Shown: piece after piece, positions 1-64,000 of the stretch | How the letters are laid out: the number at the start of each line of letters is the position of its first letter | Position numbering within the stretch: the first letter of the stretch is position 1 | Source: Arthrobacter sp. MYb227 | GTDB lineage: Bacteria > Actinomycetota > Actinomycetes > Actinomycetales > Micrococcaceae | DNA: 64,000 nt | NCBI RefSeq assembly: GCF_002975435.1 | Contig: NZ_PCPT01000002.1 | Coordinates: 186,001-250,000 of the forward strand | Direction of reading: 5' to 3' | Made by a program: the position numbers and the translations under genes | Notes under the pieces: generated by a model | Databases searched by the model: none | What the model was told of the DNA's origin: nothing | Seen by the model: only the letters and a program-made list of their open reading frames with translations

Positions 1-719
1 GGGATAACGTGGATATTTCTTCTCTACGCATGCTCACCTGTGGCGGCTCCGCGGTACCGCTGCGCGTGCTCGAAGCCTATGAGGCGCGCGGGCTTGGCTT
101 CTCCGGCGGCTACGGCATGACCGAAACCGCACCCGGTGCCACCGCCCTGCCCGCCGAGCACTCGCGCACCAAGATAGGCTCTGCCGGGCTGGCGCACTTC
201 TTCACCGACGTGCGCATTGGCGACCCGATGGGCAACACATTGCCGGCCGGCGAAGTCGGAGAAATCCTGATTTCCGGACCCAACGTCATACCCGAATACT
301 GGAACCGTCCCGAGGCCTCCGCCGAATCCTTTGCCGATGGCAACTGGTTCCGTTCGGGCGACATGGGCTATCTGGACTCCGAAGGTTTCCTCTTCATCTC
401 GGACCGGCTTAAAGACATGATCATCTCCGGCGGAGAAAATATTTATCCCGCAGAAGTCGAGCAGGCGATCATGGAATTGGACTCGGTTGCTGCAGTTGCG
501 GTGATTGGTGTCCCGGATGCCACATGGGGCGAAATCCCTCGCGCGGTCGTTGTAGTGCGTGAAGGCCACAGCGTGGATGCCGAGAAAATCTTGGCTCACC
601 TGGATGGCAAGCTTGCCCGCTACAAGATCCCACGCACAGTGGTGCTGGCCGATGAATTACCGCGTACCGCCAGTGGAAAAATCCGCAAGGCAGATCTACG
701 TAAGGTTTTCGGTAAATAA
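1..719 (+). CDS. AMP-dependent acyl-CoA synthetase/ligase, C-terminal part (cut by window edge)
   Basis: Open reading frame continuing from the left edge, so the N-terminal half is missing. It carries class I adenylate-forming (ANL) motifs: YGMTET, the SGDMGY/ISDRLKD segment containing the ribose-binding Asp and hinge, SGGENIYPAEVE, and the C-terminal PRTASGKIRK segment with the catalytic lysine. Such enzymes activate a carboxylic acid to acyl-AMP and then to acyl-CoA in the cytoplasm. The acid cannot be deduced from this part. The neighbouring beta-ketoadipate-type genes make an aromatic or fatty acid plausible (inference). It is convergent with the IclR gene that follows. Confidence 0.93.
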   Translation, partial: DNVDISSLRMLTCGGSAVPLRVLEAYEARGLGFSGGYGMTETAPGATALPAEHSRTKIGSAGLAHFFTDVRIGDPMGNTLPAGEVGEILISGPNVIPEYWNRPEASAESFADGNWFRSGDMGYLDSEGFLFISDRLKDMIISGGENIYPAEVEQAIMELDSVAAVAVIGVPDATWGEIPRAVVVVREGHSVDAEKILAHLDGKLARYKIPRTVVLADELPRTASGKIRKADLRKVFGK

Positions 720-735
720 AACACACATAGACCTT

Positions 736-1473
736 TCAGTTGCCCAGTGCACGGGAGATTCCGCGCGCTGCGGTCCTTAGCGCCATCGCCGCGGCCGGTA
801 GCGTGTCCGATCCCCGTGGCACAACCACTGAAAGCACCGCGAGTGCATAGCCCTGCGTGTCAAGAATCGGAACCGCGGCACCGGTGGTTTCTTCATCGAT
901 GAACCCGTCGAAGGTGGCAAAACCGGTACGTCGGATATCGGCCAGCTCATGACGCAACCGGGGATGGTGCGTATGCATAATTTTGCCGTGTCGTTGAAGA
1001 TACCCTTCCAGGACATGGGTGGGGGAAAAAGCTAGCAATGCCATGCCCATGGATGTGAGGTGCACTGGCATGCGTCCTGCCACGTTGGCCTGGTTCACCA
1101 CCGAACCTGGACGGGAGAGTCGCTCAATGACCAACACGTCGTCCTCGTGCAGCACCGCCAACTGGGTGTTCTGCCCAACCAGCTGGTTGATGTCCTCCAT
1201 GAATGGAAGCGCTGCCTGGCGCAGGTCAAGCGTCGAGGCACTGCGGTTGGCAAGTTCCCACAAGCGCAACCCCAAGCGCACCTGGCCGTCGGCATCGCGT
1301 GCCAGAAGCCCGTGTGAAACCATTTCATCGAGTAGTCGGTAGGTGGTGGCCCGAGGAACATCGGCGCGCCTCGAAAGGGCGTTGACCGTCAAGGTAGGGT
1401 TTTGTGCGTCAAAAGCATCAAGGATCCGCACCAAGCGGTCGAGCATCGAGTCCCCGCTCGGTGAATTGGCCAT
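736..1473 (-). CDS. IclR-family transcriptional regulator
   Basis: N-terminal winged helix-turn-helix (about residues 10-60, with LSRRADVPRATTYRLLDEM as the recognition region), then the IclR effector-binding domain (TSMGMALLAF, then a GFATFDGFIDEETTGAAVPI segment typical of the family). The ATG at 1473 (MANSPSG...) is preferred. A longer frame would run into the upstream zinc-finger gene, which ends at 1478, only four bases away. That spacing implies co-transcription and probably coupled translation with the CGNR gene. IclR proteins bind short palindromes and respond to small organic acids. The target here is unknown; the convergent acyl-CoA ligase and the thiolase operon at 2.4 kb are candidates. 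Confidence 0.9.
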   Translation of the reverse strand: MANSPSGDSMLDRLVRILDAFDAQNPTLTVNALSRRADVPRATTYRLLDEMVSHGLLARDADGQVRLGLRLWELANRSASTLDLRQAALPFMEDINQLVGQNTQLAVLHEDDVLVIERLSRPGSVVNQANVAGRMPVHLTSMGMALLAFSPTHVLEGYLQRHGKIMHTHHPRLRHELADIRRTGFATFDGFIDEETTGAAVPILDTQGYALAVLSVVVPRGSDTLPAAAMALRTAARGISRALGN

Positions 1474-1477
1474 GGTT

Positions 1478-2017
1478 CTAACTGTAAGGCAGTCGCGCAC
1501 GGTGCCTGCGCACCGCCGCCCGGTTGGCGCAACGCACCGAACAATAGCGCTGGCGGCCATTGCGCGTCACATCAACCACCACCCTGGTGCAGGGATCACC
1601 GGGTGCTTCACCCGCGGCGCAGCGCCCCAAACGATGCATGCCGCGGGTGGAAAGATGCAACGAGGTTCCCACGCTGAAGACGGCACGCAGTACGTCGGGC
1701 AGGACCTGATTCGCGTCGCGGTAGTGCAGATGCCAGCCTTCTCCGTGGTGATCAACGAGACGCGGGTATGCCGCGGCGGCAGCCATCTGATCGTTGAGTA
1801 TGTCCGCCCGCTCTTGGGGGTCTGCGGCATCCACAACGTGTAGCCAGGCCTCGATGACCTTGAGCGTTCGGGCGTGATCTTCCGGGGCGGGAGTGAAGTC
1901 CATGGTCATGCCGAAGTCGCGGGCTCGGCCGATGATCTGCTCTCTGTCTGCGGGCGGGTCATTGGCCAGTGAGGCGGCGAGCAGGACAGCATATTCTCCG
2001 TAAGGGTTGAGGTGCAT
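1478..2017 (-). CDS. CGNR zinc-finger / ABATE-domain stress-type regulator
   Basis: 179 residues. The C-terminal third has the CGNR zinc-finger pattern: GRCAAG, a second Cys in DPCTRVVVDVTRNGR, then RYCSVRCANRAAVRRHR, where CAN replaces the CGN of the canonical motif. The N-terminal two thirds match the length and helical character of the ABATE domain that accompanies this finger in actinobacteria. These proteins are presumed DNA-binding regulators, but few have known targets. It is transcribed just ahead of the IclR gene (4-nt gap) and diverges from a small gene starting at 2038. Family assignment is firm; role is not known. Confidence 0.88.
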   Translation of the reverse strand: MHLNPYGEYAVLLAASLANDPPADREQIIGRARDFGMTMDFTPAPEDHARTLKVIEAWLHVVDAADPQERADILNDQMAAAAAYPRLVDHHGEGWHLHYRDANQVLPDVLRAVFSVGTSLHLSTRGMHRLGRCAAGEAPGDPCTRVVVDVTRNGRQRYCSVRCANRAAVRRHRARLPYS

Positions 2018-2037
2018 AAGGGCATTACAGCACAGTT

Positions 2038-2253
2038 GTGTACATGATGGATATAGTTACCGCAGAAAACGTTTCACGCACCCGTAAGCAGCCCGCGCAC
2101 CAGCACGCCTGGGTGGTTGAATCCGCGCACCATACCTCCGAAGGGCAGGTGGCCTATGTGCGCTGCGTTTCGGGTTGCGCGGCCCGCCGCATTGATCTTC
2201 GAGGTGCCGCCACGGTCCCGGGGGTCGCCTTGAGCAAGGTGGTGGGCCGCTAG
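2038..2253 (+). CDS. Small conserved-looking hypothetical protein (71 aa)
   Basis: Divergent from the CGNR gene, with only about 20 bases between the two start codons. Possible starts are GTG 2038, ATG 2044 and ATG 2047. The product is basic and soluble, with a core HAWVVESAHHTSEGQVAYVR followed by CVSGCAARRIDL. The two cysteines and His residues could bind a metal, but the usual CxxC spacing is absent. Short actinobacterial proteins with a similar TSEG...YVRC pattern are familiar to me as uncharacterised. No function is claimed. Confidence 0.6.
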   Translation: MYMMDIVTAENVSRTRKQPAHQHAWVVESAHHTSEGQVAYVRCVSGCAARRIDLRGAATVPGVALSKVVGR

Positions 2254-2330
2254 CGCGTGAATGCCCACCCCAGGGCGGCGGGGAATCGACGACTCACCCC
2301 CCCTTGTTGGCCTGCCCGCATAATGATAAA

Positions 2331-2364
2331 GTTCATTTAGTGAACACAGGTTCGCATTGCGAAC
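2331..2364. promoter_or_regulatory. Two tandem palindromic operators before the thiolase operon
   Basis: Two 15-bp inverted repeats, GTTCATTTAGTGAAC (2331-2345) and GTTCGCATTGCGAAC (2350-2364), whose centres lie 19 bp apart. They sit 30-63 bp upstream of the thiolase ATG. CATAATG at 2320 and its complement CATTATG at 2364 frame the pair. Short GTTC...GAAC palindromes are typical of IclR operators such as those of PcaR/PcaU/PobR. The IclR gene at 5104, directly after this operon, is the obvious candidate (inference). Confidence 0.7.
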
Positions 2365-2393
2365 ATTATGATCAGGAAGTCAGGCCACACATC

Positions 2394-3605
2394 ATGCAGC
2401 AGGCGTATCTCTACGACGCAATCCGCACCCCCTTCGGCAAGATCGGCGGAAGCCTCTCGGGTCACCGTCCCGACGATTTAGCTGCGCACGTGGTCCGCGA
2501 GCTCGTGGCGCGCGCGCCAGAACTCGACCCAACCTCCATTGACGAATCGATCTTTGGCAACGCCAACGGCGCGGGCGAAGAAAACCGCAACGTGGCACGC
2601 ATGGCAACCCTGCTCGCGGGGTTGCCGACCAGCCTGCCGGGCACCACCATGAACCGCCTCTGCGGATCCTCACTGGATGCGGCAATTGCCGCCTCACGTC
2701 AGATCAATACCGAAGACGCCGACCTCGTCTTGGTTGGTGGCGTTGAATCCATGAGTCGCGCTCCTTGGGTATTGCCCAAGACCGATCGTCCGTTCCCGAT
2801 GGCGAACCTGGAACTTGCAAACACCACCTTGGGCTGGCGCCTGATCAACCCGGCCATGCCCAGCCAATGGACGGTCTCGCTCGGTGAGGCCACCGAACAG
2901 CTGCGCGAAAAGTATGAGATCACCCGCGCAGACCAAGATGAATTCTCCGCACTCTCACACCAGCTGGCGGCCAAGGCATGGGACAACGGTAAGTACAATA
3001 ATCTGGTCGTCGCGGTTCCTGCGGCAAGCAAGCGTGGCACCGAAGTTACCCGCGATGAAACCATTCGCGCCGACTCCACCGCGGAAACCCTGGGTGGATT
3101 GCGTACCGTCTTCCGTAACGCCGCCACCGGAACCGTTACCGCAGGCAATGCCTCCCCGATGTCCGATGGTGCCTCGGCGGCATTCATTGGTTCCGAACGC
3201 GGTGGCGAACTGCTCGGCGCTGCACCGATTGCCCGCATTGCATCACGTGCATCCTCGGCCCTGGATCCGCAGTACTTCGGCTTCGCTCCGGTAGAAGCCG
3301 CCAACAAGGCACTGGCCAAGGCCGGCATCTCCTGGAGCGAGGTGGCAGCGGTTGAACTCAATGAGGCCTTTGCCGCCCAATCGCTGGCCTGCATGCGTGC
3401 CTGGGATATTGACCCGGCCATCGTCAACGCCTGGGGCGGTGCCATCTCGATCGGTCACCCACTGGGCGCTTCCGGCCTGCGCATCCTCGGTACCCTCGCC
3501 CGCCGCCTGCAGGAAAACAACCAGCGCTGGGGCGTTGCCGCGATCTGCATCGGCGTGGGTCAGGGCCTGGCAGTCGTGCTGGAAAACCCGAACGCAACTG
3601 CCTAA
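2394..3605 (+). CDS. pcaF: Thiolase, probable 3-oxoadipyl-CoA/acetyl-CoA acyltransferase
   Basis: About 403 residues, full thiolase length. The nucleophilic cysteine is Cys90 in MNRLCGSSLDA. The NEAFAAQ motif, the GHPLGASG histidine loop and the C-terminal ICIGVGQG cysteine motif are all present. The ATG at 2394 is chosen because the family consensus starts at MQQAYLYDAIRTPFGK and an AGGAAG box lies upstream. It is followed by both subunits of a CoA transferase, so the operon can activate a 3-oxoacid and cleave it thiolytically. The CIGVGQG variant and the pcaI/pcaJ-like neighbours favour beta-ketoadipyl-CoA over acetoacetyl-CoA, although no other pca gene is in the window. Confidence 0.88.
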   Translation: MQQAYLYDAIRTPFGKIGGSLSGHRPDDLAAHVVRELVARAPELDPTSIDESIFGNANGAGEENRNVARMATLLAGLPTSLPGTTMNRLCGSSLDAAIAASRQINTEDADLVLVGGVESMSRAPWVLPKTDRPFPMANLELANTTLGWRLINPAMPSQWTVSLGEATEQLREKYEITRADQDEFSALSHQLAAKAWDNGKYNNLVVAVPAASKRGTEVTRDETIRADSTAETLGGLRTVFRNAATGTVTAGNASPMSDGASAAFIGSERGGELLGAAPIARIASRASSALDPQYFGFAPVEAANKALAKAGISWSEVAAVELNEAFAAQSLACMRAWDIDPAIVNAWGGAISIGHPLGASGLRILGTLARRLQENNQRWGVAAICIGVGQGLAVVLENPNATA

Positions 3606-3680
3606 TACAGAACGGGAGAATTGAACTCCCCATCTGCGGCAACAACAAGATTTTCAGGAACCACAAGGAGATTATCCACC

Positions 3681-4355
3681 ATGGCACCACGCATCGCCGC
3701 CACAGCTGCAGAAGCAGTGGCAAACATCCACGACGGGGCAACCGTCATGATCGGCGGCTTCGGCAACGCCGGCCAGCCGATGGAACTGATTGACGCACTG
3801 CTTGACTGCGGCGCCAGCAACCTCACGGTCGTGAACAACAACGCCGGACAGGCAGACGCCGGCCTGGCACTGCTCATCAAGGAACGCCGCGTTTCGAAGG
3901 TCATCTGCTCCTTCCCACGCCAGTCGGATTCCTGGCACTTCGATGAGGCCTACCGCGCCGGGGAGCTCGAGCTCGAGTTGGTCCCGCAGGGCAACTTGGC
4001 CGAACGCATCCGCGCAGCAGGCGCCGGCATCGGTGGGTTCTTTACCCCCACCGGCTACGGCACCATGCTGGCCGAGGGCAAAGAAACCCGCATGATCGAC
4101 GGGCGCGGCTATGTGCTCGAAACCCCGATACATGCCGAGTTTGCACTGATCAAGGCACTACGTGCCGACACCCTGGGAAACCTTGTCTACCGTAAGACCG
4201 CACGAAACTTCGGTCCCATCATGGCTACAGCGGCCAAGCAGTCAATCGTGCAGGTTGACGAGATCGTTGCCCCCGGCTCGCTGGATCCGGAAAACGTCAT
4301 CACCCCCGGTATCTTCATTGATACCCTGGTCACCATCGGAGACACCAACTCATGA
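3681..4355 (+). CDS. pcaI: 3-oxoacid CoA-transferase subunit A (PcaI-like)
   Basis: 224 residues from ATG 3681, which has an AAGGAG box ten bases upstream. It contains the CoA-binding glycine-rich IGGFGNAGQP segment and the family I CoA-transferase alpha pattern, including LVPQGNLAERIRAAGAGIGGFFTPTG (positions about 117-142). The stop overlaps the next start as ATGA, giving translational coupling of the two subunits. The heterodimer would move CoA from succinyl-CoA to beta-ketoadipate, feeding the upstream thiolase. It differs clearly from the ScoA-type paralogue at 47.4 kb. Confidence 0.87.
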   Translation: MAPRIAATAAEAVANIHDGATVMIGGFGNAGQPMELIDALLDCGASNLTVVNNNAGQADAGLALLIKERRVSKVICSFPRQSDSWHFDEAYRAGELELELVPQGNLAERIRAAGAGIGGFFTPTGYGTMLAEGKETRMIDGRGYVLETPIHAEFALIKALRADTLGNLVYRKTARNFGPIMATAAKQSIVQVDEIVAPGSLDPENVITPGIFIDTLVTIGDTNS

Positions 4356-5008
4356 GCACCTTTACCACCACCGACGCCGCGCTGACCCGCGATGAGATGG
4401 CCAAGATCGTTGCCGTGGACATTCCTGCAGGAGCGTTCGTCAACCTAGGTATCGGCCAGCCGACAAATGTCTCGAACTTCCTGACTTCGGAGCAGGGTGT
4501 CACCCTGCACACCGAAAACGGCATGCTGGGCATGGGTCCGGTAGCCACCGGGGATGAGATTGACGGAGATTTGATCAACGCCGGCAAGATCCCGGTGACA
4601 GAACTTCCCGGTGCCAGCTACTTCCACCAAGCGGATTCCTTTGCCATGATGCGCGGCGGCCACCTCGATGTCTGCGTGCTCGGTGCCTTCCAGGTCTCCG
4701 GTGGTGGCGATCTTGCCAACTGGCATACAGGTGCCCCCGGAGCGATCCCGGCCGTGGGCGGCGCGATGGATCTGGCCATTGGTGCCAAATCCACCTGGGT
4801 CATGATGGGGCTGTTCACCAAGGCAGGGGAGTCCAAACTGGTTGAGACACTGAGCTATCCGGTCACCGGCCTGGGTTGCGTTTCACGCATCTACACCGAA
4901 TCGGCAATCTTCGATCTTGCCGATAACAAGGTCACTGTTCGTTCCACGCACGGCATCTCCTTTGATGAGCTTGTAGCCCGCCTGCCCGTGGACCTGCACA
5001 AGGCCTAG
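4352..5008 (+). CDS. pcaJ: 3-oxoacid CoA-transferase subunit B (PcaJ-like)
   Basis: 218 residues with the conserved beta-subunit layout: VNLGIGQPTNV near the N-terminus, the catalytic glutamate in HTENGMLGMGP, then GGHLDVCVLGAFQVS and GAMDLAIGAK. Start and stop of the A and B subunits overlap by four bases (ATGA), and a strong terminator follows the stop. Cytoplasmic partner of the upstream A subunit. Substrate assignment to beta-ketoadipate rests on context; acetoacetate or another 3-oxoacid is the alternative. Confidence 0.87.
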   Translation: MSTFTTTDAALTRDEMAKIVAVDIPAGAFVNLGIGQPTNVSNFLTSEQGVTLHTENGMLGMGPVATGDEIDGDLINAGKIPVTELPGASYFHQADSFAMMRGGHLDVCVLGAFQVSGGGDLANWHTGAPGAIPAVGGAMDLAIGAKSTWVMMGLFTKAGESKLVETLSYPVTGLGCVSRIYTESAIFDLADNKVTVRSTHGISFDELVARLPVDLHKA

Positions 5009-5022
5009 GCAAGAGCGGGTAG

Positions 5023-5080
5023 ATTTGTGGGGGTGTCAGCGCCGTTTGCGGCAATCACACCCCCACAAATTTTTCTTTTT
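5023..5080 (+). terminator. Strong intrinsic terminator after the pcaIJ-like genes
   Basis: A 14-bp perfect stem, ATTTGTGGGGGTGT (5023-5036) with ACACCCCCACAAAT (5057-5070), carries an inner GCCG/CGGC hairpin in its loop and is followed by TTTTCTTTTT. It separates the thiolase/CoA-transferase operon from the IclR gene. Confidence 0.92.
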
Positions 5081-5103
5081 AGTCTTCGAGGGAGCCACAC
5101 ACG

Positions 5104-5901
5104 ATGAGCCAGGATAACGGCACCGCGAGTACCGGCGGTTCCACCTCGGTACAGTCGTTGGCGCGTGGGCTCGAGGTTATTCGTTCTTTTGATGCCGAAC
5201 ATCCCTCAATGACGCTCAGCGATGTTGCCAAGCGCACCGATCTTTCCCGGGCCACGGCCCGGCGCTTCTTACTCACACTGCAGGAACTTGGCTACGTGCG
5301 AGGGGATGGAAAATTCTTCGAGCTGACTTCCAAGGTCCTGCAACTTGGGTACTCCTACCTGGCAAGTGCCACGCTGCCACAGCTTATGGAGCCGGTGCTT
5401 GAAGATCTCTCCTCCCAAGTGCATGAATCGGCCTCGGCCTCGGTGCTTGAGGGCAGCGAAATTCTTTACATTGCTCGCGTGCACACCCGCTCCATCATGC
5501 GCGTGGGAATCTCGGTAGGAACTCGCTTCCCCGCCGCCAACACCTCAATGGGCAGGGTTCTGCTGGCCTACCAAGCGCCGGGCGTTCTCAACACCTTGCT
5601 TGCTCAGGGCTTTGAATCACGTACCGGCTTGGGGATCACCACAATTGAACAGCTGCAGGAAGAGCTCACCAGCATTCGAGAGCAGGGCTACGCGCTGGTA
5701 GACCAGGAGCTCGAAGTTGGCCTGCGTTCGGTTGCCGTGCCGGTATTCAACAAGGACGGCAGTATTGCCGCAGCCATGAACGTTTCAATGAGCGTGGGCC
5801 CGCAATCCCAGATGGGGGCGCAACAGGCGGCACAAGACGTGCTTCCGGCGCTGCAGGCAGCTGCGCAAAAAGTTCAGGACGCGCTGGCAGCCAGTCGTTA
5901 A
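5104..5901 (+). CDS. IclR-family regulator of the PcaR/PcaU/PobR group
   Basis: 265 residues. The HTH covers about residues 15-75 (SLARGLEVIRSFDAEHP, then LSRATARRFLLTLQELGYV). The effector domain follows, with TSMGRVLLAY and VDQELEVGLRSVAVPVF. The long N-terminal SVQSLARGLEVIRSF and the overall pattern match beta-ketoadipate pathway regulators. A GAGGGAG ribosome site lies just upstream of the ATG. It sits directly after the CoA-transferase genes, in the same orientation but behind a terminator, so it likely has its own promoter. It is the best candidate to bind the two palindromes at 2331-2364. Confidence 0.88.
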   Translation: MSQDNGTASTGGSTSVQSLARGLEVIRSFDAEHPSMTLSDVAKRTDLSRATARRFLLTLQELGYVRGDGKFFELTSKVLQLGYSYLASATLPQLMEPVLEDLSSQVHESASASVLEGSEILYIARVHTRSIMRVGISVGTRFPAANTSMGRVLLAYQAPGVLNTLLAQGFESRTGLGITTIEQLQEELTSIREQGYALVDQELEVGLRSVAVPVFNKDGSIAAAMNVSMSVGPQSQMGAQQAAQDVLPALQAAAQKVQDALAASR

Positions 5902-5951
5902 TGGCGGGCAACGGGATGTCAGTGAATATCCCGGCAGGTCCGCACTTGATG

Positions 5952-5978
5952 TGGCGAGAAGGTGGAACCTTCGCGCCA
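5952..5978 (+). terminator. Hairpin downstream of the IclR gene
   Basis: TGGCGAGAAGGT pairs with ACCTTCGCGCCA around a GGA loop with one bulge; no T-run follows. It lies about 50 bases after the IclR stop, so a terminator or an mRNA 3'-end structure is the simplest reading. Confidence 0.5.
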
Positions 5979-6126
5979 GTGATCTCGTATTCAGGGCTGC
6001 GTATACCCGAACCCTGAGCATTTAGCAGGAAACTTTAGCTACTTTCTAGAAGTTCGCAGGAAGAAAGCAGTCTGCGATCAGCCCGCGGTAACACTTCGTC
6101 GTGAACCTCGCGAGAAATATCACTTA

Positions 6127-6142
6127 ACTTGAAGCTTCAAGT
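6127..6142. promoter_or_regulatory. Perfect 16-bp palindrome upstream of doxX
   Basis: ACTTGAAGCTTCAAGT is fully self-complementary and lies about 110 bp before the DoxX start. TTGAA...TTCAA palindromes are characteristic operators of MarR-family repressors, which often control DoxX genes. No marR gene is present nearby, so the cognate regulator would act in trans (inference). A separate GC-rich hairpin follows at 6168-6196 (AAGGCGGG with CCCGCCTT) and could be a leader structure in the doxX mRNA. Confidence 0.55.
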
Positions 6143-6251
6143 AATTGGATGGAAGTGTTTAGTGCGCAAGGCGGGCCGAAGAACTCGACCCGCCTTGGCC
6201 ATTTGCCGTCCCGGTGGATGGCTCCATGAACGCGACCAAAGGATTTTCAAG

Positions 6252-6680
6252 ATGAAAACCTCAATGAACAACCAGGCGCTTGTGACAAGCGCGCAGATCA
6301 TGCTGCGAGTGGTGATCGGTTTCCTGTTTGCCGCTCACGGTTGGCAAAAATACTTCCAGTACACCCTGGATGGAACCGTAGCTGCATTCGGTCAGATGGG
6401 TGTTCCAGCACCAACGCTCATAGCACCGGTGGTTGCCACGCTGGAAATCGTTGGCGGTATTGCGTTGATTCTTGGCGTATTGACTCGCGTCTTTGCGGCG
6501 CTGCTTGCACTGAACGCGCTCGGCGCAATGTTCCTGGTTCACGCACCGGCCGGAATCTTTGTCGATGCCGGAGGTTATGAACTCGTCTTGGCTCTAGCCG
6601 CTGGCGCTCTAGCCATCGCATTACTGGGACCGGGACGAATCTCGGCGGACCGATTCTTGCTGGCGCGGATCGCAGCATAA
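6252..6680 (+). CDS. DoxX-family membrane protein
   Basis: 142 residues from ATG 6252, preceded by an AAAGG box. Four predicted transmembrane segments. The family hallmark near the N-terminus is present (LRVVIGFLFAAHGWQKY), as is the second-helix pattern (VVATLEIVGGIALILG). DoxX proteins are inner-membrane proteins linked to quinone or thiol redox stress in several actinobacteria; the biochemical activity is not settled. It stands alone between its own operator-like palindrome and a strong hairpin. Confidence 0.9.
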   Translation: MKTSMNNQALVTSAQIMLRVVIGFLFAAHGWQKYFQYTLDGTVAAFGQMGVPAPTLIAPVVATLEIVGGIALILGVLTRVFAALLALNALGAMFLVHAPAGIFVDAGGYELVLALAAGALAIALLGPGRISADRFLLARIAA

Positions 6681-6696
6681 AAATGAGCACCTTTAC

Positions 6697-6745
6697 CTTA
6701 GAGCTCGTATCCAGCGGAACCCCTCGGCTGGATACGAGCTCTAAG
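6697..6745. terminator. Bidirectional hairpin between doxX and the flavoenzyme gene
   Basis: A perfect 19-bp stem: CTTAGAGCTCGTATCCAGC (6697-6715) with its complement at 6727-6745, loop of 11. It lies between two convergent genes and probably ends transcription from both sides, though no long T-run is present. Confidence 0.8.
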
Positions 6746-6801
6746 CGTTGCCGCCGGTTACCTGGAGGGAATCGGCAACCAATTTGGCGGCGGGGCGTTC
6801 C

Positions 6802-7983
6802 TTAGAAAGGGCCGTGTGCGCTTCTACTGCCTGCCGATAGTGCTGTGGGATCGATGGCCCTGCGTCCGGCGCTAAATTTTGCGGGAGCAGGACCGCTACC
6901 CGTGGCAAGATCGGCAAGAATCCGGCCAATGGTTGGGGTGAATTTGAAGCCGTGGCCGGAGAAACCCGCACCCATGGTGATGGGGCCGATCCGATCCAGA
7001 ATGAAATCCTCATCCGGGGTATTTGTGTAGGTGCAGCTGATCTCGGTGAAGATATCTGCATTGACGCCCGGAAGCCATACGCGAGCGTAATCCCGCAGTG
7101 CGTGTAATTGTTTGGGTTCGGAGGCGAAGCTGCGTTGATCGGGGTGGGTCTGTGCCCCGGTTCCGTGCCACCCGGCCTTGATTCCCTCACCCGGGGTCAG
7201 CATTCCGTAGACCGGTGAATAAGCGTTTTCAAAACCGGGGGAGCCGGGGACGATGTTGTGGTTGAAGCCCGGCCACCCGGTCTGCGCATCGCGTGGAGCA
7301 AAATGTAGGGGTTGTTCCTGGGTGACGCGTAGCTGCGGAAGCCGCACCGAGTCGGGAATCAGGTAGCTGGTCCAGGCGCCGGCGGTAACCACCACGCTTC
7401 GTGCTTCAAGAATTTCTGTTCCGGATGGAGTTTCAAGAACCATGTGAACCTGGTTTTCGCCAAGGACCGTCATTTCAACAACGCGAACCCCATGCCTAAT
7501 AGTGGCACCATGTTCGGTGGCCACACGCTGAAAACTTGGCAGGGCAAGATCGGGATTCAGTTGTCCACCATCTGGCATGTGCAGGGCGGGGGTGGCAAAT
7601 CGAATTCCGTTCCACCGTTCGGTGGCCTCGGCCGCGCTGAGTTCTTCGGCGCGAATACCCACCGCCGTCAGCGCCGCAAGAGTGTCCGCCTGCGAGACCG
7701 GGTCGCCGTGATTGACGGTTCCGGTGCGGGTGATCTGTTCGGAACCACTCTGCGCGCCAAGTGTTTCCCAAAGCATGAGTGATTCGGCGAGCATTCCCAC
7801 ATAGGTTGGATCGGCATACCCGAGGTTGAGGTTGCGGGTAGTTCCATGCGAGGCCCCATTTGTATGCCCAGGCGCGAACTGTTCAAGCAAGGTAACCTCA
7901 CGGCCACGGGTGGCAAGCTGCCAAGCCGTTGCAGAACCCATGGCTCCGCCACCAATAACGACAATATCCAGCCGTGTGACCAT
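6802..7983 (-). CDS. Sarcosine oxidase / N-methyl-L-amino-acid oxidase family flavoprotein
   Basis: 393 residues from ATG 7983, chosen over an upstream ATG because GGAAGG is correctly placed before it. The N-terminal dinucleotide-binding motif is VVIGGGAMGSATAWQLA, followed by SHGTTRNLNLGYA. The covalent-flavin cysteine is near residue 317 in the sequence CTYTNTPDEDF, and GFSGHGFKFTPTIGR ends the FAD domain. Monomeric sarcosine oxidase and SolA-type N-methyltryptophan oxidase share this architecture and oxidatively demethylate N-methyl amino acids, releasing formaldehyde and hydrogen peroxide. Length and motifs cannot decide between them. A link to choline/betaine breakdown through the choline-sulfatase-like gene at the right edge is only speculative. 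Confidence 0.88.
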   Translation of the reverse strand: MVTRLDIVVIGGGAMGSATAWQLATRGREVTLLEQFAPGHTNGASHGTTRNLNLGYADPTYVGMLAESLMLWETLGAQSGSEQITRTGTVNHGDPVSQADTLAALTAVGIRAEELSAAEATERWNGIRFATPALHMPDGGQLNPDLALPSFQRVATEHGATIRHGVRVVEMTVLGENQVHMVLETPSGTEILEARSVVVTAGAWTSYLIPDSVRLPQLRVTQEQPLHFAPRDAQTGWPGFNHNIVPGSPGFENAYSPVYGMLTPGEGIKAGWHGTGAQTHPDQRSFASEPKQLHALRDYARVWLPGVNADIFTEISCTYTNTPDEDFILDRIGPITMGAGFSGHGFKFTPTIGRILADLATGSGPAPAKFSAGRRAIDPTALSAGSRSAHGPF

Positions 7984-8211
7984 GATGTTTCCTTCCCGAA
8001 GACCCATGATGAGTCTAGGCGGGCTCCTGTCCTAACCCGGAGTTCATGACCGGCCCAACACAATTCGAAGGTGTCTATCGGGCTGCCAGCTCCTGATGGA
8101 TGCGCCGGATAGTAGACTCGGCACTTGAGCGACGTGGATCACGTATTTCGGGTCAACGGTCGCCTGCAAGCAACGTGTATCCGTGAAGAGATGAGGAGAA
8201 AGCCGGCAGTC

Positions 8212-9216
8212 ATGACAACTTTCGATGAGCTCAAGGCCCAGCTGGCGCTACCGGTGATCGCTGCCCCGATGTTTATCATCTCGAATCCCGAGCTGGTGAT
8301 CGAACAATGCAGCAACGGCATCGTGGGATCATTCCCCGCGCTAAACGCCCGGCCGCAGGAAGCACTCGATTCCTGGTTGACCCGGATCGACACGGCGCTC
8401 ACTGCAGCAAAAACCGCAGATCCAGAACGCAAGATCGCCCCGTACGCGGTGAACCTCATCGTTCACCACACCAACGACCGCCTTGAAGCGGACCTCGAAA
8501 CCTGTGTGCGGCACCGGGTTCCCATCATCATCACCTCGCTGTACGCACCCACCCCGGTCATTGCTCCGGTGCACGCCTACGGCGGCCTCGTCTTCCACGA
8601 CGTCACGACGGTTCGCCACGCCCGCAAGGCGCTCGAGGCAGGCGTTGACGGGCTGATCCTGGTCTGCGCCGGTGCCGGTGGGCACGCCGGAACCGCAAGC
8701 CCACTGGCGCTGCTCCCAGAGATCCGCAGCTTCTACGACGGGCCGATCATCCTCTCGGGCTCAATCGCCAGCGGACGGTCAATCCTCTCCGCCCAGGTGA
8801 TGGGCGCAGATCTTGCCTATGTGGGAACCCGGTTCATTGCCAGCACCGAGGCCAATGCCCCGCAAGCGTACAAATCGATGGTTGTCGACTCGGCCGTGGC
8901 CGATATTATCTACACCTCGGCATTCACCGGCGTGCCGGGAAACTATCTCAAGCCAAGCATTGCGGCCGCCGGACTGGATCCCGAGAACCTGGCCGAAAGA
9001 AGTACCGGATCCATGAACTGGGCCGGTGGAAGTTCCAAGGCTTGGAAGGACATCTGGGGTTCGGGACAGGGCGTGGGACAAATCGACTCGATCCAACCTA
9101 CGGCCGAGGTTATCGCAGAGCTAGCAACGCAATACCATCAGGCCCGCCAGGCCTTGATGGCGCAGTGGTCCGAAGAAAACAGATTCAATCCCAGCATCGT
9201 TGGCGCTGGCGCATAA
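8212..9216 (+). CDS. Nitronate monooxygenase-like FMN-dependent enzyme
   Basis: 334 residues. TIM-barrel 2-nitropropane-dioxygenase family: LALPVIAAPMFIISNPELV at the N-terminus, the flavin/catalytic-His segment CAGAGGHAGTASP and SGSIASGRSILSAQVMGADL near the phosphate-binding loop. The start at ATG 8212 follows an AGGAG box with rather long spacing; ATG 8191 is the alternative. Family members oxidise alkyl nitronates or act as NADH:quinone reductases. The next gene is an enoyl-CoA hydratase 67 bases on, so a role beside acyl-CoA chemistry is possible. Confidence 0.85.
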   Translation: MTTFDELKAQLALPVIAAPMFIISNPELVIEQCSNGIVGSFPALNARPQEALDSWLTRIDTALTAAKTADPERKIAPYAVNLIVHHTNDRLEADLETCVRHRVPIIITSLYAPTPVIAPVHAYGGLVFHDVTTVRHARKALEAGVDGLILVCAGAGGHAGTASPLALLPEIRSFYDGPIILSGSIASGRSILSAQVMGADLAYVGTRFIASTEANAPQAYKSMVVDSAVADIIYTSAFTGVPGNYLKPSIAAAGLDPENLAERSTGSMNWAGGSSKAWKDIWGSGQGVGQIDSIQPTAEVIAELATQYHQARQALMAQWSEENRFNPSIVGAGA

Positions 9217-9283
9217 ACACGTACCGCTCATTTCTAAACAACTACCTACCGCCTTAAGGCTAGCCAACCTAAGGAGAAGAACG

Positions 9284-10066
9284 ATGGGGCAAGCGATGGA
9301 CACAACTTCCACCTCCACGCCGGAAACGGTTCGCATCCAGGACGATCGTGAAGGCGTGCGGGTCCTGATCATTGACCGGCCCGCGCAGCGCAACGCCCTG
9401 GACCATGCCACCTATGTGGCGCTGGCAGCGGCGCTCCAGGAGGCCGATGCTGCGCCGAATATTCGGGTTATTGTTATCACCGGCGCCGGCGGCACCTTCA
9501 CCAGCGGAAACGACATAGAAGACTTCCAAAAGGGACCGCAACCCGAAACACGCGGCGGAGTGTTGCTCTTTGACGCCTTGCTCGCTGCCCGTAAACCGGT
9601 ACTCGCGGCCATAGAAGGTTATGCCGTGGGGATTGGGGTGACCATGCTGCTGCACTGCGATATGGCCTATGCCGGTGCCGGTACGCGCTTCAGGATGCCA
9701 TTCATCGCCCTAGGGTTGAGCCCCGAGGGCGCCTCCTCCTACCTGTTACCGCGTCTTGCAGGGGATAAACGAGCTGCGGAATTGCTGATGCTCGGGGAGT
9801 GGTTTGACGCAGCTGAGGCCGCGGATGCGGGGATCATCAACCGGGTCGTCGACCACGGAACCGCCTTGACGCAGACCCTCGAGCGTGCCTCCGCTCTTGC
9901 GATGCTTCCGGCCGCTTCGATCGAAGCAACCAAGTCGTTGCTGCGCCAACACCGTGGCGCAGAGGTACGCGAGGCCTTGCGCGTTGAATACGAGGTGTTT
10001 TCCGAACGTCTGGCAAGTGCTGAAGCCCAGGAAGCCTTCGGCAGGTTCCAGCGCAAGGACCGGTAG
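9284..10066 (+). CDS. Enoyl-CoA hydratase/isomerase family protein
   Basis: 260 residues from ATG 9284 with AAGGAG seven bases upstream. Crotonase fold: RPAQRNALDHATY, an oxyanion-hole loop ITGAGGTFTSGNDIEDF, then the second loop around ALGLSPEGASSYLLPRL with the expected acidic residue. It resembles the PaaG/ECI-like and short-chain hydratase branch. It probably hydrates or isomerises a 2- or 3-enoyl-CoA in the cytoplasm and is likely co-transcribed with the nitronate monooxygenase gene. Confidence 0.88.
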   Translation: MGQAMDTTSTSTPETVRIQDDREGVRVLIIDRPAQRNALDHATYVALAAALQEADAAPNIRVIVITGAGGTFTSGNDIEDFQKGPQPETRGGVLLFDALLAARKPVLAAIEGYAVGIGVTMLLHCDMAYAGAGTRFRMPFIALGLSPEGASSYLLPRLAGDKRAAELLMLGEWFDAAEAADAGIINRVVDHGTALTQTLERASALAMLPAASIEATKSLLRQHRGAEVREALRVEYEVFSERLASAEAQEAFGRFQRKDR

Positions 10067-10265
10067 GCCAATTCTGCTCCGGCACTACAAGGTGTAACGG
10101 GTCGTCGGGCTTCGATCGGCCCTTGTGCAAAAATTAGCGCCAATGCGAAAAGAAATGGGAAGCGCAAGCGGTTCTTAGCACAGGGGAGCGCCTCAGCTGT
10201 TACGCTCGCCGGAGAGTAACTTGTGGTGTACGAGTATTCACCCAGGAACGAGCAGCAGAGGACGC

Positions 10266-10943
10266 ATGAACCATTTACTGGGCGAGACGCTGATTTACGC
10301 CGCGACCATCTCAATTAGCCCGGTACCGGTCATCGCGGTGATCCTCATGCTCAGATCCTCGCGCCCCAAGATGATGGGCCTTGGCTTTCTGGCGGGTTGG
10401 ATCGCTGGGATCGCGGTGGCGGCAACAGTCATGACGGCGGTAGCCTCGGTGATTCCCGACTCAGCTGACTCGGGTGATGGGTCCCAACCTGTTGCTGGCA
10501 TTGCCCGGCTGGTGCTCGGGATCGCGCTACTATTTTTGGCCGTGAAGAAGTTCCGTTCCCGGCCTAAGCGTGGGGAAGTGCAAGAACTCCCTGAATGGCT
10601 AAACAGAATCAATACGATGGGCCCGAATGCTGCTCCGGGGTTTGGTTTCCTGCTTGCCGCCCTGAACCCTAAAAATTTGATGATGGCCATGGCCGCAGGT
10701 GTGGTTTTCGGAGGCGCTCATGCTGGAATCGGTACGGTAGTTGGTGCCGTGACAACGTTTACGGTTCTTGCCGGGCTCAGCGTTTTGGTGCCGGTAGTGC
10801 TGTATTTATTAGCACCGGTGAAAATTCTCGGAGTGCTGGAGAGCATCATGGAATGGCTCATGAGCAACAGCAATACCATTGTGATGGTTGTGCTCACGGT
10901 ACTTGGTACCCAGATTATTGGACAGGGAATCGACAGCTTCTAG
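10266..10943 (+). CDS. GAP-family (LysE-like) membrane protein
   Basis: 225 residues from ATG 10266 (AGAGGA upstream). Six hydrophobic segments, with an N-terminal ISISPVPVIAVILMLRS helix and a conserved AALNPKNLMMAMAAG segment. This is the pattern of the GAP/Sap family (actinobacterial membrane proteins related to the LysE exporter group, linked in mycobacteria to glycolipid transport). The substrate is unknown. Its last 20 codons are echoed by a decayed copy at 11128-11190. Confidence 0.82.
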   Translation: MNHLLGETLIYAATISISPVPVIAVILMLRSSRPKMMGLGFLAGWIAGIAVAATVMTAVASVIPDSADSGDGSQPVAGIARLVLGIALLFLAVKKFRSRPKRGEVQELPEWLNRINTMGPNAAPGFGFLLAALNPKNLMMAMAAGVVFGGAHAGIGTVVGAVTTFTVLAGLSVLVPVVLYLLAPVKILGVLESIMEWLMSNSNTIVMVVLTVLGTQIIGQGIDSF

Positions 10944-11235
10944 GCTGAATCGTTTCCAAGAGTATCCACGATTATTTCCTTCCGACTTTTGGATTTGCCT
11001 GAATCCGACAAGGCCCAGGAACAGAGCACTGAACGTACCGTTGTGCTTGGCAAACCGGTGCTAGGTGAAACGTTTCCATTTGCGATCACTATCGCCATTA
11101 GACCGGCTCCGAATTAATGCGACCTTCATGATGGTTGTCTTGCTGGTACTAAGCGCCCAACTACTGGGCAAGGGATTGGGTAACTTCTAAATATTTTTGG
11201 TTGTGAATGCAGAAAAGATGTCTCTCTAACCTGCA
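10944..11235 (+). pseudogene. Decayed repeat of the 3' end of the GAP-family gene
   Basis: At 11128-11190 a 20-codon frame, MMVVLLVLSAQLLGKGLGNF plus stop, parallels the GAP protein's C-terminus (IVMVVLTVLGTQIIGQGIDSF). Most differences are conservative, so this is the residue of a tandem paralogue whose 5' part is gone. The remainder of the stretch has no readable gene; it includes a GAAACGTTTC palindrome at 11067-11076. Confidence 0.6.
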
Positions 11236-12186
11236 ATGACTAGAAGAAATGCTGAGGTTCCCTCCGGTGGCATGTGGACGATTGACACCATGCTCGAAAA
11301 AGATCCTCCCTCCGTGCGGTTACTGTTGCAGCTATCAGTACCGGCAATCACTATTGGCGTAGTCTGTGCGATCGGCTTGTTCCTAGTGGATAAAGCTGCC
11401 CACTATGTTCAAGAATTCTTATGGGTTTACCTGCCATAAGCATTGAACGTTCCCGAGGATTCGCGGTGGTGGATCTTCGGGGTTTTGAGCCTTATCGGTA
11501 TCGCCATTGGCCTGATCGTCACCTTTGTTTCCGGGCATGGCGGATGAGACTCGGCAACCGTTGAATTAGTTGCACCTCCCATGAAGACTTCCGTGGTTCC
11601 TGGAATGGTGATTGTCACCATCCTAGGACTGGCCGGTGGAGTAGGCCTTGGCCCGGAATCGGCAATTATCTTTGCACCATTGCTCATCGAACTCACCCGG
11701 GTAACCGGGGAAACCACGCACTTAGTCGTCCTAGAAAACACTCAGGTACGTTATGTTGATAGCTGTGAATCGCCGCTTCCGTTCCGGGCTCATTCATTAA
11801 CTGGCAGCAGCATGCCGTCTCATTGTTCTTCGGGGGGTAAGGCGCAACTTGCCATATTGCCGCCCCCGGTGGTTCGAGGCATCTACGCACATGGGGTGCC
11901 GCCGTGGCCGTTTTCGAAAATAGAGACCTTAGCTCAGCTTGAAGCAGAGCTTGAAGAGGTCCGAAACCGTGGTTACGCTCGGTCTATTGGTGAAACCGAA
12001 GGCAATATTATGGGTCTTGGGGCAGCTATCACTGGCCCAGATGGGTTCCCACTCGGTGGAATCACGCTCGCAATTCCCGGCGCTCATTACAACGATATGA
12101 GTGAAAAAGAACTTGCCAACGCATTAACCGGCGTGGCCGCTGAAGCCTCACGTTTACTTGAATCGCAAACGTCTCCAATGCCGTAA
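11236..12186 (+). pseudogene. Chimeric pseudogene: ion-channel N-terminus fused to IclR effector domain
   Basis: A single frame, broken by stops at 11437-11439 and in codon 96, encodes first a ClC/YfeO-like ion-channel segment (VRLLLQLSVPAITIGVVCA; SRWWIFGVLSLIGIAIGLI; then GLAGGVGLGPESAIIFAPLL). At about position 11680 it changes, without leaving the frame, to the effector half of an IclR regulator: TGETTHLVVLENTQVRYVDS, SGGKAQLAILP, RNRGYARSIGETEGNIMG. The last uninterrupted piece (ATG 11581 to 12186, 201 codons) spans the junction. The DNA-binding part of the regulator and the rest of the channel are missing, which points to a deletion joining two genes. Whether anything is expressed is unknown. 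Confidence 0.75.
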
Positions 12187-12243
12187 TTCCTGGCTGGCCT
12201 TGACATAAAGCACTAAGAGTCGCGCACTCAAGAATTAAGCTGC

Positions 12244-12296
12244 CACGGCCATGGTGGCGCCTGAAGTAGGCGCATCACCATGGCCGTGTATTTTTC
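12244..12296 (+). terminator. Intrinsic terminator between the chimera and dsdA
   Basis: CACGGCCATGGTG-GCGCCT pairs with AGGCGC-ATCACCATGGCCGTG (12244-12288, one-base bulge), followed by TATTTTTCG on the plus strand. It lies between convergent units. Confidence 0.8.
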
Positions 12297-12303
12297 GTGC
12301 TGT

Positions 12304-13659
12304 TTAGCCCCAGATAACGTTGTCGACCAGCGCCTGGCCCTCGGCTACATAGCCGGCCATTTCTGCGGCTGGAACCATAGAACCGCCTGTAGCCCAGACG
12401 ATATGGGTAGCGTTGGCCAACACCTGCGGGGTAAGGCCAAATGCGTTGAGGTAGTCATGGTTTTCCAGAATTCGCCACGGTCCGGCGAATCCGGCAGCCG
12501 CGGACGGCTCAATATCGATGCCTTCGGTGTCATGCAGTAGGCCTTGGAAGGCCTTCATTCGTTCATCGGTGATGGTGATAAATCCATCGATCATCTGCTG
12601 TAGATGTTCACCCACTAGGCGTGAGGGACGTCCAACGGCAAGGCCGTCGGCTGCCGTTTTGCCGTCGAGGCCAATGTCCTGCACGCTGATTGCATCATGC
12701 AGGCCGGTGCGCACCCCGAGGGACATGCACGGGGAGTGGGTTGGTTCTGCGAAGACGCAGTGCACGGCATCGCCAAACTCCAGCTTGAGCCCGAACGTCA
12801 CGCCACCCGGACCGCCACCCACGCCACAGGGCAAGTACACGATCAATGGGTGCTGTTCATCGACGGTGATTTCCATGGCCTTGAGCTGTCCGGCCAAGCG
12901 GGAAGCCGCAGCGGAGTAACCAGCAAAGAGCATCAACGATGCCTCATCATCAACGAACCATACACTTGGATCTTCTTCGGCGGTCTTGCGTCCCGCTTCA
13001 ACAGCGTCGGAGAAGTTCCCCGCGTGTTCTACAACTTCAACGCCGCGGGAACGGAGCAGATCCTTTTTCCAGGCGCGGGCGTCCATTGACATATGAACTG
13101 TTGTTTTGAAGCCAAGCTCGGAGGCGACAATACCGATGGACAGACCGAGGTTGCCGGTGGAACCCACGGCGATACCGTGTTGGGTCAGCACGGCTTGTAC
13201 CTCTGGAGTCATTAGTACGCGAGCATCGTCTTCGGGCTTCATCAACCCGGCGTCCGTGGCGATGCGTTCGGCAACCTGCAGGACTTCGTGGATGCCGCCA
13301 CGTGCCTTGATCGATCCGCTGACCGGCAGTGAATCATCGCGCTTAAGCCAGAGCTTGCCAGGTAGTTCGGTACCGAAGCGTGCCGAGAGCTCCGCCTGCA
13401 TATCCGGGATCCCAACCAACGGGGATTCGAGGATGCCGTGAGTAGCGCGGGTATCTCCGAAACGTTCGGCAAACCACGGAGCAAAGCGACGGAAGCGTGC
13501 CTGGGCATCGGCAACGATGGCAGGATCGATACCAGAATCCTTAATTCCCGCAGTTGCTTCGGTGGGGGATGCAGCGAACCATGCGTTTTCCTCGGCACGG
13601 GCAAGGGCCGCAACTACGGGGTCACCGAGCAGTTGCTCGAGGTCGGGAAGCTGGGTCAT
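12304..13659 (-). CDS. dsdA: D-serine ammonia-lyase (D-serine dehydratase)
   Basis: 451 residues from ATG 13659, matching the length of DsdA. Fold-type II PLP enzyme. The PLP lysine is Lys118 in VSGSIKARGG, the same number as in the E. coli enzyme. The phosphate loop VGSTGNLGLSIGI and the glycine-rich PCGVGGGPGGVTFG loop are intact. It deaminates D-serine to pyruvate and ammonia in the cytoplasm, for detoxification and use of D-serine. No D-serine permease or LysR-type dsdC lies beside it, so regulation is not apparent. Confidence 0.95.
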   Translation of the reverse strand: MTQLPDLEQLLGDPVVAALARAEENAWFAASPTEATAGIKDSGIDPAIVADAQARFRRFAPWFAERFGDTRATHGILESPLVGIPDMQAELSARFGTELPGKLWLKRDDSLPVSGSIKARGGIHEVLQVAERIATDAGLMKPEDDARVLMTPEVQAVLTQHGIAVGSTGNLGLSIGIVASELGFKTTVHMSMDARAWKKDLLRSRGVEVVEHAGNFSDAVEAGRKTAEEDPSVWFVDDEASLMLFAGYSAAASRLAGQLKAMEITVDEQHPLIVYLPCGVGGGPGGVTFGLKLEFGDAVHCVFAEPTHSPCMSLGVRTGLHDAISVQDIGLDGKTAADGLAVGRPSRLVGEHLQQMIDGFITITDERMKAFQGLLHDTEGIDIEPSAAAGFAGPWRILENHDYLNAFGLTPQVLANATHIVWATGGSMVPAAEMAGYVAEGQALVDNVIWG

Positions 13660-14088
13660 CGCTGCTACTCTTTTCAAAATTGATGAGTGTTTCTGTAACT
13701 AATGTAGGGCACCTAATGATTACCGGCGAGTTGGGCCCCTATACACTTTGGCTGGCTATTTGTGGCTTTGCTCAGAACTATTCGAAGTGCGGTTTCTTCA
13801 CGCGCCATGATTCTTAGCCTGGAACCTTGCGCCTAGGCCTTCGGGACCCCCGCTGTTGATCCATAGCTGGTGACTTTCTGCATCAAAAGGCAGAAGCGTT
13901 TCAACGACTTGGGTTCAGCGTTTCAACGAGTTGAAGAAAAATGCTTTAGATTTCGGGCAAGTTAGCGCTACCCTCGACGCAACGAGATGTAGTTTTTGGA
14001 CGTGCGAAATCATGAATTCTGGCAGTGCCCCCACCGACATAACCCATGTGCGGCAGGTCCAAGCAGTTTTTTAGAACGCAAATGAAGT
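13660..14088. other. 429-bp gap with a tandem 17-bp direct repeat
   Basis: No gene is supported here. The only structure noted is AGCGTTTCAACGACTTG at 13895-13911 repeated as AGCGTTTCAACGAGTTG at 13917-13933 (16 of 17 bases, 22-bp period, two helical turns). The spacing would suit a protein binding twice on one DNA face. The stretch contains the dsdA promoter region. Confidence 0.5.
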
Positions 14089-15867
14089 TTAGAAGTCCGC
14101 ACGGCTGTACGTTGTAATCTTGTGCCCTTGGCCTCCTTCACGAACGACGACTCCCGAAGTCAGCAACGGGGATAGCGCGTAGCGAATCTGGTTTGCGGTC
14201 AAACCAGTCTTTTCGGAGATATCAGTAACTTCCAAGGGCTCTGAACCCAACTCACGCAAGATGGCAGCGGCGTTCTTTGAGGTCTTTATAGGTTCGGGAA
14301 TACGAATTGGGGTAGCAGTGAGCAATCGTGTTGAGCCAGTATCTGGTGCCGAGCCAACAAGAGCGGGGGAGTTCCCCGCTGGAACTGGCCCAATCGCTGG
14401 AGAAGCTGCGCTCGACAGAGCAGTAATGACATAGGTGTTTCCCTTGCCAGGAGCATGAGCCAAGCCGGCAGTTACCAAACCCTGCAAAACCTCTTGTGCC
14501 TCTGCGGAATCGAAGAGGCCGAATTCGCTCTGGGCTAGTGTGGCAGTCCAGGCTTGGCCTTGGCGCATTGAGACTAAGAGTTGTTTCTGAATTTCTGAAA
14601 GTTGTGCCCCGACACGCAACCCACCGAGCCATTGGCGATCCTCAGCGGTGAGTGAGCTGCCAAGCGGAATCGAGGCGGTGAACCGGACTCCATTGTCAGT
14701 AAACTCCGGGCGGCGAAGCCCTGCATTGTCGAGTACACGCCTGACTTCACACAGCCCGCAGCTTTCGCCATCGACGACCCGTTCCGCCGACTCCGCCCCG
14801 GTGAACTTACAGATTTCATAGAGGAACTCATTGACCGAAGCTTTAGCACCAGGCCAGCCAAGCTGGTCTTTGCTCAGTCCCCAGATACCGCCGGGACTTG
14901 AAACTGTGAGTCGGCCCGCTGCCAAGCGCATTTCGACGTTTTTGCCGTTGGTATGCGGGCTAAGATCACGATGGACTAACGCGTTAGTGATGAGTTCCCG
15001 CACCGCGGTTTGTGATGCTTCGGTTTCAAGAGGGGATGGTTCAGGAGATCCCGAGGGGATTCCGGCACGGATGTTGTGCTGGATCCATTCAAGAGCGCTG
15101 TCCAGCAGGTCAGGCAGCGGGCCATCGAATTCGACTCGAACCGGTACACCATTGCCTGCTGGTTCTAGGACAGCTGTGATCGACAGGTGCGGTTCGAACT
15201 GTTGTGGATACCGGCCCAGCGCGTAGAGGCCGGCCAACGTTAACCGGCCTCCCTGTGGTTCCAGAACGCGCTTGAAGCGGAGCACCTCCTCGTCGGAGAC
15301 CTCGCTCAGGCGGCGTGATGTTGCACGTGCGGCAGCAACGAAAGCAGCACTTAGCTGTGCGTCCAAGTCAGCGATTGAAGTTTCATCAACGGGACGGGTA
15401 TCTTGCCGCGGTCGGTCAACTGAATTCACCAGTTGCTGGGTCTCAGGTTCCGAGATTCGGTACTGACCATCGCTTTGTCGCAGGTAGGCAAGTTGCCCTT
15501 GGGTCGTTCGGCAGGGACGAGCAGTGGGTGCTAGCCCCTCAACCTTGACGATGAGCACTGCCTTTTCGTCAAGACTTAACTGCTCGCACGCCACTTGAAC
15601 TTTGGGCGTTACAGAAGTTCGAGCCTGTGACGTCACGAGAGCTTCTAGGGAAGCGGGGTCTTCGACGCCGGTAACGCGGAATCCATCGATGTGGTTAATG
15701 CCCAAGATGATGGTTCCACCCTCGGGTGCGTTGCCGAAAGCACTCAATGTTTCTTTGAGGTCGGGACAGCCTTTAGATGCTTCGCGGACTTCGAGATGAG
15801 TGAAGTCAACAGCGGTTGAGCGAAGCTGTGTCAGAAGGAGCTGAAGGCGCTCGGGGGTCCATGCCAT
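14089..15867 (-). CDS. AlbA_2 (Schlafen-like) plus GHKL-type ATPase plus winged-helix protein
   Basis: 592 residues. An N-terminal AlbA_2 domain (about 20-150) contains LEVREASKGCPDLKETLSAF and GGTIILGINHIDGF. A COG2865-type HATPase_c_4 region (about 285-400) has the N-box TAVRELITNALVHRDLS and SSPGGIWGL. After a low-complexity linker (about 480-530), a C-terminal winged helix follows (AAILRELGSEPLEVTDIS, then LTANQIRYALSPLLTSG). Proteins of this plan are treated as transcriptional regulators or RNA/DNA-binding stress proteins, and some belong to defence loci. It stands alone here, with AT-richer DNA upstream. The function is not known. Confidence 0.8.
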   Translation of the reverse strand: MAWTPERLQLLLTQLRSTAVDFTHLEVREASKGCPDLKETLSAFGNAPEGGTIILGINHIDGFRVTGVEDPASLEALVTSQARTSVTPKVQVACEQLSLDEKAVLIVKVEGLAPTARPCRTTQGQLAYLRQSDGQYRISEPETQQLVNSVDRPRQDTRPVDETSIADLDAQLSAAFVAAARATSRRLSEVSDEEVLRFKRVLEPQGGRLTLAGLYALGRYPQQFEPHLSITAVLEPAGNGVPVRVEFDGPLPDLLDSALEWIQHNIRAGIPSGSPEPSPLETEASQTAVRELITNALVHRDLSPHTNGKNVEMRLAAGRLTVSSPGGIWGLSKDQLGWPGAKASVNEFLYEICKFTGAESAERVVDGESCGLCEVRRVLDNAGLRRPEFTDNGVRFTASIPLGSSLTAEDRQWLGGLRVGAQLSEIQKQLLVSMRQGQAWTATLAQSEFGLFDSAEAQEVLQGLVTAGLAHAPGKGNTYVITALSSAASPAIGPVPAGNSPALVGSAPDTGSTRLLTATPIRIPEPIKTSKNAAAILRELGSEPLEVTDISEKTGLTANQIRYALSPLLTSGVVVREGGQGHKITTYSRADF

Positions 15868-16276
15868 TCCCTTAGCTTAGGCAGTAATGTCTAAATGTCC
15901 AATATGTAAGTTACGCTATTCATAGTTAGACGTGGAGCACTTTACGCACATAAACTCCCTAGTCAGAACGCACTCTATGGTAGTGAAATGGTTGGGCGGC
16001 AGAACCAACTGCCCGCAAAAAAGTCGCAAATATTAAACATTAATGTTTGCGGCGTGTGAATCTCACCTGATATACGCTAGAAATTAATGTTTAGATATTG
16101 GTGGCACGACTTGCCTAGCGGTTTCATGAGGTGGAGAGGCACTAACTGTCTTTAGCGAGGAAAAATAACGCGGCCGCTAAAGCCAAGGCAATGAGCGTGC
16201 TGGCTCCGATTCTGAGAATGAACTCACTACCTCAAGAAGCAGAAACGGAGCAGGAGACCGAAGTAGCTGGGAACAT
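15868..16276. other. 409-bp AT-richer gap with an ATTAATGTTT repeat
   Basis: AAACATTAATGTTT (16035-16048) is a perfect 14-bp palindrome. Its half ATTAATGTTT recurs at 16083-16092. AT-rich composition and repetition suggest a promoter/operator region for the gene at 15867 or a remnant of transferred DNA. No coding sequence is supported. Confidence 0.4.
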
Positions 16277-17422
16277 CTACCCGCGAGTCCAATCCATGGT
16301 GAACTTCTTGGCCACCGCGGTTCTTATCATGGGAATTGCCGTGAGAGCACCGAAAGCTCGATCCCGAAAATCGATGAGACGTTCTGGGCTGGGACGACCA
16401 AGAACCATATTCAGGTGCGCTTGACGGCTGGCAACCCTGACCGCGGAGAGTCTTTCCCTGCTGAACTGTTTGAGCAAGGCCCGGTTGTCCCCACCTGTGG
16501 CAAGGATCGGTGCCAGAGCCGCGGCATCCAACAATCCCAGTGCCATCCCTTGACCACCGATGGGGCTGACCTCATGGGCAGCATCTCCAATCAGAATGAC
16601 GCGGCCCATGGCCAGCTGTGGGACACTGTGCCGCGCAGCACGGAACCTGCTGAGCATGGTGCGCGTACTTTCATCCAAGATGTATCCGGTGCGCAGAGAA
16701 ACCAAATCGCCAAGTGCTCGGTCTTCGGTGGGAGATATCCACGCCACCCAACGCCGCAGGCCCCCGGGCATGGGAAAGGATTCGATAATGCCTTGATGAT
16801 GCAGAAAAAGTGCGGCGGTTGAACCGAATTCTGTGGTGTCCGGGTAGTCGCCCATGACGTAGTGATCCGGGTAGGGCTCACCGGTGAACTTTCGGCCCGC
16901 CGTGGTGCGTACCGAGGACTGTGTGCCATCAGCGCCCACCAGATAGCGGGTTGCTAGTTCGTACTCACAGGTAGTTGCAGCATTGGAATGGTGATGTGCT
17001 CGAACACTTAGCCCAGCGTCTCCCGGTAACTGGGTGAAGCCAGCGAACTCGGTGGTACCGATAAAGGCCTCCGGATCCAGCAGGTCTAAACGGGCGCGAA
17101 GAATGGCGACGGTTTCGCTTTGCGGCAGGGACAAGACGTAGCGGTGTGGGCCAGGTAGTGCCCGAAAGTCCAGCGAGGCAATCAACTTTCCGCGCGATAT
17201 CCCCACCCCGTCCCTGATGCGAACGCCACGCTCGAGGATCTTGGCTCCCACTCCTGCTCGGTCAAGAACCTCCAACGCCGGTGGATGGATACCAATGGCC
17301 CGGGAATGATCCCCAATATGGTGCCGCTTTTCCAAGACGCGGACACGTAATCCCGACTCGATCAGCAGTATAGCTAGGGTCAGCCCGGAAGGCCCGCCGC
17401 CGACAATAACAACATCAAGCAC
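16277..17422 (-). CDS. FAD-dependent aromatic hydroxylase (SrsC-like role)
   Basis: About 381 residues from GTG 17422, which overlaps the methyltransferase stop by eight bases. A longer frame to 17509 is possible but would overlap that gene by 95 bases. PHBH-fold flavoprotein: GxGxxG motif in VVIVGGGPSGLTLAILL, a mid-protein VGADGTQSSVR segment (the DG motif) and the second FAD motif VILIGDAAHEVSPIGGQGM. By position after a type III PKS and a methyltransferase, it probably hydroxylates the polyketide-derived phenolic ring, giving a hydroquinone or quinone, as SrsC does in Streptomyces griseus (known family; product here inferred). Confidence 0.87.
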   Translation of the reverse strand: MLDVVIVGGGPSGLTLAILLIESGLRVRVLEKRHHIGDHSRAIGIHPPALEVLDRAGVGAKILERGVRIRDGVGISRGKLIASLDFRALPGPHRYVLSLPQSETVAILRARLDLLDPEAFIGTTEFAGFTQLPGDAGLSVRAHHHSNAATTCEYELATRYLVGADGTQSSVRTTAGRKFTGEPYPDHYVMGDYPDTTEFGSTAALFLHHQGIIESFPMPGGLRRWVAWISPTEDRALGDLVSLRTGYILDESTRTMLSRFRAARHSVPQLAMGRVILIGDAAHEVSPIGGQGMALGLLDAAALAPILATGGDNRALLKQFSRERLSAVRVASRQAHLNMVLGRPSPERLIDFRDRAFGALTAIPMIRTAVAKKFTMDWTRG

Positions 17423-18125
17423 CGGGCTGGTTCCCTGATCTATAAAGCGCTTGGAGCCTAAATAGTCCTGCGGGTTGGGCCTTCCACCGAGGGGGAAGAA
17501 GTTGCTCAAGTTCCTCCGGTAGGTAGCTGCGTCGGATGGAGGTCAGCCCATCCCTGCGGGTTAGCGAGGTCCTGGCCAACGGCAGCGTGGCAGCACCAAA
17601 AAGGAAAAGGGCGGTACGGCTGCGGCGAATATCGTTGTGGATGGAGAGGGACGAACTCAGCCTTGAGGAATCGGCAAGCAGCCCCGCCAGTTCTGCGGGC
17701 GAAAGATGATGAAGCAGATGGTTTGAAACCACAACATCGAACATTTGGCCCTCGGCAACCAGCTCCGAGCTCAGTGCGCGACGAAAAAGCACCCGGGAAC
17801 GCCCGAGCCCCGAAGCGTCAGCGGCACGCACGGCAAAATCATGCGCCCGGGCATCGGGGTCGATACCCTGCACCCGCACATCAAAACCATCCTTAGTTGC
17901 CCAACGTGCCAAATTAATTGTGATGTCCCCGCCTCCGCAACCAATATCCAAAATTGTGGCTTTTCTGTCGCGGGGGAGCGCAGGGCGAATCAGTGTTTTA
18001 TAGATCCCACGCCACCCGGAGACGAACCAGTTCACCAACGGGAATTGTTTGTAGGTACGTTCCAGCAGCAGCGGGTCGCAGTCCGTACGATCCATTTCCT
18101 CACGCGCGTTGGCGGCTCGTTCCAT
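17415..18125 (-). CDS. Class I SAM-dependent methyltransferase
   Basis: 236 residues from ATG 18125, eight bases after the PKS stop. Motif I is ATILDIGCGGGDITINLARW, then GIDPDARAHDFA and a motif-IV region FDVVVSNHLLHHLSPAE. It is embedded between the type III PKS and the flavin hydroxylase, and both junctions are tight, so all three are co-translated. It likely O-methylates a phenolic hydroxyl of the PKS product, as SrsB does. SrsB may belong to a different methyltransferase fold, so the analogy is by position and not by demonstrated homology. Confidence 0.88.
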   Translation of the reverse strand: MERAANAREEMDRTDCDPLLLERTYKQFPLVNWFVSGWRGIYKTLIRPALPRDRKATILDIGCGGGDITINLARWATKDGFDVRVQGIDPDARAHDFAVRAADASGLGRSRVLFRRALSSELVAEGQMFDVVVSNHLLHHLSPAELAGLLADSSRLSSSLSIHNDIRRSRTALFLFGAATLPLARTSLTRRDGLTSIRRSYLPEELEQLLPPRWKAQPAGLFRLQALYRSGNQPGA

Positions 18126-18133
18126 GGATGCGC

Positions 18134-19273
18134 CTAGTTGGGACGCTCGGGCAACACAGTCATCAACGAGGTCTCCACGGTAAGCCCCGGACCAAAGGCC
18201 ATGGCACATACGCGCTCACCTTCGGGGGCCGCTTCGGGAACTGCCTTGTCCATGATGTCCTTGAGAACAAACATGACGGTGGCACTGGACATGTTCCCAA
18301 ACTCGTTCAACACCCGACGTGCCGGAACCAGTTGTTCATCGGATAATTCCAGCCGCTTCTGGACTCGGTCCAGGATGGCTCGGCCCCCGGGATGAATTCC
18401 CCAATGCGGGATATCCGCATACGTCTCGGCCAGTGAAGGATCATGCGCAAGGAGCGGTTCGAGGGCACCGATAATGTGGTCATCGATGATGTGTGGGACG
18501 TAGGTGCCCAGCACCATCTCGAACCCCTCGTCTCCAATGTTCCAGGCCATGGATTCCTCGCCCACCGGGGTGAGGACTGTTTCAAAATGATCAAGCCGCA
18601 GACCGGCACCCTGGTAGGGACGGGCCGTGACAATTGCAGCGGCTCCGCCATCTGCGAAGATGGCCGAACCCATGATGGTATCGGGGTTATTCGAACTGCG
18701 CACATGCAAGGAACACAACTCAACGCAGACTACTAACACCACAGCATTAGGGTCTGCCTCGCAAAAGCTCTTGGCAGCACGAAGCCCCGGGAAGGCGGCA
18801 TAGCAGCCCATGAATCCTAGGTGGTAGCGCTGTGTCGAAGGGTGCAGCCCCAGTGCCCTGACCAGTTGGTAGTCGGGACCAGGATTGTAGAACCCGGTAC
18901 AGGAAACGGTGATGACATGGGTGATATCCGCGGCGCCCAGATCGGGGCAGGCTTCGAGGGCCTTGCGTGCGGACTCAATGAACAATTTGCTGGCCTCGGC
19001 CGCGAAAATCTCATTGCGGACTTTGGTGCTGGGGCTCAGGAGCAGGCCCGTGGCCGAATCAAAGAACACCGGATCTTCGGCTCGTGAATCGAGGGTGAGT
19101 TCGGAGAGTGCGGTGCGTCGGGTGGAAATTTCTGCCGAGTTGAAAGACGTGGCGATGAGCCGTTGTCCCAGTCTGGTGAGATTGGGTTGGGCGGCAAAGA
19201 CGTCTCGGGCAGGGCCCTGATGGAGGATGGTGGGTGGAAGCGCTGTTTGGATGGTTCTCATCATCACGGGCAT
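18134..19273 (-). CDS. Type III polyketide synthase (alkylresorcinol/alkylpyrone-type)
   Basis: 379 residues, chalcone-synthase superfamily. The catalytic triad is visible: Cys157 in GFMGCYAAFPGLR, His294 in HWGIHPGGRAIL, Asn327 in NEFGNMSSATVMF. The GFYNPGPDYQLVRALGL region fits long-chain-starter bacterial enzymes. The enzyme would extend an acyl-CoA with malonyl-CoA in the cytoplasm and cyclise it to a resorcinol, resorcylic acid or pyrone. First gene of a three-gene operon (PKS, methyltransferase, flavin hydroxylase). Start ambiguous within MPVMM; ATG 19273 gives the longest product. Confidence 0.92.
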   Translation of the reverse strand: MPVMMRTIQTALPPTILHQGPARDVFAAQPNLTRLGQRLIATSFNSAEISTRRTALSELTLDSRAEDPVFFDSATGLLLSPSTKVRNEIFAAEASKLFIESARKALEACPDLGAADITHVITVSCTGFYNPGPDYQLVRALGLHPSTQRYHLGFMGCYAAFPGLRAAKSFCEADPNAVVLVVCVELCSLHVRSSNNPDTIMGSAIFADGGAAAIVTARPYQGAGLRLDHFETVLTPVGEESMAWNIGDEGFEMVLGTYVPHIIDDHIIGALEPLLAHDPSLAETYADIPHWGIHPGGRAILDRVQKRLELSDEQLVPARRVLNEFGNMSSATVMFVLKDIMDKAVPEAAPEGERVCAMAFGPGLTVETSLMTVLPERPN

Positions 19274-19797
19274 GAGCCGAGCCTATGGCTCAGGACAGAA
19301 CATGTAAAGAGAAATTTTTTGGTACTTATCTGGTGTTCGGGGCGGTTGAACTTCCAGGCGAACTTTGCCGGCTGGCAAACACGTTCCTACTGCAGTTGGT
19401 CTCGTCCAGCCATTCAACGGGCTTGTTCCCCAGACCCGCAGTGATTGCAGTGGCAGTCTCTTACCTAGCGTTTAGCTCGGTAACTGCTAGGTGCGGTTGG
19501 TTGCTGGTAAAGGAAGCGCACGCAGCATTCAGGATCTCATTTGTGCAGTTCCTGCGGTGTTGGTGAGAACGGCGATTGGTGGGGTGGCACGTTCGAGGAG
19601 CGTTGTTTGCCCTTTTGGAAACCAACATGAGGGAATCGCCATCACGCCTAGTCGGGTTTACGAGATGAATTGATGCCGCAGCAAATACTCTGCCTGATGA
19701 GCTGCTGAGCACCGAAGAATGGAAGTTGGTCCTATCATTCTTAGCAGTTCACTGGTCGGCAGAGCAGAGTATTGAAAACCAGAAATCGGAGGGGGCG
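19274..19797. other. 524-bp gap, possibly decayed sequence
   Basis: No gene could be recognised on either strand. AATACTCTGC (19684-19693) and GCAGAGTATT (19764-19773) form a 10-bp perfect inverted repeat around about 70 bp, possibly the ends of a small decayed element. The 5' part must hold the promoter of the PKS operon. Confidence 0.35.
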
Positions 19798-20616
19798 CTA
19801 GGTACCGCTCTTGGTACTACGCGCAAGTATCGATCGTGCATGGCGCAACAACGGCTCATCAACCATCTGGCCCTCAAAGGCAAAGACACCGGCATTGCTC
19901 TGGGCGGCGGCAAGAATGCGGGTGGCCCGTTCGACCTGCTCTGCCGAAGGTGAGAATGCCTGTCGGATGAATGGTATTTGCCCCGGGTGGATCGAGGCTT
20001 TGGCCCCAAATCCAGACGCAGCAGCATCAGCGGACTCTCCCAGCAGCCCCGGATGGTCGGGGATATCGATGTAGACAGAGTCGATGGCAACCTTGCGGTA
20101 CGCGCCAGCCGCCAGCAACACGTAGGACCGGGCCTGCAGGGCGACTTCACGGTAGGTTCCAGATTCCCTCCGGGAGGATGTCCCGCCCAATGAAGCGACA
20201 AGATCCTCGGCTCCCCACATTAACGCCACGACATTGCCCGATGCGGCAATCTGGCCGGCGTTGAGGATCCCCAGCGCGGTTTCGCACAGGGCCACCACGT
20301 TGTAGTCGGCAACGGCTGCCAGGTCATCGAGGGTTTCGGTCTTGGCCAGCATGATGGTTCGGTAAGCGGTCTGCTCGATCGCCGCCATGTCGGCCACGAA
20401 ATCTTCGGTGCCCACCGGGTTGACCCGCACGATGGTGCGCACCGGATCCAATCGATGAGCTAACAATGCCCGGCGAGCAGCCGGCTTGTCATGAGGTGCC
20501 ACTGCATCTTCTAGATCAATGATCACGGCATCTGCACGCTCAAGTGCCTTGGTATATCGATCGGGCCGATCGGCGGGACAGAAAAGGATGGCGGGACCCA
20601 TGGTGAAAGATTTCAT
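19798..20616 (-). CDS. CitE-like beta-hydroxyacyl-CoA lyase (HpcH/HpaI superfamily)
   Basis: 272 residues, start supported by AAGGAG six bases upstream of ATG 20616 and only two bases after the carboxylase stop. CitE fold: ILFCPADRPDRYTKAL, DAVIIDLEDAV with the metal-binding acidic residues, VRVNPVG, ALCETALGILNA and GAEDLVASLGG. Stand-alone CitE proteins beside AccA1/AccD1 occur in mycobacteria, where one is, as I recall, a (R)-HMG-CoA/beta-hydroxyacyl-CoA lyase. Here it probably acts downstream of methylcrotonyl-CoA carboxylation, replacing a classical HMG-CoA lyase or cleaving a related hydroxyacyl-CoA. Confidence 0.85.
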   Translation of the reverse strand: MKSFTMGPAILFCPADRPDRYTKALERADAVIIDLEDAVAPHDKPAARRALLAHRLDPVRTIVRVNPVGTEDFVADMAAIEQTAYRTIMLAKTETLDDLAAVADYNVVALCETALGILNAGQIAASGNVVALMWGAEDLVASLGGTSSRRESGTYREVALQARSYVLLAAGAYRKVAIDSVYIDIPDHPGLLGESADAAASGFGAKASIHPGQIPFIRQAFSPSAEQVERATRILAAAQSNAGVFAFEGQMVDEPLLRHARSILARSTKSGT

Positions 20617-20618
20617 GG

Positions 20619-22646
20619 CTACTCCTTGGTTTCTGATTCAACGGTGGCAATAATTTGACTGGCTTTGACTAGATCGCCGGGCTTCAGATGGTTCATGCGC
20701 ACCACTCCATCACTGGGAGAGAGCAAATGATGTTCCATTTTCATTGCCTCAACGGTTGCTAGTACCTGCCCTAAAACTACTGATTCCCCGTCGCTGACCT
20801 GTACGGCAATGACCGTTCCGGGCATGGGGGAGCGGACCAGCGGAGAGCTTGCCCCGGAACCTTGATCCAATGTTGCAAGCTCACGGGCGAGCGACTCGGC
20901 ACGTAACACGGGACGAACTCCGGCAGTCCACCCGCTGTGACTCATCCATACGATGTCATCGGGGCTGGTGGCTAGCGAAACCTTGTGAATGACACCGTTG
21001 ACGGCGTAGCTGCCAGAGTCGGTAGACTCCACCACAAACTTGGTGCCGTTGATAATGCTCAGCGAACCGTTCTCGGTCTTGCGGAAGGTTACCGACCTGC
21101 TTCCAAGATCCATTTCAAAGACGATTTCTGTGCCAACGCTTGCGCCCAGACGCCAACCATCCCCGAGCGCCCACGGTCCCTGGGTACTTGCGGTGTCAGT
21201 CCGGGACAGGTGAGCGGCAAGGGCCAACTCGGCATCACTGAGTGCACGGAACTTCATTCCCGGCATGATGCGGGCTATCAGGTCCGTATCAAGGTTTCCC
21301 GCAACAACCGCAGTATCTGCAATGAGCAATCGCAGATACTCAACATTGGTCAGCACACCCAAGACCACCGTGGAAGCCAACGCAGCATCAAGCCGAGTCA
21401 ACGATTCGGCGCGGTTGGTTCCCCAAGTAATGACCTTGGACAGCATTGGATCATAGAACGAAGGAATCTCAACACCAACGTGCAACGAGGAATCCACTCG
21501 AATATGCTCACCGGTTGCTTCCGTCAGCGCGAGAATTATTCCCGTCGAAGGCATGAAATTGTGAGCCGGATCCTCGGCATAGACGCGGGCCTCGATGGCA
21601 TGGCCGTGTAGCTGAACGTGATCCTGAGTGAAATCTAATGCCTCGCCGGCGGCAATGCGCACCTGCCACTGAACCAAATCAAGGCGTTGGCCATCAACGC
21701 GTACAACTTCCTCGGTGACCGGGTGCTCAACCTGAAGCCGGGTATTCATCTCCATAAAAAAGAACTCGCCGGGAGCCTCATCGGAGACAAGGAATTCGAC
21801 GGTACCTGCCCCTACGTAATTCACCGATTGTGCGGCGGCTACCGCGGCGGCACCGAGTTCGGCGCGGATGCGCGCGCCGTCGGAATGATGTTCCAACAGC
21901 GGCGAGGGGGATTCCTCGATGACCTTTTGGTGTCTGCGTTGCAGTGAGCATTCACGTTCTCCCAAGTACACGGTATTTCCGTGGGTATCGGCGAGGATCT
22001 GTACCTCGATATGCCGCGGTGTGCTCACCAGTCGTTCAAGAAACAGTGTGTCATCACCAAAGGAGCTCAGCGCGGTGCGCCTGGCGCTGGCCAGAGCTTC
22101 GGGTAACTCGGCCGCGGAATACACGGCAACCATGCCCTTGCCGCCACCGCCTGCCGAGGGCTTGATGAGCACGGGGAAACCAATCTCAACCGCAGCATCA
22201 CTAAGTTCCTCATCACTCAGATCGGGTTCGGAGATCCCGGGGGTGACTGGGACACCATGAGCCGCCACGTGATTCTTGGAGCGGATCTTATCTCCCATGA
22301 GCAGTAGGGCATGAACATCCGGCCCCATGAACGTGATTCCCGCGTCCTGGCAGGCCCTTGCAAAGCCAACATTTTCCGAGAGGAAACCATACCCCGGGTG
22401 CACCGCCTGGGCACCGGATCGTTGGCAGGCCTCGAGAATTGCTTCGGTGTTGAGGTAGCTTTCGGTGGCGGGACCCGGGCCGATGCGTATTGCCAGATCG
22501 GCCTGTGCGACGTGCAGAGCGCCAGCGTCCGCGTCCGAGTAGACGGCTACCGAGCGGATGCCTAGCGCCTTGAGGCTGCGGATCACGCGCACCGCAATTT
22601 CTCCGCGGTTGGCCACTAGTACCGTGTCAAAAAGTTTGCTGGTCAC
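20619..22646 (-). CDS. Acyl-CoA carboxylase alpha subunit (methylcrotonyl-CoA carboxylase type, AccA1-like)
   Basis: 675 residues from GTG 22646. The N-terminal biotin carboxylase has FDTVLVANRGEIAVRVIRSL, the ATP loop KPSAGGGGKGMVAVY and the FMEMNTRLQVEHPVTEEV active-site strand. A linker domain follows, then a C-terminal biotinyl domain with EAMKMEH, the biotinylated lysine being about residue 636. It loads carbon dioxide onto biotin for transfer by the beta subunit encoded just upstream. Pairing with AccD1-like and CitE-like genes points to leucine degradation; propionyl- or geranyl-CoA are alternatives. Confidence 0.92.
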   Translation of the reverse strand: MTSKLFDTVLVANRGEIAVRVIRSLKALGIRSVAVYSDADAGALHVAQADLAIRIGPGPATESYLNTEAILEACQRSGAQAVHPGYGFLSENVGFARACQDAGITFMGPDVHALLLMGDKIRSKNHVAAHGVPVTPGISEPDLSDEELSDAAVEIGFPVLIKPSAGGGGKGMVAVYSAAELPEALASARRTALSSFGDDTLFLERLVSTPRHIEVQILADTHGNTVYLGERECSLQRRHQKVIEESPSPLLEHHSDGARIRAELGAAAVAAAQSVNYVGAGTVEFLVSDEAPGEFFFMEMNTRLQVEHPVTEEVVRVDGQRLDLVQWQVRIAAGEALDFTQDHVQLHGHAIEARVYAEDPAHNFMPSTGIILALTEATGEHIRVDSSLHVGVEIPSFYDPMLSKVITWGTNRAESLTRLDAALASTVVLGVLTNVEYLRLLIADTAVVAGNLDTDLIARIMPGMKFRALSDAELALAAHLSRTDTASTQGPWALGDGWRLGASVGTEIVFEMDLGSRSVTFRKTENGSLSIINGTKFVVESTDSGSYAVNGVIHKVSLATSPDDIVWMSHSGWTAGVRPVLRAESLARELATLDQGSGASSPLVRSPMPGTVIAVQVSDGESVVLGQVLATVEAMKMEHHLLSPSDGVVRMNHLKPGDLVKASQIIATVESETKE

Positions 22647-22701
22647 GATGGGTCCTTATCTGGGGTCTGGAGGTCATTGCGCGGATGCGTGAGGATACGG
22701 A

Positions 22702-24312
22702 TTACATACGGAAGACACCGAACTTGGTTTCCGGTAATGGCTGACGGGAGGCAACGTCTAGTGCCATGCCCAGTACTCGGCGGGTATCCGCAGGGTCAAT
22801 GACTCCGTCATCCCAGAGCCGCGCGGTTGAATAATAGGGGCTACCTTGGGACTCGTACTGGTCCTTGAGAGGGGCCTTAAAGCTCTCTTCTTCCTCGGCG
22901 CTCCACGTGTCACCGGCCGCTTCGAATGCGTCGCGTTTGACTGTGGCCAGCACGGAGGAAGCCTGGGCGCCGCCCATAACCGAGATGCGGGCCGCCGGCC
23001 ACATCCACAAGAAACGGGGAGAGTAGGCGCGTCCGCACATTGAGTAGTTGCCGGCACCAAAAGAACCTCCAATGATCACAGTGAATTTGGGGACGCGGGT
23101 CGTTGCCACGGCGGTGACCATCTTGGCGCCATGCTTGGCGATTCCATCGGCCTCATAGTCGCGTCCCACCATGAAACCAGCAAGGTTTTGCAAGAACACC
23201 AGCGGGATACCGCGCTGATCGCAGAGTTGGATGAAGTGTGCTCCCTTGAGCGCGGACTCGGAGAAGAGCACACCGTTGTTGGCAATAATTCCAACCTTGT
23301 GGCCGTGAATGCGGGCAAATCCGGTGACAAGCGTGGTGCCATAGTTTGCCTTGAATTCATGGAATTGACTGCCATCGACCACCCGGGAAATGACCTCGCG
23401 AACATCGTAGGACTTGTTCACATCGGTGGGCACCGCGCCGTACAGTTCGGTTGGGTCTTCCAGGGGTTCGGCTACCTGTTCTGCAATATCCCAGGCTGGT
23501 GCAGGGCTTGGCGGCAGGGTTTCGATAATACTGCGCACTATGTGCAGGGCATGAGCATCATTTTCTGCCAAATGATCCACCACCCCGGAGGTCTTGGCAT
23601 GCAGGTCGCCACCGCCGAGCTCTTCTGCCGTGACGATCTCGCCGATTGCGGCTTTCACCAGTGGGGGACCACCCAAAAAGATGGTGCCTTGGTTGCGGAC
23701 AATGACTGTCTCATCGCTCATGGCAGGTACATAGGCGCCACCAGCGGTGCAAGAACCTAGGACGGCCGCGATTTGTGGGATCTTGGCCGCCGAAAGATTT
23801 GCCTGGTTGTAGAAGATACGTCCAAAGTGGTCGCGGTCCGGGAAGACCTCATCTTGCATGGGCAAAAACGCGCCACCCGAATCGACAAGATAGACACACG
23901 GCAAACCGTTTTCGAGAGCGATTTCCTGGGCGCGCAGATGCTTTTTCACAGTCATGGGGAAATAGGTGCCGCCCTTAACCGTTGCATCGTTGGAGATGAC
24001 CAGTACGTGGCGTCCGTGGACCAGACCGATTCCGGCAATCATTCCGGCCCCCGGGCACTGCCCGCCATACATGTCTTCGGCTGCCAGCGGTGCGATCTCC
24101 AGGAAGGGTGAACCCTCATCCAGTAGCCTATTCACGCGTTCGCGGGGCAAGATTTTGCCGCGGTCAAGATGGCGTTGACGTGATTTCTCGGAGCCGCCTA
24201 ATGCTGCGCGCGCGAGTCTGCTGCGAAGTTCCTCAACGAGCGAGGATTGCTCTTCGGCATTCTGCGTAAAGGTGGGGGAAGCGGTGTCAACGCTGCTAGC
24301 CAGGGTATCCAC
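22702..24312 (-). CDS. Acyl-CoA carboxylase beta subunit (methylcrotonyl-CoA type, AccD1-like)
   Basis: 536 residues from GTG 24312. Carboxyltransferase with [20 protein letters not shown], the N-domain oxyanion segment [30 protein letters not shown] and the C-domain [20 protein letters not shown]. The AEDMYGG and [11 protein letters not shown] segments match methylcrotonyl-CoA carboxylases better than propionyl-CoA ones. It transfers carboxyl from biotin to the acyl-CoA. First structural gene after the TetR gene (60-base gap); the alpha subunit follows 55 bases on. Confidence 0.92.
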
Positions 24313-24372
24313 GGTGTCTCTTTCGTTGAGTAAATCCTTGATTCTGGGGAAAGCCGAACAAAACAGTGCGAA

Positions 24373-25026
24373 CTAGGGGACTGTTTCCGGTGCTGATAGG
24401 GAATCTGGTTCGCTCGCCAGCTGGCGTGGGGCAACCATGAAGTCGACTCCTGTGAGGAGTGTGGGGTCTGCCGCAAGCACCCGGTAGGCCATGTTTACGA
24501 AGTTTTGTTGGACCTCGTGAAGTTCAAGGCGCCCGTTGGGGCGGAACCAGTGGGCTACGCCGGTGCCCATTTCCATGATGGCCAGTCTGGCCATGGTGAG
24601 GTCATCGGTGCTGAATACACCAACTCGGGTACCCCGTTCCAAAACTTGGGCGAAGAGGGATTCATACTCGTCACGCAACCCCTGCATGGCAGGGCGGTTA
24701 GTCTCGGAAAGGGCACGCATCTCGTACTCTGCGACTCGGGAAGTGAGTTGATTAGTGCCGGTGAAGCCCACATGCGATGAGATGAGGCCCGCAAGTTGGA
24801 GCGCCGGTTCGGAGCTTTTGCGTAGTGCTTCTGACCCTGAGCGGATCATCTCATTGAGGCAATCTTTCATGACGCTGACCAGTAACTCTTCCTTGCTGCC
24901 TACGTAATGATAGAGCGTTGCAGAGTTGATTCCGGCTGCTGCTCCAAGCTCGCGAATCCCCGTGGCCGCAAATCCCTGCTGGGCAAAGAGCAGTACCGCA
25001 GCCTGCTGCAGTTTGCCGAGATTCAT
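24373..25026 (-). CDS. TetR-family regulator of the carboxylase operon
   Basis: 217 residues. The N-terminal HTH is typical: LQQAAVLLFAQQGFAATGIRELGAAAGINSATLYHYVGSKEELL spans about residues 5-50. The C-terminal ligand domain has a WFRPNGRLELHEV segment. GGAG lies upstream of ATG 25026. First gene of the leucine-degradation-type operon, so probably autoregulatory and responsive to a branched acyl-CoA (inference). Two similar 14-bp imperfect palindromes lie upstream. Confidence 0.9.
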   Translation of the reverse strand: MNLGKLQQAAVLLFAQQGFAATGIRELGAAAGINSATLYHYVGSKEELLVSVMKDCLNEMIRSGSEALRKSSEPALQLAGLISSHVGFTGTNQLTSRVAEYEMRALSETNRPAMQGLRDEYESLFAQVLERGTRVGVFSTDDLTMARLAIMEMGTGVAHWFRPNGRLELHEVQQNFVNMAYRVLAADPTLLTGVDFMVAPRQLASEPDSLSAPETVP

Positions 25027-25059
25027 GAGAACTCCATGGTTGAGTGTGGAACTCGAGCC

Positions 25060-25126
25060 AATCAGTTGATCGAACTTCTACCATCAGCAAACACTGCGAT
25101 TCGGCCCACTGTCAATCGTTTGATTG
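25060..25126. promoter_or_regulatory. Paired operator-like palindromes upstream of the TetR gene
   Basis: CAATCAGTTGATCG (25060-25073) and CAATCGTTTGATTG (25113-25126) agree at 11 of 14 positions, and each has partial dyad symmetry (the second has CAATC/GATTG arms). They lie 34 and 87 bp upstream of the TetR start, which fits autoregulation. The remainder of the gap to 25600 contains no supported gene. Confidence 0.5.
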
Positions 25127-25600
25127 GGAATTGTTCGAAAGTTCCGGGTATGGCACCTTATTGCGTAGGTGCGGCGGGGGCTGGTGAAGCGGTGTATCGC
25201 GTAATGATACGGAATTCACTTTGTGTTGTAGTCGAAAGTTCTCGGCCGGTCTTCCGCTAGCATCGTTTCGACCTCACTAGGCAAAGGAAGCGCATCATGA
25301 TGAGGAGTCCGCCAACTCTTCAGAACGCTACCGACCCTTCTGGCCTTGATTCATAGAAGCTTCCCGGCAGGCTTCGCCAACGCCGGGGATCGTTGAGAAC
25401 TGCCGCACTGGTTAAGTTCTTACGCACCGGTCTCGCCGTGGCGCAGTGTCAAGCGCATCCTGAGGTTGTTGGTGGTGCCGATATGCCGGGTCGCCCCTGG
25501 TGCTTCGAGTACGTGTACTAGATTTCAACGTTTTGCTCCTTATCCCGCAGCTGCCTCCAGCATCATCAGACAACATCGTTTTGGAAGGAAGTTAGCCACG

Positions 25601-26030
25601 ATGGAGATCGTGCATGAGCCTGCCGCGGGGATCGACATCTCCAAACGAGACGCCAACGTTGCCGTAAGGAAACCAGGACAGAGCCGTGGAACCTAAAACA
25701 CTGAAGTCAAGACCTTCGGGGCCACCACCACTCAAATCCGCCAGCTCATCAGTTATCTGAACGCTGTAAACGTGAGCGTCATCCTCATGGAAGCCACCAG
25801 CGACTACAGTAAACCGTTTTCTTCCCTCTGGAGGAAGAGCCGCTACCTGTCATCCTCGTCAACGCCAAACGGGCACGAAACATCCTTGGCCGGAAAACCG
25901 ACGCGTGAACGACGCAACCTGGCTGGCTGAGATTACGGACCATAACCTGCTGGCAGCCTCGTTGCCACCGGCAGCGAAGTGATGTCTGGTGAGCAAGATT
26001 CCAACGGTGGGTGAGGCCGATTAGGAGAAG
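25601..26030 (+). pseudogene. Decayed IS110-family transposase
   Basis: Reading across frames gives a continuous IS110 N-terminal domain: EIVHEPAAGIDISKRDANV, then in another frame TEVKTFGATTTQIRQLISYL, VSVILMEATSDY, and later LPVILVNAKRARNILGRKTD and NDATWLAE. Stops (at 25694 and after KTDA) and frameshifts destroy the gene, and the C-terminal serine-containing domain is absent. The remnant marks an old insertion at the left border of the sulfatase island. Confidence 0.8.
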
Positions 26031-26221
26031 CGCCCCTTTTCTTACCGAAGTTCCATCGCACTACTGTGGTGCTGCAGCGCATCGTTAGGTATCTCCGACT
26101 CTGCGGTCAGCAATAATCCTTGCTACAGTCGCTACGCCCGGCGCAATCGGTCATCATCGGTTCCACCGGTATCATCCGCGTTTGATATAGCCTGACCAGA
26201 GCGCACGATACAGGGCGGCTA

Positions 26222-27157
26222 CTAGGCATCGTTGGCGCAACGGAAACCGACATTCGCCGAGGCTGAGTCCGGGGTATTCGACGAACGCGCGGCTACCCGA
26301 TAGCGATTGCAGTATGAATCATGGCAGAGAAAGGATCCACCACGCATGACACGGCTTTCACCCTCTTTAGGACCTTGGGGGTTCTGGACCGGTGAGTGCT
26401 GATAGTACCTGGGATCAAAGCGATCCACGCACCATTCCCAGACATTACCTGCTGTGTTGTAGAGGCCAAACCCATTGGGTCGATAGGATTTGACCGGAGC
26501 AGTAGTCAGATAGCCGTCAGCCTCGGTGTTTTGGGCGGGGAATTGGCCTTGCCAAATATTGCAGCGCCAATGACCTCTTGGGGTTAGCTCATTGCCCCAG
26601 GCGTAGCGTGCGCCGCTAAGACCACCACGTGCAGCAAATTCCCACTCGGCCTCGGTTGGGAGGCGTTTACCTGCCCAGGCTGCGTAGGCTTGGGCGTCGG
26701 CCCAGGACACGTGGGTGACGGGGTGATTCGGCTTATCGCCGATGCTGGAGAGTGGGCCTTCAGGGTGTTTCCAGTCCGCTCCGCGAATTGTAAGCCACCA
26801 AGGAGTGCTATGCAGCTGGTTGAGCACATCTGCTCGTCTAGCGGCCACAGCGAGGTGGAAGACCGCGGAGCTGCCGTAACGTTCGGAGTCGGTGAGGTAT
26901 CCGGTATCCTTGATGAATTTGGCAAATTCGCTGTTAGTGACGGCGGTGGTATCAATGTGGAATGGCGCAAGTTCGACGGGGTGCACAGGCGTTTCGCCGT
27001 CGGCCGGGTAACCCTCGTCGAAGTGATCCCCCATAGTAAAGCTCCCGCCGGGCAACAGTAATTGCCCCTTTGTATTGCGAGACGAACGCAGGACAGCGGG
27101 CGCTGGGGCAAGGGCGCCATCGCGAGTGGCCCCCGCACAGCACTTCGATTCGGTCAT
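26222..27157 (-). CDS. Formylglycine-generating enzyme (sulfatase-modifying factor)
   Basis: About 311 residues from ATG 27157, which has AGGAAGG correctly spaced upstream. FGE-sulfatase domain: PGGSFTMGDHFDEGYPADGE, PVTHVSWADAQAYAAWAGKR, LPTEAEWEFAARGG, FGLYNTAGNVWEWCVDRF, and the copper-binding active-site pair Cys278/Cys283 in GGSFLCHDSYCNRYR. It oxidises the Cys of the CxPxR motif in sulfatases to formylglycine in the cytoplasm. It is a lone gene, but two sulfatase genes (33132 and 62804) in the window would need it. No signal peptide is seen, consistent with a cytoplasmic sulfatase partner. Confidence 0.93.
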   Translation of the reverse strand: MTESKCCAGATRDGALAPAPAVLRSSRNTKGQLLLPGGSFTMGDHFDEGYPADGETPVHPVELAPFHIDTTAVTNSEFAKFIKDTGYLTDSERYGSSAVFHLAVAARRADVLNQLHSTPWWLTIRGADWKHPEGPLSSIGDKPNHPVTHVSWADAQAYAAWAGKRLPTEAEWEFAARGGLSGARYAWGNELTPRGHWRCNIWQGQFPAQNTEADGYLTTAPVKSYRPNGFGLYNTAGNVWEWCVDRFDPRYYQHSPVQNPQGPKEGESRVMRGGSFLCHDSYCNRYRVAARSSNTPDSASANVGFRCANDA

Positions 27158-27943
27158 CGGGTGAACCTTCCTAGACTCAGATATTCTTAATCGACGGGTG
27201 GCGAACGATTTTATCGAGCGAAGAGTAAAGCGCTCATTTGTCATGAACAATTGCGATGCTTCTCGGCCCAAACTAGCCTGAATTTGTGTATTCCACGGCA
27301 CCAAACCCTACAACTGAGGTTCCCGGAGCATGCTGCTTCCGTTACGTAAGCTAAAGGTCGACAAGTACAAACTGTGCCATCGCCACCATCGCTCAGTCTT
27401 CCGTCTGCACCGCGTTCAACCACGCTACTGACGGTGTGCACACCCCCCATATTAGTCTCCCGGCTCGAAGCAAAAGACCTTGTCCTTGCCTCGGGAACTG
27501 CCCTCGCCCTAACGCAAATGGTAGTTACACGATGGCATGGGATCCAACCAACGAAGTAGGGACACCCCGTTGCGTCTTTATAAGGAGATACATATTTTCA
27601 GGCATTCCCGCGTGAACCATGTTTGTGCCCGAGCGTCCGGGATATGATTAACGGCTAAACATGAGCTGCAGACCGCCCCGATTTGGCGTAGCGCAGAAGA
27701 TTCCACAAATAAACTTCAGTCGGCGGTTTCTTCGCCCTCGCCGATGTATCCAAGGGCTTCAACGCAGCGATGTATATCAGACTCAGTCCAGGCTTCTTGG
27801 GCCTATCTTTCAGAAGCCCAATAGCCTGCCGTACAAATTGCTTGGCCAGATATCCCGGTCAAGCAATTTGTACGGCCCACTAGAAAGCAACTCAATATTC
27901 AAACGGGCCTAGTCTCCTAGGCATTATATCCGAAGGAACTTCG
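27158..27943. other. 786-bp gap with nested inverted repeats near its right end
   Basis: No gene is supported. A perfect 16-bp inverted repeat, CCGTACAAATTGCTTG (27829-27844) and its complement (27860-27875), lies 70 bp after the SLC13 gene and may end its transcript. A second pair, GGCTTCT (27791-27797) with AGAAGCC (27812-27818), lies beside it. The FGE promoter should be in the first 100 bases. Confidence 0.5.
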
Positions 27944-29383
27944 CTAGAAGGGGTAGGCGAACGGTGCCAGAAGGATGAGACATGCAGTGAGAATCAAAGC
28001 CAGCGGTCCACAGATCTTGACAAAGTCCATATACCGGAAGCCGACCACGAGTGTCTGCGTCATCGATGGCGTGCCAACAGGAGTTGCAATGGCAATATTG
28101 GCGGCGATAGTAATAACGATGGCCCAGCTGGTCGGATTTGCATCGAATGCCACGGCAATTGTCATCGCGATTGGGACGAACATTGCAACTAATGCTGTAT
28201 TGGACGCGAAGTTGGTCATCACCATGCACACTACAACGAGAACACCGAGCACCAGCCATGGGCTGGTGTCCATACCCAAGGAATCCACGAGCGAGTCAGC
28301 AAGTAGCTGGCCGCCACCTGCGCTAGTCATGCCCTTACCAAACGCAATGGCCGCGGAAACAATAATCAGGGTATTCCAATCGATTCCCCTGATCGCACCC
28401 TTCAATGTGATGCACCCGGTCATCACCAAGACCAACGCTCCGATCAAGGCCACTATCGCTAGGTCCCAGAGTCCGACGGCGAATGCCACGATCATTCCAA
28501 GCATGAGCAACATGGAGAACGGCAGCTTCCAGCTGGCTATGGGCTCAGCGGAACTACGAATTTCATCGTTGGAATTTCCTGTGTTGAGCATATCCAGTGG
28601 TTCAAAATTAAGTACTCGGCTACCAATGGAGTATCCGATCGTACCCATGTAAACCACGGAGATGATGATCAAGGGAACACCGATAGCAGACAGCGTGAAC
28701 ATACCCATCGGTGTAGCACCAGGGGTCGCGATCAAGATACCTTGGGTAATCAATTGGGAGGTTGTACCCGTTAGTGTGGCGACGCCGCCAATTGCTGCAC
28801 CGACGCCTGCGCCCATGAGCACGATCGGCGTCTTAATCCGTCCGTTAGATCGATTAGCTAGGATCGCGATCAGCGGGATAAAGATGGCAACGGTAGCGGT
28901 ATTACTGAAGAACGCAGAAAGACAACCTGTCACCAAAGTGACGGCAGTTACAAGAAGCCGTTCACTTCGGTGCAGCCCGAGAGCTTCGAATTTACGGGCA
29001 ACCAGATCTGCGAAGCCAGTGTTGAACAGTGCCGTTCCGACCACCATCATGGCCCCACAGAACACTGTGACCTGGCTACCAAAGGAACCGTAGACATCCT
29101 CAAACTTCAGCACACCGGTCACAGCCATCAAAAGTGCAGCAGCAAGTGCCGTCATAATGATGGGGATTTTTTCCAGTACGAAAGAAATCATTGCAACAAT
29201 GACGATGACGATCGAAAGGATTGGCAATACGTCTTCCACCGTGACAGCAGGGTTCACAAGTGGTAGGAGTCGAATGAAAATGGGCACTGCCAAAAGGCCG
29301 AATAGTGCAATTCCCCAGCCTCGGGAAATAGCCTTTCTAGCAGGCGGGGTATTGGCCATGACTTCTATCTTGGTGGCATCCAT
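27944..29383 (-). CDS. SLC13/DASS-type anion transporter
   Basis: About 479 residues from ATG 29383 (GGAAAA box upstream; TTG 29395 is the alternative). A dozen hydrophobic segments. It belongs to the ArsB/NhaD/CitT permease superfamily, shown by the pair of inverted-repeat signatures SAFFSNTATVAIFIPLIA and MTNFASNTALVAMFVPIA and by IATPVGTPSMTQTLVVGF near the C-terminus. Members import sodium- or proton-coupled dicarboxylates, sulfate or other anions. In this setting, between sulfatase maturation and an HpsN-like dehydrogenase, an organosulfonate, sulfate ester or sulfate is an attractive but unproven substrate. Confidence 0.88.
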   Translation of the reverse strand: MDATKIEVMANTPPARKAISRGWGIALFGLLAVPIFIRLLPLVNPAVTVEDVLPILSIVIVIVAMISFVLEKIPIIMTALAAALLMAVTGVLKFEDVYGSFGSQVTVFCGAMMVVGTALFNTGFADLVARKFEALGLHRSERLLVTAVTLVTGCLSAFFSNTATVAIFIPLIAILANRSNGRIKTPIVLMGAGVGAAIGGVATLTGTTSQLITQGILIATPGATPMGMFTLSAIGVPLIIISVVYMGTIGYSIGSRVLNFEPLDMLNTGNSNDEIRSSAEPIASWKLPFSMLLMLGMIVAFAVGLWDLAIVALIGALVLVMTGCITLKGAIRGIDWNTLIIVSAAIAFGKGMTSAGGGQLLADSLVDSLGMDTSPWLVLGVLVVVCMVMTNFASNTALVAMFVPIAMTIAVAFDANPTSWAIVITIAANIAIATPVGTPSMTQTLVVGFRYMDFVKICGPLALILTACLILLAPFAYPF

Positions 29384-29412
29384 GAGATTTTCCAATATCA
29401 GTTGTGAAGGGA

Positions 29413-29455
29413 CACTCCAGACCGGAGTGATATGGATTCTTCGGTCTCTAGAGAC
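29413..29455. promoter_or_regulatory. Two short palindromes between the ABM and SLC13 genes
   Basis: CACTCCAGACCGGAGTG (29413-29429) and GTCTCTAGAGAC (29444-29455) lie 30-72 bp upstream of the transporter start. They could be an operator pair or leader hairpins; nothing identifies the binding protein. Confidence 0.35.
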
Positions 29456-29512
29456 TCCAGAACGACCGACTGTGAACGAAACATGTAACGATCATGTCGG
29501 CCATGAGGGGTA

Positions 29513-29866
29513 CTAAGCGCTTGGCGGCGCTGTGAAAGTTTCTACTGAGCGGCTAAGCAGTCGAGGAATTACTTCCTGTATCGCAAACCGCTGAAAATGC
29601 CCCGACTCACGGTGAGCTTTGAATGCTGCTCCATCCGTGTATCGTTCAAATACCAGAATCTCGGAGGATTCTTCAAGGTTTTGAAAGAAGTGATACTCAA
29701 GGTTCCCGGGTTCCAGCTTGGTGGCCTGGGATAATCTTTGAAGATTCTCGATTACGGTAGTAATTTCGGCTTTTCTTACTGTGTACCGCGCTACTACACA
29801 AAATGTGACTTCGGCGAATATTGGTGTGCCGGCATTGGACGGGTGTTGCTTCAATGATTTACCCAC
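29513..29866 (-). CDS. ABM-domain (YgiN-like) small monooxygenase
   Basis: About 117 residues from GTG 29866; a TTG at 29896 is the longer alternative. The antibiotic-biosynthesis-monooxygenase ferredoxin-like fold is recognisable: FCVVARYTVRKAEITTVIEN, EPGNLEYHFFQNLEESSEIL, FERYTDGAAFKAHRESGHFQ. Such small dimeric proteins act as cofactor-less oxygenases, quinol oxidases or accessory proteins. It precedes the SLC13 gene on the same strand (about 130 bases), so the two may share a transcript. No specific substrate can be read. Confidence 0.75.
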   Translation of the reverse strand: MGKSLKQHPSNAGTPIFAEVTFCVVARYTVRKAEITTVIENLQRLSQATKLEPGNLEYHFFQNLEESSEILVFERYTDGAAFKAHRESGHFQRFAIQEVIPRLLSRSVETFTAPPSA

Positions 29867-30256
29867 GATGCTTTCTTCTTGTTTACGGCGACGCAAAACC
29901 GAGGTGCTTTTCTCACGGAATAGGGCTGCCTAGCGTGATGCTCAGGTGCCGGAATACCGGCTTCCGATGGGCACAACTTCAGCGATTTAAACTGTGTTTG
30001 TCATATGTACTGAGTAAACTTGCGAGGATTGTTCCCGAGATTCCTCGGACAGATGACCGGGGCTCATCACAGCAGTTCTTGCAACACAAAAATCTATGAG
30101 GTGACCGGAGCACCAACGCCGTAGATAGTTCATTGATGCTGCGGCGTCTCGATCAGCTAGATCGATCAGAATTCAGCTATTCCTGACACAGAAGCTCGGA
30201 ATAAGCTCTGTGTTGTTCATCCGTATGAGGGGGCGCCCCCTCATACGGATGCGCGA
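29867..30256. terminator. Gap with a 34-bp perfect palindrome downstream of the HpsN-like gene
   Basis: 30218-30251 is fully self-complementary, centred on GGGGGC/GCCCCC with CATCCGTATGAG arms. It lies six bases past the dehydrogenase stop, so it is most simply a rho-independent-type 3' hairpin, though it has almost no loop and no T-run. The rest of the 390-bp gap (29867-30217) contains no supported gene. Confidence 0.7.
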
Positions 30257-31588
30257 CTAGTTAGCGGCGGCTTTTGCCAGCGCTACGGGTTCGTACCATG
30301 GGAGGTCCGGCTGGTTGCCGTAGCGGCGTACGCGGATGTTTGCTTGTTCGCCGTGGCCCACGAAGCTTTCCATGTGGGATAGGCGGGAGCAGTACTCGCC
30401 GATTTCTGCGCTGGCTTGATCGGTGATGATGCGCTGGTAGGTGCAAGTCTTGAGGAACTTGCCGACCCACAAGCCACCGGTGTAGCGGGCAGCCTTGTTG
30501 GTGGGAAGGGTGTGGTTGGTGCCGATGACCTTGTCGCCGTAGGCGACGTTGGTGCGTGGTCCCAGGAACAAGGCACCAAAATTGCTCATATTGTTCAGGA
30601 AGTAGTCGGGGTCCTTCGTCATGACCTGGACATGTTCGGAAGCGAGTTCATCCGCGACGGCAAGCATTTCTTCGTAGGTGTCGCACACGATGACTTCGCC
30701 GTAGTCGGCCCAGGCAATCCGTGCAACATCGGCAGTTGGCAAGATGGTGAGCTGACGTTCGATTTCCGCCATGGTTTCACGGGCTAGCTTCTCGCTGTTG
30801 GTCAACAAGACCGAGGGGCTAGTTGGGCCGTGCTCGGCCTGCCCCAGGAGGTCTACCGCACAAATTTCTGCGTCGACGCTTTCATCGGCGATGACCAAAG
30901 TTTCGGTTGGTCCGGCGAAGAGGTCGATGCCCACGCGTCCGAATAGCTGTCGTTTGGCTTCGGCAACGTACATGTTTCCTGGGCCGACCAGCATGTCCAC
31001 GGCTGCGATGGACTCGGTGCCCAGTGCCATGGCAGCCACTGCTTGTACACCGCCAAGAACCAGGATTTCATCGGCGCCTGCAAGGTGCATCGCGGTAACA
31101 ATGGCCGGGTGCGGAGAACCTTGGAATGGCGGGGCCGTGGCGACGACGCGCGGAACACCTGCAACCTTGGCTGTCAGCACGCTCATATGGGCTGCGGCAA
31201 GCAAGGGGTATTTTCCGCCAGGGATGTAACAGCCAACGGCGTTCACCGGGATGTTCTTGTGCCCCAGGATGACGCCTGGGTGGGTTTCAACCTCGACGTC
31301 GGTCATGCTGGCCCGCTGGATCTGAGCGAAGTTACGGATTTGTTTCTGAGCAAATTTGATGTCGTCAATCTGACCGCGTGAAAGGCTCTTGACCGCAGCA
31401 TCAATTTCCTGCTCGGACAGGCGGAAGCTTGAAGGATCCCATGCATCGAAGTTCTGGCTGTACTTGCGAACGGCACTGTCGCCGTTCTTTTCAATGTCAG
31501 CCAAGATGCCTTCAACGGTCTGGCGGACCTTAGCATTGTCCTGGGCACGGACTGCGGCATCCTTGCCGCGCTTCAAATAGGTAATCAC
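30257..31588 (-). CDS. Histidinol-dehydrogenase-family enzyme, probably HpsN-like (sulfopropanediol 3-dehydrogenase)
   Basis: 443 residues. Full histidinol-dehydrogenase fold: [51 protein letters not shown], the Gln/His zinc region [15 protein letters not shown], the EH base in [23 protein letters not shown] and a C-terminal GH. The N-terminus [18 protein letters not shown] and the [18 protein letters not shown] segment resemble HpsN, which oxidises 2,3-dihydroxypropane-1-sulfonate to sulfolactate, more than biosynthetic HisD. No histidine gene is near. It is divergent from a LacI gene and carries that regulon's operator. Substrate is inferred; related enzymes may use other diols. Confidence 0.8.
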
Positions 31589-31609
31589 AATTTGTTCCTT
31601 TCAAGTCAC

Positions 31610-31625
31610 TTGCATGCGTATGCAA
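31610..31625. promoter_or_regulatory. LacI-type operator upstream of the HpsN-like gene
   Basis: TTGCATGCGTATGCAA, 15 of 16 bases identical to the consensus TTGCATACGTATGCAA built from the sites in this island. It lies 22 bp before the dehydrogenase start. A right half-site, CGTATGCAA, sits 36 bp further upstream at 31653-31661. Confidence 0.75.
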
Positions 31626-31843
31626 CACTGTGAAGCGTATCACCTTAATTTCCGTATGCAAGAGCCCGTTCGGAGCTGTGTGCCAAAAGCCACCGCACCT
31701 CGCGCCACTGCGCAGCGCCATGGTCCGCCACGAAGGAACCGCAGGTTTCTCTGCAAGCAGTGCTAACGAATGGGCCCAGCCTCCCCGCCTGCGGTCACCG
31801 CAATAGCGTCGTGAAATCGCCGCTCAATCGGATTCCGTTAGAG

Positions 31844-31859
31844 TTGCATACGTCTGAAA
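31844..31859. promoter_or_regulatory. LacI-type operator upstream of the lacI-like gene
   Basis: TTGCATACGTCTGAAA matches the same 16-bp consensus at 14 positions and ends 17 bp before the preferred regulator start, which implies autoregulation. Its position also argues that the coding region begins after it, not at an earlier in-frame ATG. Confidence 0.65.
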
Positions 31860-31876
31860 GTATCTACTTCAAGGGG

Positions 31877-32911
31877 ATGTGCACATTGGCAGCGGGAACA
31901 CGAGGACCTGCAACTTCAATCGACGTTGCAAAGCTGGCAGGAGTATCCCAGTCCGCGGTATCGCGAACCTATACTAAGGGCGCGAGCGTGGGTGCGGAAA
32001 CGCGAGCGCGGGTTGAAGCAGCCGCGGCCAAGCTCGGTTACCGGCCCAACCTCATCGCTCGTTCACTCATGACGCGCCGCACAAATATTATTGGCCTAGC
32101 CGTTGGAGGCTTGGCAAATCCGTTTTACGCCGCCATCGTCGAGCAGCTCTCAAACGCGCTGCAGGAAATCGGATACCATGTCCTGCTCTTCACCCTCACG
32201 GATGAAACCGACTCTGATGAACTGTTGCAGCAGGTCATCAACCTCAGGCTCGATGCTTTAATCATGGCATCAGTCAGCCTGTCATCCTCACTTGCCAGCA
32301 GCTGTCAATCCAATGGCATACCCGTAATACTGGTCAACCGCACCACCAGCGCCGACGGCTGTTCTTCGGTAAGCACCGACAACGAGGCAGGCGCCACCAT
32401 GCTCGCTCAATACGTGATCGATGCCGGACACTCGAGAATCCTCTACGTGGCAGGAACCGAAACCACTTCAACGAACCTGGAGCGTGAACGCGGCCTCACG
32501 AGCGCGATTGCTGCCCGTGACGGTGTGGCGTTTCAGCGCATTGCTGGAGATTACGACTTCAAGACCTCCGCACAGGAAATTGCACAATTACTCAGCGGAT
32601 CAAACTTCGTGCCGGATGCAATCTTTTGCGCTAACGACTTCATGGCCTTTGCCGTCATGGACGCACTTCGCTTCCATCATGGACTGAGGGTTCCTCAGGA
32701 TATTTCGGTAGTTGGCTTTGATGATTCAGGGCCTGCATCCTGGCTAAGCTACGACCTGACCACCTACTCCCAGCCAATACCCCAAATGGTCGAAGCCGTC
32801 ATTTCCATCCTCCAGGCAGTTGCCCAAAATCCCGACGCCGCTCCCCAGCACGTCGTCATATCCGGTGAGCTAATCATCCGCGGCTCCTGCCGTGGACGGG
32901 GTGACGGCTAA
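31877..32911 (+). CDS. LacI-family transcriptional regulator
   Basis: About 344 residues. HTH TSIDVAKLAGVSQSAVSRTY lies near the N-terminus, the hinge SLMTRRTNIIGLAV follows, then a periplasmic-binding-protein-like sensor domain with FCANDFMAFAVMDALR and VVGFDDSGPASW. ATG 31877 follows AAGGGG without a gap, so a TTG at 31886 with proper spacing may be the real start. It lies between, and divergent from or upstream of, the HpsN-like and sulfatase genes. All three promoters have near-identical palindromes, making this the obvious regulator of both. The inducer is probably a sugar-like or polyol compound derived from the sulfated substrate (inference). Confidence 0.9.
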   Translation: MCTLAAGTRGPATSIDVAKLAGVSQSAVSRTYTKGASVGAETRARVEAAAAKLGYRPNLIARSLMTRRTNIIGLAVGGLANPFYAAIVEQLSNALQEIGYHVLLFTLTDETDSDELLQQVINLRLDALIMASVSLSSSLASSCQSNGIPVILVNRTTSADGCSSVSTDNEAGATMLAQYVIDAGHSRILYVAGTETTSTNLERERGLTSAIAARDGVAFQRIAGDYDFKTSAQEIAQLLSGSNFVPDAIFCANDFMAFAVMDALRFHHGLRVPQDISVVGFDDSGPASWLSYDLTTYSQPIPQMVEAVISILQAVAQNPDAAPQHVVISGELIIRGSCRGRGDG

Positions 32912-32986
32912 ACGAGCATCCCCTTTGTTGGGCGATGCCACGCCCGTAGCACGCAAGGCTTGCGGCATGAGGCTTTGGGCGCTTGC

Positions 32987-33002
32987 TTGCATACGTATGC
33001 GG
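32987..33002. promoter_or_regulatory. LacI-type operator upstream of the arylsulfatase
   Basis: TTGCATACGTATGCGG, with a perfect 12-bp core GCATACGTATGC at 32989-33000. It lies 130 bp before the sulfatase start and 76 bp after the regulator stop, indicating a separate regulated sulfatase promoter. Confidence 0.75.
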
Positions 33003-33131
33003 AACGTGATTAGCTTTGTGATCATCACCACTACTGAAGCTTGTGGTTCCAGCCCTGAGGAGTTCGCTTGTATCGGACTTTGCGCTGTGGCAGGTGTCCA
33101 TTTACGAAAGCACCCCTTCAAGGAGAGCATC

Positions 33132-35357
33132 ATGTCCGTATCAAAAGACGTTCGATCTGGTAACAAGTCGTCGGAGGCCCTCTCGTCAACCGGCACGCGT
33201 CCTAATATCATCTTCGTGGTTCTTGATGACCTCGGATACTCGGATATCGGTTGCTACGGATCTGAAATCTCTACCCCAAACATAGATCGACTGGCTACAA
33301 ACGGCGTTCGTTACACCAACTTCCACACCACTGCAATGTGTTCGCCGACACGAGCTTCATTGCTCACTGGTCGACAGCACCACGCGGTCGGGATGGGCAT
33401 GATCACCGAATGGGCAACGTCAGACCCTGGCTATGCCGGGCGTATTGATCCCCGAGCAGCAAATATTGCCGAGGTTCTGCAGGCTGATGCCTATGCCACG
33501 ATGGCCATCGGAAAGTGGCACGTCATGCCTCAGGCCGAAGCCAAACCCTCGGGTCCCTTCAGTGACTGGCCGCTACAAAAGGGCTTTGACAGGTGGTACG
33601 GATTCCACGGTGCACTCGCGGATTCGTGGACGCCTGAGCTCTTTGAAGACAACCACACGATCGATCTGCCCGACAGGCCGGGATACCACCTCACCGAGGA
33701 CCTGATTGATCAGTCGATCAGTTACATTCGTGACTTCAGAGCCAATGAATCAGAACGACCTTTCTTCATGTACTTGGCATTGGGCGCGGCCCATTGGCCT
33801 CACCAGGTCGCAGAAGAATACATCGCCAAGTACAAGGGCAACTACGACAAGGGCTGGGATGTAATCCGTGATGAGCGTCTTGCACGGCAAAAGGCTCTGG
33901 GTGTTATTCCGCAGAATACGGATTTGGCTCCACGTAACCTGGGCGTCGAGGCTTGGGACGATCTAGATAAAGACCGCAAGCGTCTGTTCGCCCGGATGCA
34001 GGAAGTGTATGCCGGTTTCATTGACCACACCGATGAACAGATCGGCCGTTTGCTGGATTACTTGGAAAAAATCGAAGACCTCGATAACACCATCATTGTC
34101 CTGCTCTCCGACAATGGAGCTTCCCCCGAAGGCGGATCGGACGGTGCCGTTAATGCACGCAAAAACCTTGTCTACGGAACCGAGACGCTCGAGGACAAGA
34201 TGGCGGCAATCGATGAGCTTGGTAGTGAAAGCGCCTACAACCACTACCCGAAGGGATGGGCACAAGTAAGTAACACACCCCTGAAATGGTACAAAAAGGA
34301 CGTTCACGGAGGCGGTGTCCGGGATCCTTTCATCGTGCACTGGCCAGCCCAGATTGCCGACCAAGGAACCGTTCGCACGCAATATCACCACGTCGTAGAC
34401 GTAGTACCAACCATCATGGACTTGATTGGAGCAAAGTTCCCCACACAATGGCGCGGCCAGGAACAGATGCCCATCCATGGCGTCAGCATGGCCTACACCT
34501 TGGACGATGCCACGGCGCCAACCCGCAAGCAAATCCAGTACTATGAAATGCTCGGAGACCGTGGAATCTGGCTCGACGGGTGGAAGGCTGTTGCCTTGCA
34601 CGAAAAGGGCGCACCATTCGAAGATGATGAGTGGGAGCTCTACCACGTCGCCGAAGACTTCTCGGAATGCCACAACCTCGCGGACGAACGACCTGAGAAG
34701 CTCAAGGAACTGGTGGACTTGTGGTGGGCGGAAGCACACGAGAACCAGGTACTTCCTCTAGATGACAGGGAATATGAACGCGCAGCCGCAGCCATCGCAA
34801 AGCTGGCTAAGGACAGCTACCGTTTCTATCCCGGGATGGCTCGACTGGACCGCTACCACGTCCCGGATATCACCAACCGCTCCTACTCAATCACCGCAGT
34901 CGCTGATCTAGCCGATCAAGAAGCAACCGAAGGCGTCCTGCTTTCCATTGGATCGCGCTTCGGCGGCTTGGTTCTGTTCTGTCAGGAAGACAAGCTCGTC
35001 TTTGAATACTCCTACGACGCCGGGGAAAGAACTAAGGTCACCAGCGCCAGCACCCTCGAACTAGGAAGCAATACCGTTCTGGAATTGCGCTTTGATTCTG
35101 ACGGCAACGGCGGCGGCACAGCAAACCTGATCATCAATGGAGTACTTGATGCACAGGTCAACATTGCACGTACCTGGCCGGTAGCCGGATTGGCCGGAGG
35201 ACTGCATTGCGGCCGCGACGGTGCATCACTAGTCAGCGAATCATACACCGGTCCCTTTGCCTTCAACGGCAAACTGCACCACGTCTCACTTGTACTCGAT
35301 GGATCTTCCCGCAACGATGTCAGCACCGAAATCAAACGGGCCCTCATCGAAGAATAA
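33132..35357 (+). CDS. Arylsulfatase, AtsA type (cytoplasmic)
   Basis: 741 residues from ATG 33132, chosen for its AAGGAG box and because the alkaline-phosphatase-like fold begins at PNIIFVVLDDLGYSDIGCYG. The formylglycine motif is Cys70 in MCSPTRASLLTGR. Metal-site motifs follow: SDNGASPEGG and the GGGVRDPFIVHWP region. A C-terminal beta-sandwich of about 180 residues (NRSYSITAVADLAD, then VLLSIGSRFGGLVLF) is the one seen in mycobacterial/Pseudomonas AtsA-like enzymes. There is no signal peptide, so the sulfate ester must be imported first. A LacI operator lies upstream and a strong terminator downstream. The FGE at 26.2 kb would activate it. Confidence 0.93.
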   Translation: MSVSKDVRSGNKSSEALSSTGTRPNIIFVVLDDLGYSDIGCYGSEISTPNIDRLATNGVRYTNFHTTAMCSPTRASLLTGRQHHAVGMGMITEWATSDPGYAGRIDPRAANIAEVLQADAYATMAIGKWHVMPQAEAKPSGPFSDWPLQKGFDRWYGFHGALADSWTPELFEDNHTIDLPDRPGYHLTEDLIDQSISYIRDFRANESERPFFMYLALGAAHWPHQVAEEYIAKYKGNYDKGWDVIRDERLARQKALGVIPQNTDLAPRNLGVEAWDDLDKDRKRLFARMQEVYAGFIDHTDEQIGRLLDYLEKIEDLDNTIIVLLSDNGASPEGGSDGAVNARKNLVYGTETLEDKMAAIDELGSESAYNHYPKGWAQVSNTPLKWYKKDVHGGGVRDPFIVHWPAQIADQGTVRTQYHHVVDVVPTIMDLIGAKFPTQWRGQEQMPIHGVSMAYTLDDATAPTRKQIQYYEMLGDRGIWLDGWKAVALHEKGAPFEDDEWELYHVAEDFSECHNLADERPEKLKELVDLWWAEAHENQVLPLDDREYERAAAAIAKLAKDSYRFYPGMARLDRYHVPDITNRSYSITAVADLADQEATEGVLLSIGSRFGGLVLFCQEDKLVFEYSYDAGERTKVTSASTLELGSNTVLELRFDSDGNGGGTANLIINGVLDAQVNIARTWPVAGLAGGLHCGRDGASLVSESYTGPFAFNGKLHHVSLVLDGSSRNDVSTEIKRALIEE

Positions 35358-35409
35358 TCGGTCCAAAATGGGGCTCTGAAAGCTGGGGCCAGGGCGGAAG
35401 CAAGTTGTG

Positions 35410-35450
35410 AGAATGTTAGGGCCCTACGCTGTTTAGGCTCCTAACATTCT
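35410..35450 (+). terminator. Terminator hairpin after the arylsulfatase
   Basis: AGAATGTTAGG (35410-35420) pairs with CCTAACATTCT (35440-35450), with an inner CCTA/TAGG pair extending the stem, 53 bases after the stop; a short T-containing tail follows. Confidence 0.75.
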
Positions 35451-35953
35451 TGTTGCGCGGGTGTGATGAATTTGGTGGCTCAGTGCTGGGCAGTGGGAGG
35501 AGTTCGGACATCATAGCCCGGGGCAACAACAGCGCCTGGGTCTGGGGTAAGAGCAGTGAACTTAAGGGTAATGAAACCGCGAGTCACTACGTGCTTAGGG
35601 CCCTGGCAACTGGCTGCTGCGGGTCCTCGAATGCAGCTCATCAATATGTCCCTCCAACAACGGACTGATGATATTCCTAGACTCTTGGATATCACTCAAC
35701 GGTTACCGGCCAAGTAGCCTTTCAAATCCAGCATCAGGGGCCAGCGAAGGAAGAATCGACGCTATATCGCAGCTAAATGGGGTTGTAACCGGGGCGCATG
35801 AATACCATCCTCTTGGGGGCCAGCGATATTGCGGTTCGGTTCCAACGGGACAAGACTGGATTATAGTTCTTTGGCACCTCAAGGGCATCGATAGGTACGT
35901 ATTCCCCATCTACTATGGCTCCAATTTTTCAATACCGGTCGCTGAGGACTCAA
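35451..35953. other. Non-coding or decayed stretch before the IS630 remnant
   Basis: No gene is supported in this 500-bp stretch. It probably contains one flank of the IS630 insertion, but no terminal repeats were identified. Confidence 0.3.
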
Positions 35954-36250
35954 ATCTTGTAGTCGAAGATCCATGAGCGAGTGTGCGTTTCGAACGCTGC
36001 GACGGTGGATTCGAAATCATCACGCTGGTCGTTGCTGATCGCGTTTTTGGTGCTGTTCCAAACATGCTCAATTGGATTGTGATCCGGCGCGTAGGGTGGG
36101 AAACAGATCAGGTGAACATCCTGCAACGTATGGCCCTAGGTGAGTTCGTCCCGGATGAGTGGGTTCTTATGCCAGGAGGCGTTATCCCATACGATCACGA
36201 TCCGTTTTCCTAGATTCAGTCCCACCATGGTTTGGACTGTTTCGAAATTA
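35954..36250 (-). pseudogene. IS630-family transposase remnant (C-terminal DDE part)
   Basis: The minus strand encodes VWDNASWHKNPLIRDEL, an in-frame stop at 36136-36138, then DVHLICFPPYAPDHNPIEHV and WNSTKNAISNDQRDDFE. These are the second Asp and the downstream Glu region (PDHNPIEHVW) of the DDE domain of IS630/Tc1-like transposases. The N-terminal half is absent. Marks the right border of the sulfatase island. Confidence 0.8.
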
Positions 36251-36302
36251 TTCGGTGGAGTCCTGATGCGAAGGATGTTACTGGATATCGGTTCAAGTTG
36301 GA

Positions 36303-36575
36303 TTACGGCTGCGCCGGAACTCTTGCTTGGTTTTTCGGTCGATGGCCGACCAGCGCTTCTTGTACGCCGCAACCGAGCATGAGCATCCCAATGATTATTG
36401 TCTTCGGTTGGTTCAACCGAGATCTGATCGTTCGAACCGTTTGTCCTAAAACGCTGAGTCCGTGGTCACGGAACAGATCCATGATGATGCTGAATAGAGG
36501 AATTGGGTACGCGATAAAGATAAATGCCGAAACAAAGAACCAAATAATGTTCCAGAACGATGACCAGAATTCCAT
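36303..36575 (-). pseudogene. Truncated N-terminus of a SHOCT/PLDc_N-type membrane protein
   Basis: From ATG 36575, preceded by an AGGGAGAA box, the frame reads MEFWSSFWNIIWFFVSAFIF then IAYPIPLFSIIMDLFRDHGL. This is the start of the common actinobacterial small membrane protein with a C-terminal SHOCT domain. The match stops after about 45-50 residues and the remainder (from about TVRTIRSRLNQPKTI) is unrelated, so the gene was truncated, probably by the adjacent IS630 insertion. Confidence 0.6.
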
Positions 36576-36777
36576 GAGTTTTTCTCCCTGAGTCTCAGCA
36601 GACATTCATGAGTGTCGACGAAGCCAAATCTCTTGTTCGTCACCGAATGATGACTTCTGAATAACCCATGGCTCTAGTTTTTCTCTTAGGGTGGAGACAC
36701 CCGCAAGAGTCTACTCTTGGGAGCTTTAGTATGAGACGGTTACTGCGTTGTCATGGGATTTTGTGCGAAGCACGTTC

Positions 36778-37776
36778 CTATTTGTCTGCGGTGGAACCAA
36801 CCCGCTTCCGGAATAGGGCTGCTGCGGCAACAATCACGATTCCTTGCGTGAGCAATTCGCCTGACTTTCCGATTCCAACACCGGTGAGTAGAGCCGTAAT
36901 CACGGTCAGCAAGATCGCTCCACCCACGGTTCCTGAAACCCCACCTCTGCCGCCAACGAGCATAGTTCCACCAACAATCGTTGCTGCTAGTGAATTGAGC
37001 ACCAGGTCTTGGCCTGCACCCAAGGATCCGACCCCGACAAAACCGGCCAGAAGCAGCCCGCCGCCAGCCGCACATAGACTAGCGAAGATATGCGAATAGA
37101 ACTTTACCTGCCCCGTTTTAACTCCCGAGAGCCTTGCTGCTTCTGGACTATTTCCCAGCGCATAGACCCATCTGCCCATCCAAGTGAACTTTAAAACAAG
37201 CGCCACTAAGATCGCAATCAGGAACCAAGCGTATGTTCCCCAAGAAATACCAAAGAGCCGTCCACTCGCCAAGAGTCGTATTCCATCAGGAACGCTCCCG
37301 GTGGGTGCCCCTCCGGTATAAACCAGCATTGCCCCGCTGAGTACGAAACCTGTACCTAGAGTTACGATCAGCGGTGAGAGACCGGCCCAAGCCACTAAGC
37401 TTCCATTGACGACGCCAGTCAATAAACCTACCCCGAGGCAAATGGCTATGGTCATCCAGACGTCATGAGTCTGCGCGTAGGAACCGGCAGCGATCACACT
37501 GACCATGCCGACGACTCCACCGACCGAAAGGTCGAAGCCCCGGCCCAAAACGAGTACTGTCTGACCGATGGCCAACAACCCCAATGGTGCGGCTTGACGC
37601 AAGAGAACCGGCCAGTGGTCTATGGCCATCAAATTGGGCGTAAGCATGATACCCAAGATCACTACACCTACAAGCGTGATCCAGACCGCCGATTGGGCGA
37701 GATTGGGCTTACCGAAACCAGCACGATGACCCTGACGGGTGAGACCCGAGCTGAGTGCTTCCTCTCGGATACTCAT
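36778..37776 (-). CDS. CUT2-family sugar ABC transporter permease (second permease)
   Basis: 332 residues from ATG 37776, which overlaps the isomerase stop as ATGA. RbsC/BPD_transp_2 fold with eight or more hydrophobic segments and family motifs GQTVLVLGRGFDLSVGGVVG, ATIVGGTMLVGGRGGVSGTV and GNSPEAARLSGVKTGQVKF. Last gene of the oxidoreductase-isomerase-permease operon. A second permease lies with the ATPase at 40.8 kb, so the inner-membrane channel could be a heterodimer encoded by two operons. Confidence 0.9.
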   Translation of the reverse strand: MSIREEALSSGLTRQGHRAGFGKPNLAQSAVWITLVGVVILGIMLTPNLMAIDHWPVLLRQAAPLGLLAIGQTVLVLGRGFDLSVGGVVGMVSVIAAGSYAQTHDVWMTIAICLGVGLLTGVVNGSLVAWAGLSPLIVTLGTGFVLSGAMLVYTGGAPTGSVPDGIRLLASGRLFGISWGTYAWFLIAILVALVLKFTWMGRWVYALGNSPEAARLSGVKTGQVKFYSHIFASLCAAGGGLLLAGFVGVGSLGAGQDLVLNSLAATIVGGTMLVGGRGGVSGTVGGAILLTVITALLTGVGIGKSGELLTQGIVIVAAAALFRKRVGSTADK

Positions 37777-38633
37777 GACAATACAAATTCTCGTCGGATG
37801 AACGATAGGGAATCGACCATCAGACCTTCCATAGAGGGTGCGACGGGCCTCCATAGGGAGACCGCTCGTGCTATTTCTACGACTCCAGGAAGGAACGTCT
37901 CGACTATCACCGGCCCGCGATACCCGCTAGCTTGAAGAGCTCTTGCAGTATCCTTCCAAGGAATATGGCCAGTACCAGGCGTTCCTCGATCATTTTCGGA
38001 GACCTGAAAATTAACTATCCTGCCGCTGGCAGCCATGATGGCAGCAGCTATGTCCTTTTCCTCGATATTCATGTGGAAAGTGTCCAAACAAATCCCTACA
38101 TTCTCGCGTCCAATGAGATCGCATAATTCAAGTGCCTGCGCTACCGTGTTTACCAGGTCAGTTTCGAAGCGATTTAGCGGCTCAAGCGCAAGAACAATGC
38201 CGTATTCAGCCGCTAAATCAGCCACCTCACGAAGACCTTCTGCCGCCCAGCCCCGTTGCACGGTACGTTCCTCGTCGGTTAGCATTCGGGTTTTACCGAC
38301 CGCCGAATACATCGGCCCGCTCACTCGCGGTGACCCGACCTCAGCAGCAAAGTGCACAAGCCAGGCTAGGTACTCAAATCCAGCACGGCGACCCTCGGCA
38401 GTGTCGTGGGAGATGTCACGATCAGGTCCAAATGCTCCACCAACCGAGATTTCCAAACCTGCGGAAAGCGCCGCCTCACGGACCAACGAACCTGTCAGCA
38501 AGGTTGGGTCCTCGACGCAGATCTCAAGGAGGTCGTATCCCATGGCTTTGATTTCGGGCAACATCGAGAGATGTTCATCGGTAAATGGAGACGCAAGGAT
38601 AAAGGAGCTCAGGCCAGCTTTCACATCACTCAT
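37773..38633 (-). CDS. Sugar phosphate isomerase/epimerase (TIM-barrel, AP endonuclease 2 fold)
   Basis: 286 residues from ATG 38633, with AGGTG upstream and eight bases of overlap with the oxidoreductase stop. Ketose 3-epimerase-like pattern: metal ligands in LALEPLNRFETDLVNT, GICLDTFHMNIEEKDI, HIPWKDTARAL and a C-terminal VIVETF. Members epimerise or isomerise free ketoses or inosose-type intermediates using a divalent metal. Tightly coupled to the Gfo/Idh dehydrogenase before it and the permease after it, so it acts on the sugar or cyclitol imported by this transporter. Confidence 0.88.
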   Translation of the reverse strand: MSDVKAGLSSFILASPFTDEHLSMLPEIKAMGYDLLEICVEDPTLLTGSLVREAALSAGLEISVGGAFGPDRDISHDTAEGRRAGFEYLAWLVHFAAEVGSPRVSGPMYSAVGKTRMLTDEERTVQRGWAAEGLREVADLAAEYGIVLALEPLNRFETDLVNTVAQALELCDLIGRENVGICLDTFHMNIEEKDIAAAIMAASGRIVNFQVSENDRGTPGTGHIPWKDTARALQASGYRGPVIVETFLPGVVEIARAVSLWRPVAPSMEGLMVDSLSFIRREFVLS

Positions 38634-39846
38634 GACCGGCACCTGCAATCAATTTTTCACCTTCACCGAGGCCGGCCCACGGTGGTTCGCAGTTCTCATC
38701 CAGCTCAATAACCATTGGTATATTGTCGTTGAGTAGAGTCCATTTAGGAAGCATCATTTTCTCCCCGCCGCGTTGAGCTGATTCGTGGGACAGGATTCCT
38801 GAGCAAGTAATGTTGGCCGATCGCACTGCATTCAGATACGGTTGCTCATCTCGGAGAACTGCCTGCAAAAGAGTATGCACCAAATGCGGATGTGATCCTC
38901 CGTGGCCACCGCCTTGGACGAATGAGCGGTGTTTTTCATCGCCTTCGTCGGAGTAAACCCCACCGGTCGTGAATGCTTGAATCGCTTCAGGAAGCCGGTG
39001 GGCGTAGTCTGGGACGTCGATTCGCACCGGTTCTTCTCCAGTGTGCATGATGTGTTTTTCGCCTTCGACGTGGCTCCATTCGAAGGAACGAACAGCACCA
39101 TAGGCGTCGAAACTTTCACGATACTGACGGGCCACCGTCCACAGATTTCGAGTCACTTCTGCCCCGATATCGCTGTCCTTGAACTTGATATGGGTACTCT
39201 CTATGGCAAAGGGAGAACCATATGCGTCCTTCATTCTTTCGAAAACGGTTCCTGAGCCTAAGCACTGTACTGACTCGGCTTGGTTATTACCCAAAGCCAA
39301 TACAGGGGAAACTGCGTGGGTCGCATTGTGCATTGGAGGCATTCCATCCCAATATGAAGGCCATCCGGTCATATCCTGATGATGAGACGAGCGCAGGAAC
39401 TGCAATTTACCTAGGTTCCCTGCCTCATATTGTTCTTGGATGTATAGGAACTCACGGCTGTAAACGACAGTTTCCATCATCATGTATACGAGCCCGGTGG
39501 CCCGTTGTGCATCAACGATTCTCTTACAATCTTCGACGCTAGTGGCCATGGGAATTGTGCATCCCACATGTTTGCCGGCTTCCAAGGCAGCTACGACTTG
39601 GTCGGCGTGCAGCTGCAAGGGCGTGTTGATGTGAATCAGATCAATGTTCGGATCCTTGAGCATCTCTGCATAGTCGTTGTAACGAACTTCGACGCCGAAT
39701 TGGTCCCCCACTGCATCCAGCTTTTCCTGGGTCCTCTGACAGATGGCATACATATTGGCGTTTGGGTGACGTTGGTAAATCGGGATGAATTCAGCCCCGA
39801 ATTCAAGACCAACAACTCCGACATTGATTACCGACTTGGTGCTCAT
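38626..39846 (-). CDS. Gfo/Idh/MocA-family NAD(P)-dependent oxidoreductase
   Basis: 406 residues; GAAGGAT lies before ATG 39846. N-terminal Rossmann domain (INVGVVGLEFGAEFIPIYQR, unusual in having LEFG instead of GxGxxG), DLIHINTPLQLHADQV, and the EAGKHVGCTIPMATSVEDC region in which the usual catalytic Lys of EKP is replaced by CTIPMA. The C-terminal substrate domain ends near PPWAGLGEGEKL. Acts on a sugar, sugar acid or inositol, first gene of its operon and divergent from the PAS-AraC regulator. The missing EKP lysine suggests a divergent subfamily with altered chemistry. Confidence 0.87.
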   Translation of the reverse strand: MSTKSVINVGVVGLEFGAEFIPIYQRHPNANMYAICQRTQEKLDAVGDQFGVEVRYNDYAEMLKDPNIDLIHINTPLQLHADQVVAALEAGKHVGCTIPMATSVEDCKRIVDAQRATGLVYMMMETVVYSREFLYIQEQYEAGNLGKLQFLRSSHHQDMTGWPSYWDGMPPMHNATHAVSPVLALGNNQAESVQCLGSGTVFERMKDAYGSPFAIESTHIKFKDSDIGAEVTRNLWTVARQYRESFDAYGAVRSFEWSHVEGEKHIMHTGEEPVRIDVPDYAHRLPEAIQAFTTGGVYSDEGDEKHRSFVQGGGHGGSHPHLVHTLLQAVLRDEQPYLNAVRSANITCSGILSHESAQRGGEKMMLPKWTLLNDNIPMVIELDENCEPPWAGLGEGEKLIAGAGHE

Positions 39847-39997
39847 CGTTGATTCATCCTTCTCTAGAAATGACGTGCATGGGGTTACTGTCTAAAACGT
39901 ACTTCTGATGGTCTAGGTGAAGCTTGGTCATTCCCGAGGGAAAAAAGGTGAATCCCGGGCTCGACCTGTCACAAGATGCTTGTGTCGTAGGATTGCA

Positions 39998-40798
39998 ATG
40001 GACTTTGGCATAGATGCTGGCAGGACACTGGTACTCAAAGGAGCAATATTGGGGCAGGAAGAAACCGCGGAACTACAGCGCAGGTTATTTGCAAGCATCG
40101 ATCCAAGATCCCATTTCAACCGGCTATTCGATCATCTTTCGGGAATTCATTTCTTCGCTAAAGACCGGGATGGTCATATCCTCTTTGCAAATAAGGGCTT
40201 GGCCCGGGTCTATGGCTTCGAGACAGAAGAAGATTTTGTGGGACGAACGGACTTCGACGTTCTGCCTAAGCGCTTAGCAGAAAAGTTCTGGAAAGATGAC
40301 CTCCACGTCATGGAAACCGGAAATTCCCTTTTGAATATCGTGGAGATATTCCTGAGCCCGGAAGGCATCCCGGACTGGTATTCCACCAACAAGCTTCCGC
40401 TGTGGTCATCCGATGGGAAAATCGTTGGTCTCATGGGTACGATCCAAGACCACCGGGATGCTGACGATCTCGAACATCCACAGCTCGATGTTGATGTTGC
40501 TGTGGCGCACCTGAGAGCTACCTTCGCGCAGAACACTCCTGTCAGTGAACTCGCACAGATGTGTAAATTATCTGCCCGTCAGTTCGAATCTAAATTCCAG
40601 GCGGCTTACAACACCTCCCCTCACCAATTCCGCATCAGGTTAAGGGTTAAGCGTGCCTGCGAGTTGTTGCGCGATAGTGACATGAGCGTCACCGAAATCG
40701 CGTTAGAGGCGGGTTTCTATGACCAAAGCGCGCTAGCCCATCATTTGAAGACGATAATGGGCTACACACCACTGCAATACCGTAAACGGTATCGCTAA
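39998..40798 (+). CDS. PAS-domain AraC-family regulator
   Basis: About 266 residues from ATG 39998 (AGGA upstream); the frame is open further upstream to 39917. A PAS domain spans about residues 45-150 (GIHFFAKDRDGHILFANKGL, VGRTDFDVLPKRLAEKFW, GKIVGLMGTIQDHRD). An AraC DNA-binding domain follows, with two HTHs (VSELAQMCKLSARQFESKF; SVTEIALEAGFYDQSALAHH) and the MGYTPLQYRKRYR end. It is divergent from the oxidoreductase operon; its stop overlaps the stop of the convergent permease gene by four bases. It probably senses the transported ligand or a metabolite through the PAS pocket and controls both flanking operons. Confidence 0.9.
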   Translation: MDFGIDAGRTLVLKGAILGQEETAELQRRLFASIDPRSHFNRLFDHLSGIHFFAKDRDGHILFANKGLARVYGFETEEDFVGRTDFDVLPKRLAEKFWKDDLHVMETGNSLLNIVEIFLSPEGIPDWYSTNKLPLWSSDGKIVGLMGTIQDHRDADDLEHPQLDVDVAVAHLRATFAQNTPVSELAQMCKLSARQFESKFQAAYNTSPHQFRIRLRVKRACELLRDSDMSVTEIALEAGFYDQSALAHHLKTIMGYTPLQYRKRYR

Positions 40799-41865
40799 AC
40801 CGATATCATCGGTCCAGATCGTGCGGCATCTTCTTCTTTGCCTGTCGGTATGCGGCTTCGGAGCATATTCCCCTCCTGAGCTCTGCGTCTACGCGCGATA
40901 CTTCGAGAAATGAGTACGGGTAAAAGGATAGCGATCAGTAGGATCAGTCCTTTGGCCGTAGTTTGGAAGAACGTCGACACACCTGACAAGTTCATGACGT
41001 TTGGCAAGAGGCCAAGCGCAAGAGACCCGAGCACCGTGCCGGCCATCGTGATGCGTCCTCCGGTAAGCAACGTTCCGCCGACGACAACAGCTGCCAGTGA
41101 GTCAAGCGTGAACGAGGCACCAATGGTCGGATCTCCTGTACGCGTTCTGGCTGCGAGGAACAGCCCAGCCAAGCCTGCGAAGAATGCAGATAGAACATAG
41201 GCTTGGACTAGGGTTCGTTCAACCCGGATACCGACCAACCGAGCAACATGTACGTCCCCGCCCACGGACAAGATATTGGTACCTAACGAAGTCTTTCGCA
41301 GAAGGAGCGCAGCTAAGACGACCACTGCAAGGACGAATGGCAGAGCAACGGGGATGTTGCCCCACAGCCCGGCAAGCTTGGCATACGCCTTAGGGACCTC
41401 GCCGCCGGGAACCGGTTGGATCAGCAAGGCTATCCCTTGGACTACAGCCATAGAGGCTAATGTCACTAGGAATGCTTCCAGTCCTGAAGCGACCAACAGC
41501 CCATTGATAAGACCCACGAGAAGGGCAGCTCCGATAGCGACTAGCAAGGCCAATGGCGCGCCCAAAGGCACGAACAACGTGGCTGCCACTACTGCGGTCA
41601 GGCTCGCTGTAGAACCGACGGAGAGATCGAGTCCTCCGGTTCCCACCGCGAAGCTCTGGCCAAGCGCAATCAGTAACAGTGGAGTGACTTGGACGAGGAC
41701 GTTGGAGATATTGAATCCGTTGAGGAACGAACTTGTGGAGAAACTCCCGTAAGCGACCAACACCAATACGAAGACTAAGGCGGGAATGGAAATGGGATCC
41801 ATCATCCGCTTGAATTTTAGGCCGCTTGACCCTGGTTTTGCTGTACTTTTCGACAAGAAACTCAC
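40795..41865 (-). CDS. CUT2-family sugar ABC transporter permease (first permease)
   Basis: 356 residues, ATGA overlap with the ATPase gene. BPD_transp_2 fold with the hallmarks LIALGQSFAVGTGGLDLSVG, NGLLVASGLEAFLVTLASMA and AAVVVGGTLLTGGRITMAGT. Third gene of the binding protein-ATPase-permease operon. It forms the membrane channel with itself or with the permease encoded at 36778. Confidence 0.92.
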   Translation of the reverse strand: MSFLSKSTAKPGSSGLKFKRMMDPISIPALVFVLVLVAYGSFSTSSFLNGFNISNVLVQVTPLLLIALGQSFAVGTGGLDLSVGSTASLTAVVAATLFVPLGAPLALLVAIGAALLVGLINGLLVASGLEAFLVTLASMAVVQGIALLIQPVPGGEVPKAYAKLAGLWGNIPVALPFVLAVVVLAALLLRKTSLGTNILSVGGDVHVARLVGIRVERTLVQAYVLSAFFAGLAGLFLAARTRTGDPTIGASFTLDSLAAVVVGGTLLTGGRITMAGTVLGSLALGLLPNVMNLSGVSTFFQTTAKGLILLIAILLPVLISRSIARRRRAQEGNMLRSRIPTGKEEDAARSGPMISV

Positions 41866-43370
41866 AGTCGGTTCCCTCCTACTGCCGTAGCCAATATTTC
41901 TTCTTCAGTGGCAGTACGCGGATGTTCTCCCACAAGACGGCCATAGGACATGACAAGGATGCGGTCACAGAATCCCTGGAGCTCGGAGATCTCACGAGAA
42001 ACTACTAGCGCAACGATCCCTTCATCCAAACATCGGGCACGGACCATTCGATAGATTTCTGCCTTAGCTCCCACATCGACTCCACGGGTTGGCTGATTTA
42101 GCAGCAGGATGCGGGTCCCCGCAGCAATCCATTTGGCAAGTACAACCTTTTGCTGGTTTCCACCGGAAAGCGTAGATGAGGGTCTCAGGATGTCTCCGCG
42201 AATACCGGAGGCTTCGGCGGCGGCTACTGCCTTGCTATTTTCTTGATTTTGCGAGAAGAGTCCCCATCGTGAGAGCTTCTTTCGAAGGATCGGCAGTGAA
42301 ATATTCCAGATACTGGAAAACTCCAGAACCAATCCCTCTGTTTTTCGATCTTCGGGGACATACCCGAAGCCAGCCTCCGTGGCCGCGGCGACGCCACCCC
42401 ACTTTTGGGTTTTTCCGTCAACCGACAGACTTCCAGAGAAGGGCTTCCGAGCGCCCGCAAGACAAGCAAGGAGCTCATCCTGGCCGTGACCTTCTAACCC
42501 GTATAGCCCAACTACCTCCCCCGGGCTGATTCGCAGACTGGCCTGCTCTATAAACGGAGGGTCAATCAAGTCTTGAACTTCCATAACTGGGATTGAACTA
42601 GCATGGGGGTTCTCGACGATATCGGGGTAAAATTCCGCAAGTTCACGGCCCACCATCAGCGCTACCATTTGGTCGATGCTTAGCTCTGAGCAGCTGTGCT
42701 TGGCGACGAACCCACCATCTTTCATGACAATTATCTGGTCGGCCAGGGCCTTGACCTCATCTAGCCTGTGGCTGATATAGATAAAGGAGATACCGCGCAG
42801 TTTCATTTTCTCCACCACGGCAAAGAGCCGTTCCGCATCTGCCGGAGATAGCGCAGCGGTGGGCTCGTCTAGCACCACCACGCGGGCTTCACCAACTGAA
42901 GCCCGCGCAATTTCCACCATTTGCTGAACAGCAGTAGAAAGGCCGGCGACGCGCGCATCAACAGGTGTATCAACGCCAAGTTCATCCAACGCGGTGCGTG
43001 CCATCCGCCGCATGGTGCGCCAATCCAATAGCCCAAATCGATTTTTTAGTTCCTGGCCGAGAAAGATGTTCTCTGTGATGTTGCGTTCCGGAAGTAGCGC
43101 CAACTCCTGATGAACCAGATGGATCCCCGACCTAGCGGCATCTCTTGCGTTATTAAACGTAGTAGCTTCGCCGGAGAGTCGGATCGTTCCCGAATCGGGC
43201 TGGACCACCCCGGAGAGGACCTTGACCAAAGTTGACTTACCGGCTCCGTTCTCGCCCAGTAGGGCCAATACTTCACCCCGTTGAACGGAGATCGAAACAT
43301 CGTTTACGGCCCTAGTGGATCCGTATTGCTTGACGATTGATTCGCAAGCAAGCACCGGTGTGGATTTCAT
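41862..43370 (-). CDS. CUT2-family sugar ABC transporter ATP-binding protein (RbsA/MglA-like)
   Basis: 502 residues, two fused nucleotide-binding domains. NBD1: Walker A LLGENGAGKSTLVKVLSG, Walker B RVVVLDEPTAAL. NBD2 begins near residue 255 with a degenerate Walker A (GLYGLEGHGQDELLACLAGA) and a signature LSGGNQQKVVLAKWIA. This asymmetric pattern is normal for RbsA-type proteins. It energises import by the adjacent permeases. Sits 48 bases after the binding-protein gene. Confidence 0.93.
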   Translation of the reverse strand: MKSTPVLACESIVKQYGSTRAVNDVSISVQRGEVLALLGENGAGKSTLVKVLSGVVQPDSGTIRLSGEATTFNNARDAARSGIHLVHQELALLPERNITENIFLGQELKNRFGLLDWRTMRRMARTALDELGVDTPVDARVAGLSTAVQQMVEIARASVGEARVVVLDEPTAALSPADAERLFAVVEKMKLRGISFIYISHRLDEVKALADQIIVMKDGGFVAKHSCSELSIDQMVALMVGRELAEFYPDIVENPHASSIPVMEVQDLIDPPFIEQASLRISPGEVVGLYGLEGHGQDELLACLAGARKPFSGSLSVDGKTQKWGGVAAATEAGFGYVPEDRKTEGLVLEFSSIWNISLPILRKKLSRWGLFSQNQENSKAVAAAEASGIRGDILRPSSTLSGGNQQKVVLAKWIAAGTRILLLNQPTRGVDVGAKAEIYRMVRARCLDEGIVALVVSREISELQGFCDRILVMSYGRLVGEHPRTATEEEILATAVGGNRL

Positions 43371-43418
43371 TGTGTTCCCTTGTTGATTTCTGGCTTGTCG
43401 CGTGGGTTGGGCCCTTGG

Positions 43419-44537
43419 TTACTTGGTGGGTGGGAAAACCTCATCTATTTCCTCGCGGGTCATGTAGTCCTCGACCCAGTAGTCGTCAGAAGCATCCTGG
43501 ACTACCGCTGTCTTGATGTCGGCCAGGGCAGGAACGCGTAGCAAGTAGAAGCTTTCGATTGGTTGCCCTCGCAATGCTTTGACCGCAAGCTTGACACCTT
43601 CGGCACCCTGCCATGTCGGGAATGCTGGTGCGCTAGTTTTCAAATCGGCTTTGATGGCTGCTTTAAGGAACCCGTTCAGTCCTTCACCGCTCATGGGGAC
43701 CAGCGGAACAGCAGCTTCTTCATAGGCCTGGATCGCACCCAACGTCATGGCTCCACCCGATGACCAGATCCCGTCGATATTCGGGTATGCAGTCAAAAAG
43801 TTTTCAGTGTGTGATTTGCCCTTGTCCTGCGCCCAATCACCAAACTGTTCGGCAAGAACCTTGATTCCAGCTTCATCGAAGACTGCTTTGGCGCCGTCAT
43901 ATCGGGCGGTTTCCACCGAGTTCCCGGCGATACCGCGGAGCATTACGATGTTTCCCTTGCCGCCCATGTCCTCGACAAGTTCTTTTGCCCCTGATTCTCC
44001 AAAGAACTTGTCATCGGCAACAACTTTGGAGGTCACCTGATCAGTCTCCACATCCGAACCCCACAGAATGACAGGAATCCCGGATTCATTGGCGCGTTCC
44101 ACGATTGGCACCATCGATTCTGGTGAGTTCGGTGCCAGAACGAGTGCATCCACTCCGCGGGCCATCAAGTCCTCAACGTCAGAAATTTGTTTGGTGGCAT
44201 CTCCATCAGACTGAGCTACGACAAGTTCAACCCCGAGCTTCTTGGCCGTTTGCTCGGCCTCGCCCATTGCCTGAACATGCCAGCTATTGACTAGCCCCAC
44301 ATCGGCGAAACCGATCTTTAAGTCTGTCTTGCCTGTCTTGAACTTAGTAGTATCGACTTCCTTGCTGTTTTCCGCCGGAGTCATGTCCTTGAACAGCTGT
44401 AAGCTGGCTTCATCGATGGGAGCTGCGGGGCCAGCATTAGCGTCTGCACCGCCCCCACACCCAGCGAGCAACACAATTCCAGCTGTTGCCAATGCAAAAA
44501 CAGCCAATCCTTGCCGAGCCTTATTCTGGTTACGCAT
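43419..44537 (-). CDS. Sugar ABC transporter substrate-binding lipoprotein
   Basis: 372 residues from ATG 44537, which has a good AGGAGG site. Lipoprotein signal peptide with lipobox LLAGC near residue 27, then a Peripla_BP_4 (ribose-type) fold: KIGFADVGLVNSWHVQAMGE, DVEDLMARGVDALVLAPNSP, GNIVMLRGIAGNSVETARYD and DGIWSSGGAMTLGAIQAYEE. It binds the ligand outside the membrane and delivers it to the CUT2 permease. First gene of the operon ending at 40795. The sugar cannot be deduced. Confidence 0.93.
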   Translation of the reverse strand: MRNQNKARQGLAVFALATAGIVLLAGCGGGADANAGPAAPIDEASLQLFKDMTPAENSKEVDTTKFKTGKTDLKIGFADVGLVNSWHVQAMGEAEQTAKKLGVELVVAQSDGDATKQISDVEDLMARGVDALVLAPNSPESMVPIVERANESGIPVILWGSDVETDQVTSKVVADDKFFGESGAKELVEDMGGKGNIVMLRGIAGNSVETARYDGAKAVFDEAGIKVLAEQFGDWAQDKGKSHTENFLTAYPNIDGIWSSGGAMTLGAIQAYEEAAVPLVPMSGEGLNGFLKAAIKADLKTSAPAFPTWQGAEGVKLAVKALRGQPIESFYLLRVPALADIKTAVVQDASDDYWVEDYMTREEIDEVFPPTK

Positions 44538-45002
44538 GAATGTTTCCTCCTGTTGACTTGGAGCAGCTCCGGTATTCCGAAGCTTCAATCCTAAATTGAG
44601 AGTATCTGTGATTCTGCACACAGCTCTTGGCTATTACCGTCACAATTGAGGAGAAACCGGCATACCTTGACGCCAGACGGGTCGGGGGGTGTCTTTGGAA
44701 CTCTCGCAGGAGGTGCTAGTTGCAGCAGCTCCGGATGGTGGGGGACGATATGTTGTTGGCAAACTCGACTGCTTGCCCGCGAGCTCATTAGCAGTCTTCT
44801 CGGACATAAGATTTAGGAAAATGCTGCCTTGCTTACACAGCGTTGCGTCCCCCCCAGTTCGTGAAACAAAGCGAATCAGAACGCGTTTGGAATGTTGTAG
44901 CGGGGGAGGCGGCTGGAAGGCCGGGTGATTATTCGGCCAGCAGATGGCACCAGAATAGGTAGCTCTTATAAGAGCATCAACCATGGCGAGATAGACATCG
45001 GC
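44538..45002. other. 465-bp gap upstream of the transporter operon
   Basis: No gene is supported. The transporter promoter must lie in the left part, where GGAGCAGCTCC (44560-44570) is a small dyad near the ribosome-binding region. Confidence 0.4.
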
Positions 45003-45356
45003 CTAAGTGAGCATGAAGCTGAGCGAAGTCTCAAGCTCTTGCGGTGGAAGATAGATAGAAGGGAATCCAACGCCAGCAAATCGAAAGTTAGGAAGCACGG
45101 TTTGAGCATCGGATTCGGTGAGCCTTACAAGATATGTGCAATAGCTGGCCACTGCCGGGAGCCAGAAACCAGTGGGTGTTCCTACAATGCGTTCAAGTTT
45201 GATTGCTGAATCTACGGTGAGCGAACCACCGTTGAAGAGTATATTCATGTGTTCTGGGGATACATCCACGCGTAGGGCAAACTGATGCTGTGATGAGTGG
45301 TCCTCTTCAAAGCAGTCACGATGAAGCGTCCAATCGTACGTAGGCACTACGTGCAT
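45003..45356 (-). CDS. HigA-like XRE-family protein, probably truncated
   Basis: 117 residues. The central part fits the HigA/ImmA-associated HTH pattern: DWTLHRDCFEEDHSSQHQF, ALRVDVSPEHMNILFNGG, DSAIKLERIVGTPTGFWL. In related long proteins an ImmA-type peptidase domain follows. Here the similarity stops soon after SYCTYLV and an unrelated 38-residue tail ends the frame, so it may be a truncated gene. No toxin gene is adjacent. Its 5' end and upstream DNA contain several CTACGTA-type motifs that may be autoregulatory operators. Confidence 0.55.
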   Translation of the reverse strand: MHVVPTYDWTLHRDCFEEDHSSQHQFALRVDVSPEHMNILFNGGSLTVDSAIKLERIVGTPTGFWLPAVASYCTYLVRLTESDAQTVLPNFRFAGVGFPSIYLPPQELETSLSFMLT

Positions 45357-45409
45357 TTTATGTAGACAAGGCCTCAGGTGACGGCACGTAGCGGGTATCT
45401 ACTACGTAG
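45338..45409. promoter_or_regulatory. Cluster of CTACGTA-type motifs at the XRE gene start
   Basis: ACGTAGGCACTACGT (45338-45352, perfect 6-3-6 inverted repeat), CACGTAG (45385-45391) and CTACGTAG (45402-45409) lie in 72 bp over and upstream of the start codon. Repeated short palindromes at this position are typical of antitoxin autoregulation (inference). Nothing else is seen between 45357 and 45579. Confidence 0.45.
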
Positions 45410-45579
45410 ACGTGGATAGCTCCCGGCTTCCAAATCCATTGAGGAAGGGGTTTATTTGAGACGTAATGAAATCGTAGTTTCACACAGATGAATGCGGGCA
45501 GTCCGAACTCCCCTCAGGGAATGTTTATCGAAAAGCCCGCATTTTCACTGGATCGCTGTGACTACTGCGGGAAACCTCG

Positions 45580-46749
45580 CTAGAGCGCGCGTAAAATGAC
45601 CGCGCTGCCCTGCCCGCCACCACCACAAATGCCCGTGGCCCCAACGGATCCTGTGCCGAGCTCGGCCAGTTGGCGGGCCAGGGTGCCAATGATGCGAGCG
45701 CCTGAGGCGCCGATGGGGTGACCTAGCGCGATAGCACCGCCGTGCGTGTTCACGATTTCAGGGTTAATGCCGAGTGTGGCGGTGGAGCGTGCACCTACCG
45801 CGGCGAATGCCTCATTGATTTCCACTGCCTTCAGGTCAGTCGACGCAATGCCGGTACCTTCAAGTGCGGCAAGGATTGCGTTGGCCGGCTGATCGTGAAG
45901 GGTGACATCCGGACCTGCAACCAGTGCGTGCGAAACAACTTCCGCAATCGGCGTCAGACCAAGACGCTTCGCAGCTGCCGGGCTGACCAGGACGAGGGCC
46001 GCGGCACCATCGGTGATCTGCGAGGCGTTGCCTGCGGTTATGGTTCCGTTCTTGGCGAAGGCGGGACGTAGCTTACCGAGAGATTCAACGGTGGTCTCGG
46101 CGCGGATTCCATCATCTGTCGATACAACGGTGTCGCCGCGGCGCGAGGAGATAGTAAATGGTGCGATTTCACCGGCACGGTACTCTGCGGATGCAGCCGC
46201 CAATTGGTGGGAACGAGCCGAGATGGCATCCTGTGCTTCGCGGGTGATCTTCAGCGAGCTATTACCGTCCTCGGTGGAGGACCCCATGGAGCGCTTTTCA
46301 AAGGCATCGGTCAGGCCGTCATATTCGAGGGTGTCGATCAATTCAATGGCACCGTACTTGGTTCCGGCACGTGCACGCTGCACATGGGGAGCCAGCGACA
46401 TGGATTCTTGTCCAATGGCAACCACTACATCTGCTTCGCCCGCGTTGATCATGCGAGCTGCGGCCACGACTGCCTCGGTTCCCGAGAGGCATACGGCGTT
46501 GAGGGTAAGCGCTGGAACGTTGAGACCAATTCCTGCACCGACTGCTGACTGGCGTGCAGGGTTCTGTCCGGCACCGCCCTGCAGTACTTGTCCGGCGAAG
46601 ACTCGCTGTACCTCAGAAGCCGGAACACCGGCACGTTCTAGGGCAGCCTTGGCTGCATGGGCGCCAAGCTCGGTTGCTGGAACATTTGCGAATGCTCCAT
46701 TGAAGCGGACGAACGGGGTGCGGGCGAACCCGGCAATCAAAGCGGTCAT
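45580..46749 (-). CDS. Acetyl-CoA acetyltransferase (thiolase)
   Basis: 389 residues. Catalytic Cys87 in LNAVCLSGTEAVV, NEAFAAVGARST, GHPIGASGARIIGTLARQ and the C-terminal CGGGGQGSAVIL cysteine motif, the form typical of acetoacetyl-CoA thiolases. Third gene after ScoA and ScoB-type CoA transferase subunits, with five-base gaps, so the operon can convert acetoacetate to acetoacetyl-CoA and then two acetyl-CoA. Distinct from the pcaF-like thiolase at 2.4 kb. Confidence 0.92.
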   Translation of the reverse strand: MTALIAGFARTPFVRFNGAFANVPATELGAHAAKAALERAGVPASEVQRVFAGQVLQGGAGQNPARQSAVGAGIGLNVPALTLNAVCLSGTEAVVAAARMINAGEADVVVAIGQESMSLAPHVQRARAGTKYGAIELIDTLEYDGLTDAFEKRSMGSSTEDGNSSLKITREAQDAISARSHQLAAASAEYRAGEIAPFTISSRRGDTVVSTDDGIRAETTVESLGKLRPAFAKNGTITAGNASQITDGAAALVLVSPAAAKRLGLTPIAEVVSHALVAGPDVTLHDQPANAILAALEGTGIASTDLKAVEINEAFAAVGARSTATLGINPEIVNTHGGAIALGHPIGASGARIIGTLARQLAELGTGSVGATGICGGGGQGSAVILRAL

Positions 46750-46754
46750 GCTAT

Positions 46755-47396
46755 TCAGAGTTCCTCTAGATCGATGGTGAAGGAGGCCCCTGTGGCCTCG
46801 GTGAGAGAATCAACAGTGATTCCGGGAGCCAAGGCGCGGAGCACCAGGGCAGAATCAATGACGTCAAATACTGCTCGGTCGGTAATAATCCGATTCACTA
46901 CGCCCACTCCGGTGAGTGGAAGGTTGCAGGTTTCGACGATTTTCGGGGACCCGTCCTTGGCCACATGGTCGGTGATCACTATAACGCGTGGGGTTCCTGC
47001 CACGAGGTCCATGGCACCGCCCATGCCTTTGACGAGCTTTCCGGGGATTGTCCAATTGGCAAGATCCCCATTTGCTGCAACCTGCAGTGCGCCAAGAATT
47101 GCCGTTGCTACGTGCCCGCCGCGGATCATGCCAAAGGAGGTAGCCGAATCAAAGTAGCTTCCGCCCGGTAGTAGCGTGACCGTTTGCTTTCCAGCGTTGA
47201 TCAGGTCAGGGTCTTCTTCACCCTCATAGGGGAAGGGACCCATGCCTAGTAGCCCATTTTCGCTCTGTAAGGTTACGTTCACACCCTTGGGCAGATTGTT
47301 GGCCACCAGCGTGGGGATGCCAATTCCAAGATTTACGTATTGGCCGTCGGTGAGTTCACGTGCGGCAATTGCCGCCATTTCATCTCGTGTCCACAT
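46755..47396 (-). CDS. scoB: Succinyl-CoA:3-oxoacid CoA-transferase subunit B
   Basis: 213 residues, beta subunit. [16 protein letters not shown], the catalytic glutamate in [41 protein letters not shown]. The pattern GIGIPTLV with ENGLLGMGP fits SCOT-type (acetoacetate) enzymes. A CAGGAGG ribosome site for this gene lies inside the end of scoA. Five bases separate it from the thiolase gene, so the operon is tightly coupled. Confidence 0.92.
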
Positions 47397-47401
47397 GATG
47401 C

Positions 47402-48106
47402 TTAGGCCTCCTGACGGGGACGTACGGTGCGCTGCTCGATGTCTTTGACACCATCACTTGCTACAACGTGTTGTACAAAGATGCCCGGAGTGTCAACGAA
47501 CGAGGGGTCAATGTAATCCTCGTGGATGATCTCGGCCTGGGCAAAGGTAACTTTGCCGGCTGCTGCCGCAAGCGGGTTGAAGTTTCGTGCCGTCATCCGG
47601 TAACGCAGGTTTCCTTCCGGATCGGCCTCGTAAGCATGAACTAGGGAGATATCTGCAACGATGCCGCGTTCTAGGATCGCTGGGCGGCCATTGAATTCTT
47701 TGGTTTCTTTGCCTTCGGCAACGGGAGTTCCGACGCCGGTTGGTGTGTAGAAAGCCGGGATGCCTGCTCCTCCAGCGCGTAGTCGTTCGGCAAGTGTTCC
47801 CTGCGGAACGAATTCGACCTCAAGTTCTCCGCTGAGAAATTGCTGGGCAAAGAGTTTGTTCTCGCCAACGTATGAAGCAAGAACCTTCGATACTTGCTTG
47901 TTCTCCAACAACAGGCCAAGCCCCTTGCCGTCGACTCCCATATTGTTCGAAACGATTGTCAGGTTGGTGGCTTCCGAATCACGTACCGCGGTGATAAGTC
48001 GGGTGGGGATGCCGCTGAGCCCGAAACCGCCCACGGCAATGATCATGCCATCACGGATTGCCGCCTGGATTGTCACGTCGGCGTCATGCACTACTTTCGT
48101 TGCCAT
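47402..48106 (-). CDS. scoA: Succinyl-CoA:3-oxoacid CoA-transferase subunit A
   Basis: 234 residues from ATG 48106 (AAGGAT upstream). The alpha-subunit signature [14 protein letters not shown] binds Co[35 protein letters not shown] and [11 protein letters not shown] follow. First gene of the scoA-scoB-thiolase operon, divergent from an IclR gene. A palindrome related to one at the IclR start lies 15 bases upstream. Confidence 0.93.
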
Positions 48107-48120
48107 GATTATCCTTAACC

Positions 48121-48135
48121 GTCCACTATATGGAT
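48121..48135. promoter_or_regulatory. Operator-like site in the scoA promoter
   Basis: GTCCACTATATGGAT shares GTCCA-2-ATATGGA with the near-perfect palindrome at 48240-48260. It overlaps the region just upstream of the scoA ribosome site, where a repressor could block transcription. Confidence 0.6.
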
Positions 48136-48190
48136 TCTGGTGTATTGCTATTATCGACCGTACTGACCCGTTGTGGTACCGGTCAATGTA

Positions 48191-48260
48191 TCGAACGACT
48201 TTGTCATAAATCGTTCGAGGGATGGCTGATCTTCCAGTTCATGTCCATAATATGGACATG
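48191..48260. promoter_or_regulatory. Inverted repeats at the IclR gene start
   Basis: TCGAACGA (48191-48198) and TCGTTCGA (48211-48218) form one dyad. Further on, 48240-48260 is a perfect 10-1-10 palindrome: CATGTCCATA, A, TATGGACATG. The second is a plausible IclR operator shared in core with the scoA site. Confidence 0.65.
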
Positions 48261-49046
48261 AATACGTCTTTTCCGGGAGCCCAAGTTGTAGGCAGGATGG
48301 CTGCGGTGCTGCGAGCAGTCAGCACCGCAATGCCACGGGGAATTTCCACCGCTGAAGTAGCGAGCAGCACCGGGTTGGCGCGCCCGACCGTTCACAGGCT
48401 GCTCGCCGCGCTCACCGCGGAGGGCTTCTGCGATCATGAAAACAAGAGCGGCTTCTGGCTTCTGGGCCCGGAAATGTATCTGATGGGAACCATTGCCGCC
48501 GAACGCTACGACATCACCGAAATAGCAAGCGAGCATATTTCCGCGCTAGCCGGGCTGACGGGCGAAAGTGCCTTTTTGTCAGTACGTCGCGGTGAGGAGA
48601 CAGTTTGTCTGATGCGTCAAGATGGCGCATTCCCGATCCGTTCCTTTGTGCTCTATGAAGGTAAACGATTTCCCTTGGGAGTCGCCTCGGCAGGACTTGC
48701 GATACTGTCATTCCTCCCCGAAAAGTTCATTGACCGCTATATGGAGAGCCAAGATCTGGTCGAAGAACACGGCAGTGATCATGAGGTAAAACAGCTGAGG
48801 CAGCGCATTGCCGAGACTAGGGGACGTGGCTGGGCGGTGAATCCGGGACTAGTTGTGGAAGGTAGTTGGGGGATGGGCGCCGCGGTCTTCGACACGGCGG
48901 GTCAGCCGGCTTGGGCGCTTAGCTTGACGGGCATCGAATCTAGGTTTACCCCCGAGCGGCAAGCCGAAATGGGAAACCTGCTGATGCATCATGCCCATAC
49001 ATTGACCCAAAAACTACGTGGAGAACATACCCATCCGGTGCGCTGA
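48258..49046 (+). CDS. IclR-family regulator of the scoAB-thiolase operon
   Basis: About 262 residues. HTH: VVGRMAAVLRAVSTAMPRG, then TGLARPTVHRLLAALTAEGF. Effector domain: VRRGEETVCLMRQDGAFPI, LGVASAGLAILSFL, RGRGWAVNPGLVVEGSWGMG. ATG 48258 is preferred because it begins just before the HTH and leaves the palindrome mainly upstream; ATG 48222 (12 residues longer) would place the operator inside the gene. Neither start has a well-spaced ribosome site, so a leaderless transcript is possible. Divergent from scoA, and probably controls both. Confidence 0.88.
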   Translation: MNTSFPGAQVVGRMAAVLRAVSTAMPRGISTAEVASSTGLARPTVHRLLAALTAEGFCDHENKSGFWLLGPEMYLMGTIAAERYDITEIASEHISALAGLTGESAFLSVRRGEETVCLMRQDGAFPIRSFVLYEGKRFPLGVASAGLAILSFLPEKFIDRYMESQDLVEEHGSDHEVKQLRQRIAETRGRGWAVNPGLVVEGSWGMGAAVFDTAGQPAWALSLTGIESRFTPERQAEMGNLLMHHAHTLTQKLRGEHTHPVR

Positions 49047-49105
49047 GCAACAGACGTAGAGAAAGCCTTAACTAGGCAGCGTACCCGCCGAGATCTTTGG
49101 CGCGT

Positions 49106-50677
49106 TTACTCCACACTGAATTGAACCCGTTGCCAGCCACTTGCGCCGTTCGGGGCAGGCTCTGCCTTATCACTGGTCTGGAGCTTCCCCTGACCGTCAA
49201 TAGCTCGAACGCTCACCGTATGATTTCCAGAAGTTCCACCCTCCCAAACATAACGCCATTGACGCCAGGTATCGAGGGAGGCTTCGCTACCGAGCTCGGC
49301 ATCCAGCCATTCTCCGTCATCGATTTGAATCTGAACCCCCGAGATACCTTTGGTTTGTGCCCACGCGGTCCCACCCATCACAACTTGGCCTTCGGAAACC
49401 TTCGCAAAAGAACGCGGAACATCAACACGTGAGGAAAGCTTGATGGGTCCGTGATCGGACCAGCCTCGAGTGCTCCAGTAGGCGACTTTGTCAGCGAATC
49501 GAGTGACCTCAAGGTCGACAACCCATTTGGTGGCCGAAACAAAACCATAGAGACCTGGTACGACCATACGAACGGGGAAGCCATGTTCCAAGGGCAACGG
49601 CTCGTCGTTCATGCCGATCGCCAACAATGACATGCGGTCGTCGGTCAGCACTTCGAGCGGAGTCGAGGCGCTGAATCCATCCTGGGACGTTGAGAGAACC
49701 ATGTCTGCGCCTGCTTGGGGCACGGCACGTTCGAGCAGCTTCCGAATCGGATAGCCTAACCATTTAGCGTTGCCGACCAGCTGACCACCGACCGGGTTTG
49801 AGACACATGTCAAAGTCAGGTAGTTCTCAACCAGTTCGGCCTCCAAAAGATCATTGAAGCTGACCGTAAACTCGTTTTCGACCATCCCGTGAATGCGCAG
49901 CTCCCAATCGTCGGGGTTAATTCTCGGCACCGAAAGCGCTGTATCAATGCGGTAGAAATCCTTGTTTGGAGTAACAAATGGCGGCATCCCACTAAGGTCT
50001 ATTTGTACTCCGGAAGGCAACGCCGCCGCCGGTGTCTTAGCAATGGGTAGTCCGAGGGCAGAGCGGGCTGCTTCGGCGATGTTTCGAGCTGCTGCCAAGG
50101 ACTGCCCAACACCGGCTGCAATTGCAGCACCGATTAGGGACAGTCCGGCGCCAAGCAAGAATTTACGCCGGGTAGAGCCTTGAGAGGTCCCTGGTTTTGC
50201 CGTTGAGTCACCGATTTGTTCTCGACTTTTTTCGGCCCAGGTGCAGAGCCAACGCAACGTGAGCAAACCTGTAAAGGTTCCAATCGTTAAGGGCGTCAGG
50301 TCGGCAAAACTCGTTGCGGGACGCGACAGGATTGCCGCCCCAATGACGATAGCCAGCAGGATTATGCATCCGGAAGCTAAAACGCGTGATTTCTTTGCCA
50401 GCAGCCCGATCGACACCGAGACAAGGAATACCACGATGCCCATTGAAATAAACAGCGCGAGCTTGTCATTGGTTCCGAAGAGCGAGATTGCTAGGTCTTT
50501 GAGCCACGGCGGAGTCATGTCAATAAAAATGGAGCCCATTGCCACCAACGGTGCCGATGCTGTCGCAAAAAACACTGAAACTAAGTGGGCCACGCCAAAG
50601 AGCACTGCCGCGGAGGAAACCCCTGCTAAGCCAAAGTCAAACAATCCCTGGCGACGAGAAAAGGATTTAATTTTCAT
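49106..50677 (-). CDS. Membrane-anchored molybdopterin oxidoreductase (sulfite-oxidase fold)
   Basis: 523 residues. Four N-terminal transmembrane helices (about 12-145), then a twin-Arg segment STRRKFLLGAGLSLIGAAIA, then the Moco domain. The molybdenum-ligating cysteine is Cys291 in YLTLTCVSNPVGGQLVGNAK. A C-terminal Mo-co dimerisation/Ig-like domain follows (GHTSVRAIDGQGKLQ-like pattern near the end). The catalytic domain should lie outside the membrane. Family members oxidise or reduce small sulfur or nitrogen compounds; the electron partner and substrate are unknown. It follows rskA but has its own SigK-type promoter motif. Confidence 0.88.
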   Translation of the reverse strand: MKIKSFSRRQGLFDFGLAGVSSAAVLFGVAHLVSVFFATASAPLVAMGSIFIDMTPPWLKDLAISLFGTNDKLALFISMGIVVFLVSVSIGLLAKKSRVLASGCIILLAIVIGAAILSRPATSFADLTPLTIGTFTGLLTLRWLCTWAEKSREQIGDSTAKPGTSQGSTRRKFLLGAGLSLIGAAIAAGVGQSLAAARNIAEAARSALGLPIAKTPAAALPSGVQIDLSGMPPFVTPNKDFYRIDTALSVPRINPDDWELRIHGMVENEFTVSFNDLLEAELVENYLTLTCVSNPVGGQLVGNAKWLGYPIRKLLERAVPQAGADMVLSTSQDGFSASTPLEVLTDDRMSLLAIGMNDEPLPLEHGFPVRMVVPGLYGFVSATKWVVDLEVTRFADKVAYWSTRGWSDHGPIKLSSRVDVPRSFAKVSEGQVVMGGTAWAQTKGISGVQIQIDDGEWLDAELGSEASLDTWRQWRYVWEGGTSGNHTVSVRAIDGQGKLQTSDKAEPAPNGASGWQRVQFSVE

Positions 50678-50743
50678 GAGTTCTACGCCCCAAACGTTGT
50701 GTCGTTTGTTCCACTAGCGATCTCAGAGGAACCTGTCACTTCG

Positions 50744-50771
50744 TATTCGGAGCGCTACCACCGTCGGATTG
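50744..50771 (-). promoter_or_regulatory. SigK-type promoter motif upstream of the molybdopterin enzyme
   Basis: Minus strand: CCAATC (50766-50771) and CCGAAT (50744-50749) separated by exactly 16 bases, 67 bp before the start. The -10-like CCGAAT equals the mycobacterial SigK consensus as I know it, and the same pair with the same spacing precedes the fasciclin gene. Confidence 0.7.
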
Positions 50772-50796
50772 GCAAATAGCCGTTTTAGTTTTGGTT

Positions 50797-51618
50797 TTAG
50801 AGACTCTGGAGCACGATTGGAGCGGTGGTCGGTGCCGGTGAACCTGTGGCAGGCTCAACGGTAATGCCAAAGTGAGTCACTCCTTCCATTGCTCCGCTGA
50901 CCAACAGAGTTCCATCGCTTCGGGGTCCATCGACCATGCCGACAGGGGTTGCTCCGTCACTGGAAATGAGCCACAACTCGTAGGCTTTGTCTTCTGGAAG
51001 GGCGGGCAAACCCTTGGTGGTCACAGCCATCAACCCCTGAGCCGCTGAGTAAGCAATGCTGACCCGAGCCCCATCATCCATGGTCATAGTTTTTGATCGA
51101 GAGTCGGCAGCGGAGAGTATCTCGGTAAGCTGCGCTTCACGCTGGCTCAGTGCGGATAGCTGTTCGCTGAGCTGTTGCTGCTGGGAATTCTGATTCACTA
51201 CGACACCGGTCAGGGCGCTTGCTGCGATAAGCAGGACTCCTGCTGCCAGGGCAAACATGCGTTCATTCTTCTTCGTGCCCGAGGCTGGTTCCGAGTTTTG
51301 CCGTGTTTCGGAATTATCTGCAAAGTCCAAGGCGCGTGGAGAATCAGACGATTCTTGGGCGGAATCTTGTACTTTTTCTGCCGCGGGAAGTTGTGGCGTG
51401 TTCTTGATTGCCGCCATAATGTTGGCTTTGACCCGAGCCGGAGGAGCCACCGGATCCGTGGACAGACCCAATAACGCGGCAGTTTCTTGGAATGCTTGAA
51501 GTTCTTGGCGAACAGCTCTCGATTCCTCCGCATGGCGAAGTAATTCTTCACGTTCTGAATCTCCGAGAGCATTGAGGGCATAGCTGCCCGTCAAGTCATT
51601 TTCGTGCTTTTCCATCAT
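50797..51618 (-). CDS. rskA: Anti-sigma-K factor RskA-like protein
   Basis: 273 residues, ATGA overlap with sigK. N-terminal cytoplasmic anti-sigma region (DLTGSYALNALGDSEREELL, about 8-90). One transmembrane helix at about 121-143 (MFALAAGVLLIAASALTGVV). Extracytoplasmic RskA domain (KAYELWLISSDGATPVGMVD; THFGITVEPATGSPAPT). The classical HxxxCxxC zinc motif is absent, as usual for RskA. It holds SigK inactive until proteolysis or redox signalling releases it. Confidence 0.92.
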   Translation of the reverse strand: MMEKHENDLTGSYALNALGDSEREELLRHAEESRAVRQELQAFQETAALLGLSTDPVAPPARVKANIMAAIKNTPQLPAAEKVQDSAQESSDSPRALDFADNSETRQNSEPASGTKKNERMFALAAGVLLIAASALTGVVVNQNSQQQQLSEQLSALSQREAQLTEILSAADSRSKTMTMDDGARVSIAYSAAQGLMAVTTKGLPALPEDKAYELWLISSDGATPVGMVDGPRSDGTLLVSGAMEGVTHFGITVEPATGSPAPTTAPIVLQSL

Positions 51619-52196
51619 GCCACCCCCATTAGATCTCGAAGTTTACTCATGCCGTCACGTATCCGTGTTTTTGCGGTACCCACCGGAATCTTGAGCAATG
51701 CTGCCACTTCGTGGTGGGTATATCCTCCGAAGTATGCAAGTCGGATGGCCTCTCGATGCATTTCGCTCAGCCCGTCCAACGCGGTTCGGACCCGGTGGGC
51801 TTCGTCGTGGAGTATTGCTGTGTCTTCAACGTTGTCATAGCTTGCTTGGAAATCTTTGATTCCTTCGCGAAGGTCCCGGTCTTTGCTCGCTTGACTGGCT
51901 CGAACCCTGTCGACGGCTCGTCGGTGAGCCAAGGTCAATAACCACGTCATAGCGGTACCGCGTGCCGGATCGAAGCGGGCCGCCAGTTGCCAGGCCTCTA
52001 CGAAGACTTCCTGAGTTACTTCCTCACTTTGCGAAGTGTCTTTCACGATGCGACGCACTAAGCCAAAGACCCGTGGGGATACAACGTCGTAAAGCGTTTC
52101 GAAGGCATGCTCGTCACCCCCGGCGGTCTGAAGCAACAACTCCTCGAGCCGCGGCCCAATCCCGGGTTCCGAAACTCCTGGCTGTTGGGAACTCAT
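51615..52196 (-). CDS. sigK: ECF sigma factor SigK
   Basis: 193 residues. Region 2 (FETLYDVVSPRVFGLVRRIV; TQEVFVEAWQLAARFD; AMTWLLTLAHRRAVDRVRA) and region 4 (IRLAYFGGYTHHEVAALLKI, PVGTAKTRIRDGMSKLRDLM) are complete. Directly followed, with overlapping start and stop, by the RskA anti-sigma gene. The neighbouring fasciclin and molybdopterin-enzyme promoters carry matching SigK-type motifs; none was found before sigK itself. Confidence 0.92.
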   Translation of the reverse strand: MSSQQPGVSEPGIGPRLEELLLQTAGGDEHAFETLYDVVSPRVFGLVRRIVKDTSQSEEVTQEVFVEAWQLAARFDPARGTAMTWLLTLAHRRAVDRVRASQASKDRDLREGIKDFQASYDNVEDTAILHDEAHRVRTALDGLSEMHREAIRLAYFGGYTHHEVAALLKIPVGTAKTRIRDGMSKLRDLMGVA

Positions 52197-52312
52197 ACGC
52201 CTAAGCGTCTCATGCGATTACTTTCTCTCCTGCCTTATGATCTGGCGCGTCGAGCCGGAACATGAACGAAGCGGGGTTCAAAGGCGGAAGCGATTAGCCC
52301 TCGAGGATAAGG

Positions 52313-52355
52313 GCAGAGGCCGCTTGAGGAGCCAGGCTCATCAAGCGGCCTCTGC
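52313..52355 (-). terminator. Terminator hairpin after the fasciclin gene
   Basis: GCAGAGGCCGCTTGA (52313-52327) pairs perfectly with TCAAGCGGCCTCTGC (52341-52355), loop 13. It lies 39 bp past the fasciclin stop and would separate that gene from sigK. Confidence 0.8.
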
Positions 52356-52393
52356 GCAGAATCGCTATTCTGCTCTCACGCCATGGGCTAAAA

Positions 52394-53089
52394 CTACTTC
52401 TTGGCAGGTGGCATGAGCACCTTGTCGACGAGGTAAACGGTTGCATTTGCGGTCTGCACGCCACCGCAAATTACCTTCGCATCATTGACCATAATGTCAT
52501 CTCCGCTACCGGTGACTTTGAGGTCTTGGCCTTCGACGGTCTGGTGGGTCCCATCGATGTCGCTCGGTGCGATCTGGCCCGAGATCACATGGTAGGTCAA
52601 GATGCTGCTCAGGGTGTCAGCATTGGCGACGACGCCCTTGAGATCATCGGCGGGAATTGCTCCAAACGCCTCATCAACGGGTGCGAAGACGGTGAATTCT
52701 CCACCGTTGAGGGTATCGACCAGATCGACTTTGGGGTTCAGCTTGCCGGAAACCGCAGCCGTCAGTGTCGTGAGCAGTGGGTTGTTGGAGGCAGCAACGG
52801 CAACCGGGTCCATGGCCATTCCTGCTACAGATCCCTTGCCGCTGGGAACGGCCTTGGCATAATCCGCACAGCCCGAGCCCACCAGATTTGCGGCGGGATC
52901 GCTGGCAGATTCGCTGGCCATTGCCGAGCTGCTTGGTGAAGCCGGTGCGCTCGTAGCTGTTGCCGATGAGGACGGTGCAGCCGACACGCTGCTGGTGGAG
53001 TCGTTTCCCGTGGAACAGGCGGTCAAGCCGATCATGGCGACTGCGAGCGTTCCCACGGTTGCCGCAAACTTTCGGTTCATGCGCTTCAT
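52394..53089 (-). CDS. Fasciclin-domain lipoprotein (MPT83/MPT70-like)
   Basis: 231 residues. Lipoprotein signal peptide with lipobox LTAC (Cys25), a Ser/Ala/Thr-rich linker to about residue 70, then one fasciclin (FAS1) domain: [47 protein letters not shown] and the C-terminal [13 protein letters not shown]. Surface adhesion-type protein anchored in the membrane. In mycobacteria MPT70/MPT83 are SigK-controlled, and the SigK-type promoter motif upstream here reproduces that link. Confidence 0.93.
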
Positions 53090-53162
53090 GTCATTCTCCT
53101 TGCCAGACGGCGATTGGATCGCCGTATTTTTCCCTCCCGGTCGGGAGGGGCTGTCAAGAGGT

Positions 53163-53190
53163 ATTCGGTGCCGTGCGTGAGACGGATTGG
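53163..53190 (-). promoter_or_regulatory. SigK-type promoter motif upstream of the fasciclin gene
   Basis: Minus strand: CCAATC (53185-53190), 16-base spacer, CCGAAT (53163-53168), 74 bp before the fasciclin start. Same hexamers and spacing as at 50744-50771. The rest of the gap up to 53404 contains nothing recognisable. Confidence 0.7.
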
Positions 53191-53404
53191 ATAAGAACCA
53201 ATATTTTTGTAAAACTTTTTGCTACCCATTCAACGCAGCTTTTCTGAGCTTGCTTTTTGCCCACCGCCGTGGAACTGCTGAACGTGAGTGGGTTTAGGGT
53301 CGACCTTAATGAACTAGGGAACCAGCCGATAATCGCCACGACGGGTGCAGCTACGGCATTGCTGAAAGGTACACACAACATCGGCGCCATATCGTCAGAC
53401 TTTG

Positions 53405-54355
53405 CTACCGCTTTGAAACCGATTCCTGATCGGAATCGACTGGTGTTTCGTCTACTTCCTCAGAGTCCAAGATTTGTTTGCGTGGCGGGGCAAAGAGAAT
53501 CCAGCCCACGGCCGCGGCTCCACCGAGGAATAACGCAACCCACCAAGGGAAACCTTCGGTCTTGCCATCACCGTCGATGACATTGTTAAACTCCGCGGTA
53601 TCCGGCGGTGAAATGCGAACCCCGTGAACTAGTAATCGGTGCGTATTGATCCCCAGTGGGGAACAGGTAATCAGCGTGACGTAATCCTGATTGTCGACAA
53701 TGGCCAGTGAAGAAGTATCTTCTGGCAAGACGGTGTCGATCTTGTTGACCTGGTACCAATGCTTGTCGCCGAGTACTTGGACCGTGAAGATATCGCCGAT
53801 TTCGGCCTTGAGCAGCGGAGTAAATAGGCTTGCGTTAACGAGCCCGGAGTGTGAGGTAAGCACCGAGCGTGTTGAGGGACCTCCAACGGGAAGAGACGAG
53901 CCAAAAATATGGCCAACCCCCTTGCGCAGCACCTCATCGGCGGTGCCGTGGTACACCGGTAGTGAAATATCCAGCCGCGGGTAGAGGACCTGTCCAATCA
54001 CTCCATCATCACTGACACTGAGTAACTGTTTATAGGCTTCGGTGGCTTCAGCATCACCTTGGGGATCTGAACTGGCCGTATATGGATCTCGCAGGGGGCC
54101 TTGCGGCATCCGTTTGTTGTATTCGTTGGCAAGGTCAAGTGCGTGTTGGCGTGCTTCGTCATCCAAATCATCGACGGAATCGATGTAGCCCGAGACCTGC
54201 TCGTTGTGGTTTCTGGTGGAGAACCAATCGGCTGCCTGAGTGTAGAGCAGCATCCCAATGCCGAGCACAATGATGGCGAAAATTGCCATGCCGGTGTAGT
54301 CGACTCGCTTCTTAGCTGGTGTAGGAGAGACTGACGGATCAGATGTCTTATCCAT
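53405..54355 (-). CDS. Class C (pilin-polymerising) sortase
   Basis: 316 residues. N-terminal transmembrane helix (about 22-40), sortase domain with catalytic His169 (TSHSGL), Cys231 (TLITCSPLG) and Arg240. The lid motif DPY (90-92) marks class C enzymes. A C-terminal transmembrane helix follows (WWVALFLGGAAAVGWILF). It links pilin subunits by joining the LPxTG threonine of one to the lysine of the next, on the outer face of the membrane. Third gene after tip and backbone pilins; two strong hairpins precede it. Confidence 0.94.
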   Translation of the reverse strand: MDKTSDPSVSPTPAKKRVDYTGMAIFAIIVLGIGMLLYTQAADWFSTRNHNEQVSGYIDSVDDLDDEARQHALDLANEYNKRMPQGPLRDPYTASSDPQGDAEATEAYKQLLSVSDDGVIGQVLYPRLDISLPVYHGTADEVLRKGVGHIFGSSLPVGGPSTRSVLTSHSGLVNASLFTPLLKAEIGDIFTVQVLGDKHWYQVNKIDTVLPEDTSSLAIVDNQDYVTLITCSPLGINTHRLLVHGVRISPPDTAEFNNVIDGDGKTEGFPWWVALFLGGAAAVGWILFAPPRKQILDSEEVDETPVDSDQESVSKR

Positions 54356-54405
54356 CTGTGCTCCCTTGCCTTGTGCGTAAAGAATTCATCGACTGAAAAT
54401 TAGGG

Positions 54406-54485
54406 TGGCCCGAGTTGCTACTTGGGGATCGCAACTCGGGCCAGGGAAAGCCTAGATAGTGAGAAATGTTTTCTCACTATCTAGG
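54406..54485 (-). terminator. Two tandem hairpins between backbone pilin and sortase genes
   Basis: In the direction of transcription: TTTCTCACTATCTAGG-type stem at 54451-54485 (16-bp perfect arms, 3-base loop), then TGGCCCGAGTTGC (54406-54418) with its complement at 54431-54443 (13-bp arms). Only a short T-run follows. They could act as partial terminators or processing/stability elements that keep sortase expression below pilin expression. Confidence 0.75.
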
Positions 54486-54505
54486 TGGATGACCAGGGCG
54501 TAAGC

Positions 54506-56065
54506 CTAGGCCGCGTTCTTCTTGCGACGGATCGCCAAGGCTCCGCCAACTACCAGAAGTAGTATGCCGCCGGCGGTCAGGATCAGGGTCCCTGAGCTAC
54601 CGGTCAGTGGAAGCGTGAAGCCAGCGTTCTTTTTGACGTTGACCACGTTGATGAGGTCGCCGGAGGCTGCGCCGTCGAGGACCTCAACGGTCTCGTTGAC
54701 CTTCACCTTGATGGGCTTTGCGAGCAGTTCGTAGCCTGCTGGTGCCTTGGTTTCAACGATCCAGTATGGCTGGAAGTCTGCATGATCATCAGCGATTTCA
54801 GCGCCGTTGGCCCAGTTTGAGTAGCGCAGGCCCGGAATTGAAACCTTGCCACCTGCCACCGAGGTGAACTTGTCGGTTGAGTTTCCTGCAACATCGAGTG
54901 TCAGCGGAGTAGCGCCCGGGGTTGCCGGGTCAACTGCGTAAATCTGGAATTCTGCCCCGACCAGGCCGGTTGCCGTCTTATCACCCTTCACCTTGGTGAA
55001 GTTGATATCGCCCCACTTGGTGTCCGTGCCCGGGGTGACGTAGCAGTTTTCCTCACACGGCGGCAAGGTCGGGTCGGTCGGATCTGTCGGATCGTCACCG
55101 AAGAACTGATCTACGCTCTCACCGTTCGGGAAGATTAGACCCTCATTCTTGATTGTACCGATCGCGTTTACCGTGGTGGGAACAACAAGCTGCACCTGAG
55201 TGGTGGGGTTAGCTAGCTTTGCGGAAGTGAGCTTGGTGAGGCCGGTCGCGGTAAGTACCGCGGCAACGGTGTTCGTCGTAGGGAAGTGCTTCACGATGTA
55301 ATCGGTATCGACGTCCAGTGGAATGACGTCTTCGTCCTGTTTGATGCTTGCAACTGCCGGCTCTGCGGCGCTGTAGGTGAGCTTGCCATCGAGCTTATCG
55401 GCGATCGCGTAACCGGTAATGCTCTGCCCCGAGGCAGGTGCCTGAACGGCGCCCTTGATGGTCCAGACGACTTCGTCGCCAAGCTTGATGGCGTCCTTGT
55501 CTTCAACAGTCTTGGAGCCAACCAATGCGTTCTTCGGGTAGACGTGAACGTTGGTGATCCACTTGTCCAGTTCCGTCGGGTGCGTCATCGGGATGGCTAC
55601 CAGGAATGGTGCCGCGCCAATGTGGCCCGTTGGGGTGGTGGTCTCGTCAACGAAGTAGAGGCCAATGGGCAACTTAGTAATAGTTGCCAGGCCCTTGTCA
55701 TCGGTCAGCCCCGACTTTGAGCCGCTTACTCCTGCTACGAGCTTGCCTGCTTCGTCGACGGTGAGGTCCTGTGCGGCGAGCCAGCCCTCATTGGTGCTCA
55801 GCTCAATGCCGGGAACCTTCGTGGCGGTGAATTCGGCACCGGCAAGTGCGGTCCAGTTGTCGGTAGCACCCTCCGGCAAAACGAGCCCGTTATTATCGGC
55901 CCCGTTTTGAGCAGGTTGTTCAAATTTGTGGAAGGTTATGCTTCCCTCGGTGGGAATTGCAGGGGCCGCCTGTGCTGCAGTGCCTCCGCTGAGAAGCAGC
56001 AGTGCCGTGGTGGCAACTGCAGCAATTCCAGCGCGGAGACCGCGCTTGAATGACTGGTTTTTCAC
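54506..56065 (-). CDS. SpaA-type major (backbone) pilin
   Basis: 519 residues from GTG 56065 (AAAGGA six bases upstream). Signal peptide (RGLRAGIAAVATTALLLL then AAQAA). Pilin motif with the linking lysine at about 178 in WITNVHVYPKN. Ig-like domains with an E-box, YWIVETKAPAGYELL, for intramolecular isopeptide bonds. Sorting signal LPLTG at about 485, then a hydrophobic helix and RRKKNAA tail. It is the polymerised shaft subunit of a covalent pilus assembled by the downstream class C sortase. Confidence 0.93.
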   Translation of the reverse strand: MKNQSFKRGLRAGIAAVATTALLLLSGGTAAQAAPAIPTEGSITFHKFEQPAQNGADNNGLVLPEGATDNWTALAGAEFTATKVPGIELSTNEGWLAAQDLTVDEAGKLVAGVSGSKSGLTDDKGLATITKLPIGLYFVDETTTPTGHIGAAPFLVAIPMTHPTELDKWITNVHVYPKNALVGSKTVEDKDAIKLGDEVVWTIKGAVQAPASGQSITGYAIADKLDGKLTYSAAEPAVASIKQDEDVIPLDVDTDYIVKHFPTTNTVAAVLTATGLTKLTSAKLANPTTQVQLVVPTTVNAIGTIKNEGLIFPNGESVDQFFGDDPTDPTDPTLPPCEENCYVTPGTDTKWGDINFTKVKGDKTATGLVGAEFQIYAVDPATPGATPLTLDVAGNSTDKFTSVAGGKVSIPGLRYSNWANGAEIADDHADFQPYWIVETKAPAGYELLAKPIKVKVNETVEVLDGAASGDLINVVNVKKNAGFTLPLTGSSGTLILTAGGILLLVVGGALAIRRKKNAA

Positions 56066-56154
56066 GGATTTCCTTTCATTTTGGCGCGTAGAAGTACCCC
56101 GCACCGTGGTTTAAGTTGTTACTGAGTGATTGAAAAAAGTTGGATAGGGCCTAT

Positions 56155-59100
56155 TTATGGCGTGGGTTGTCCATAACGGTTGCGACGCCATAGATACCCG
56201 GCTCCAAGGCCACCACCAATGAGTACCAGCGCACCGAAGGTAAGGGCGGAAACTCCGTTTCCACCGGATACAGGAAGCGGTAATAGGCCCGGATCCCTAA
56301 CGATCATGAGATAGCCGCTGGGGTTCACACACGCGATAAAAGTTGGTGAATTGACCGGATCGCAACGCTCCTCGAAGAGAACAGTTCCGGGGGTGAAGAT
56401 ATCTAGCTGACCGAATTTCGCTTCCTCGCCGACAATAAATTTGATGGGTTCGGCGAGTAGCTGTACTCCGGTCACCTTTCGGGTCTCCGTGGCACTGACT
56501 CGTTGAGCCGTCGGTGCCTTGGTCTCGAGCAACCAATAGGTGCCTGCCGGCACTCGTTCGGCCCGCCAGCGACCAGCTTGTTGGCCGGTAGGAATTGGGT
56601 AGAACCGGGCACATGATTCGGTGCTGTCCAGTGCCGGGGGAGTACTTGAAGATTCACACATGAAACCCGGTACCGCACCCATGCTGCCGTCGTTGTCCGA
56701 ACGCAATTCGAACTCGTGACCAAGGAGGTTTTGGAGATTGAGCGTCTCACCGGTTGCGAGGGTTCCACGGCCGTCCTTACGCACGGTGAAGTAATCTGCT
56801 CCAACGGCATGGCTGACGGTACAGGCAGCTACCGCGCCACCGATCTCACCTTCGGTGATCCCGGTTCGGCATTGGTTTGCTTCTGGCTCTTGGGCACCAG
56901 CTGCCGCGCTGACGCGGTTGGTGAAGTGTGTGCCGGGGCTAGGGGACTCGGGCAGCCAATGAGGGGCAACCTGTGGCGGTGTGCCGACCTTGACCGCGAA
57001 CCAGATCTGGGCGCTTACCTCACCAGGAAGCAAGCTGAAGGCAACGGTTGTAAGAGTCCATCGATCGGTTCCGTTATAAACCGGAGCCGGAACGTAGCTC
57101 GCTTCAAGGCTTCGGACCACGTTTCCACGTTCATCCATCATGTGAATTCCGCGCGCTTGTGTTCCATCCAGGACGGGAGCCGAAGCATCCCACTCTGCTA
57201 CACGCAGCACCTCGCTCAGATCATCGGTCACAACGATTCCATCGATCTGGTAACTTGGGTCGGTTTTCTGCACCTCAAGGTTGTAATAAATATTGCCGCC
57301 ATGGTGCAGCTGGGCACCATTGCTGGGCTTTGAATCCTTAGAGATGGTCCAAGTCTTCACCAGGTGATCGGTGCACACCGGATCTTCGTCCTGACCAGGA
57401 GCCGTACACTTTTCCGGAACTTCGTCGTTGCCTTCGACGAGGAAATTCGTCATCTTGTAGGCAGTAGCATTGTCGCTATCTTCCCTAGGTTTACCCTCTG
57501 TACCGATGTTTGGCTTCACCGAGACGGTATAGCTGAGTGTGTACTTCGTCTTTGCGGGAACGGTTGCTGTGCCAGTTCCATCCTTGGCTCCGGCGATTTT
57601 AATCGTCTGCGCGTCAGCGTCGTACACCGCGAAGAAGCCATCGGTGACCTCGAGGGGGGTGTCCGGATCGGTGACATCGAGTACCGCTAATGAAGAAAGA
57701 TCCAACTCGGCGTCGTCGAGCACGTCCTTCAAATGGTCGGTGTAATCAACTTCCAGAGCCGCACCAGTTCCTGCGGTGTTATCGAAGGAAAGCGTGTATT
57801 TTACGTCTTGCTCTTCCGTTACCGCCACGCCAGTTTCTGGATCGGAAGTCTTTGAAACGGTGAGCGCCGGAATTTGTCCTTCATTGGTGATGGTGCAAAC
57901 GACCTGTGGTCCCTTCCAGCTGCCAGGAAGCGTAGCCGGAACTTCCAAGGACCGTTCAAAGCCGGTGCCGAGGTCGCTAAGGTCCACTTCGTAGTTGGGA
58001 TCGGTGATCGGTAGTTCTGTGTTAACACATCTAAAGATCGGTGAATACAGAGTTGTATCAAGCGTCGGGCTATCGGGTGCCATTGTTTCACCGATAGTGA
58101 CAGTATCGCCGGTATAAACACCGACCGGACCGAGCTTCCGGTCCTGAAGGCCGGAAGCATCCAGCTCACCGCCGACCCCATTGGTGTGGATACTCTGATA
58201 TTTGGCCCCGTCGCCTAACCTCAATGCAAACTGGTCTGTCGGGTCAATGCGGGCAATAACATCCTTATCCACTCGGACGGTGGGAGGACTTGCAAACGAT
58301 GCGAGGTCTGTCGTGAGGATTCGGTCGCTGGGCCCGGTGGGGGGAAACGGGTTTATGCTTGCGGTTTCACTGAACGTATTCGGATTCAACATCCGCTGAT
58401 AATCAGAGGCCTGGACAACCAGCTGGCCCGAGCGGGCAAAAACCATTCCGTTCGCTTGTCCGCCACTGGTTCCAGTGCTAAAGGTCAGCTTCTGCGAAAT
58501 TGTGAAGTCTTCGAACGTGGCTGGTGTCGTGGTGCTTGCCGCTTGGATGTCTTCGCTGTTGATTGTCCCTAGATATGCATCCGCGACGGTGCCTTGGCTT
58601 GAAACTAGAAAAGTGAGGTTACCCGCCGAGTCAAAGTCGAAGTCGCCATTCGTAGCGGAAAGGAACGAGCCTTTCGGTGTCAAAGCGGTGCCAATTAAAC
58701 CCGCACTCCAGTCATTTCCAGATATGGCAGCCTTGAACACTTTGAGTTGAATTTTCCTATCAGCGGCGATGCCCTCGGGCTGATACATACCGAAATAAAA
58801 CGCTTCGTCGAAAGGATTGAATGCGCCAGCAACAATCTGCTGAGGGTTTTCAGTATTTAGTGTCTCGCCCAGATCCATGCCAGAAATGATGCGACGAGGA
58901 TTAGTGGATTCCGCAATTGGCTGATCCGACTCGTATCTCCACACGTCGATGAATTCGTGTCTTTTGCCGTTCGCCGTTAACAATGCCTGCTGGTACTGAT
59001 TGGTGAAGTAAAAAACTCCATCTTCTGTGACACCAAGGGCATTCGGATTTCGCTGGGTGGTCCCTCCCGTGAAGGCAGGTGGAATCCTGCCCGGAGGAAT

Positions 59101-59694
59101 AGCTAGATCCTTGACTAACCATTCAGGAGAGTTCTGCGAAACGGGAAAAGCATTGCTTTCCCCATTCATATGGATGTAACGGATATGCGCTTTCCACTGA
59201 TTTGGGGCTCCAATAAGGTTCGGAGCCACCAATGAAAAGTAGCGGTCCAGGTTCTCTGTCGCAAAAGACTTGCTGTCTGCATAGGGTGCAATATTGGTGT
59301 CGAGTGGTGATTCAGGATCGTCGCTACTCTGTACCTCTGGAACAGGGCTGACGCTACTGGATTCCGTAGACTCCACGACTTGTGAGGGGCTTTCCGGCGC
59401 CGAAGGCTCAGTCGATTCGGCATGCTGTGAATCTTCGATCGGCTCGGTAGATGCGGAATCGAGGGGGGATTCTACGGGAACAATTTCAGGTTCTGTGGAC
59501 TCTAGAGGTCTTTCGTCAAGTCCCGTGGTGATTGTTAGATCATCGACTCTCGTCTCGCTTTCGGGTGACGCTGGAGTAGCCGCGAATGAGCCTGCCCCAC
59601 CAGCTAGCAGAGCGAAGCTGACAGCTATCCCTATCAGTGCGGTCCGTCGCCGTTGTGAGCGTTCGATTCTTTGGCGCGAGTACACCTTTGTCAC
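56155..59694 (-). CDS. Large sortase-anchored pilus tip/surface protein
   Basis: About 1180 residues from GTG 59694 (a GTG at 59778 would add 28). Signal peptide (RRRTALIGIAVSFALLAGG), then a Ser/Glu/Pro-rich stretch of about 100 residues, a large N-terminal region with beta-propeller-like GxFDFDSAGNLTFL repeats, several DUF11/isopeptide-type Ig domains (VSKTSDPETGVAV) and a final domain with an E-box-like YWLLETKAPT. The C-terminal sorting signal is LPVSG (LPLPVSGGNG), a helix and an RRNRYG tail; LPVSG departs from canonical LPxTG. First gene of the pilus operon, so likely the adhesive tip subunit. Confidence 0.88.
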   Translation of the reverse strand: MTKVYSRQRIERSQRRRTALIGIAVSFALLAGGAGSFAATPASPESETRVDDLTITTGLDERPLESTEPEIVPVESPLDSASTEPIEDSQHAESTEPSAPESPSQVVESTESSSVSPVPEVQSSDDPESPLDTNIAPYADSKSFATENLDRYFSLVAPNLIGAPNQWKAHIRYIHMNGESNAFPVSQNSPEWLVKDLAIPPGRIPPAFTGGTTQRNPNALGVTEDGVFYFTNQYQQALLTANGKRHEFIDVWRYESDQPIAESTNPRRIISGMDLGETLNTENPQQIVAGAFNPFDEAFYFGMYQPEGIAADRKIQLKVFKAAISGNDWSAGLIGTALTPKGSFLSATNGDFDFDSAGNLTFLVSSQGTVADAYLGTINSEDIQAASTTTPATFEDFTISQKLTFSTGTSGGQANGMVFARSGQLVVQASDYQRMLNPNTFSETASINPFPPTGPSDRILTTDLASFASPPTVRVDKDVIARIDPTDQFALRLGDGAKYQSIHTNGVGGELDASGLQDRKLGPVGVYTGDTVTIGETMAPDSPTLDTTLYSPIFRCVNTELPITDPNYEVDLSDLGTGFERSLEVPATLPGSWKGPQVVCTITNEGQIPALTVSKTSDPETGVAVTEEQDVKYTLSFDNTAGTGAALEVDYTDHLKDVLDDAELDLSSLAVLDVTDPDTPLEVTDGFFAVYDADAQTIKIAGAKDGTGTATVPAKTKYTLSYTVSVKPNIGTEGKPREDSDNATAYKMTNFLVEGNDEVPEKCTAPGQDEDPVCTDHLVKTWTISKDSKPSNGAQLHHGGNIYYNLEVQKTDPSYQIDGIVVTDDLSEVLRVAEWDASAPVLDGTQARGIHMMDERGNVVRSLEASYVPAPVYNGTDRWTLTTVAFSLLPGEVSAQIWFAVKVGTPPQVAPHWLPESPSPGTHFTNRVSAAAGAQEPEANQCRTGITEGEIGGAVAACTVSHAVGADYFTVRKDGRGTLATGETLNLQNLLGHEFELRSDNDGSMGAVPGFMCESSSTPPALDSTESCARFYPIPTGQQAGRWRAERVPAGTYWLLETKAPTAQRVSATETRKVTGVQLLAEPIKFIVGEEAKFGQLDIFTPGTVLFEERCDPVNSPTFIACVNPSGYLMIVRDPGLLPLPVSGGNGVSALTFGALVLIGGGLGAGYLWRRNRYGQPTP

Positions 59695-60157
59695 AGATCC
59701 CCATCTCAACTTCAACCAACCAGATGATGTCCCGCTGATTTCTGCATTCTTCTCCCCCCAGAGTGGAATACCAGTCACTGCGCGGCGACATCCTGAATGC
59801 TTTCATCGAACCTCAAGGAAGTCCAAAGAACTTTGGGATTGATTTGATCGAAATTATTGCTCTCAGTATTGCCCGTTGAATGGCAGTTGAGTGAGTTTAT
59901 TTCGCGCCAGATGTCTCGAACTTTGCCGCGTTCTCGGGGCTGAGTGACAATAATTCATCAACCGAAGATGATCTATCTTTGGGAGGTGCAGGCGCGTGAG
60001 GGGCCGCCTGAAGTTCGTTAGCTGATGCGTGGGTGAATTGTGTCACCCCGGCCTGCGTGTGGCGCTTCCCACGACGCCGCGCTTCGACGCGCCGAGTGCG
60101 GAGTTGGCATCTAGCGGGCTGGCCAGTGCTGACTAGCCGAGCGTTAGACACTTGCTG
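59695..60157. other. 463-bp gap upstream of the pilus operon
   Basis: Contains the pilus promoter region. No gene, repeat or strong hairpin was recognised; short frames here have no family features. Confidence 0.4.
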
Positions 60158-61081
60158 CTAGGTGTTTGCAGTTACACATATTTCTAGGAGTTGGGCAGCT
60201 GGTCCTTGGGCGGGTTCCTGCCCACGCCAGATAGCGCGCAGATTTCGGGTGAGATTGCCGCGCTGTAGAGCTACTAATGAGAAGGTTCCTATGCGCAGCG
60301 AACTTTCAACGGCCAACCGGCTCAGAATCGCTGGGCCCATGCCTGCGGAAACGGCCTGACAGATGGCTGAATTGCTGTTGAACTCTACGATCGGTGCTTT
60401 GCGCGCACCCTCAATACTTCCATCAAGAAAGGCTCGTGTGCCGGATCCGGCTTCACGCTCCACCAAAGCTGTCTGCGCAATTTCTATCAGCGTGACAGGT
60501 TTTGAGCGTTGCGCCCAAGGATGCACAGTCGGTGCAATGAGTACCAATTCGTCGCTCCAGACTATTCGGCTGGACAGCGCTGGAGGGATATCCGGGGTCT
60601 CTACGAATCCGAGCTCAACGTCTTTATTTTGAACAGCATTAATGACTTCGCGAGAATTCATGACCCGCATTTTGGTTTTGATGTGCGAATCGGTCTCGTG
60701 CAAGCGTCCGATCCATATCGGAGCCAGATGTTCGGCTACGGTCATGCTCGCGGCAAAGGTGAACTCTCGATCTTCGGGTGCAGCGAGTGCCTGAGCTCCA
60801 GTCCACAAGGTATTGAGGCTCTGCAGGGAATCGCGTGCCCATTCAACTGTCAGCGCGCCTTCGGGAGTGAGCTTTGAACCGCTAGTTGCGCGGGTGAGAA
60901 GCGCATATCCCAAGCGACGTTCTAAGGTCTTGATGGCTCTTGTCGCATTCGATTGAGCCATGCCGACCGAGCGCGCACCGGCGCTCAAGCTCCCGTGATC
61001 GGCGATGCCAACCAGAAGGGCAAGTGAAGACATTTGAATCCATTGTTCAATGCCTTGGGCACGCATAGGTGAACTATCCAT
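60158..61081 (-). CDS. LysR-family transcriptional regulator
   Basis: 307 residues. N-terminal winged HTH (LALLVGIADHGSLSAGARSV, SNATRAIKTLERRLGYALLT) and a LysR substrate domain (FTFAASMTVAEHLAPIWIGR, ELGFVETPDIP, LVEREAGSGTRAFLD). CysB/CbbR-like layout. Divergent from the YeiH-type exporter with a 71-base intergenic region, the usual arrangement for YeiE/YeiH-like pairs, so it probably controls the exporter. Confidence 0.93.
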   Translation of the reverse strand: MDSSPMRAQGIEQWIQMSSLALLVGIADHGSLSAGARSVGMAQSNATRAIKTLERRLGYALLTRATSGSKLTPEGALTVEWARDSLQSLNTLWTGAQALAAPEDREFTFAASMTVAEHLAPIWIGRLHETDSHIKTKMRVMNSREVINAVQNKDVELGFVETPDIPPALSSRIVWSDELVLIAPTVHPWAQRSKPVTLIEIAQTALVEREAGSGTRAFLDGSIEGARKAPIVEFNSNSAICQAVSAGMGPAILSRLAVESSLRIGTFSLVALQRGNLTRNLRAIWRGQEPAQGPAAQLLEICVTANT

Positions 61082-61152
61082 ATCAACAGCATATGCCCGT
61101 GATAGCTAGATGGTGTCTACCCGGGAGACACGGAACGTGACAGCGTCTTAGT

Positions 61153-62226
61153 ATGAGCAAAAATGACACTTCCATCGAGTCGCAGCAAGCCAGCCCGGCT
61201 TCAGTACTGACTCCCACAAGCCCTAAACCCGGCGCTGGCTCCAAACTCCGGGGCATGGCACCTGGATTATTGGCTTGCATTATTGGTGGTGTCGTTGCCA
61301 TGGGTCTTGCCAAGCTGATTCCCGGCATGAGCGCATTGCTGATTGCGATCTTGCTCGGTGCCATTTGGCGGAACTTGTTGCCGGTCCCGGATATGATCTT
61401 GCCCGGCGTTGCAGTCTCATCCAAGAAGCTTTTGCGTACAGGCATTGTGCTTCTGGGTCTGCAGCTTGCCCTGTCGCAGATACTGGCCCTTGGCCCCGGT
61501 GTTCTGCTGGTAGTTGTGCTCTGTGTCGGCATTACCTTTGGTCTCACGCTGCTGATCGGTGGTTGGCTTGGCATTGATCTGCCACAGCGACTGCTGATTG
61601 CCGCCGGCTTTTCCATCTGTGGCGCCGCAGCGGTTGCCGCAACCGAAGGCGCAACCAAGGCCAAGCAGGATCAAGTTGCCACTGCCATCGGCTTGGTGGT
61701 GCTCTTTGGTACGTTGATGATCCCGATCGTGCCGGCACTGGGTGCGCTGCTGGGCATGGAAGATGACGCAATTGGCATGCTGATCGGTGCCTCGACCCAT
61801 GAGGTGGCCCAGGTGGTCGCCGCGGGCGGCGCGGTGAGTTCCAGCGCCTTGGCCGTGGCCGTGACGGTCAAGCTTGCACGCGTTGTAACGCTGGCTCCCA
61901 TGATTGCCGGTGTCAGCATGTACATGAACAAAAAACACGCGGTTGAGGGTGCCAAGAAGCCCCCAATTGTCCCACTCTTTGTACTTGGATTCATTGCCAT
62001 GATGCTGGTGCGTACCACGGGAATTCTTCCCGATTCGGTGCTTGAATTCGCAAAGCTCGCCCAGACCTTCTTACTAGCCGCAGCAATGTTTGGACTAGGC
62101 CTTGGCGTACATATCAAGAGTTTGATGCGTTCGGGTAGTCGCTCGCTGGTTCTTGCCGCGCTCTCCACACTGATCATTTTGGGTGTTGCAGTTGCCGGGA
62201 CCATGCTTTTCCCGCCGGCTGGCTAA
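61153..62226 (+). CDS. YeiH-family putative sulfate exporter (PSE family)
   Basis: 357 residues, about ten transmembrane helices. Family motifs: ALLIAILLGAIWRNLLP, LLRTGIVLLGLQLALSQIL, GFSICGAAAVAATEGATKAK, STHEVAQVVAAGGAVS and LGLGVHIKSLMRSGSRSL. Called putative sulfate exporters because relatives occur beside taurine and other sulfonate degradation genes; direct transport data are scarce. Located between a LysR gene and a choline-sulfatase-like gene, so export of sulfate or sulfite released by sulfatases is a sensible hypothesis. Confidence 0.92.
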   Translation: MSKNDTSIESQQASPASVLTPTSPKPGAGSKLRGMAPGLLACIIGGVVAMGLAKLIPGMSALLIAILLGAIWRNLLPVPDMILPGVAVSSKKLLRTGIVLLGLQLALSQILALGPGVLLVVVLCVGITFGLTLLIGGWLGIDLPQRLLIAAGFSICGAAAVAATEGATKAKQDQVATAIGLVVLFGTLMIPIVPALGALLGMEDDAIGMLIGASTHEVAQVVAAGGAVSSSALAVAVTVKLARVVTLAPMIAGVSMYMNKKHAVEGAKKPPIVPLFVLGFIAMMLVRTTGILPDSVLEFAKLAQTFLLAAAMFGLGLGVHIKSLMRSGSRSLVLAALSTLIILGVAVAGTMLFPPAG

Positions 62227-62254
62227 GAAACTCTAAATGAGACTGCACAACGTC

Positions 62255-62308
62255 AGGTTCAGCGCAGCACCGTCCGATCCAAGGATCTGACAGTGTTGCG
62301 CTGAACCT
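62255..62308 (+). terminator. Large hairpin downstream of the exporter gene
   Basis: AGGTTCAGCGCA (62255-62266) pairs with TGCGCTGAACCT (62297-62308). The enclosed 30 bases themselves fold via GATCC/GGATC. It is 28 bases after the stop. Confidence 0.75.
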
Positions 62309-62343
62309 AGATAAGTGAAGAAAACTGAATGCTCACGCGGGCA

Positions 62344-62542
62344 TTATTGTCGGTCGTAACGTGGATGACGAGCCGAGAAGCCGCCACCAAAAGAGACCAG
62401 CGCCGTTTCATCCGCTACTACCCTTTTGAAGATGGTTATACGACTGGGGTGTGCCCTCCCCGAAGCAGCGAAACGAAAGTTACCGTCGATGAATAGGGGG
62501 TACTACGTGTAACAGTGGACTGGTATTCTGCGGAAAGTTCAT
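62344..62542 (-). pseudogene. Short broken reading frame with a perfect ribosome site
   Basis: ATG 62542 follows AAGGAGG at ideal spacing but stops after 20 codons (MNFPQNTSPLLHVVPPIHRR). In a neighbouring frame a further 50-odd codons run to 62344 and end with VVADETALVSFGGGFSARH and PRYDRQ. This reads like a frameshifted small gene, or a leader peptide before unrelated DNA. I do not recognise the protein. Confidence 0.35.
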
Positions 62543-62803
62543 GCTTCCTCCTTAAAAAGTTGAAATTATTAGTGGGCGGCTATGAAGCCCCGTACTCGCA
62601 TCGAGCTTCGAAAGCTCACTTCTAGGGAACGGGGCTCACAGGCGTTGGCTTGATCTTATGGAAGCCGGAACGCGTAGCGTACTGCTGATTCGTTCGGGCA
62701 TTAACGCCACCATTGCTATGACGATCGCTTGTAGTAGTTCTCGACATTGGCACCGCTCAGCGCCGGTGATCAAGCAGGACGAATCGGAGGAGGCTTTTTC
62801 GGA
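62543..62803. other. Gap downstream of the sulfatase with a nested hairpin
   Basis: AGCCCCGT (62587-62594) pairs with ACGGGGCT (62629-62636) around an inner GAGCTT-CGA-AAGCTC hairpin. It is 170-215 bases past the sulfatase stop and could terminate that gene. No other feature is seen. Confidence 0.45.
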
Positions 62804-64000
62804 TCAGACCGAAGGATCTGAAATTGTTCCGTAGCCGAGGGCATTCCAAAAATCTCCGCGGACGTAGCGTTGCTCGGGTCGGGGCTCGAAGTCCCAGGGA
62901 TGTGTCCGCCCTTGCTGCAATGCCTCGGCCACCAACTGCCGGTTGGACTGACTAGCCAAAATTCCTGCCTCCAGTGTGGAAAGGTCGTAGCGGCTTTCGA
63001 TCGCCGCGCGCAGCTGCGCGAGAACACCCACGTATTCTGGGTCAGTTGCATGGTTCTGCAATTCGTCTGGATCGATGTTCAGATCAAACAGCTGATCCGG
63101 ATCCCCAGGGCAAACAACGTACTTATACCGGCCACGAACGAGGGTTATCTGGGGCCGATACGTGCCCTCGGCCAGATATTCGATTACGATGTCTCGATCC
63201 TCGTCAGTGACCTTGCCGGAGAGCTCGCGACGGGCGGATTCCAGCAAGGAAATGCCTGTCGACTGTGCCTCTGAGGCACCGGAAAGCTCAACGAGCGTCG
63301 GCATGAGATCAAGGAGGCACACCGGGTTTGTGAAGCGTCCCCGCGGCACCAATTTTTCCGCGCCATGGATGATCAGTGGCACCCGGGAGGACTGCTCGTA
63401 CGGTGACATCTTGAACCAGAGCCCTTTCTCACCGAGCATGTCTCCGTGGTCGCTGGTAATGATGATGACGGTATTCTCCGCCAAGCCCAATTCCCGGAGT
63501 CGCTGCTGGATCCGACCAATGTGATCATCAATGTAGCTGACTGCCGCGTAGTACGCGCGGCGGGCCCTACGTACCTGATTGATATTTGGATCGCGTTTGT
63601 CGAACCCGCTCATGGCCCGTAGTCGATGGGTATGCGGATCTTGATCAATGGAGGGTACCGCCGGGTGCTTGGGATCCGGGATGTTTTCTCCCTCGAATCG
63701 GTCCCAGTGTTCACGCGGTGGTTCGTACGGATCATGCGGGTGGATGAAGGAGGTAACCATGAGAAATGGGATGTCCTCGCCAGCGGCTTGGTTTGCTCGA
63801 ACCCGGTCATTGAGGTGTCGGATGGTACGGAAGCCGACCTCATCGTCAAAGTCTTGCTGTACCGTGGCTTTTGAGACCCCAGCGGTGAAAACGGCATCTG
63901 CATCGTGGTACCACTGCATGCGTTGGTCAAGAGGCCGGGTCCAGTCCGGCACCATGTCAAGATCCGCCGGATAGACGTCGGTAGTCAACCGTTCCTCGAA
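62804..64000 (-). CDS. betC: Choline-sulfatase-type sulfatase (BetC-like), N-terminus beyond the window
   Basis: About 399 C-terminal residues, frame open to the right edge (FEERLTTDVYPADLDMVPDW). BetC-type segments: FLMVTSFIHPHDPYEPPREH, RRARRAYYAAVSYIDDHIGR, the metal-site SDHGDMLGEKGLWFKM and a C-terminal RYVRGDFWNAL. The last part matches the choline-sulfatase C-terminal domain, which closes the active site. The formylglycine motif lies outside the window. It would hydrolyse choline-O-sulfate in the cytoplasm to choline and sulfate, as an osmoprotectant or sulfur source. Adjacent to a putative sulfate exporter. Confidence 0.9.
   Translation of the reverse strand, partial: FEERLTTDVYPADLDMVPDWTRPLDQRMQWYHDADAVFTAGVSKATVQQDFDDEVGFRTIRHLNDRVRANQAAGEDIPFLMVTSFIHPHDPYEPPREHWDRFEGENIPDPKHPAVPSIDQDPHTHRLRAMSGFDKRDPNINQVRRARRAYYAAVSYIDDHIGRIQQRLRELGLAENTVIIITSDHGDMLGEKGLWFKMSPYEQSSRVPLIIHGAEKLVPRGRFTNPVCLLDLMPTLVELSGASEAQSTGISLLESARRELSGKVTDEDRDIVIEYLAEGTYRPQITLVRGRYKYVVCPGDPDQLFDLNIDPDELQNHATDPEYVGVLAQLRAAIESRYDLSTLEAGILASQSNRQLVAEALQQGRTHPWDFEPRPEQRYVRGDFWNALGYGTISDPSV

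Follow-up and report, generated by a model that had tools for sequence, protein, structure and literature searches.

Does the three-gene cluster of a type III PKS, a methyltransferase (MT) and a PHBH-type flavin monooxygenase (FMO) in Arthrobacter sp. MYb227 represent the Streptomyces srsABC operon, or a different system that has arrived at the same arrangement? The preliminary description of the stretch of DNA that we analysed (64,000 nucleotides, hereafter the window) called the cluster a phenolic-lipid operon and equated its order with srsABC. We found that a phenolic-lipid operon of the alkylresorcinol type is still the best reading, with a chemistry that is predicted, but that the equation with srsABC is not supported, since gene order agrees only at the level of enzyme class. 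We consider it probable that the three genes form a phenolic-lipid operon of a lineage of their own (Micrococcales plus Deinococcus), which comes nearest to the hid/planctomycete type and resembles srsABC by analogy only. The operon is like the Streptomyces one in outline, yet it probably uses a different enzyme set to put a phenol ring on a fatty acid and to have the ring methylated and oxidized.

Layout and distribution of the operon

PKS, MT and FMO form one minus-strand operon in that order (Table 1). All three matched Pfam domains over cut-off: Chal_sti_synt N and C in PKS, Methyltransf_25 in MT and FAD_binding_3 in FMO. The order of the genes had been described correctly, and the eight-base gap and eight-base overlap reported earlier are exact. 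MT starts at ATG 18125. An in-frame TTG lies further upstream of FMO, at 17509; we take GTG 17422 as the start because the conserved FMO homology begins there and not at the TTG. The non-coding stretch upstream of PKS presumably holds the operon's own promoter. Neither a sigma-70-like scan nor an Rfam scan of this stretch gave a match, and promoter, terminator and Rfam scans of the locus returned nothing useful.

Table 1. Positions of the operon genes and associated features in the window.
Feature	Position	Strand	Remarks
Non-coding stretch 5' of PKS, 524 bases	19274..19797	.	Presumed site of the operon's own promoter
Type III PKS, 379 aa	18134..19273	(-)	Pfam PF00195/PF02797 over cut-off; Cys157/His294/Asn327, Cys125, His190, Trp244, Met253
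Trp244 codon of PKS (cyclisation-pocket residue)	18542..18544	(-)	Alignment to ArsB Trp281 via PKS11
Gap between PKS stop and MT start, 8 bases	18126..18133	(-)	
Class I SAM methyltransferase (MT), 236 aa	17415..18125	(-)	NCBIfam PRK06202; model nearest CouO/NovO
Overlap of MT end and FMO start, 8 bases	17415..17422	(-)	
PHBH-type (group A) flavin monooxygenase (FMO), 381 aa	16277..17422	(-)	FAD_binding_3
Weak terminator-like stem 3' of FMO	16171..16185	(-)	Such sites fewer than in shuffles; alone no evidence

This PKS is the sole type III PKS found in the MYb227 genome. It was present in all 15 genomes of the genus that were searched and in 81 of 120 genomes of the family Micrococcaceae. Related operons occur on Deinococcus plasmids; on one that had been annotated separately, the gene order is the same and MT and FMO again overlap by eight bases (6798-6805). 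Among 80 loci retrieved solely for the similarity of their PKS, MT adjoins PKS in every one and FMO is present in 78 (tblastn). Thus, the three-gene arrangement is not due to chance. A profile search placed FMO in 106 of 112 operons with a class I MT, a group that was defined by the presence of the MT, so that its 112/112 for MT is by construction and 80/80 is the independent figure. Three loci (L133, L137 and L234) keep PKS and MT without FMO. Short duplicate loci were removed before counting (L082-L110 and L112 for residues, L082-L120 for operons); as some genomes may remain twice, in named and unnamed copies, the counts are not independent.

Clustering of the flanking open reading frames revealed no further gene shared by even half of the 112 loci, besides PKS, MT, FMO and additional families that we take, from their position, to be antisense shadows of these three. 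We also weighed the nearby acyl-CoA carboxylase and HpcH genes as an extender supply but rejected them, since they are within reach in just one of the 80 loci (L031).

The proposed pathway and its tailoring enzymes

Based on these genes, we propose that the product is most likely a ring-methylated alkylresorcinol that is oxidized to a hydroquinone or quinone lipid. PKS would extend a long-chain acyl starter with three malonyl-CoA and close the tetraketide by C2-C7 aldol condensation, giving a 5-alkylresorcinol; this step is drawn from its fold, from Trp244 and the catalytic triad, and from relatives that others have tested. MT would then methylate the resorcinol ring, carbon being likelier than oxygen, a proposal built on the model fold and on the precedent of CouO/NovO and a Gimesia maris relative. 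Finally, FMO would hydroxylate the methylated ring with the help of FAD, NAD(P)H and O2, as its enzyme family suggests, yielding a hydroquinone that could be oxidized to a lipid quinone. No tested product of this operon was found in the literature searched.

MT matched NCBIfam PRK06202 with 282 bits (cut-off 243), and in the Pfam scan it matched Methyltransf_25 and others, but not ICMT. Its structure model (pLDDT 93) is closest in fold to CouO (Z 20.4) and NovO (Z 20.2), over 205-208 residues with rmsd 2.5 and 2.9 and 13-15% identity. The next match has Z 18.8, and because O- and N-methyltransferases follow from there down, the fold leaves the acceptor atom open. MT carries a signature of His139-His140, Asp165, Arg168, Asp192-Gly193 and Ser196 (HH, D-x-x-R, DG-x-x-S) that recurs in the PKS-neighbouring MTs of Paludisphaera, Paenibacillus and Novosphingobium; the Paludisphaera enzyme scored 94 bits against the MT profile and is 26% identical to the window MT. 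The histidine pair is invariant in 112/112 MTs and may be the counterpart of the catalytic His120-Arg121 of CouO, judging by pattern and not by alignment. A profile search with MT against PDB sequences returned generic methyltransferases only and no CouO alignment.

It is possible, if unlikely, that the operon is of the hid type with O-methylation, so that MT caps the phenol oxygens and gives a methoxy lipid as in hierridin instead of a C-methyl hydroquinone. HidA, which holds the matching position in cyanobacteria, methylates both phenolic hydroxyls according to PMC10896814. However, the best structural matches of MT are C-methyltransferases, and the G. maris relative seems to methylate carbon (PMC10896814). 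The preliminary description had cautioned that a soluble class I enzyme may methylate another position than in srsABC, and this caution was borne out.

The FAD and GD motifs are intact in FMO (column counts over 105 sequences). Its best match among the srs-type FMOs compared, which stand in for SrsC, has 28% identity and 55 bits, so that the two hydroxylases look only remotely related. The FAD protein of Paludisphaera, a planctomycete, reached 32 bits against the window-FMO profile and 55.6 bits for FAD_binding_3; for the FAD oxidoreductase of G. maris, the role is given as not known in PMC10896814.

Affiliation and probable activity of the PKS

PKS has the chalcone/stilbene synthase fold with a Cys-His-Asn triad (Pfam; model Z ~41 to solved type III PKSs). 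Cys157/His294/Asn327 had been numbered correctly, and the triad is C/H/N in 121/121 relatives. The structure model does not discriminate between subfamilies: Z runs from 41.6 to 40.5 across the 50 matches listed, among which the absence of ArsC, ORAS and PKS18 carries no meaning. The model has pLDDT 77.7, with values below 50 in the stretch 237-261 that includes Trp244.

Trp244, the residue of alkylresorcinol synthases, is found in 121/121 relatives. Its column corresponds to CHS Gly256 and, aligned by way of PKS11, to ArsB Trp281, a cyclisation-pocket position that bears on resorcinol versus pyrone formation (PMC6274091, PMC9927152, PMC5916927). A DpgA-like sequence (L128) also shows Trp there, probably through misalignment next to an insertion. 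The tryptophan is not sufficient for alkylresorcinol function, because it also occurs in PKS11, deposited as an alkylpyrone enzyme, and in a Rhizobium phaseoli PKS fetched for comparison, and the R. etli enzyme RePKS has been described as making pyrones (PMC6274091). It is therefore conceivable, but improbable, that PKS makes long-chain alkylpyrones as ArsC and PKS18 do, that MT methylates these and that FMO acts elsewhere. The undecisive tryptophan and the three loci with PKS and MT alone would allow this, but PKS18-type enzymes have Leu and ArsC has Gly in the Trp244 column, and a phenol hydroxylase in 106 of the 112 operons fits a phenol and not a pyrone.

We consider it very improbable that PKS makes a short phenol (of the THN, phloroglucinol or dihydroxyphenylacetyl type) and that the operon leads to a small pigment or antibiotic. 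Cys125 sits at the THNS Cys106 position, and the best NCBIfam match of PKS is DpgA, although its 136 bits fall short of the cut-off of 425. On the other side, RppA and four RppA-type loci carry Tyr where PKS has Trp, and the operon has no further conserved neighbour family, whereas a cupin accompanies the RppA-type and enoyl-CoA hydratases the DpgA-type references. A single clade of PKS and RppA-type enzymes was rejected (AU p=0.009, with RppA 1u0m and three RppA-type loci as proxy references for THN synthases). The phylogenetic check suggested beforehand thus spoke against a THN synthase, which we reject.

The phylogeny places PKS with its relatives in a clade of its own (SH-aLRT 100; 99 on rerun). 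The trees used proxy references in place of SrsA, HidC, ArsB and the G. maris sequences, and nine rows that were remote or on long branches (L245, L164, L187, L193, L135, L168, L142, L233 and L229) were dropped once a first tree had been seen, ahead of the AU tests. Uniting PKS with srs-type PKSs (13 ICMT-operon PKSs, L231 and PKS11) was rejected with p=8.4e-5, whereas uniting it with the Paludisphaera/Paenibacillus operon PKSs was not (p=0.575). The link to the Paludisphaera PKS is nevertheless weakly supported (SH-aLRT 85-94, with long branches involved), and identity to that PKS is only 39%. Identity to srs-type PKSs has a mean of 28% and a maximum of 31.6%. His190, found in 121/121 relatives, is common to the Paludisphaera and Paenibacillus PKSs and is replaced by Thr in 35/35 srs-type enzymes. 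Met253 (120/121 relatives) occupies the column of CHS Phe265, the HidC gatekeeper position, where Met has been reported for HidC-clade enzymes (PMC8086630).

Most improbable of all is a true srsABC operon, orthologous to the one for methoxyhydroquinone lipids in Streptomyces but with the methyltransferase exchanged: the enzyme classes and their order are the same and Trp holds the cyclisation position in both groups (121/121 versus 32/35), but the PKS tree and AU test, the low PKS identity, the class I MT in place of an ICMT and the weak FMO match would require replacement of all three components, and they mostly refute srs orthology as judged on proxy sequences.

Significance and comparison with known systems

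Arthrobacter-type soil bacteria are abundant and stress-tolerant and have long-lived resting cells. A lipid operon that is near-core in their genus and family is a clear target. Should its product be a quinone, the known range of polyketide quinones that act as alternative electron carriers would widen by one order, with other enzymes making them. More speculatively, and with a rather low likelihood, the operon makes a C-methylated alkyl hydroquinone or benzoquinone that acts in Micrococcales, and in some Deinococcus, as a dormancy autoregulator or as an alternative electron carrier in the membrane. The synthesis of lipid quinones by way of type III PKSs would then have one more origin, in which a CouO-like ring C-methyltransferase stands in for an ICMT O-methyltransferase, giving a redox head like that of methyl-benzoquinones and not of the methoxy polyketide quinones of mycobacteria. 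On this reading, the operon could also account genetically for the alkylhydroxybenzenes that have been discussed as dormancy factors in such bacteria.

Of the known systems, the planctomycete alkylresorcinol operon has the same classes of MT, FAD oxidoreductase and type III PKS, according to PMC10896814. Beside its PKS lies a class I MT that is homologous to the window MT and has the HH / D-x-x-R / DG-x-x-S signature, and the Paludisphaera PKS shares His190, Met253, Trp244 and Cys125. It differs in its order (MT-oxidoreductase-PKS) and in sequence, with the FAD protein remotely alike and PKS and MT at the identities given above. In the same study, the PKSs of G. maris, R. baltica and S. maiorica gave pentadecyl- and heptadecylresorcinols in C. 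glutamicum, and the G. maris genes added a probable C-methyl.

Cyanobacterial hidABC (hierridin) likewise combines a methyltransferase, an oxidoreductase and a type III PKS, and a PKS-first arrangement (hidC>hidA>hidB) occurs in cyanobacteria (PMC8086630). The likeness to the HidC clade is one of the reported Met marker and not of the HidC sequence. Unlike the MT that we propose, HidA is an O-methyltransferase (PMC10896814).

Streptomyces srsABC and mycobacterial pkq (polyketide quinone) share with the window the order of PKS, methyltransferase and flavin hydroxylase and the Trp at the cyclisation position, but their PKS and probably their FMO belong to other groups, and SrsB is an ICMT-family enzyme (PMC6669644). 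Consistent with this, Pfam ICMT was matched in the middle gene of an srs-type locus (L145, the one such gene scanned). Because related actinobacteria have, as a separate type, operons of the true srs layout in which SrsB is of the ICMT family, it is unsafe to read any PKS-methyltransferase-hydroxylase series as srsABC; the two types seem to have been assembled independently around one three-step logic.

At the resorcinol-versus-pyrone position PKS has Trp, as does Azotobacter ArsB of the ArsB/ArsC pair, but it lacks adjoining fatty acid synthase genes like ArsA. Last, the phenol C-methyltransferases CouO and NovO are the nearest solved folds to the MT model, despite their low identity to it.

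Operon layout and distribution

The three genes of the operon lie on the minus strand at the positions first assigned to them (see table), and the 8-base gap between the polyketide synthase (PKS) and the methyltransferase (MT) and the 8-base overlap between the MT and the flavin hydroxylase (FMO) were confirmed. A Pfam search of the whole 4.31-Mb genome showed that this PKS, on contig 12, is its sole chalcone-synthase-type gene. Its best matches by name were from Paeniglutamicibacter, followed by Zafaria, Arthrobacter and other Micrococcaceae.

Features of the operon and of other loci in the window
Feature	Position	Strand	Remarks
Type III PKS	18134-19273	minus	379 aa; Pfam Chal_sti_synt N and C over cut-off
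Methyltransferase	start 18125	minus	ATG start; Pfam Methyltransf_25 and related domains over cut-off
Flavin hydroxylase	start 17422	minus	GTG start; Pfam FAD_binding_3 over cut-off
Schlafen AlbA_2 and HATPase_c_4 protein	14089-15867		just downstream of operon
Formylglycine-generating-type protein	26222-27304		
CitMHS transporter	27944-29395		
Histidinol dehydrogenase homologue	30257-31588		
LacI regulator and type I sulfatase	31760-35357		
Pilin	54506-56104		SpaA, GramPos_pilinD1, LPXTG anchor

Within the genus, the PKS occurred once per genome in all 15 genomes searched, including the window's own. In the family, 81 of 120 genomes had a match, spread over 21 of 32 genera, and a phylum-wide sample gave matches at E 1e-60 or better in 8 of 296 genomes. 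Five of these eight, the window's own genome counted, belong to its taxonomic order; the other three matches were partial frames with an in-frame stop (42-46% identity). When loci were fetched by PKS similarity alone, the MT lay directly downstream of the PKS in 80 of 80 and an FMO reached the tblastn threshold in 78. By profile counts, 106 of 112 MT-bearing operons contained an FMO. Of the six exceptions, L010 is cut off by the end of its contig, L146 and L152 lack an FMO in the 3.5-4 kb that were read, and the remaining three are L133, L137 and L234. The triad is also present, with its gene order unchanged, on Deinococcus plasmids, whose PKSs are 57% and 54% identical to the window PKS; one of these plasmids has the identical 8-base overlap. 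Comparison of flanking genes across the 112 loci revealed no further gene family accompanying the triad in even half of them. As the flanking genes vary but the triad is constant, the triad is a functional unit.

Several individual loci deserve mention. In L133, L137 and L234, from related actinobacteria, the FMO position after PKS-MT is taken by a protein that looks, by sequence, like a nitroreductase-family enzyme and could provide an alternative third step. A Paenibacillus plasmid (L126) carries a PKS-MT-FAD operon in the window's gene order beyond Actinomycetota and Deinococcota (PKS 38% identical). An Acidobacteria-labelled MAG (L021) with a Micrococcaceae-like triad (PKS 72% identical) is probably mis-binned or mis-named. 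In a Microbacterium plasmid (L121) the PKS is unannotated and matched in two pieces, and MT and FMO are split too; this is a decaying or mis-sequenced copy.

The Schlafen-type gene was not found beside related operons among the loci fetched by PKS similarity. Elsewhere, the genes at 26222-35357 look like a cluster for use of a sulfated compound or, possibly, a sulfonate. A 1207-aa ORF adjoins the pilin gene, and the region 54506-59778 is probably a sortase-assembled pilus locus.

Phylogeny and active site of the PKS

We built a 73-row maximum-likelihood PKS tree (quick method, SH-aLRT support only). The tree and the AU tests rest on proxy references, because the SrsA, HidC, ArsB and Gimesia maris sequences lie outside the rows. 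One branch split off the 26 rows linked to class I MTs, with an SH-aLRT of 100, or 99 once nine remote rows were removed. The srs-type PKSs, from operons laid out like Streptomyces srsABC, grouped with M. tuberculosis PKS11, and the RppA-type PKSs with RppA 1u0m. A single clade of the window group and the srs-type PKSs was rejected (AU p=8.4e-5, 64 rows). The preliminary description had asked whether the PKS falls with tetrahydroxynaphthalene synthases; with the proxy sequences, its grouping with the RppA-type PKSs was rejected as well (AU p=0.009, 64 rows). A single clade with the PKSs of the Paludisphaera (planctomycete) and Paenibacillus operons, a test picked after tree inspection, was not rejected (p=0.575), the constrained tree lying 3.3 log units above the free one.

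Alignment showed that the catalytic Cys157, His294 and Asn327 are intact and were correctly numbered. A Trp at ArsB position 281 is reported to direct cyclisation to resorcinol and to be conserved in alkylresorcinol-forming enzymes, among them SrsA, PKS10, PKS11 and FtpA, and ArsC is described as having Gly there and making a pyrone (PMC6274091, PMC9927152, PMC5916927). Trp244 of the window PKS aligns in one column with the PKS11 Trp; this column is Trp in 121 of 121 relatives and 32 of 35 srs-type PKSs, Tyr in RppA, Leu in PKS18 and Gly in one plant enzyme. Trp244 is no proof of a resorcinol, because Trp is likewise present in the Rhizobium phaseoli PKS, and RePKS of R. etli has been described as producing pyrones (PMC6274091). 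His190 is found in 121 of 121 relatives and in the Paludisphaera and Paenibacillus PKSs; its column is Thr in 35 of 35 srs-type PKSs and Cys in RppA. Met253 occurs in 120 of 121 relatives, at a position that is Cys in PKS18 and Asn in CylI. The corresponding CHS Phe265 position is Cys in the PKS18 clade, Gln/Asn in the CylI clade and Met in the HidC clade (PMC8086630); thus, judging from its residues, the window pocket looks HidC-like.

Methyltransferase, hydroxylase and predicted product

The MT (METHYLTRANSFERASE) passed the cut-off of NCBIfam PRK06202, a hypothetical protein family. The genome holds no close MT paralogue, the next match scoring 22 bits. His139, His140, Asp165, Arg168, Asp192, Gly193 and Ser196 were each present in at least 111 of 112 sequences. 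The MTs encoded near PKSs in Paludisphaera, Paenibacillus and Novosphingobium share these residues. The solved folds closest to the MT model were the phenol-ring C-methyltransferases CouO (Z 20.4) and NovO (Z 20.2), followed by plantazolicin MT (Z 18.8) and Coq5 (Z 18.5). CouO is reported to act through His120 and Arg121 (PMC5289526). The window MT has an invariant His-His pair that, by sequence pattern, may correspond to these residues. For the G. maris MT, C-methylation is the apparent activity, and cyanobacterial HidA is reported to O-methylate (PMC10896814). We lean somewhat towards C-methylation by the window MT over O-methylation.

The solved chains closest to the FMO are group A enzymes, namely rifampin monooxygenases and polyketide hydroxylases. 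Across 105 aligned sequences, conservation is good at the motifs for FAD binding, G-x-G-x-x-G, DG and GD. By family, it would hydroxylate an electron-rich phenol. The end product of the triad would likely be a methylated alkyl hydroquinone, oxidisable to a quinone. The original phenolic-lipid reading was right, as was its caution that a soluble class I MT might methylate a different position from srs.

Physiology and comparison with known operons

Products of srs and pkq have been tied to beta-lactam tolerance and low-oxygen respiration (PMC10896814, PMC9927152). Deletion of a planctomycete PKS is reported to give no growth or ampicillin phenotype (PMC10896814); therefore, envelope effects of the window operon should not be assumed. 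According to a review, alkylhydroxybenzenes play a part in bacterial dormancy; it cites work on dormant cells of Micrococcus luteus and of Arthrobacter globiformis (PMC12844232). The window operon is a candidate source of such compounds in the Arthrobacter group. Among titles found for Arthrobacter, Micrococcaceae, Deinococcus and Paeniglutamicibacter, in a search mostly outside the subscription literature, we recognized no functional study of the triad.

T3PKS clusters are already known in Micrococcaceae from antiSMASH surveys (PMC11078813). A Pseudarthrobacter survey describes one unlike any known cluster (PMC12025171), and five Pseudarthrobacter loci of our set carry the triad. Leifsonia strains are reported with a 100% alkylresorcinol cluster match (PMC10628120), as expected of a true srs layout.

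Related actinobacteria have a second kind of operon (36 loci before duplicate removal), in which about 500-600 bases separate the PKS from a flavin hydroxylase. The middle gene encodes an ICMT-family methyltransferase in the one locus scanned, and ICMT-like sequences are visible in most of the listed cases. This is the srs layout as in Marisediminicola, with a reported identity of 51-63% between its genes and the srs operon of S. griseus (PMC6669644). In contrast, the window MT is of class I (Pfam; model pLDDT 93), and its FMO is only 28% identical (55 bits) to the best srs-type hydroxylase; FMOs of its own kind share about 35-65% identity among the full-length rows listed. Together with the rejected srs clade, these differences do not bear out the initial equation of the operon with srsABC. 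Thus, the two layouts coexist as separate operon types, and the window operon belongs to the non-srs kind: type III PKS phenolic-lipid operons were already known, and we class this triad as a new variant of them.

Follow-up and report, generated by a model that had tools for sequence, protein, structure and literature searches.

The closest described system to the locus considered here is the mpt83-sigK-rskA cassette, which has been published together with its SigK site (PMC7509140). The same work describes the SigK site as conserved across Actinobacteria and the site of the M. tuberculosis mpt70 gene as recognised by SigK orthologues, and according to it the activating signal of SigK is still unknown (PMC7509140). 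For M. tuberculosis SigK a cysteine redox switch was described; cysteine-mutated SigK was minimally active, and the naturally cysteine-less SigK of Nocardia was functional (PMC7509140).

Molybdenum enzymes of the sulfite-oxidase fold under ECF control were previously known in proteobacteria, to which the present locus would add a recurrent actinobacterial case. In the sulfite response of Sinorhizobium (RpoE4-SorT) and Starkeya (SorAB) a cognate ECF sigma factor likewise controls a molybdoenzyme of this fold; however, these are Alphaproteobacteria, the enzymes are soluble and periplasmic, and no fasciclin lipoprotein is included (PMC6527743). The sigma-F regulon of Caulobacter is likewise a small ECF regulon with a PF00174 enzyme, YedY (CC2748), but it has an unrelated anti-sigma factor (DUF1109), an enzyme of another subgroup, and a response to chromium and cadmium (PMC3511200). 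The searchable literature yielded no molybdoenzyme as a recurrent actinobacterial target of SigK, though one may have been mentioned earlier in SigK-regulon or ECF-classification work.

The window, i.e., the whole stretch of 64,000 nucleotides that was analysed, comes from a genome whose nearest named relatives are in or beside Paeniglutamicibacter (78% identity to the P. antarcticus moly product), and carries on its minus strand the gene order fas-sigK-rskA-moly, with sigK and rskA between the two target genes. The fas gene (52394-53089, minus strand) encodes a fasciclin-domain lipoprotein of 231 aa similar to MPT83/MPT70 (PF02469, E 4.5e-28), with the lipobox LTAC and cysteines C74 and C208 that are invariant in 12 relatives; the lipobox and the closest match, MPT70 (1nyo, E 3.3e-60), bear out the designation “MPT83-like” given in the preliminary description of this DNA. 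The sigK gene (51615-52196, minus strand) encodes an ECF sigma factor of 193 aa without cysteine, which scores 258 bits with the NCBIfam SigK model NF007228 (cut-off 226) and has M. tuberculosis SigK as its best solved relative (4nqw, E 1.4e-47). It overlaps by 4 nt with rskA (50797-51618, minus strand), the gene of a membrane anti-sigma factor (PF10099 RskA_C, E 2.8e-25; NF052375 anti-sigma factor, 145 bits), whose N-terminus NDLTGSYALNAL resembles, in a by-eye comparison, the ECF19/AS19-1 anti-sigma motif HTLAGAYALDAL from PMC7406223.

Three features of a SigK regulon are present, namely, a SigK orthologue with adjacent RskA, two-box sites, and an MPT83-type fasciclin lipoprotein as a target. 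The lipoprotein family, the sigma and anti-sigma factors, and the type of site before the fasciclin gene are the same as in mpt83-sigK-rskA of M. tuberculosis, M. bovis, and Yersinia (PMC7509140), while three features differ: the present locus has a second target, a molybdoenzyme of sulfite-oxidase type preceded by a site of its own, SigK is devoid of both redox cysteines, and the -35 box in this genus is CCAATCC, not CCATCC. The fas half of the regulon is already known, and the locus is taken as an extension of a known regulon.

The two copies of CCAATC-N16-CCGAAT with identical hexamers and spacing, which had been reported from inspection of the window, were both recovered as exact minus-strand matches. 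The first (53163-53190; CCAATCCGTCTCACGCACGGCACCGAAT) lies before fas precisely where it had been placed, with 73 nt separating the -10 box from the ATG (53089); the second (CCAATCCGACGGTGGTAGCGCTCCGAAT), before moly and directly past the rskA stop, had been placed one base off, at 50744-50771, and actually occupies 50745-50772, with 67 nt from the -10 box end to the ATG (50677). Besides the identical hexamers and the spacer of 16 nt, both promoters have a C right after the first hexamer; with this extra common base the shared core becomes CCAATCC-N15-CCGAAT, for which CCAATCC-N15-CCGAA(T) is the better notation.

The genome-wide scan that had been proposed was run on both strands of the 4.31-Mb genome and gave three exact copies, two of them before fas and moly, and no exact match to the reversed pattern used as a control over the whole genome. 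The third copy (C24:109422) was rejected as a regulon member, since it lies inside an FAD-monooxygenase ORF. When up to two mismatches were allowed, the window scan gave 12 matches against 6.8 expected from shuffles, which is only weakly above, and so within a single genome the perfect motif alone is informative; relaxed scans of window and genome were set aside because of excessive noise. The evidence that we regard as decisive for these two predicted sites is their conservation across genomes.

All eight sampled genomes of the genus carry fas-sigK-rskA-moly with both sites perfect, and five of the eight have no further motif copy in the genome. Among 10 close relatives the boxes are invariant in 13 of 13 positions at each promoter; the invariant positions outside them amount to 7/15 in the spacer and 37/162 in the other upstream columns for fas, and to 5/15 and 50/156, respectively, for moly, where the upstream columns take in the end of rskA and hence coding sequence. 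The earlier question of whether the boxes might fail to be conserved before orthologues was thus looked at, and both of them are conserved. Extra exact copies in G111 and G074 (L121, L122), located inside overlapping short ORFs, and in G075 C1 (L123), located in coding-like sequence, were rejected as regulon members.

Two loci of the sampled genomes (L124, L125; G075, G142), apart from the main sigK locus, carry a second fasciclin paralogue that is preceded by a perfect SigK-type site of its own. In G113 a perfect CCAATCC-N15-CCGAAT (L126:3001-3028) is found about 60-75 nt before the gene of a secreted, probably wall-anchored protein, which is followed by a sortase gene and then a lipoprotein-like gene; judging by this site, SigK possibly has an additional target there.

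Elsewhere in Micrococcaceae both sites remain, often with a changed last -10 base (CCGAAA, CCGAAC, CCGAAG), and in some genera the -10 box also reads ACGAAT. The sites are kept in other gene orders as well: fas-moly with no intervening sigK in genus g4 and Paractinoplanes, and moly-fas-sigK-rskA in genus g8 (three genomes, L129, L130, L133), in families f6 and f14, and in Nocardiopsis. In one Streptomyces locus the order is sigK-rskA-moly-fas, with sites before sigK and moly. In many Arthrobacter moly is unlinked, within the fetched DNA, from fas and sigK and keeps its site (ACAATCC-N15-ACGAAT or close), and the unlinked fas has CCATCC-N15-CCGAAT. The same form precedes the fasciclin gene of Mycobacterium sp. 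BK086, whose moly homologue has no site; the site is also absent before moly in one g18 genome (L081) and in one paralogue (L200). The idea that the two promoters co-vary in their last -10 base (G/G, C/C) was considered and dropped, as it fails in Glutamicibacter and f14 (T/A, T/C, C/A, C/G).

Two records titled Sporosarcina beigongshangi (Bacillota; L208, L209) contain Arthrobacter-like fas-sigK-rskA-moly loci, and this assembly is likely mixed or mislabelled. A contig of an Acidobacteriaceae bin (L238) carries moly preceded by a SigK-type site, together with a sigK-like gene and fas in divergent orientation.

The specificity of the moly site was controlled with paralogues. By a scoring scheme which was shaped after the family sites had been seen, and which is partly circular inside Micrococcaceae but not for other families, 43 of 121 moly loci have an upstream site with a score of at least 12, reached by shuffled regions in 0.48%; it is therefore the other families and the exact counts over whole genomes that carry independent weight. 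In a quick tree of the 121 proteins, with SH-aLRT support only, the Micrococcaceae form two main paralogue clades. The SigK-type clade has the site in 33 of its 36 members, including 13 of the 15 without sigK or fas nearby, and none of the 13 Arthrobacter-type members of the second clade has it. Five genomes contain one copy with the site and one without (Arthrobacter sp. ov407, A. oryzae, H-02-3, C9C5, and P. gangotriensis).

The predicted control of fas and moly by SigK is well supported by these sequence comparisons; for the SigK-type promoters initially proposed before both genes, the NF007228 assignment, the 4nqw match, the RskA neighbour, and the conserved boxes all provide strong support. 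In this soil bacterium and its relatives SigK, an envelope-stress sigma factor, seems to activate no more than two promoters. It might instead be supposed that the moly site is a relic or a copy of the fas promoter and is little used, moly being transcribed mainly by read-through from fas-sigK-rskA, downstream of which it lies in the same direction; family f11 indeed has the order fas-sigK-rskA-moly without a site of its own before moly. However, the second site stays invariant in the ten relatives despite spacer drift and is kept where moly is unlinked or upstream of fas, while a strong hairpin occupies the fas-sigK gap, and we consider such a use of read-through to be very unlikely. Related promoter boxes are common to several ECF groups, so that the boxes here might be read by a different ECF sigma factor in place of SigK. 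The chance of this seems slighter still, since sigK-rskA lies between both sites and stays with them through various gene orders, and SigK orthologues recognise sites of this kind in published reporters (PMC7509140).

The moly gene (49106-50677, minus strand) encodes a membrane-anchored molybdenum enzyme of sulfite-oxidase type with 523 aa, in which the PF00174 domain (E 1.1e-42) and the cysteine ligand position C291, invariant in 31 sequences, indicate membership in the sulfite-oxidase-fold enzymes. Predicted membrane helices in the first 156 residues are followed by the invariant twin arginine R170-R171, a further hydrophobic helix, the molybdenum domain, and a C-terminal beta domain; the model (pLDDT 84.8) has long N-terminal helices. 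The helices, the twin arginine, and the domain type agree with the former designation as a membrane molybdoenzyme, and the catalytic domain probably reaches the outer side of the membrane through Tat export. A second moly copy in the same genome (G000 C24:83134-84684) is 62% identical and has no SigK-type site.

The best fold match of the enzyme is SorA of Starkeya (2blf, E 1.7e-23), then sulfite oxidases, with YedY/MsrP more distant, and sulfite-oxidising enzymes under ECF control have been described (PMC6527743; PMC3511200), so the regulon might be a sulfite or methionine-sulfoxide response like that of the proteobacterial ECF-controlled SorT/YedY, a proposal compatible with SigK control. 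Nevertheless, moly scores far under the equivalog cut-offs of SorA (102 bits, cut-off 600), SorT (61 bits, cut-off 570), and MsrP (YedY; 57 bits, cut-off 207), and it has membrane helices, which SorA and SorT do not. Moreover, SorA R109 (Cys+5), R55, and H57, which we take to be sulfite-pocket residues, are aligned with V296, I244, and T246 of moly, the alignment there being ungapped but weak. Such a response is doubtful in our estimation, at perhaps one chance in four.

No cysteine was found in SigK of any Micrococcaceae checked, so that the M. tuberculosis-type pair (133 and 183) is missing there. The SigK of Streptomyces and Nocardiopsis keeps the pair, and the site before moly is present in these too; occurring with and without SigK cysteines, it points to a moly-SigK link that is independent of the M. 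tuberculosis cysteine switch. With SigK free of cysteine, and with the residues aligned to the sulfite pocket of SorA replaced in moly, the shared redox role once suggested for fas and moly can only be presumed, while a shared envelope role is plausible in view of their adjacency in several orders and many families.

From the genes, both boxes, the conservation of these boxes, and the gene orders, all observed directly in the sequences, we infer a regulatory course in which membrane RskA would hold SigK until an envelope signal releases it. RNA polymerase with the released SigK would then bind and read CCAATCC-N15-CCGAAT before fas, and transcription would pass the hairpin into sigK-rskA, resulting in autoregulation. 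The fas promoter probably drives sigK-rskA too, since in the window no SigK-type site stands out before sigK, nor does any sigma-70-like site before sigK or moly. The same motif would be read before moly, and the lipoprotein would cooperate at the envelope with the Tat-exported, outward-facing molybdoenzyme. The reading in which we have high confidence is a compact and self-contained SigK regulon with two promoters, kept in check by RskA, and with a presumed joint role of fas and moly at the envelope.

What the MPT70/MPT83 antigens do and which signal SigK answers to are still debated, and a two-promoter regulon including a molybdenum enzyme offers a concrete handle on both questions in a harmless, cultivable genus. 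The locus suggests that lipoproteins of the MPT83/MPT70 family may work together with a redox enzyme. Only tentatively, with the odds rather against it, it can be proposed that these lipoproteins are functional partners, whether as electron carrier, substrate, or substrate-binding subunit, of a molybdenum oxidoreductase that is anchored in the membrane, exported by Tat, and active on a substrate other than sulfite. On this proposal SigK ancestrally switched on the pair in Actinobacteria, and mycobacteria retained the lipoprotein but shifted the enzyme out of SigK control.

The strong hairpin of the fas-sigK gap (52313-52355, minus strand) has no U-tract and lies about 40 nt past the fas stop. 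In 14 of 14 relatives a stem occupies the same position although its arms have diverged, and stems as strong occur in 1 of 700 shuffles; no Rfam match was obtained in this region, and no count of base-pair covariation is claimed, because the MAFFT alignment misplaced the arms. It is a probable attenuator or 3'-end stabiliser, which may set the fas:sigK ratio in such a way that more fas product than sigma factor is made. Another, small hairpin is seen in the fas leader (53107-53125; ACGGCGATCCAATCGCCGT, minus strand), just 5' of the ribosome-binding site. Adjoining the SigK locus, the minus strand at 53405-59778 encodes a class C sortase, an LPXTG major pilin of SpaH/EbpB type, and a very large surface protein.
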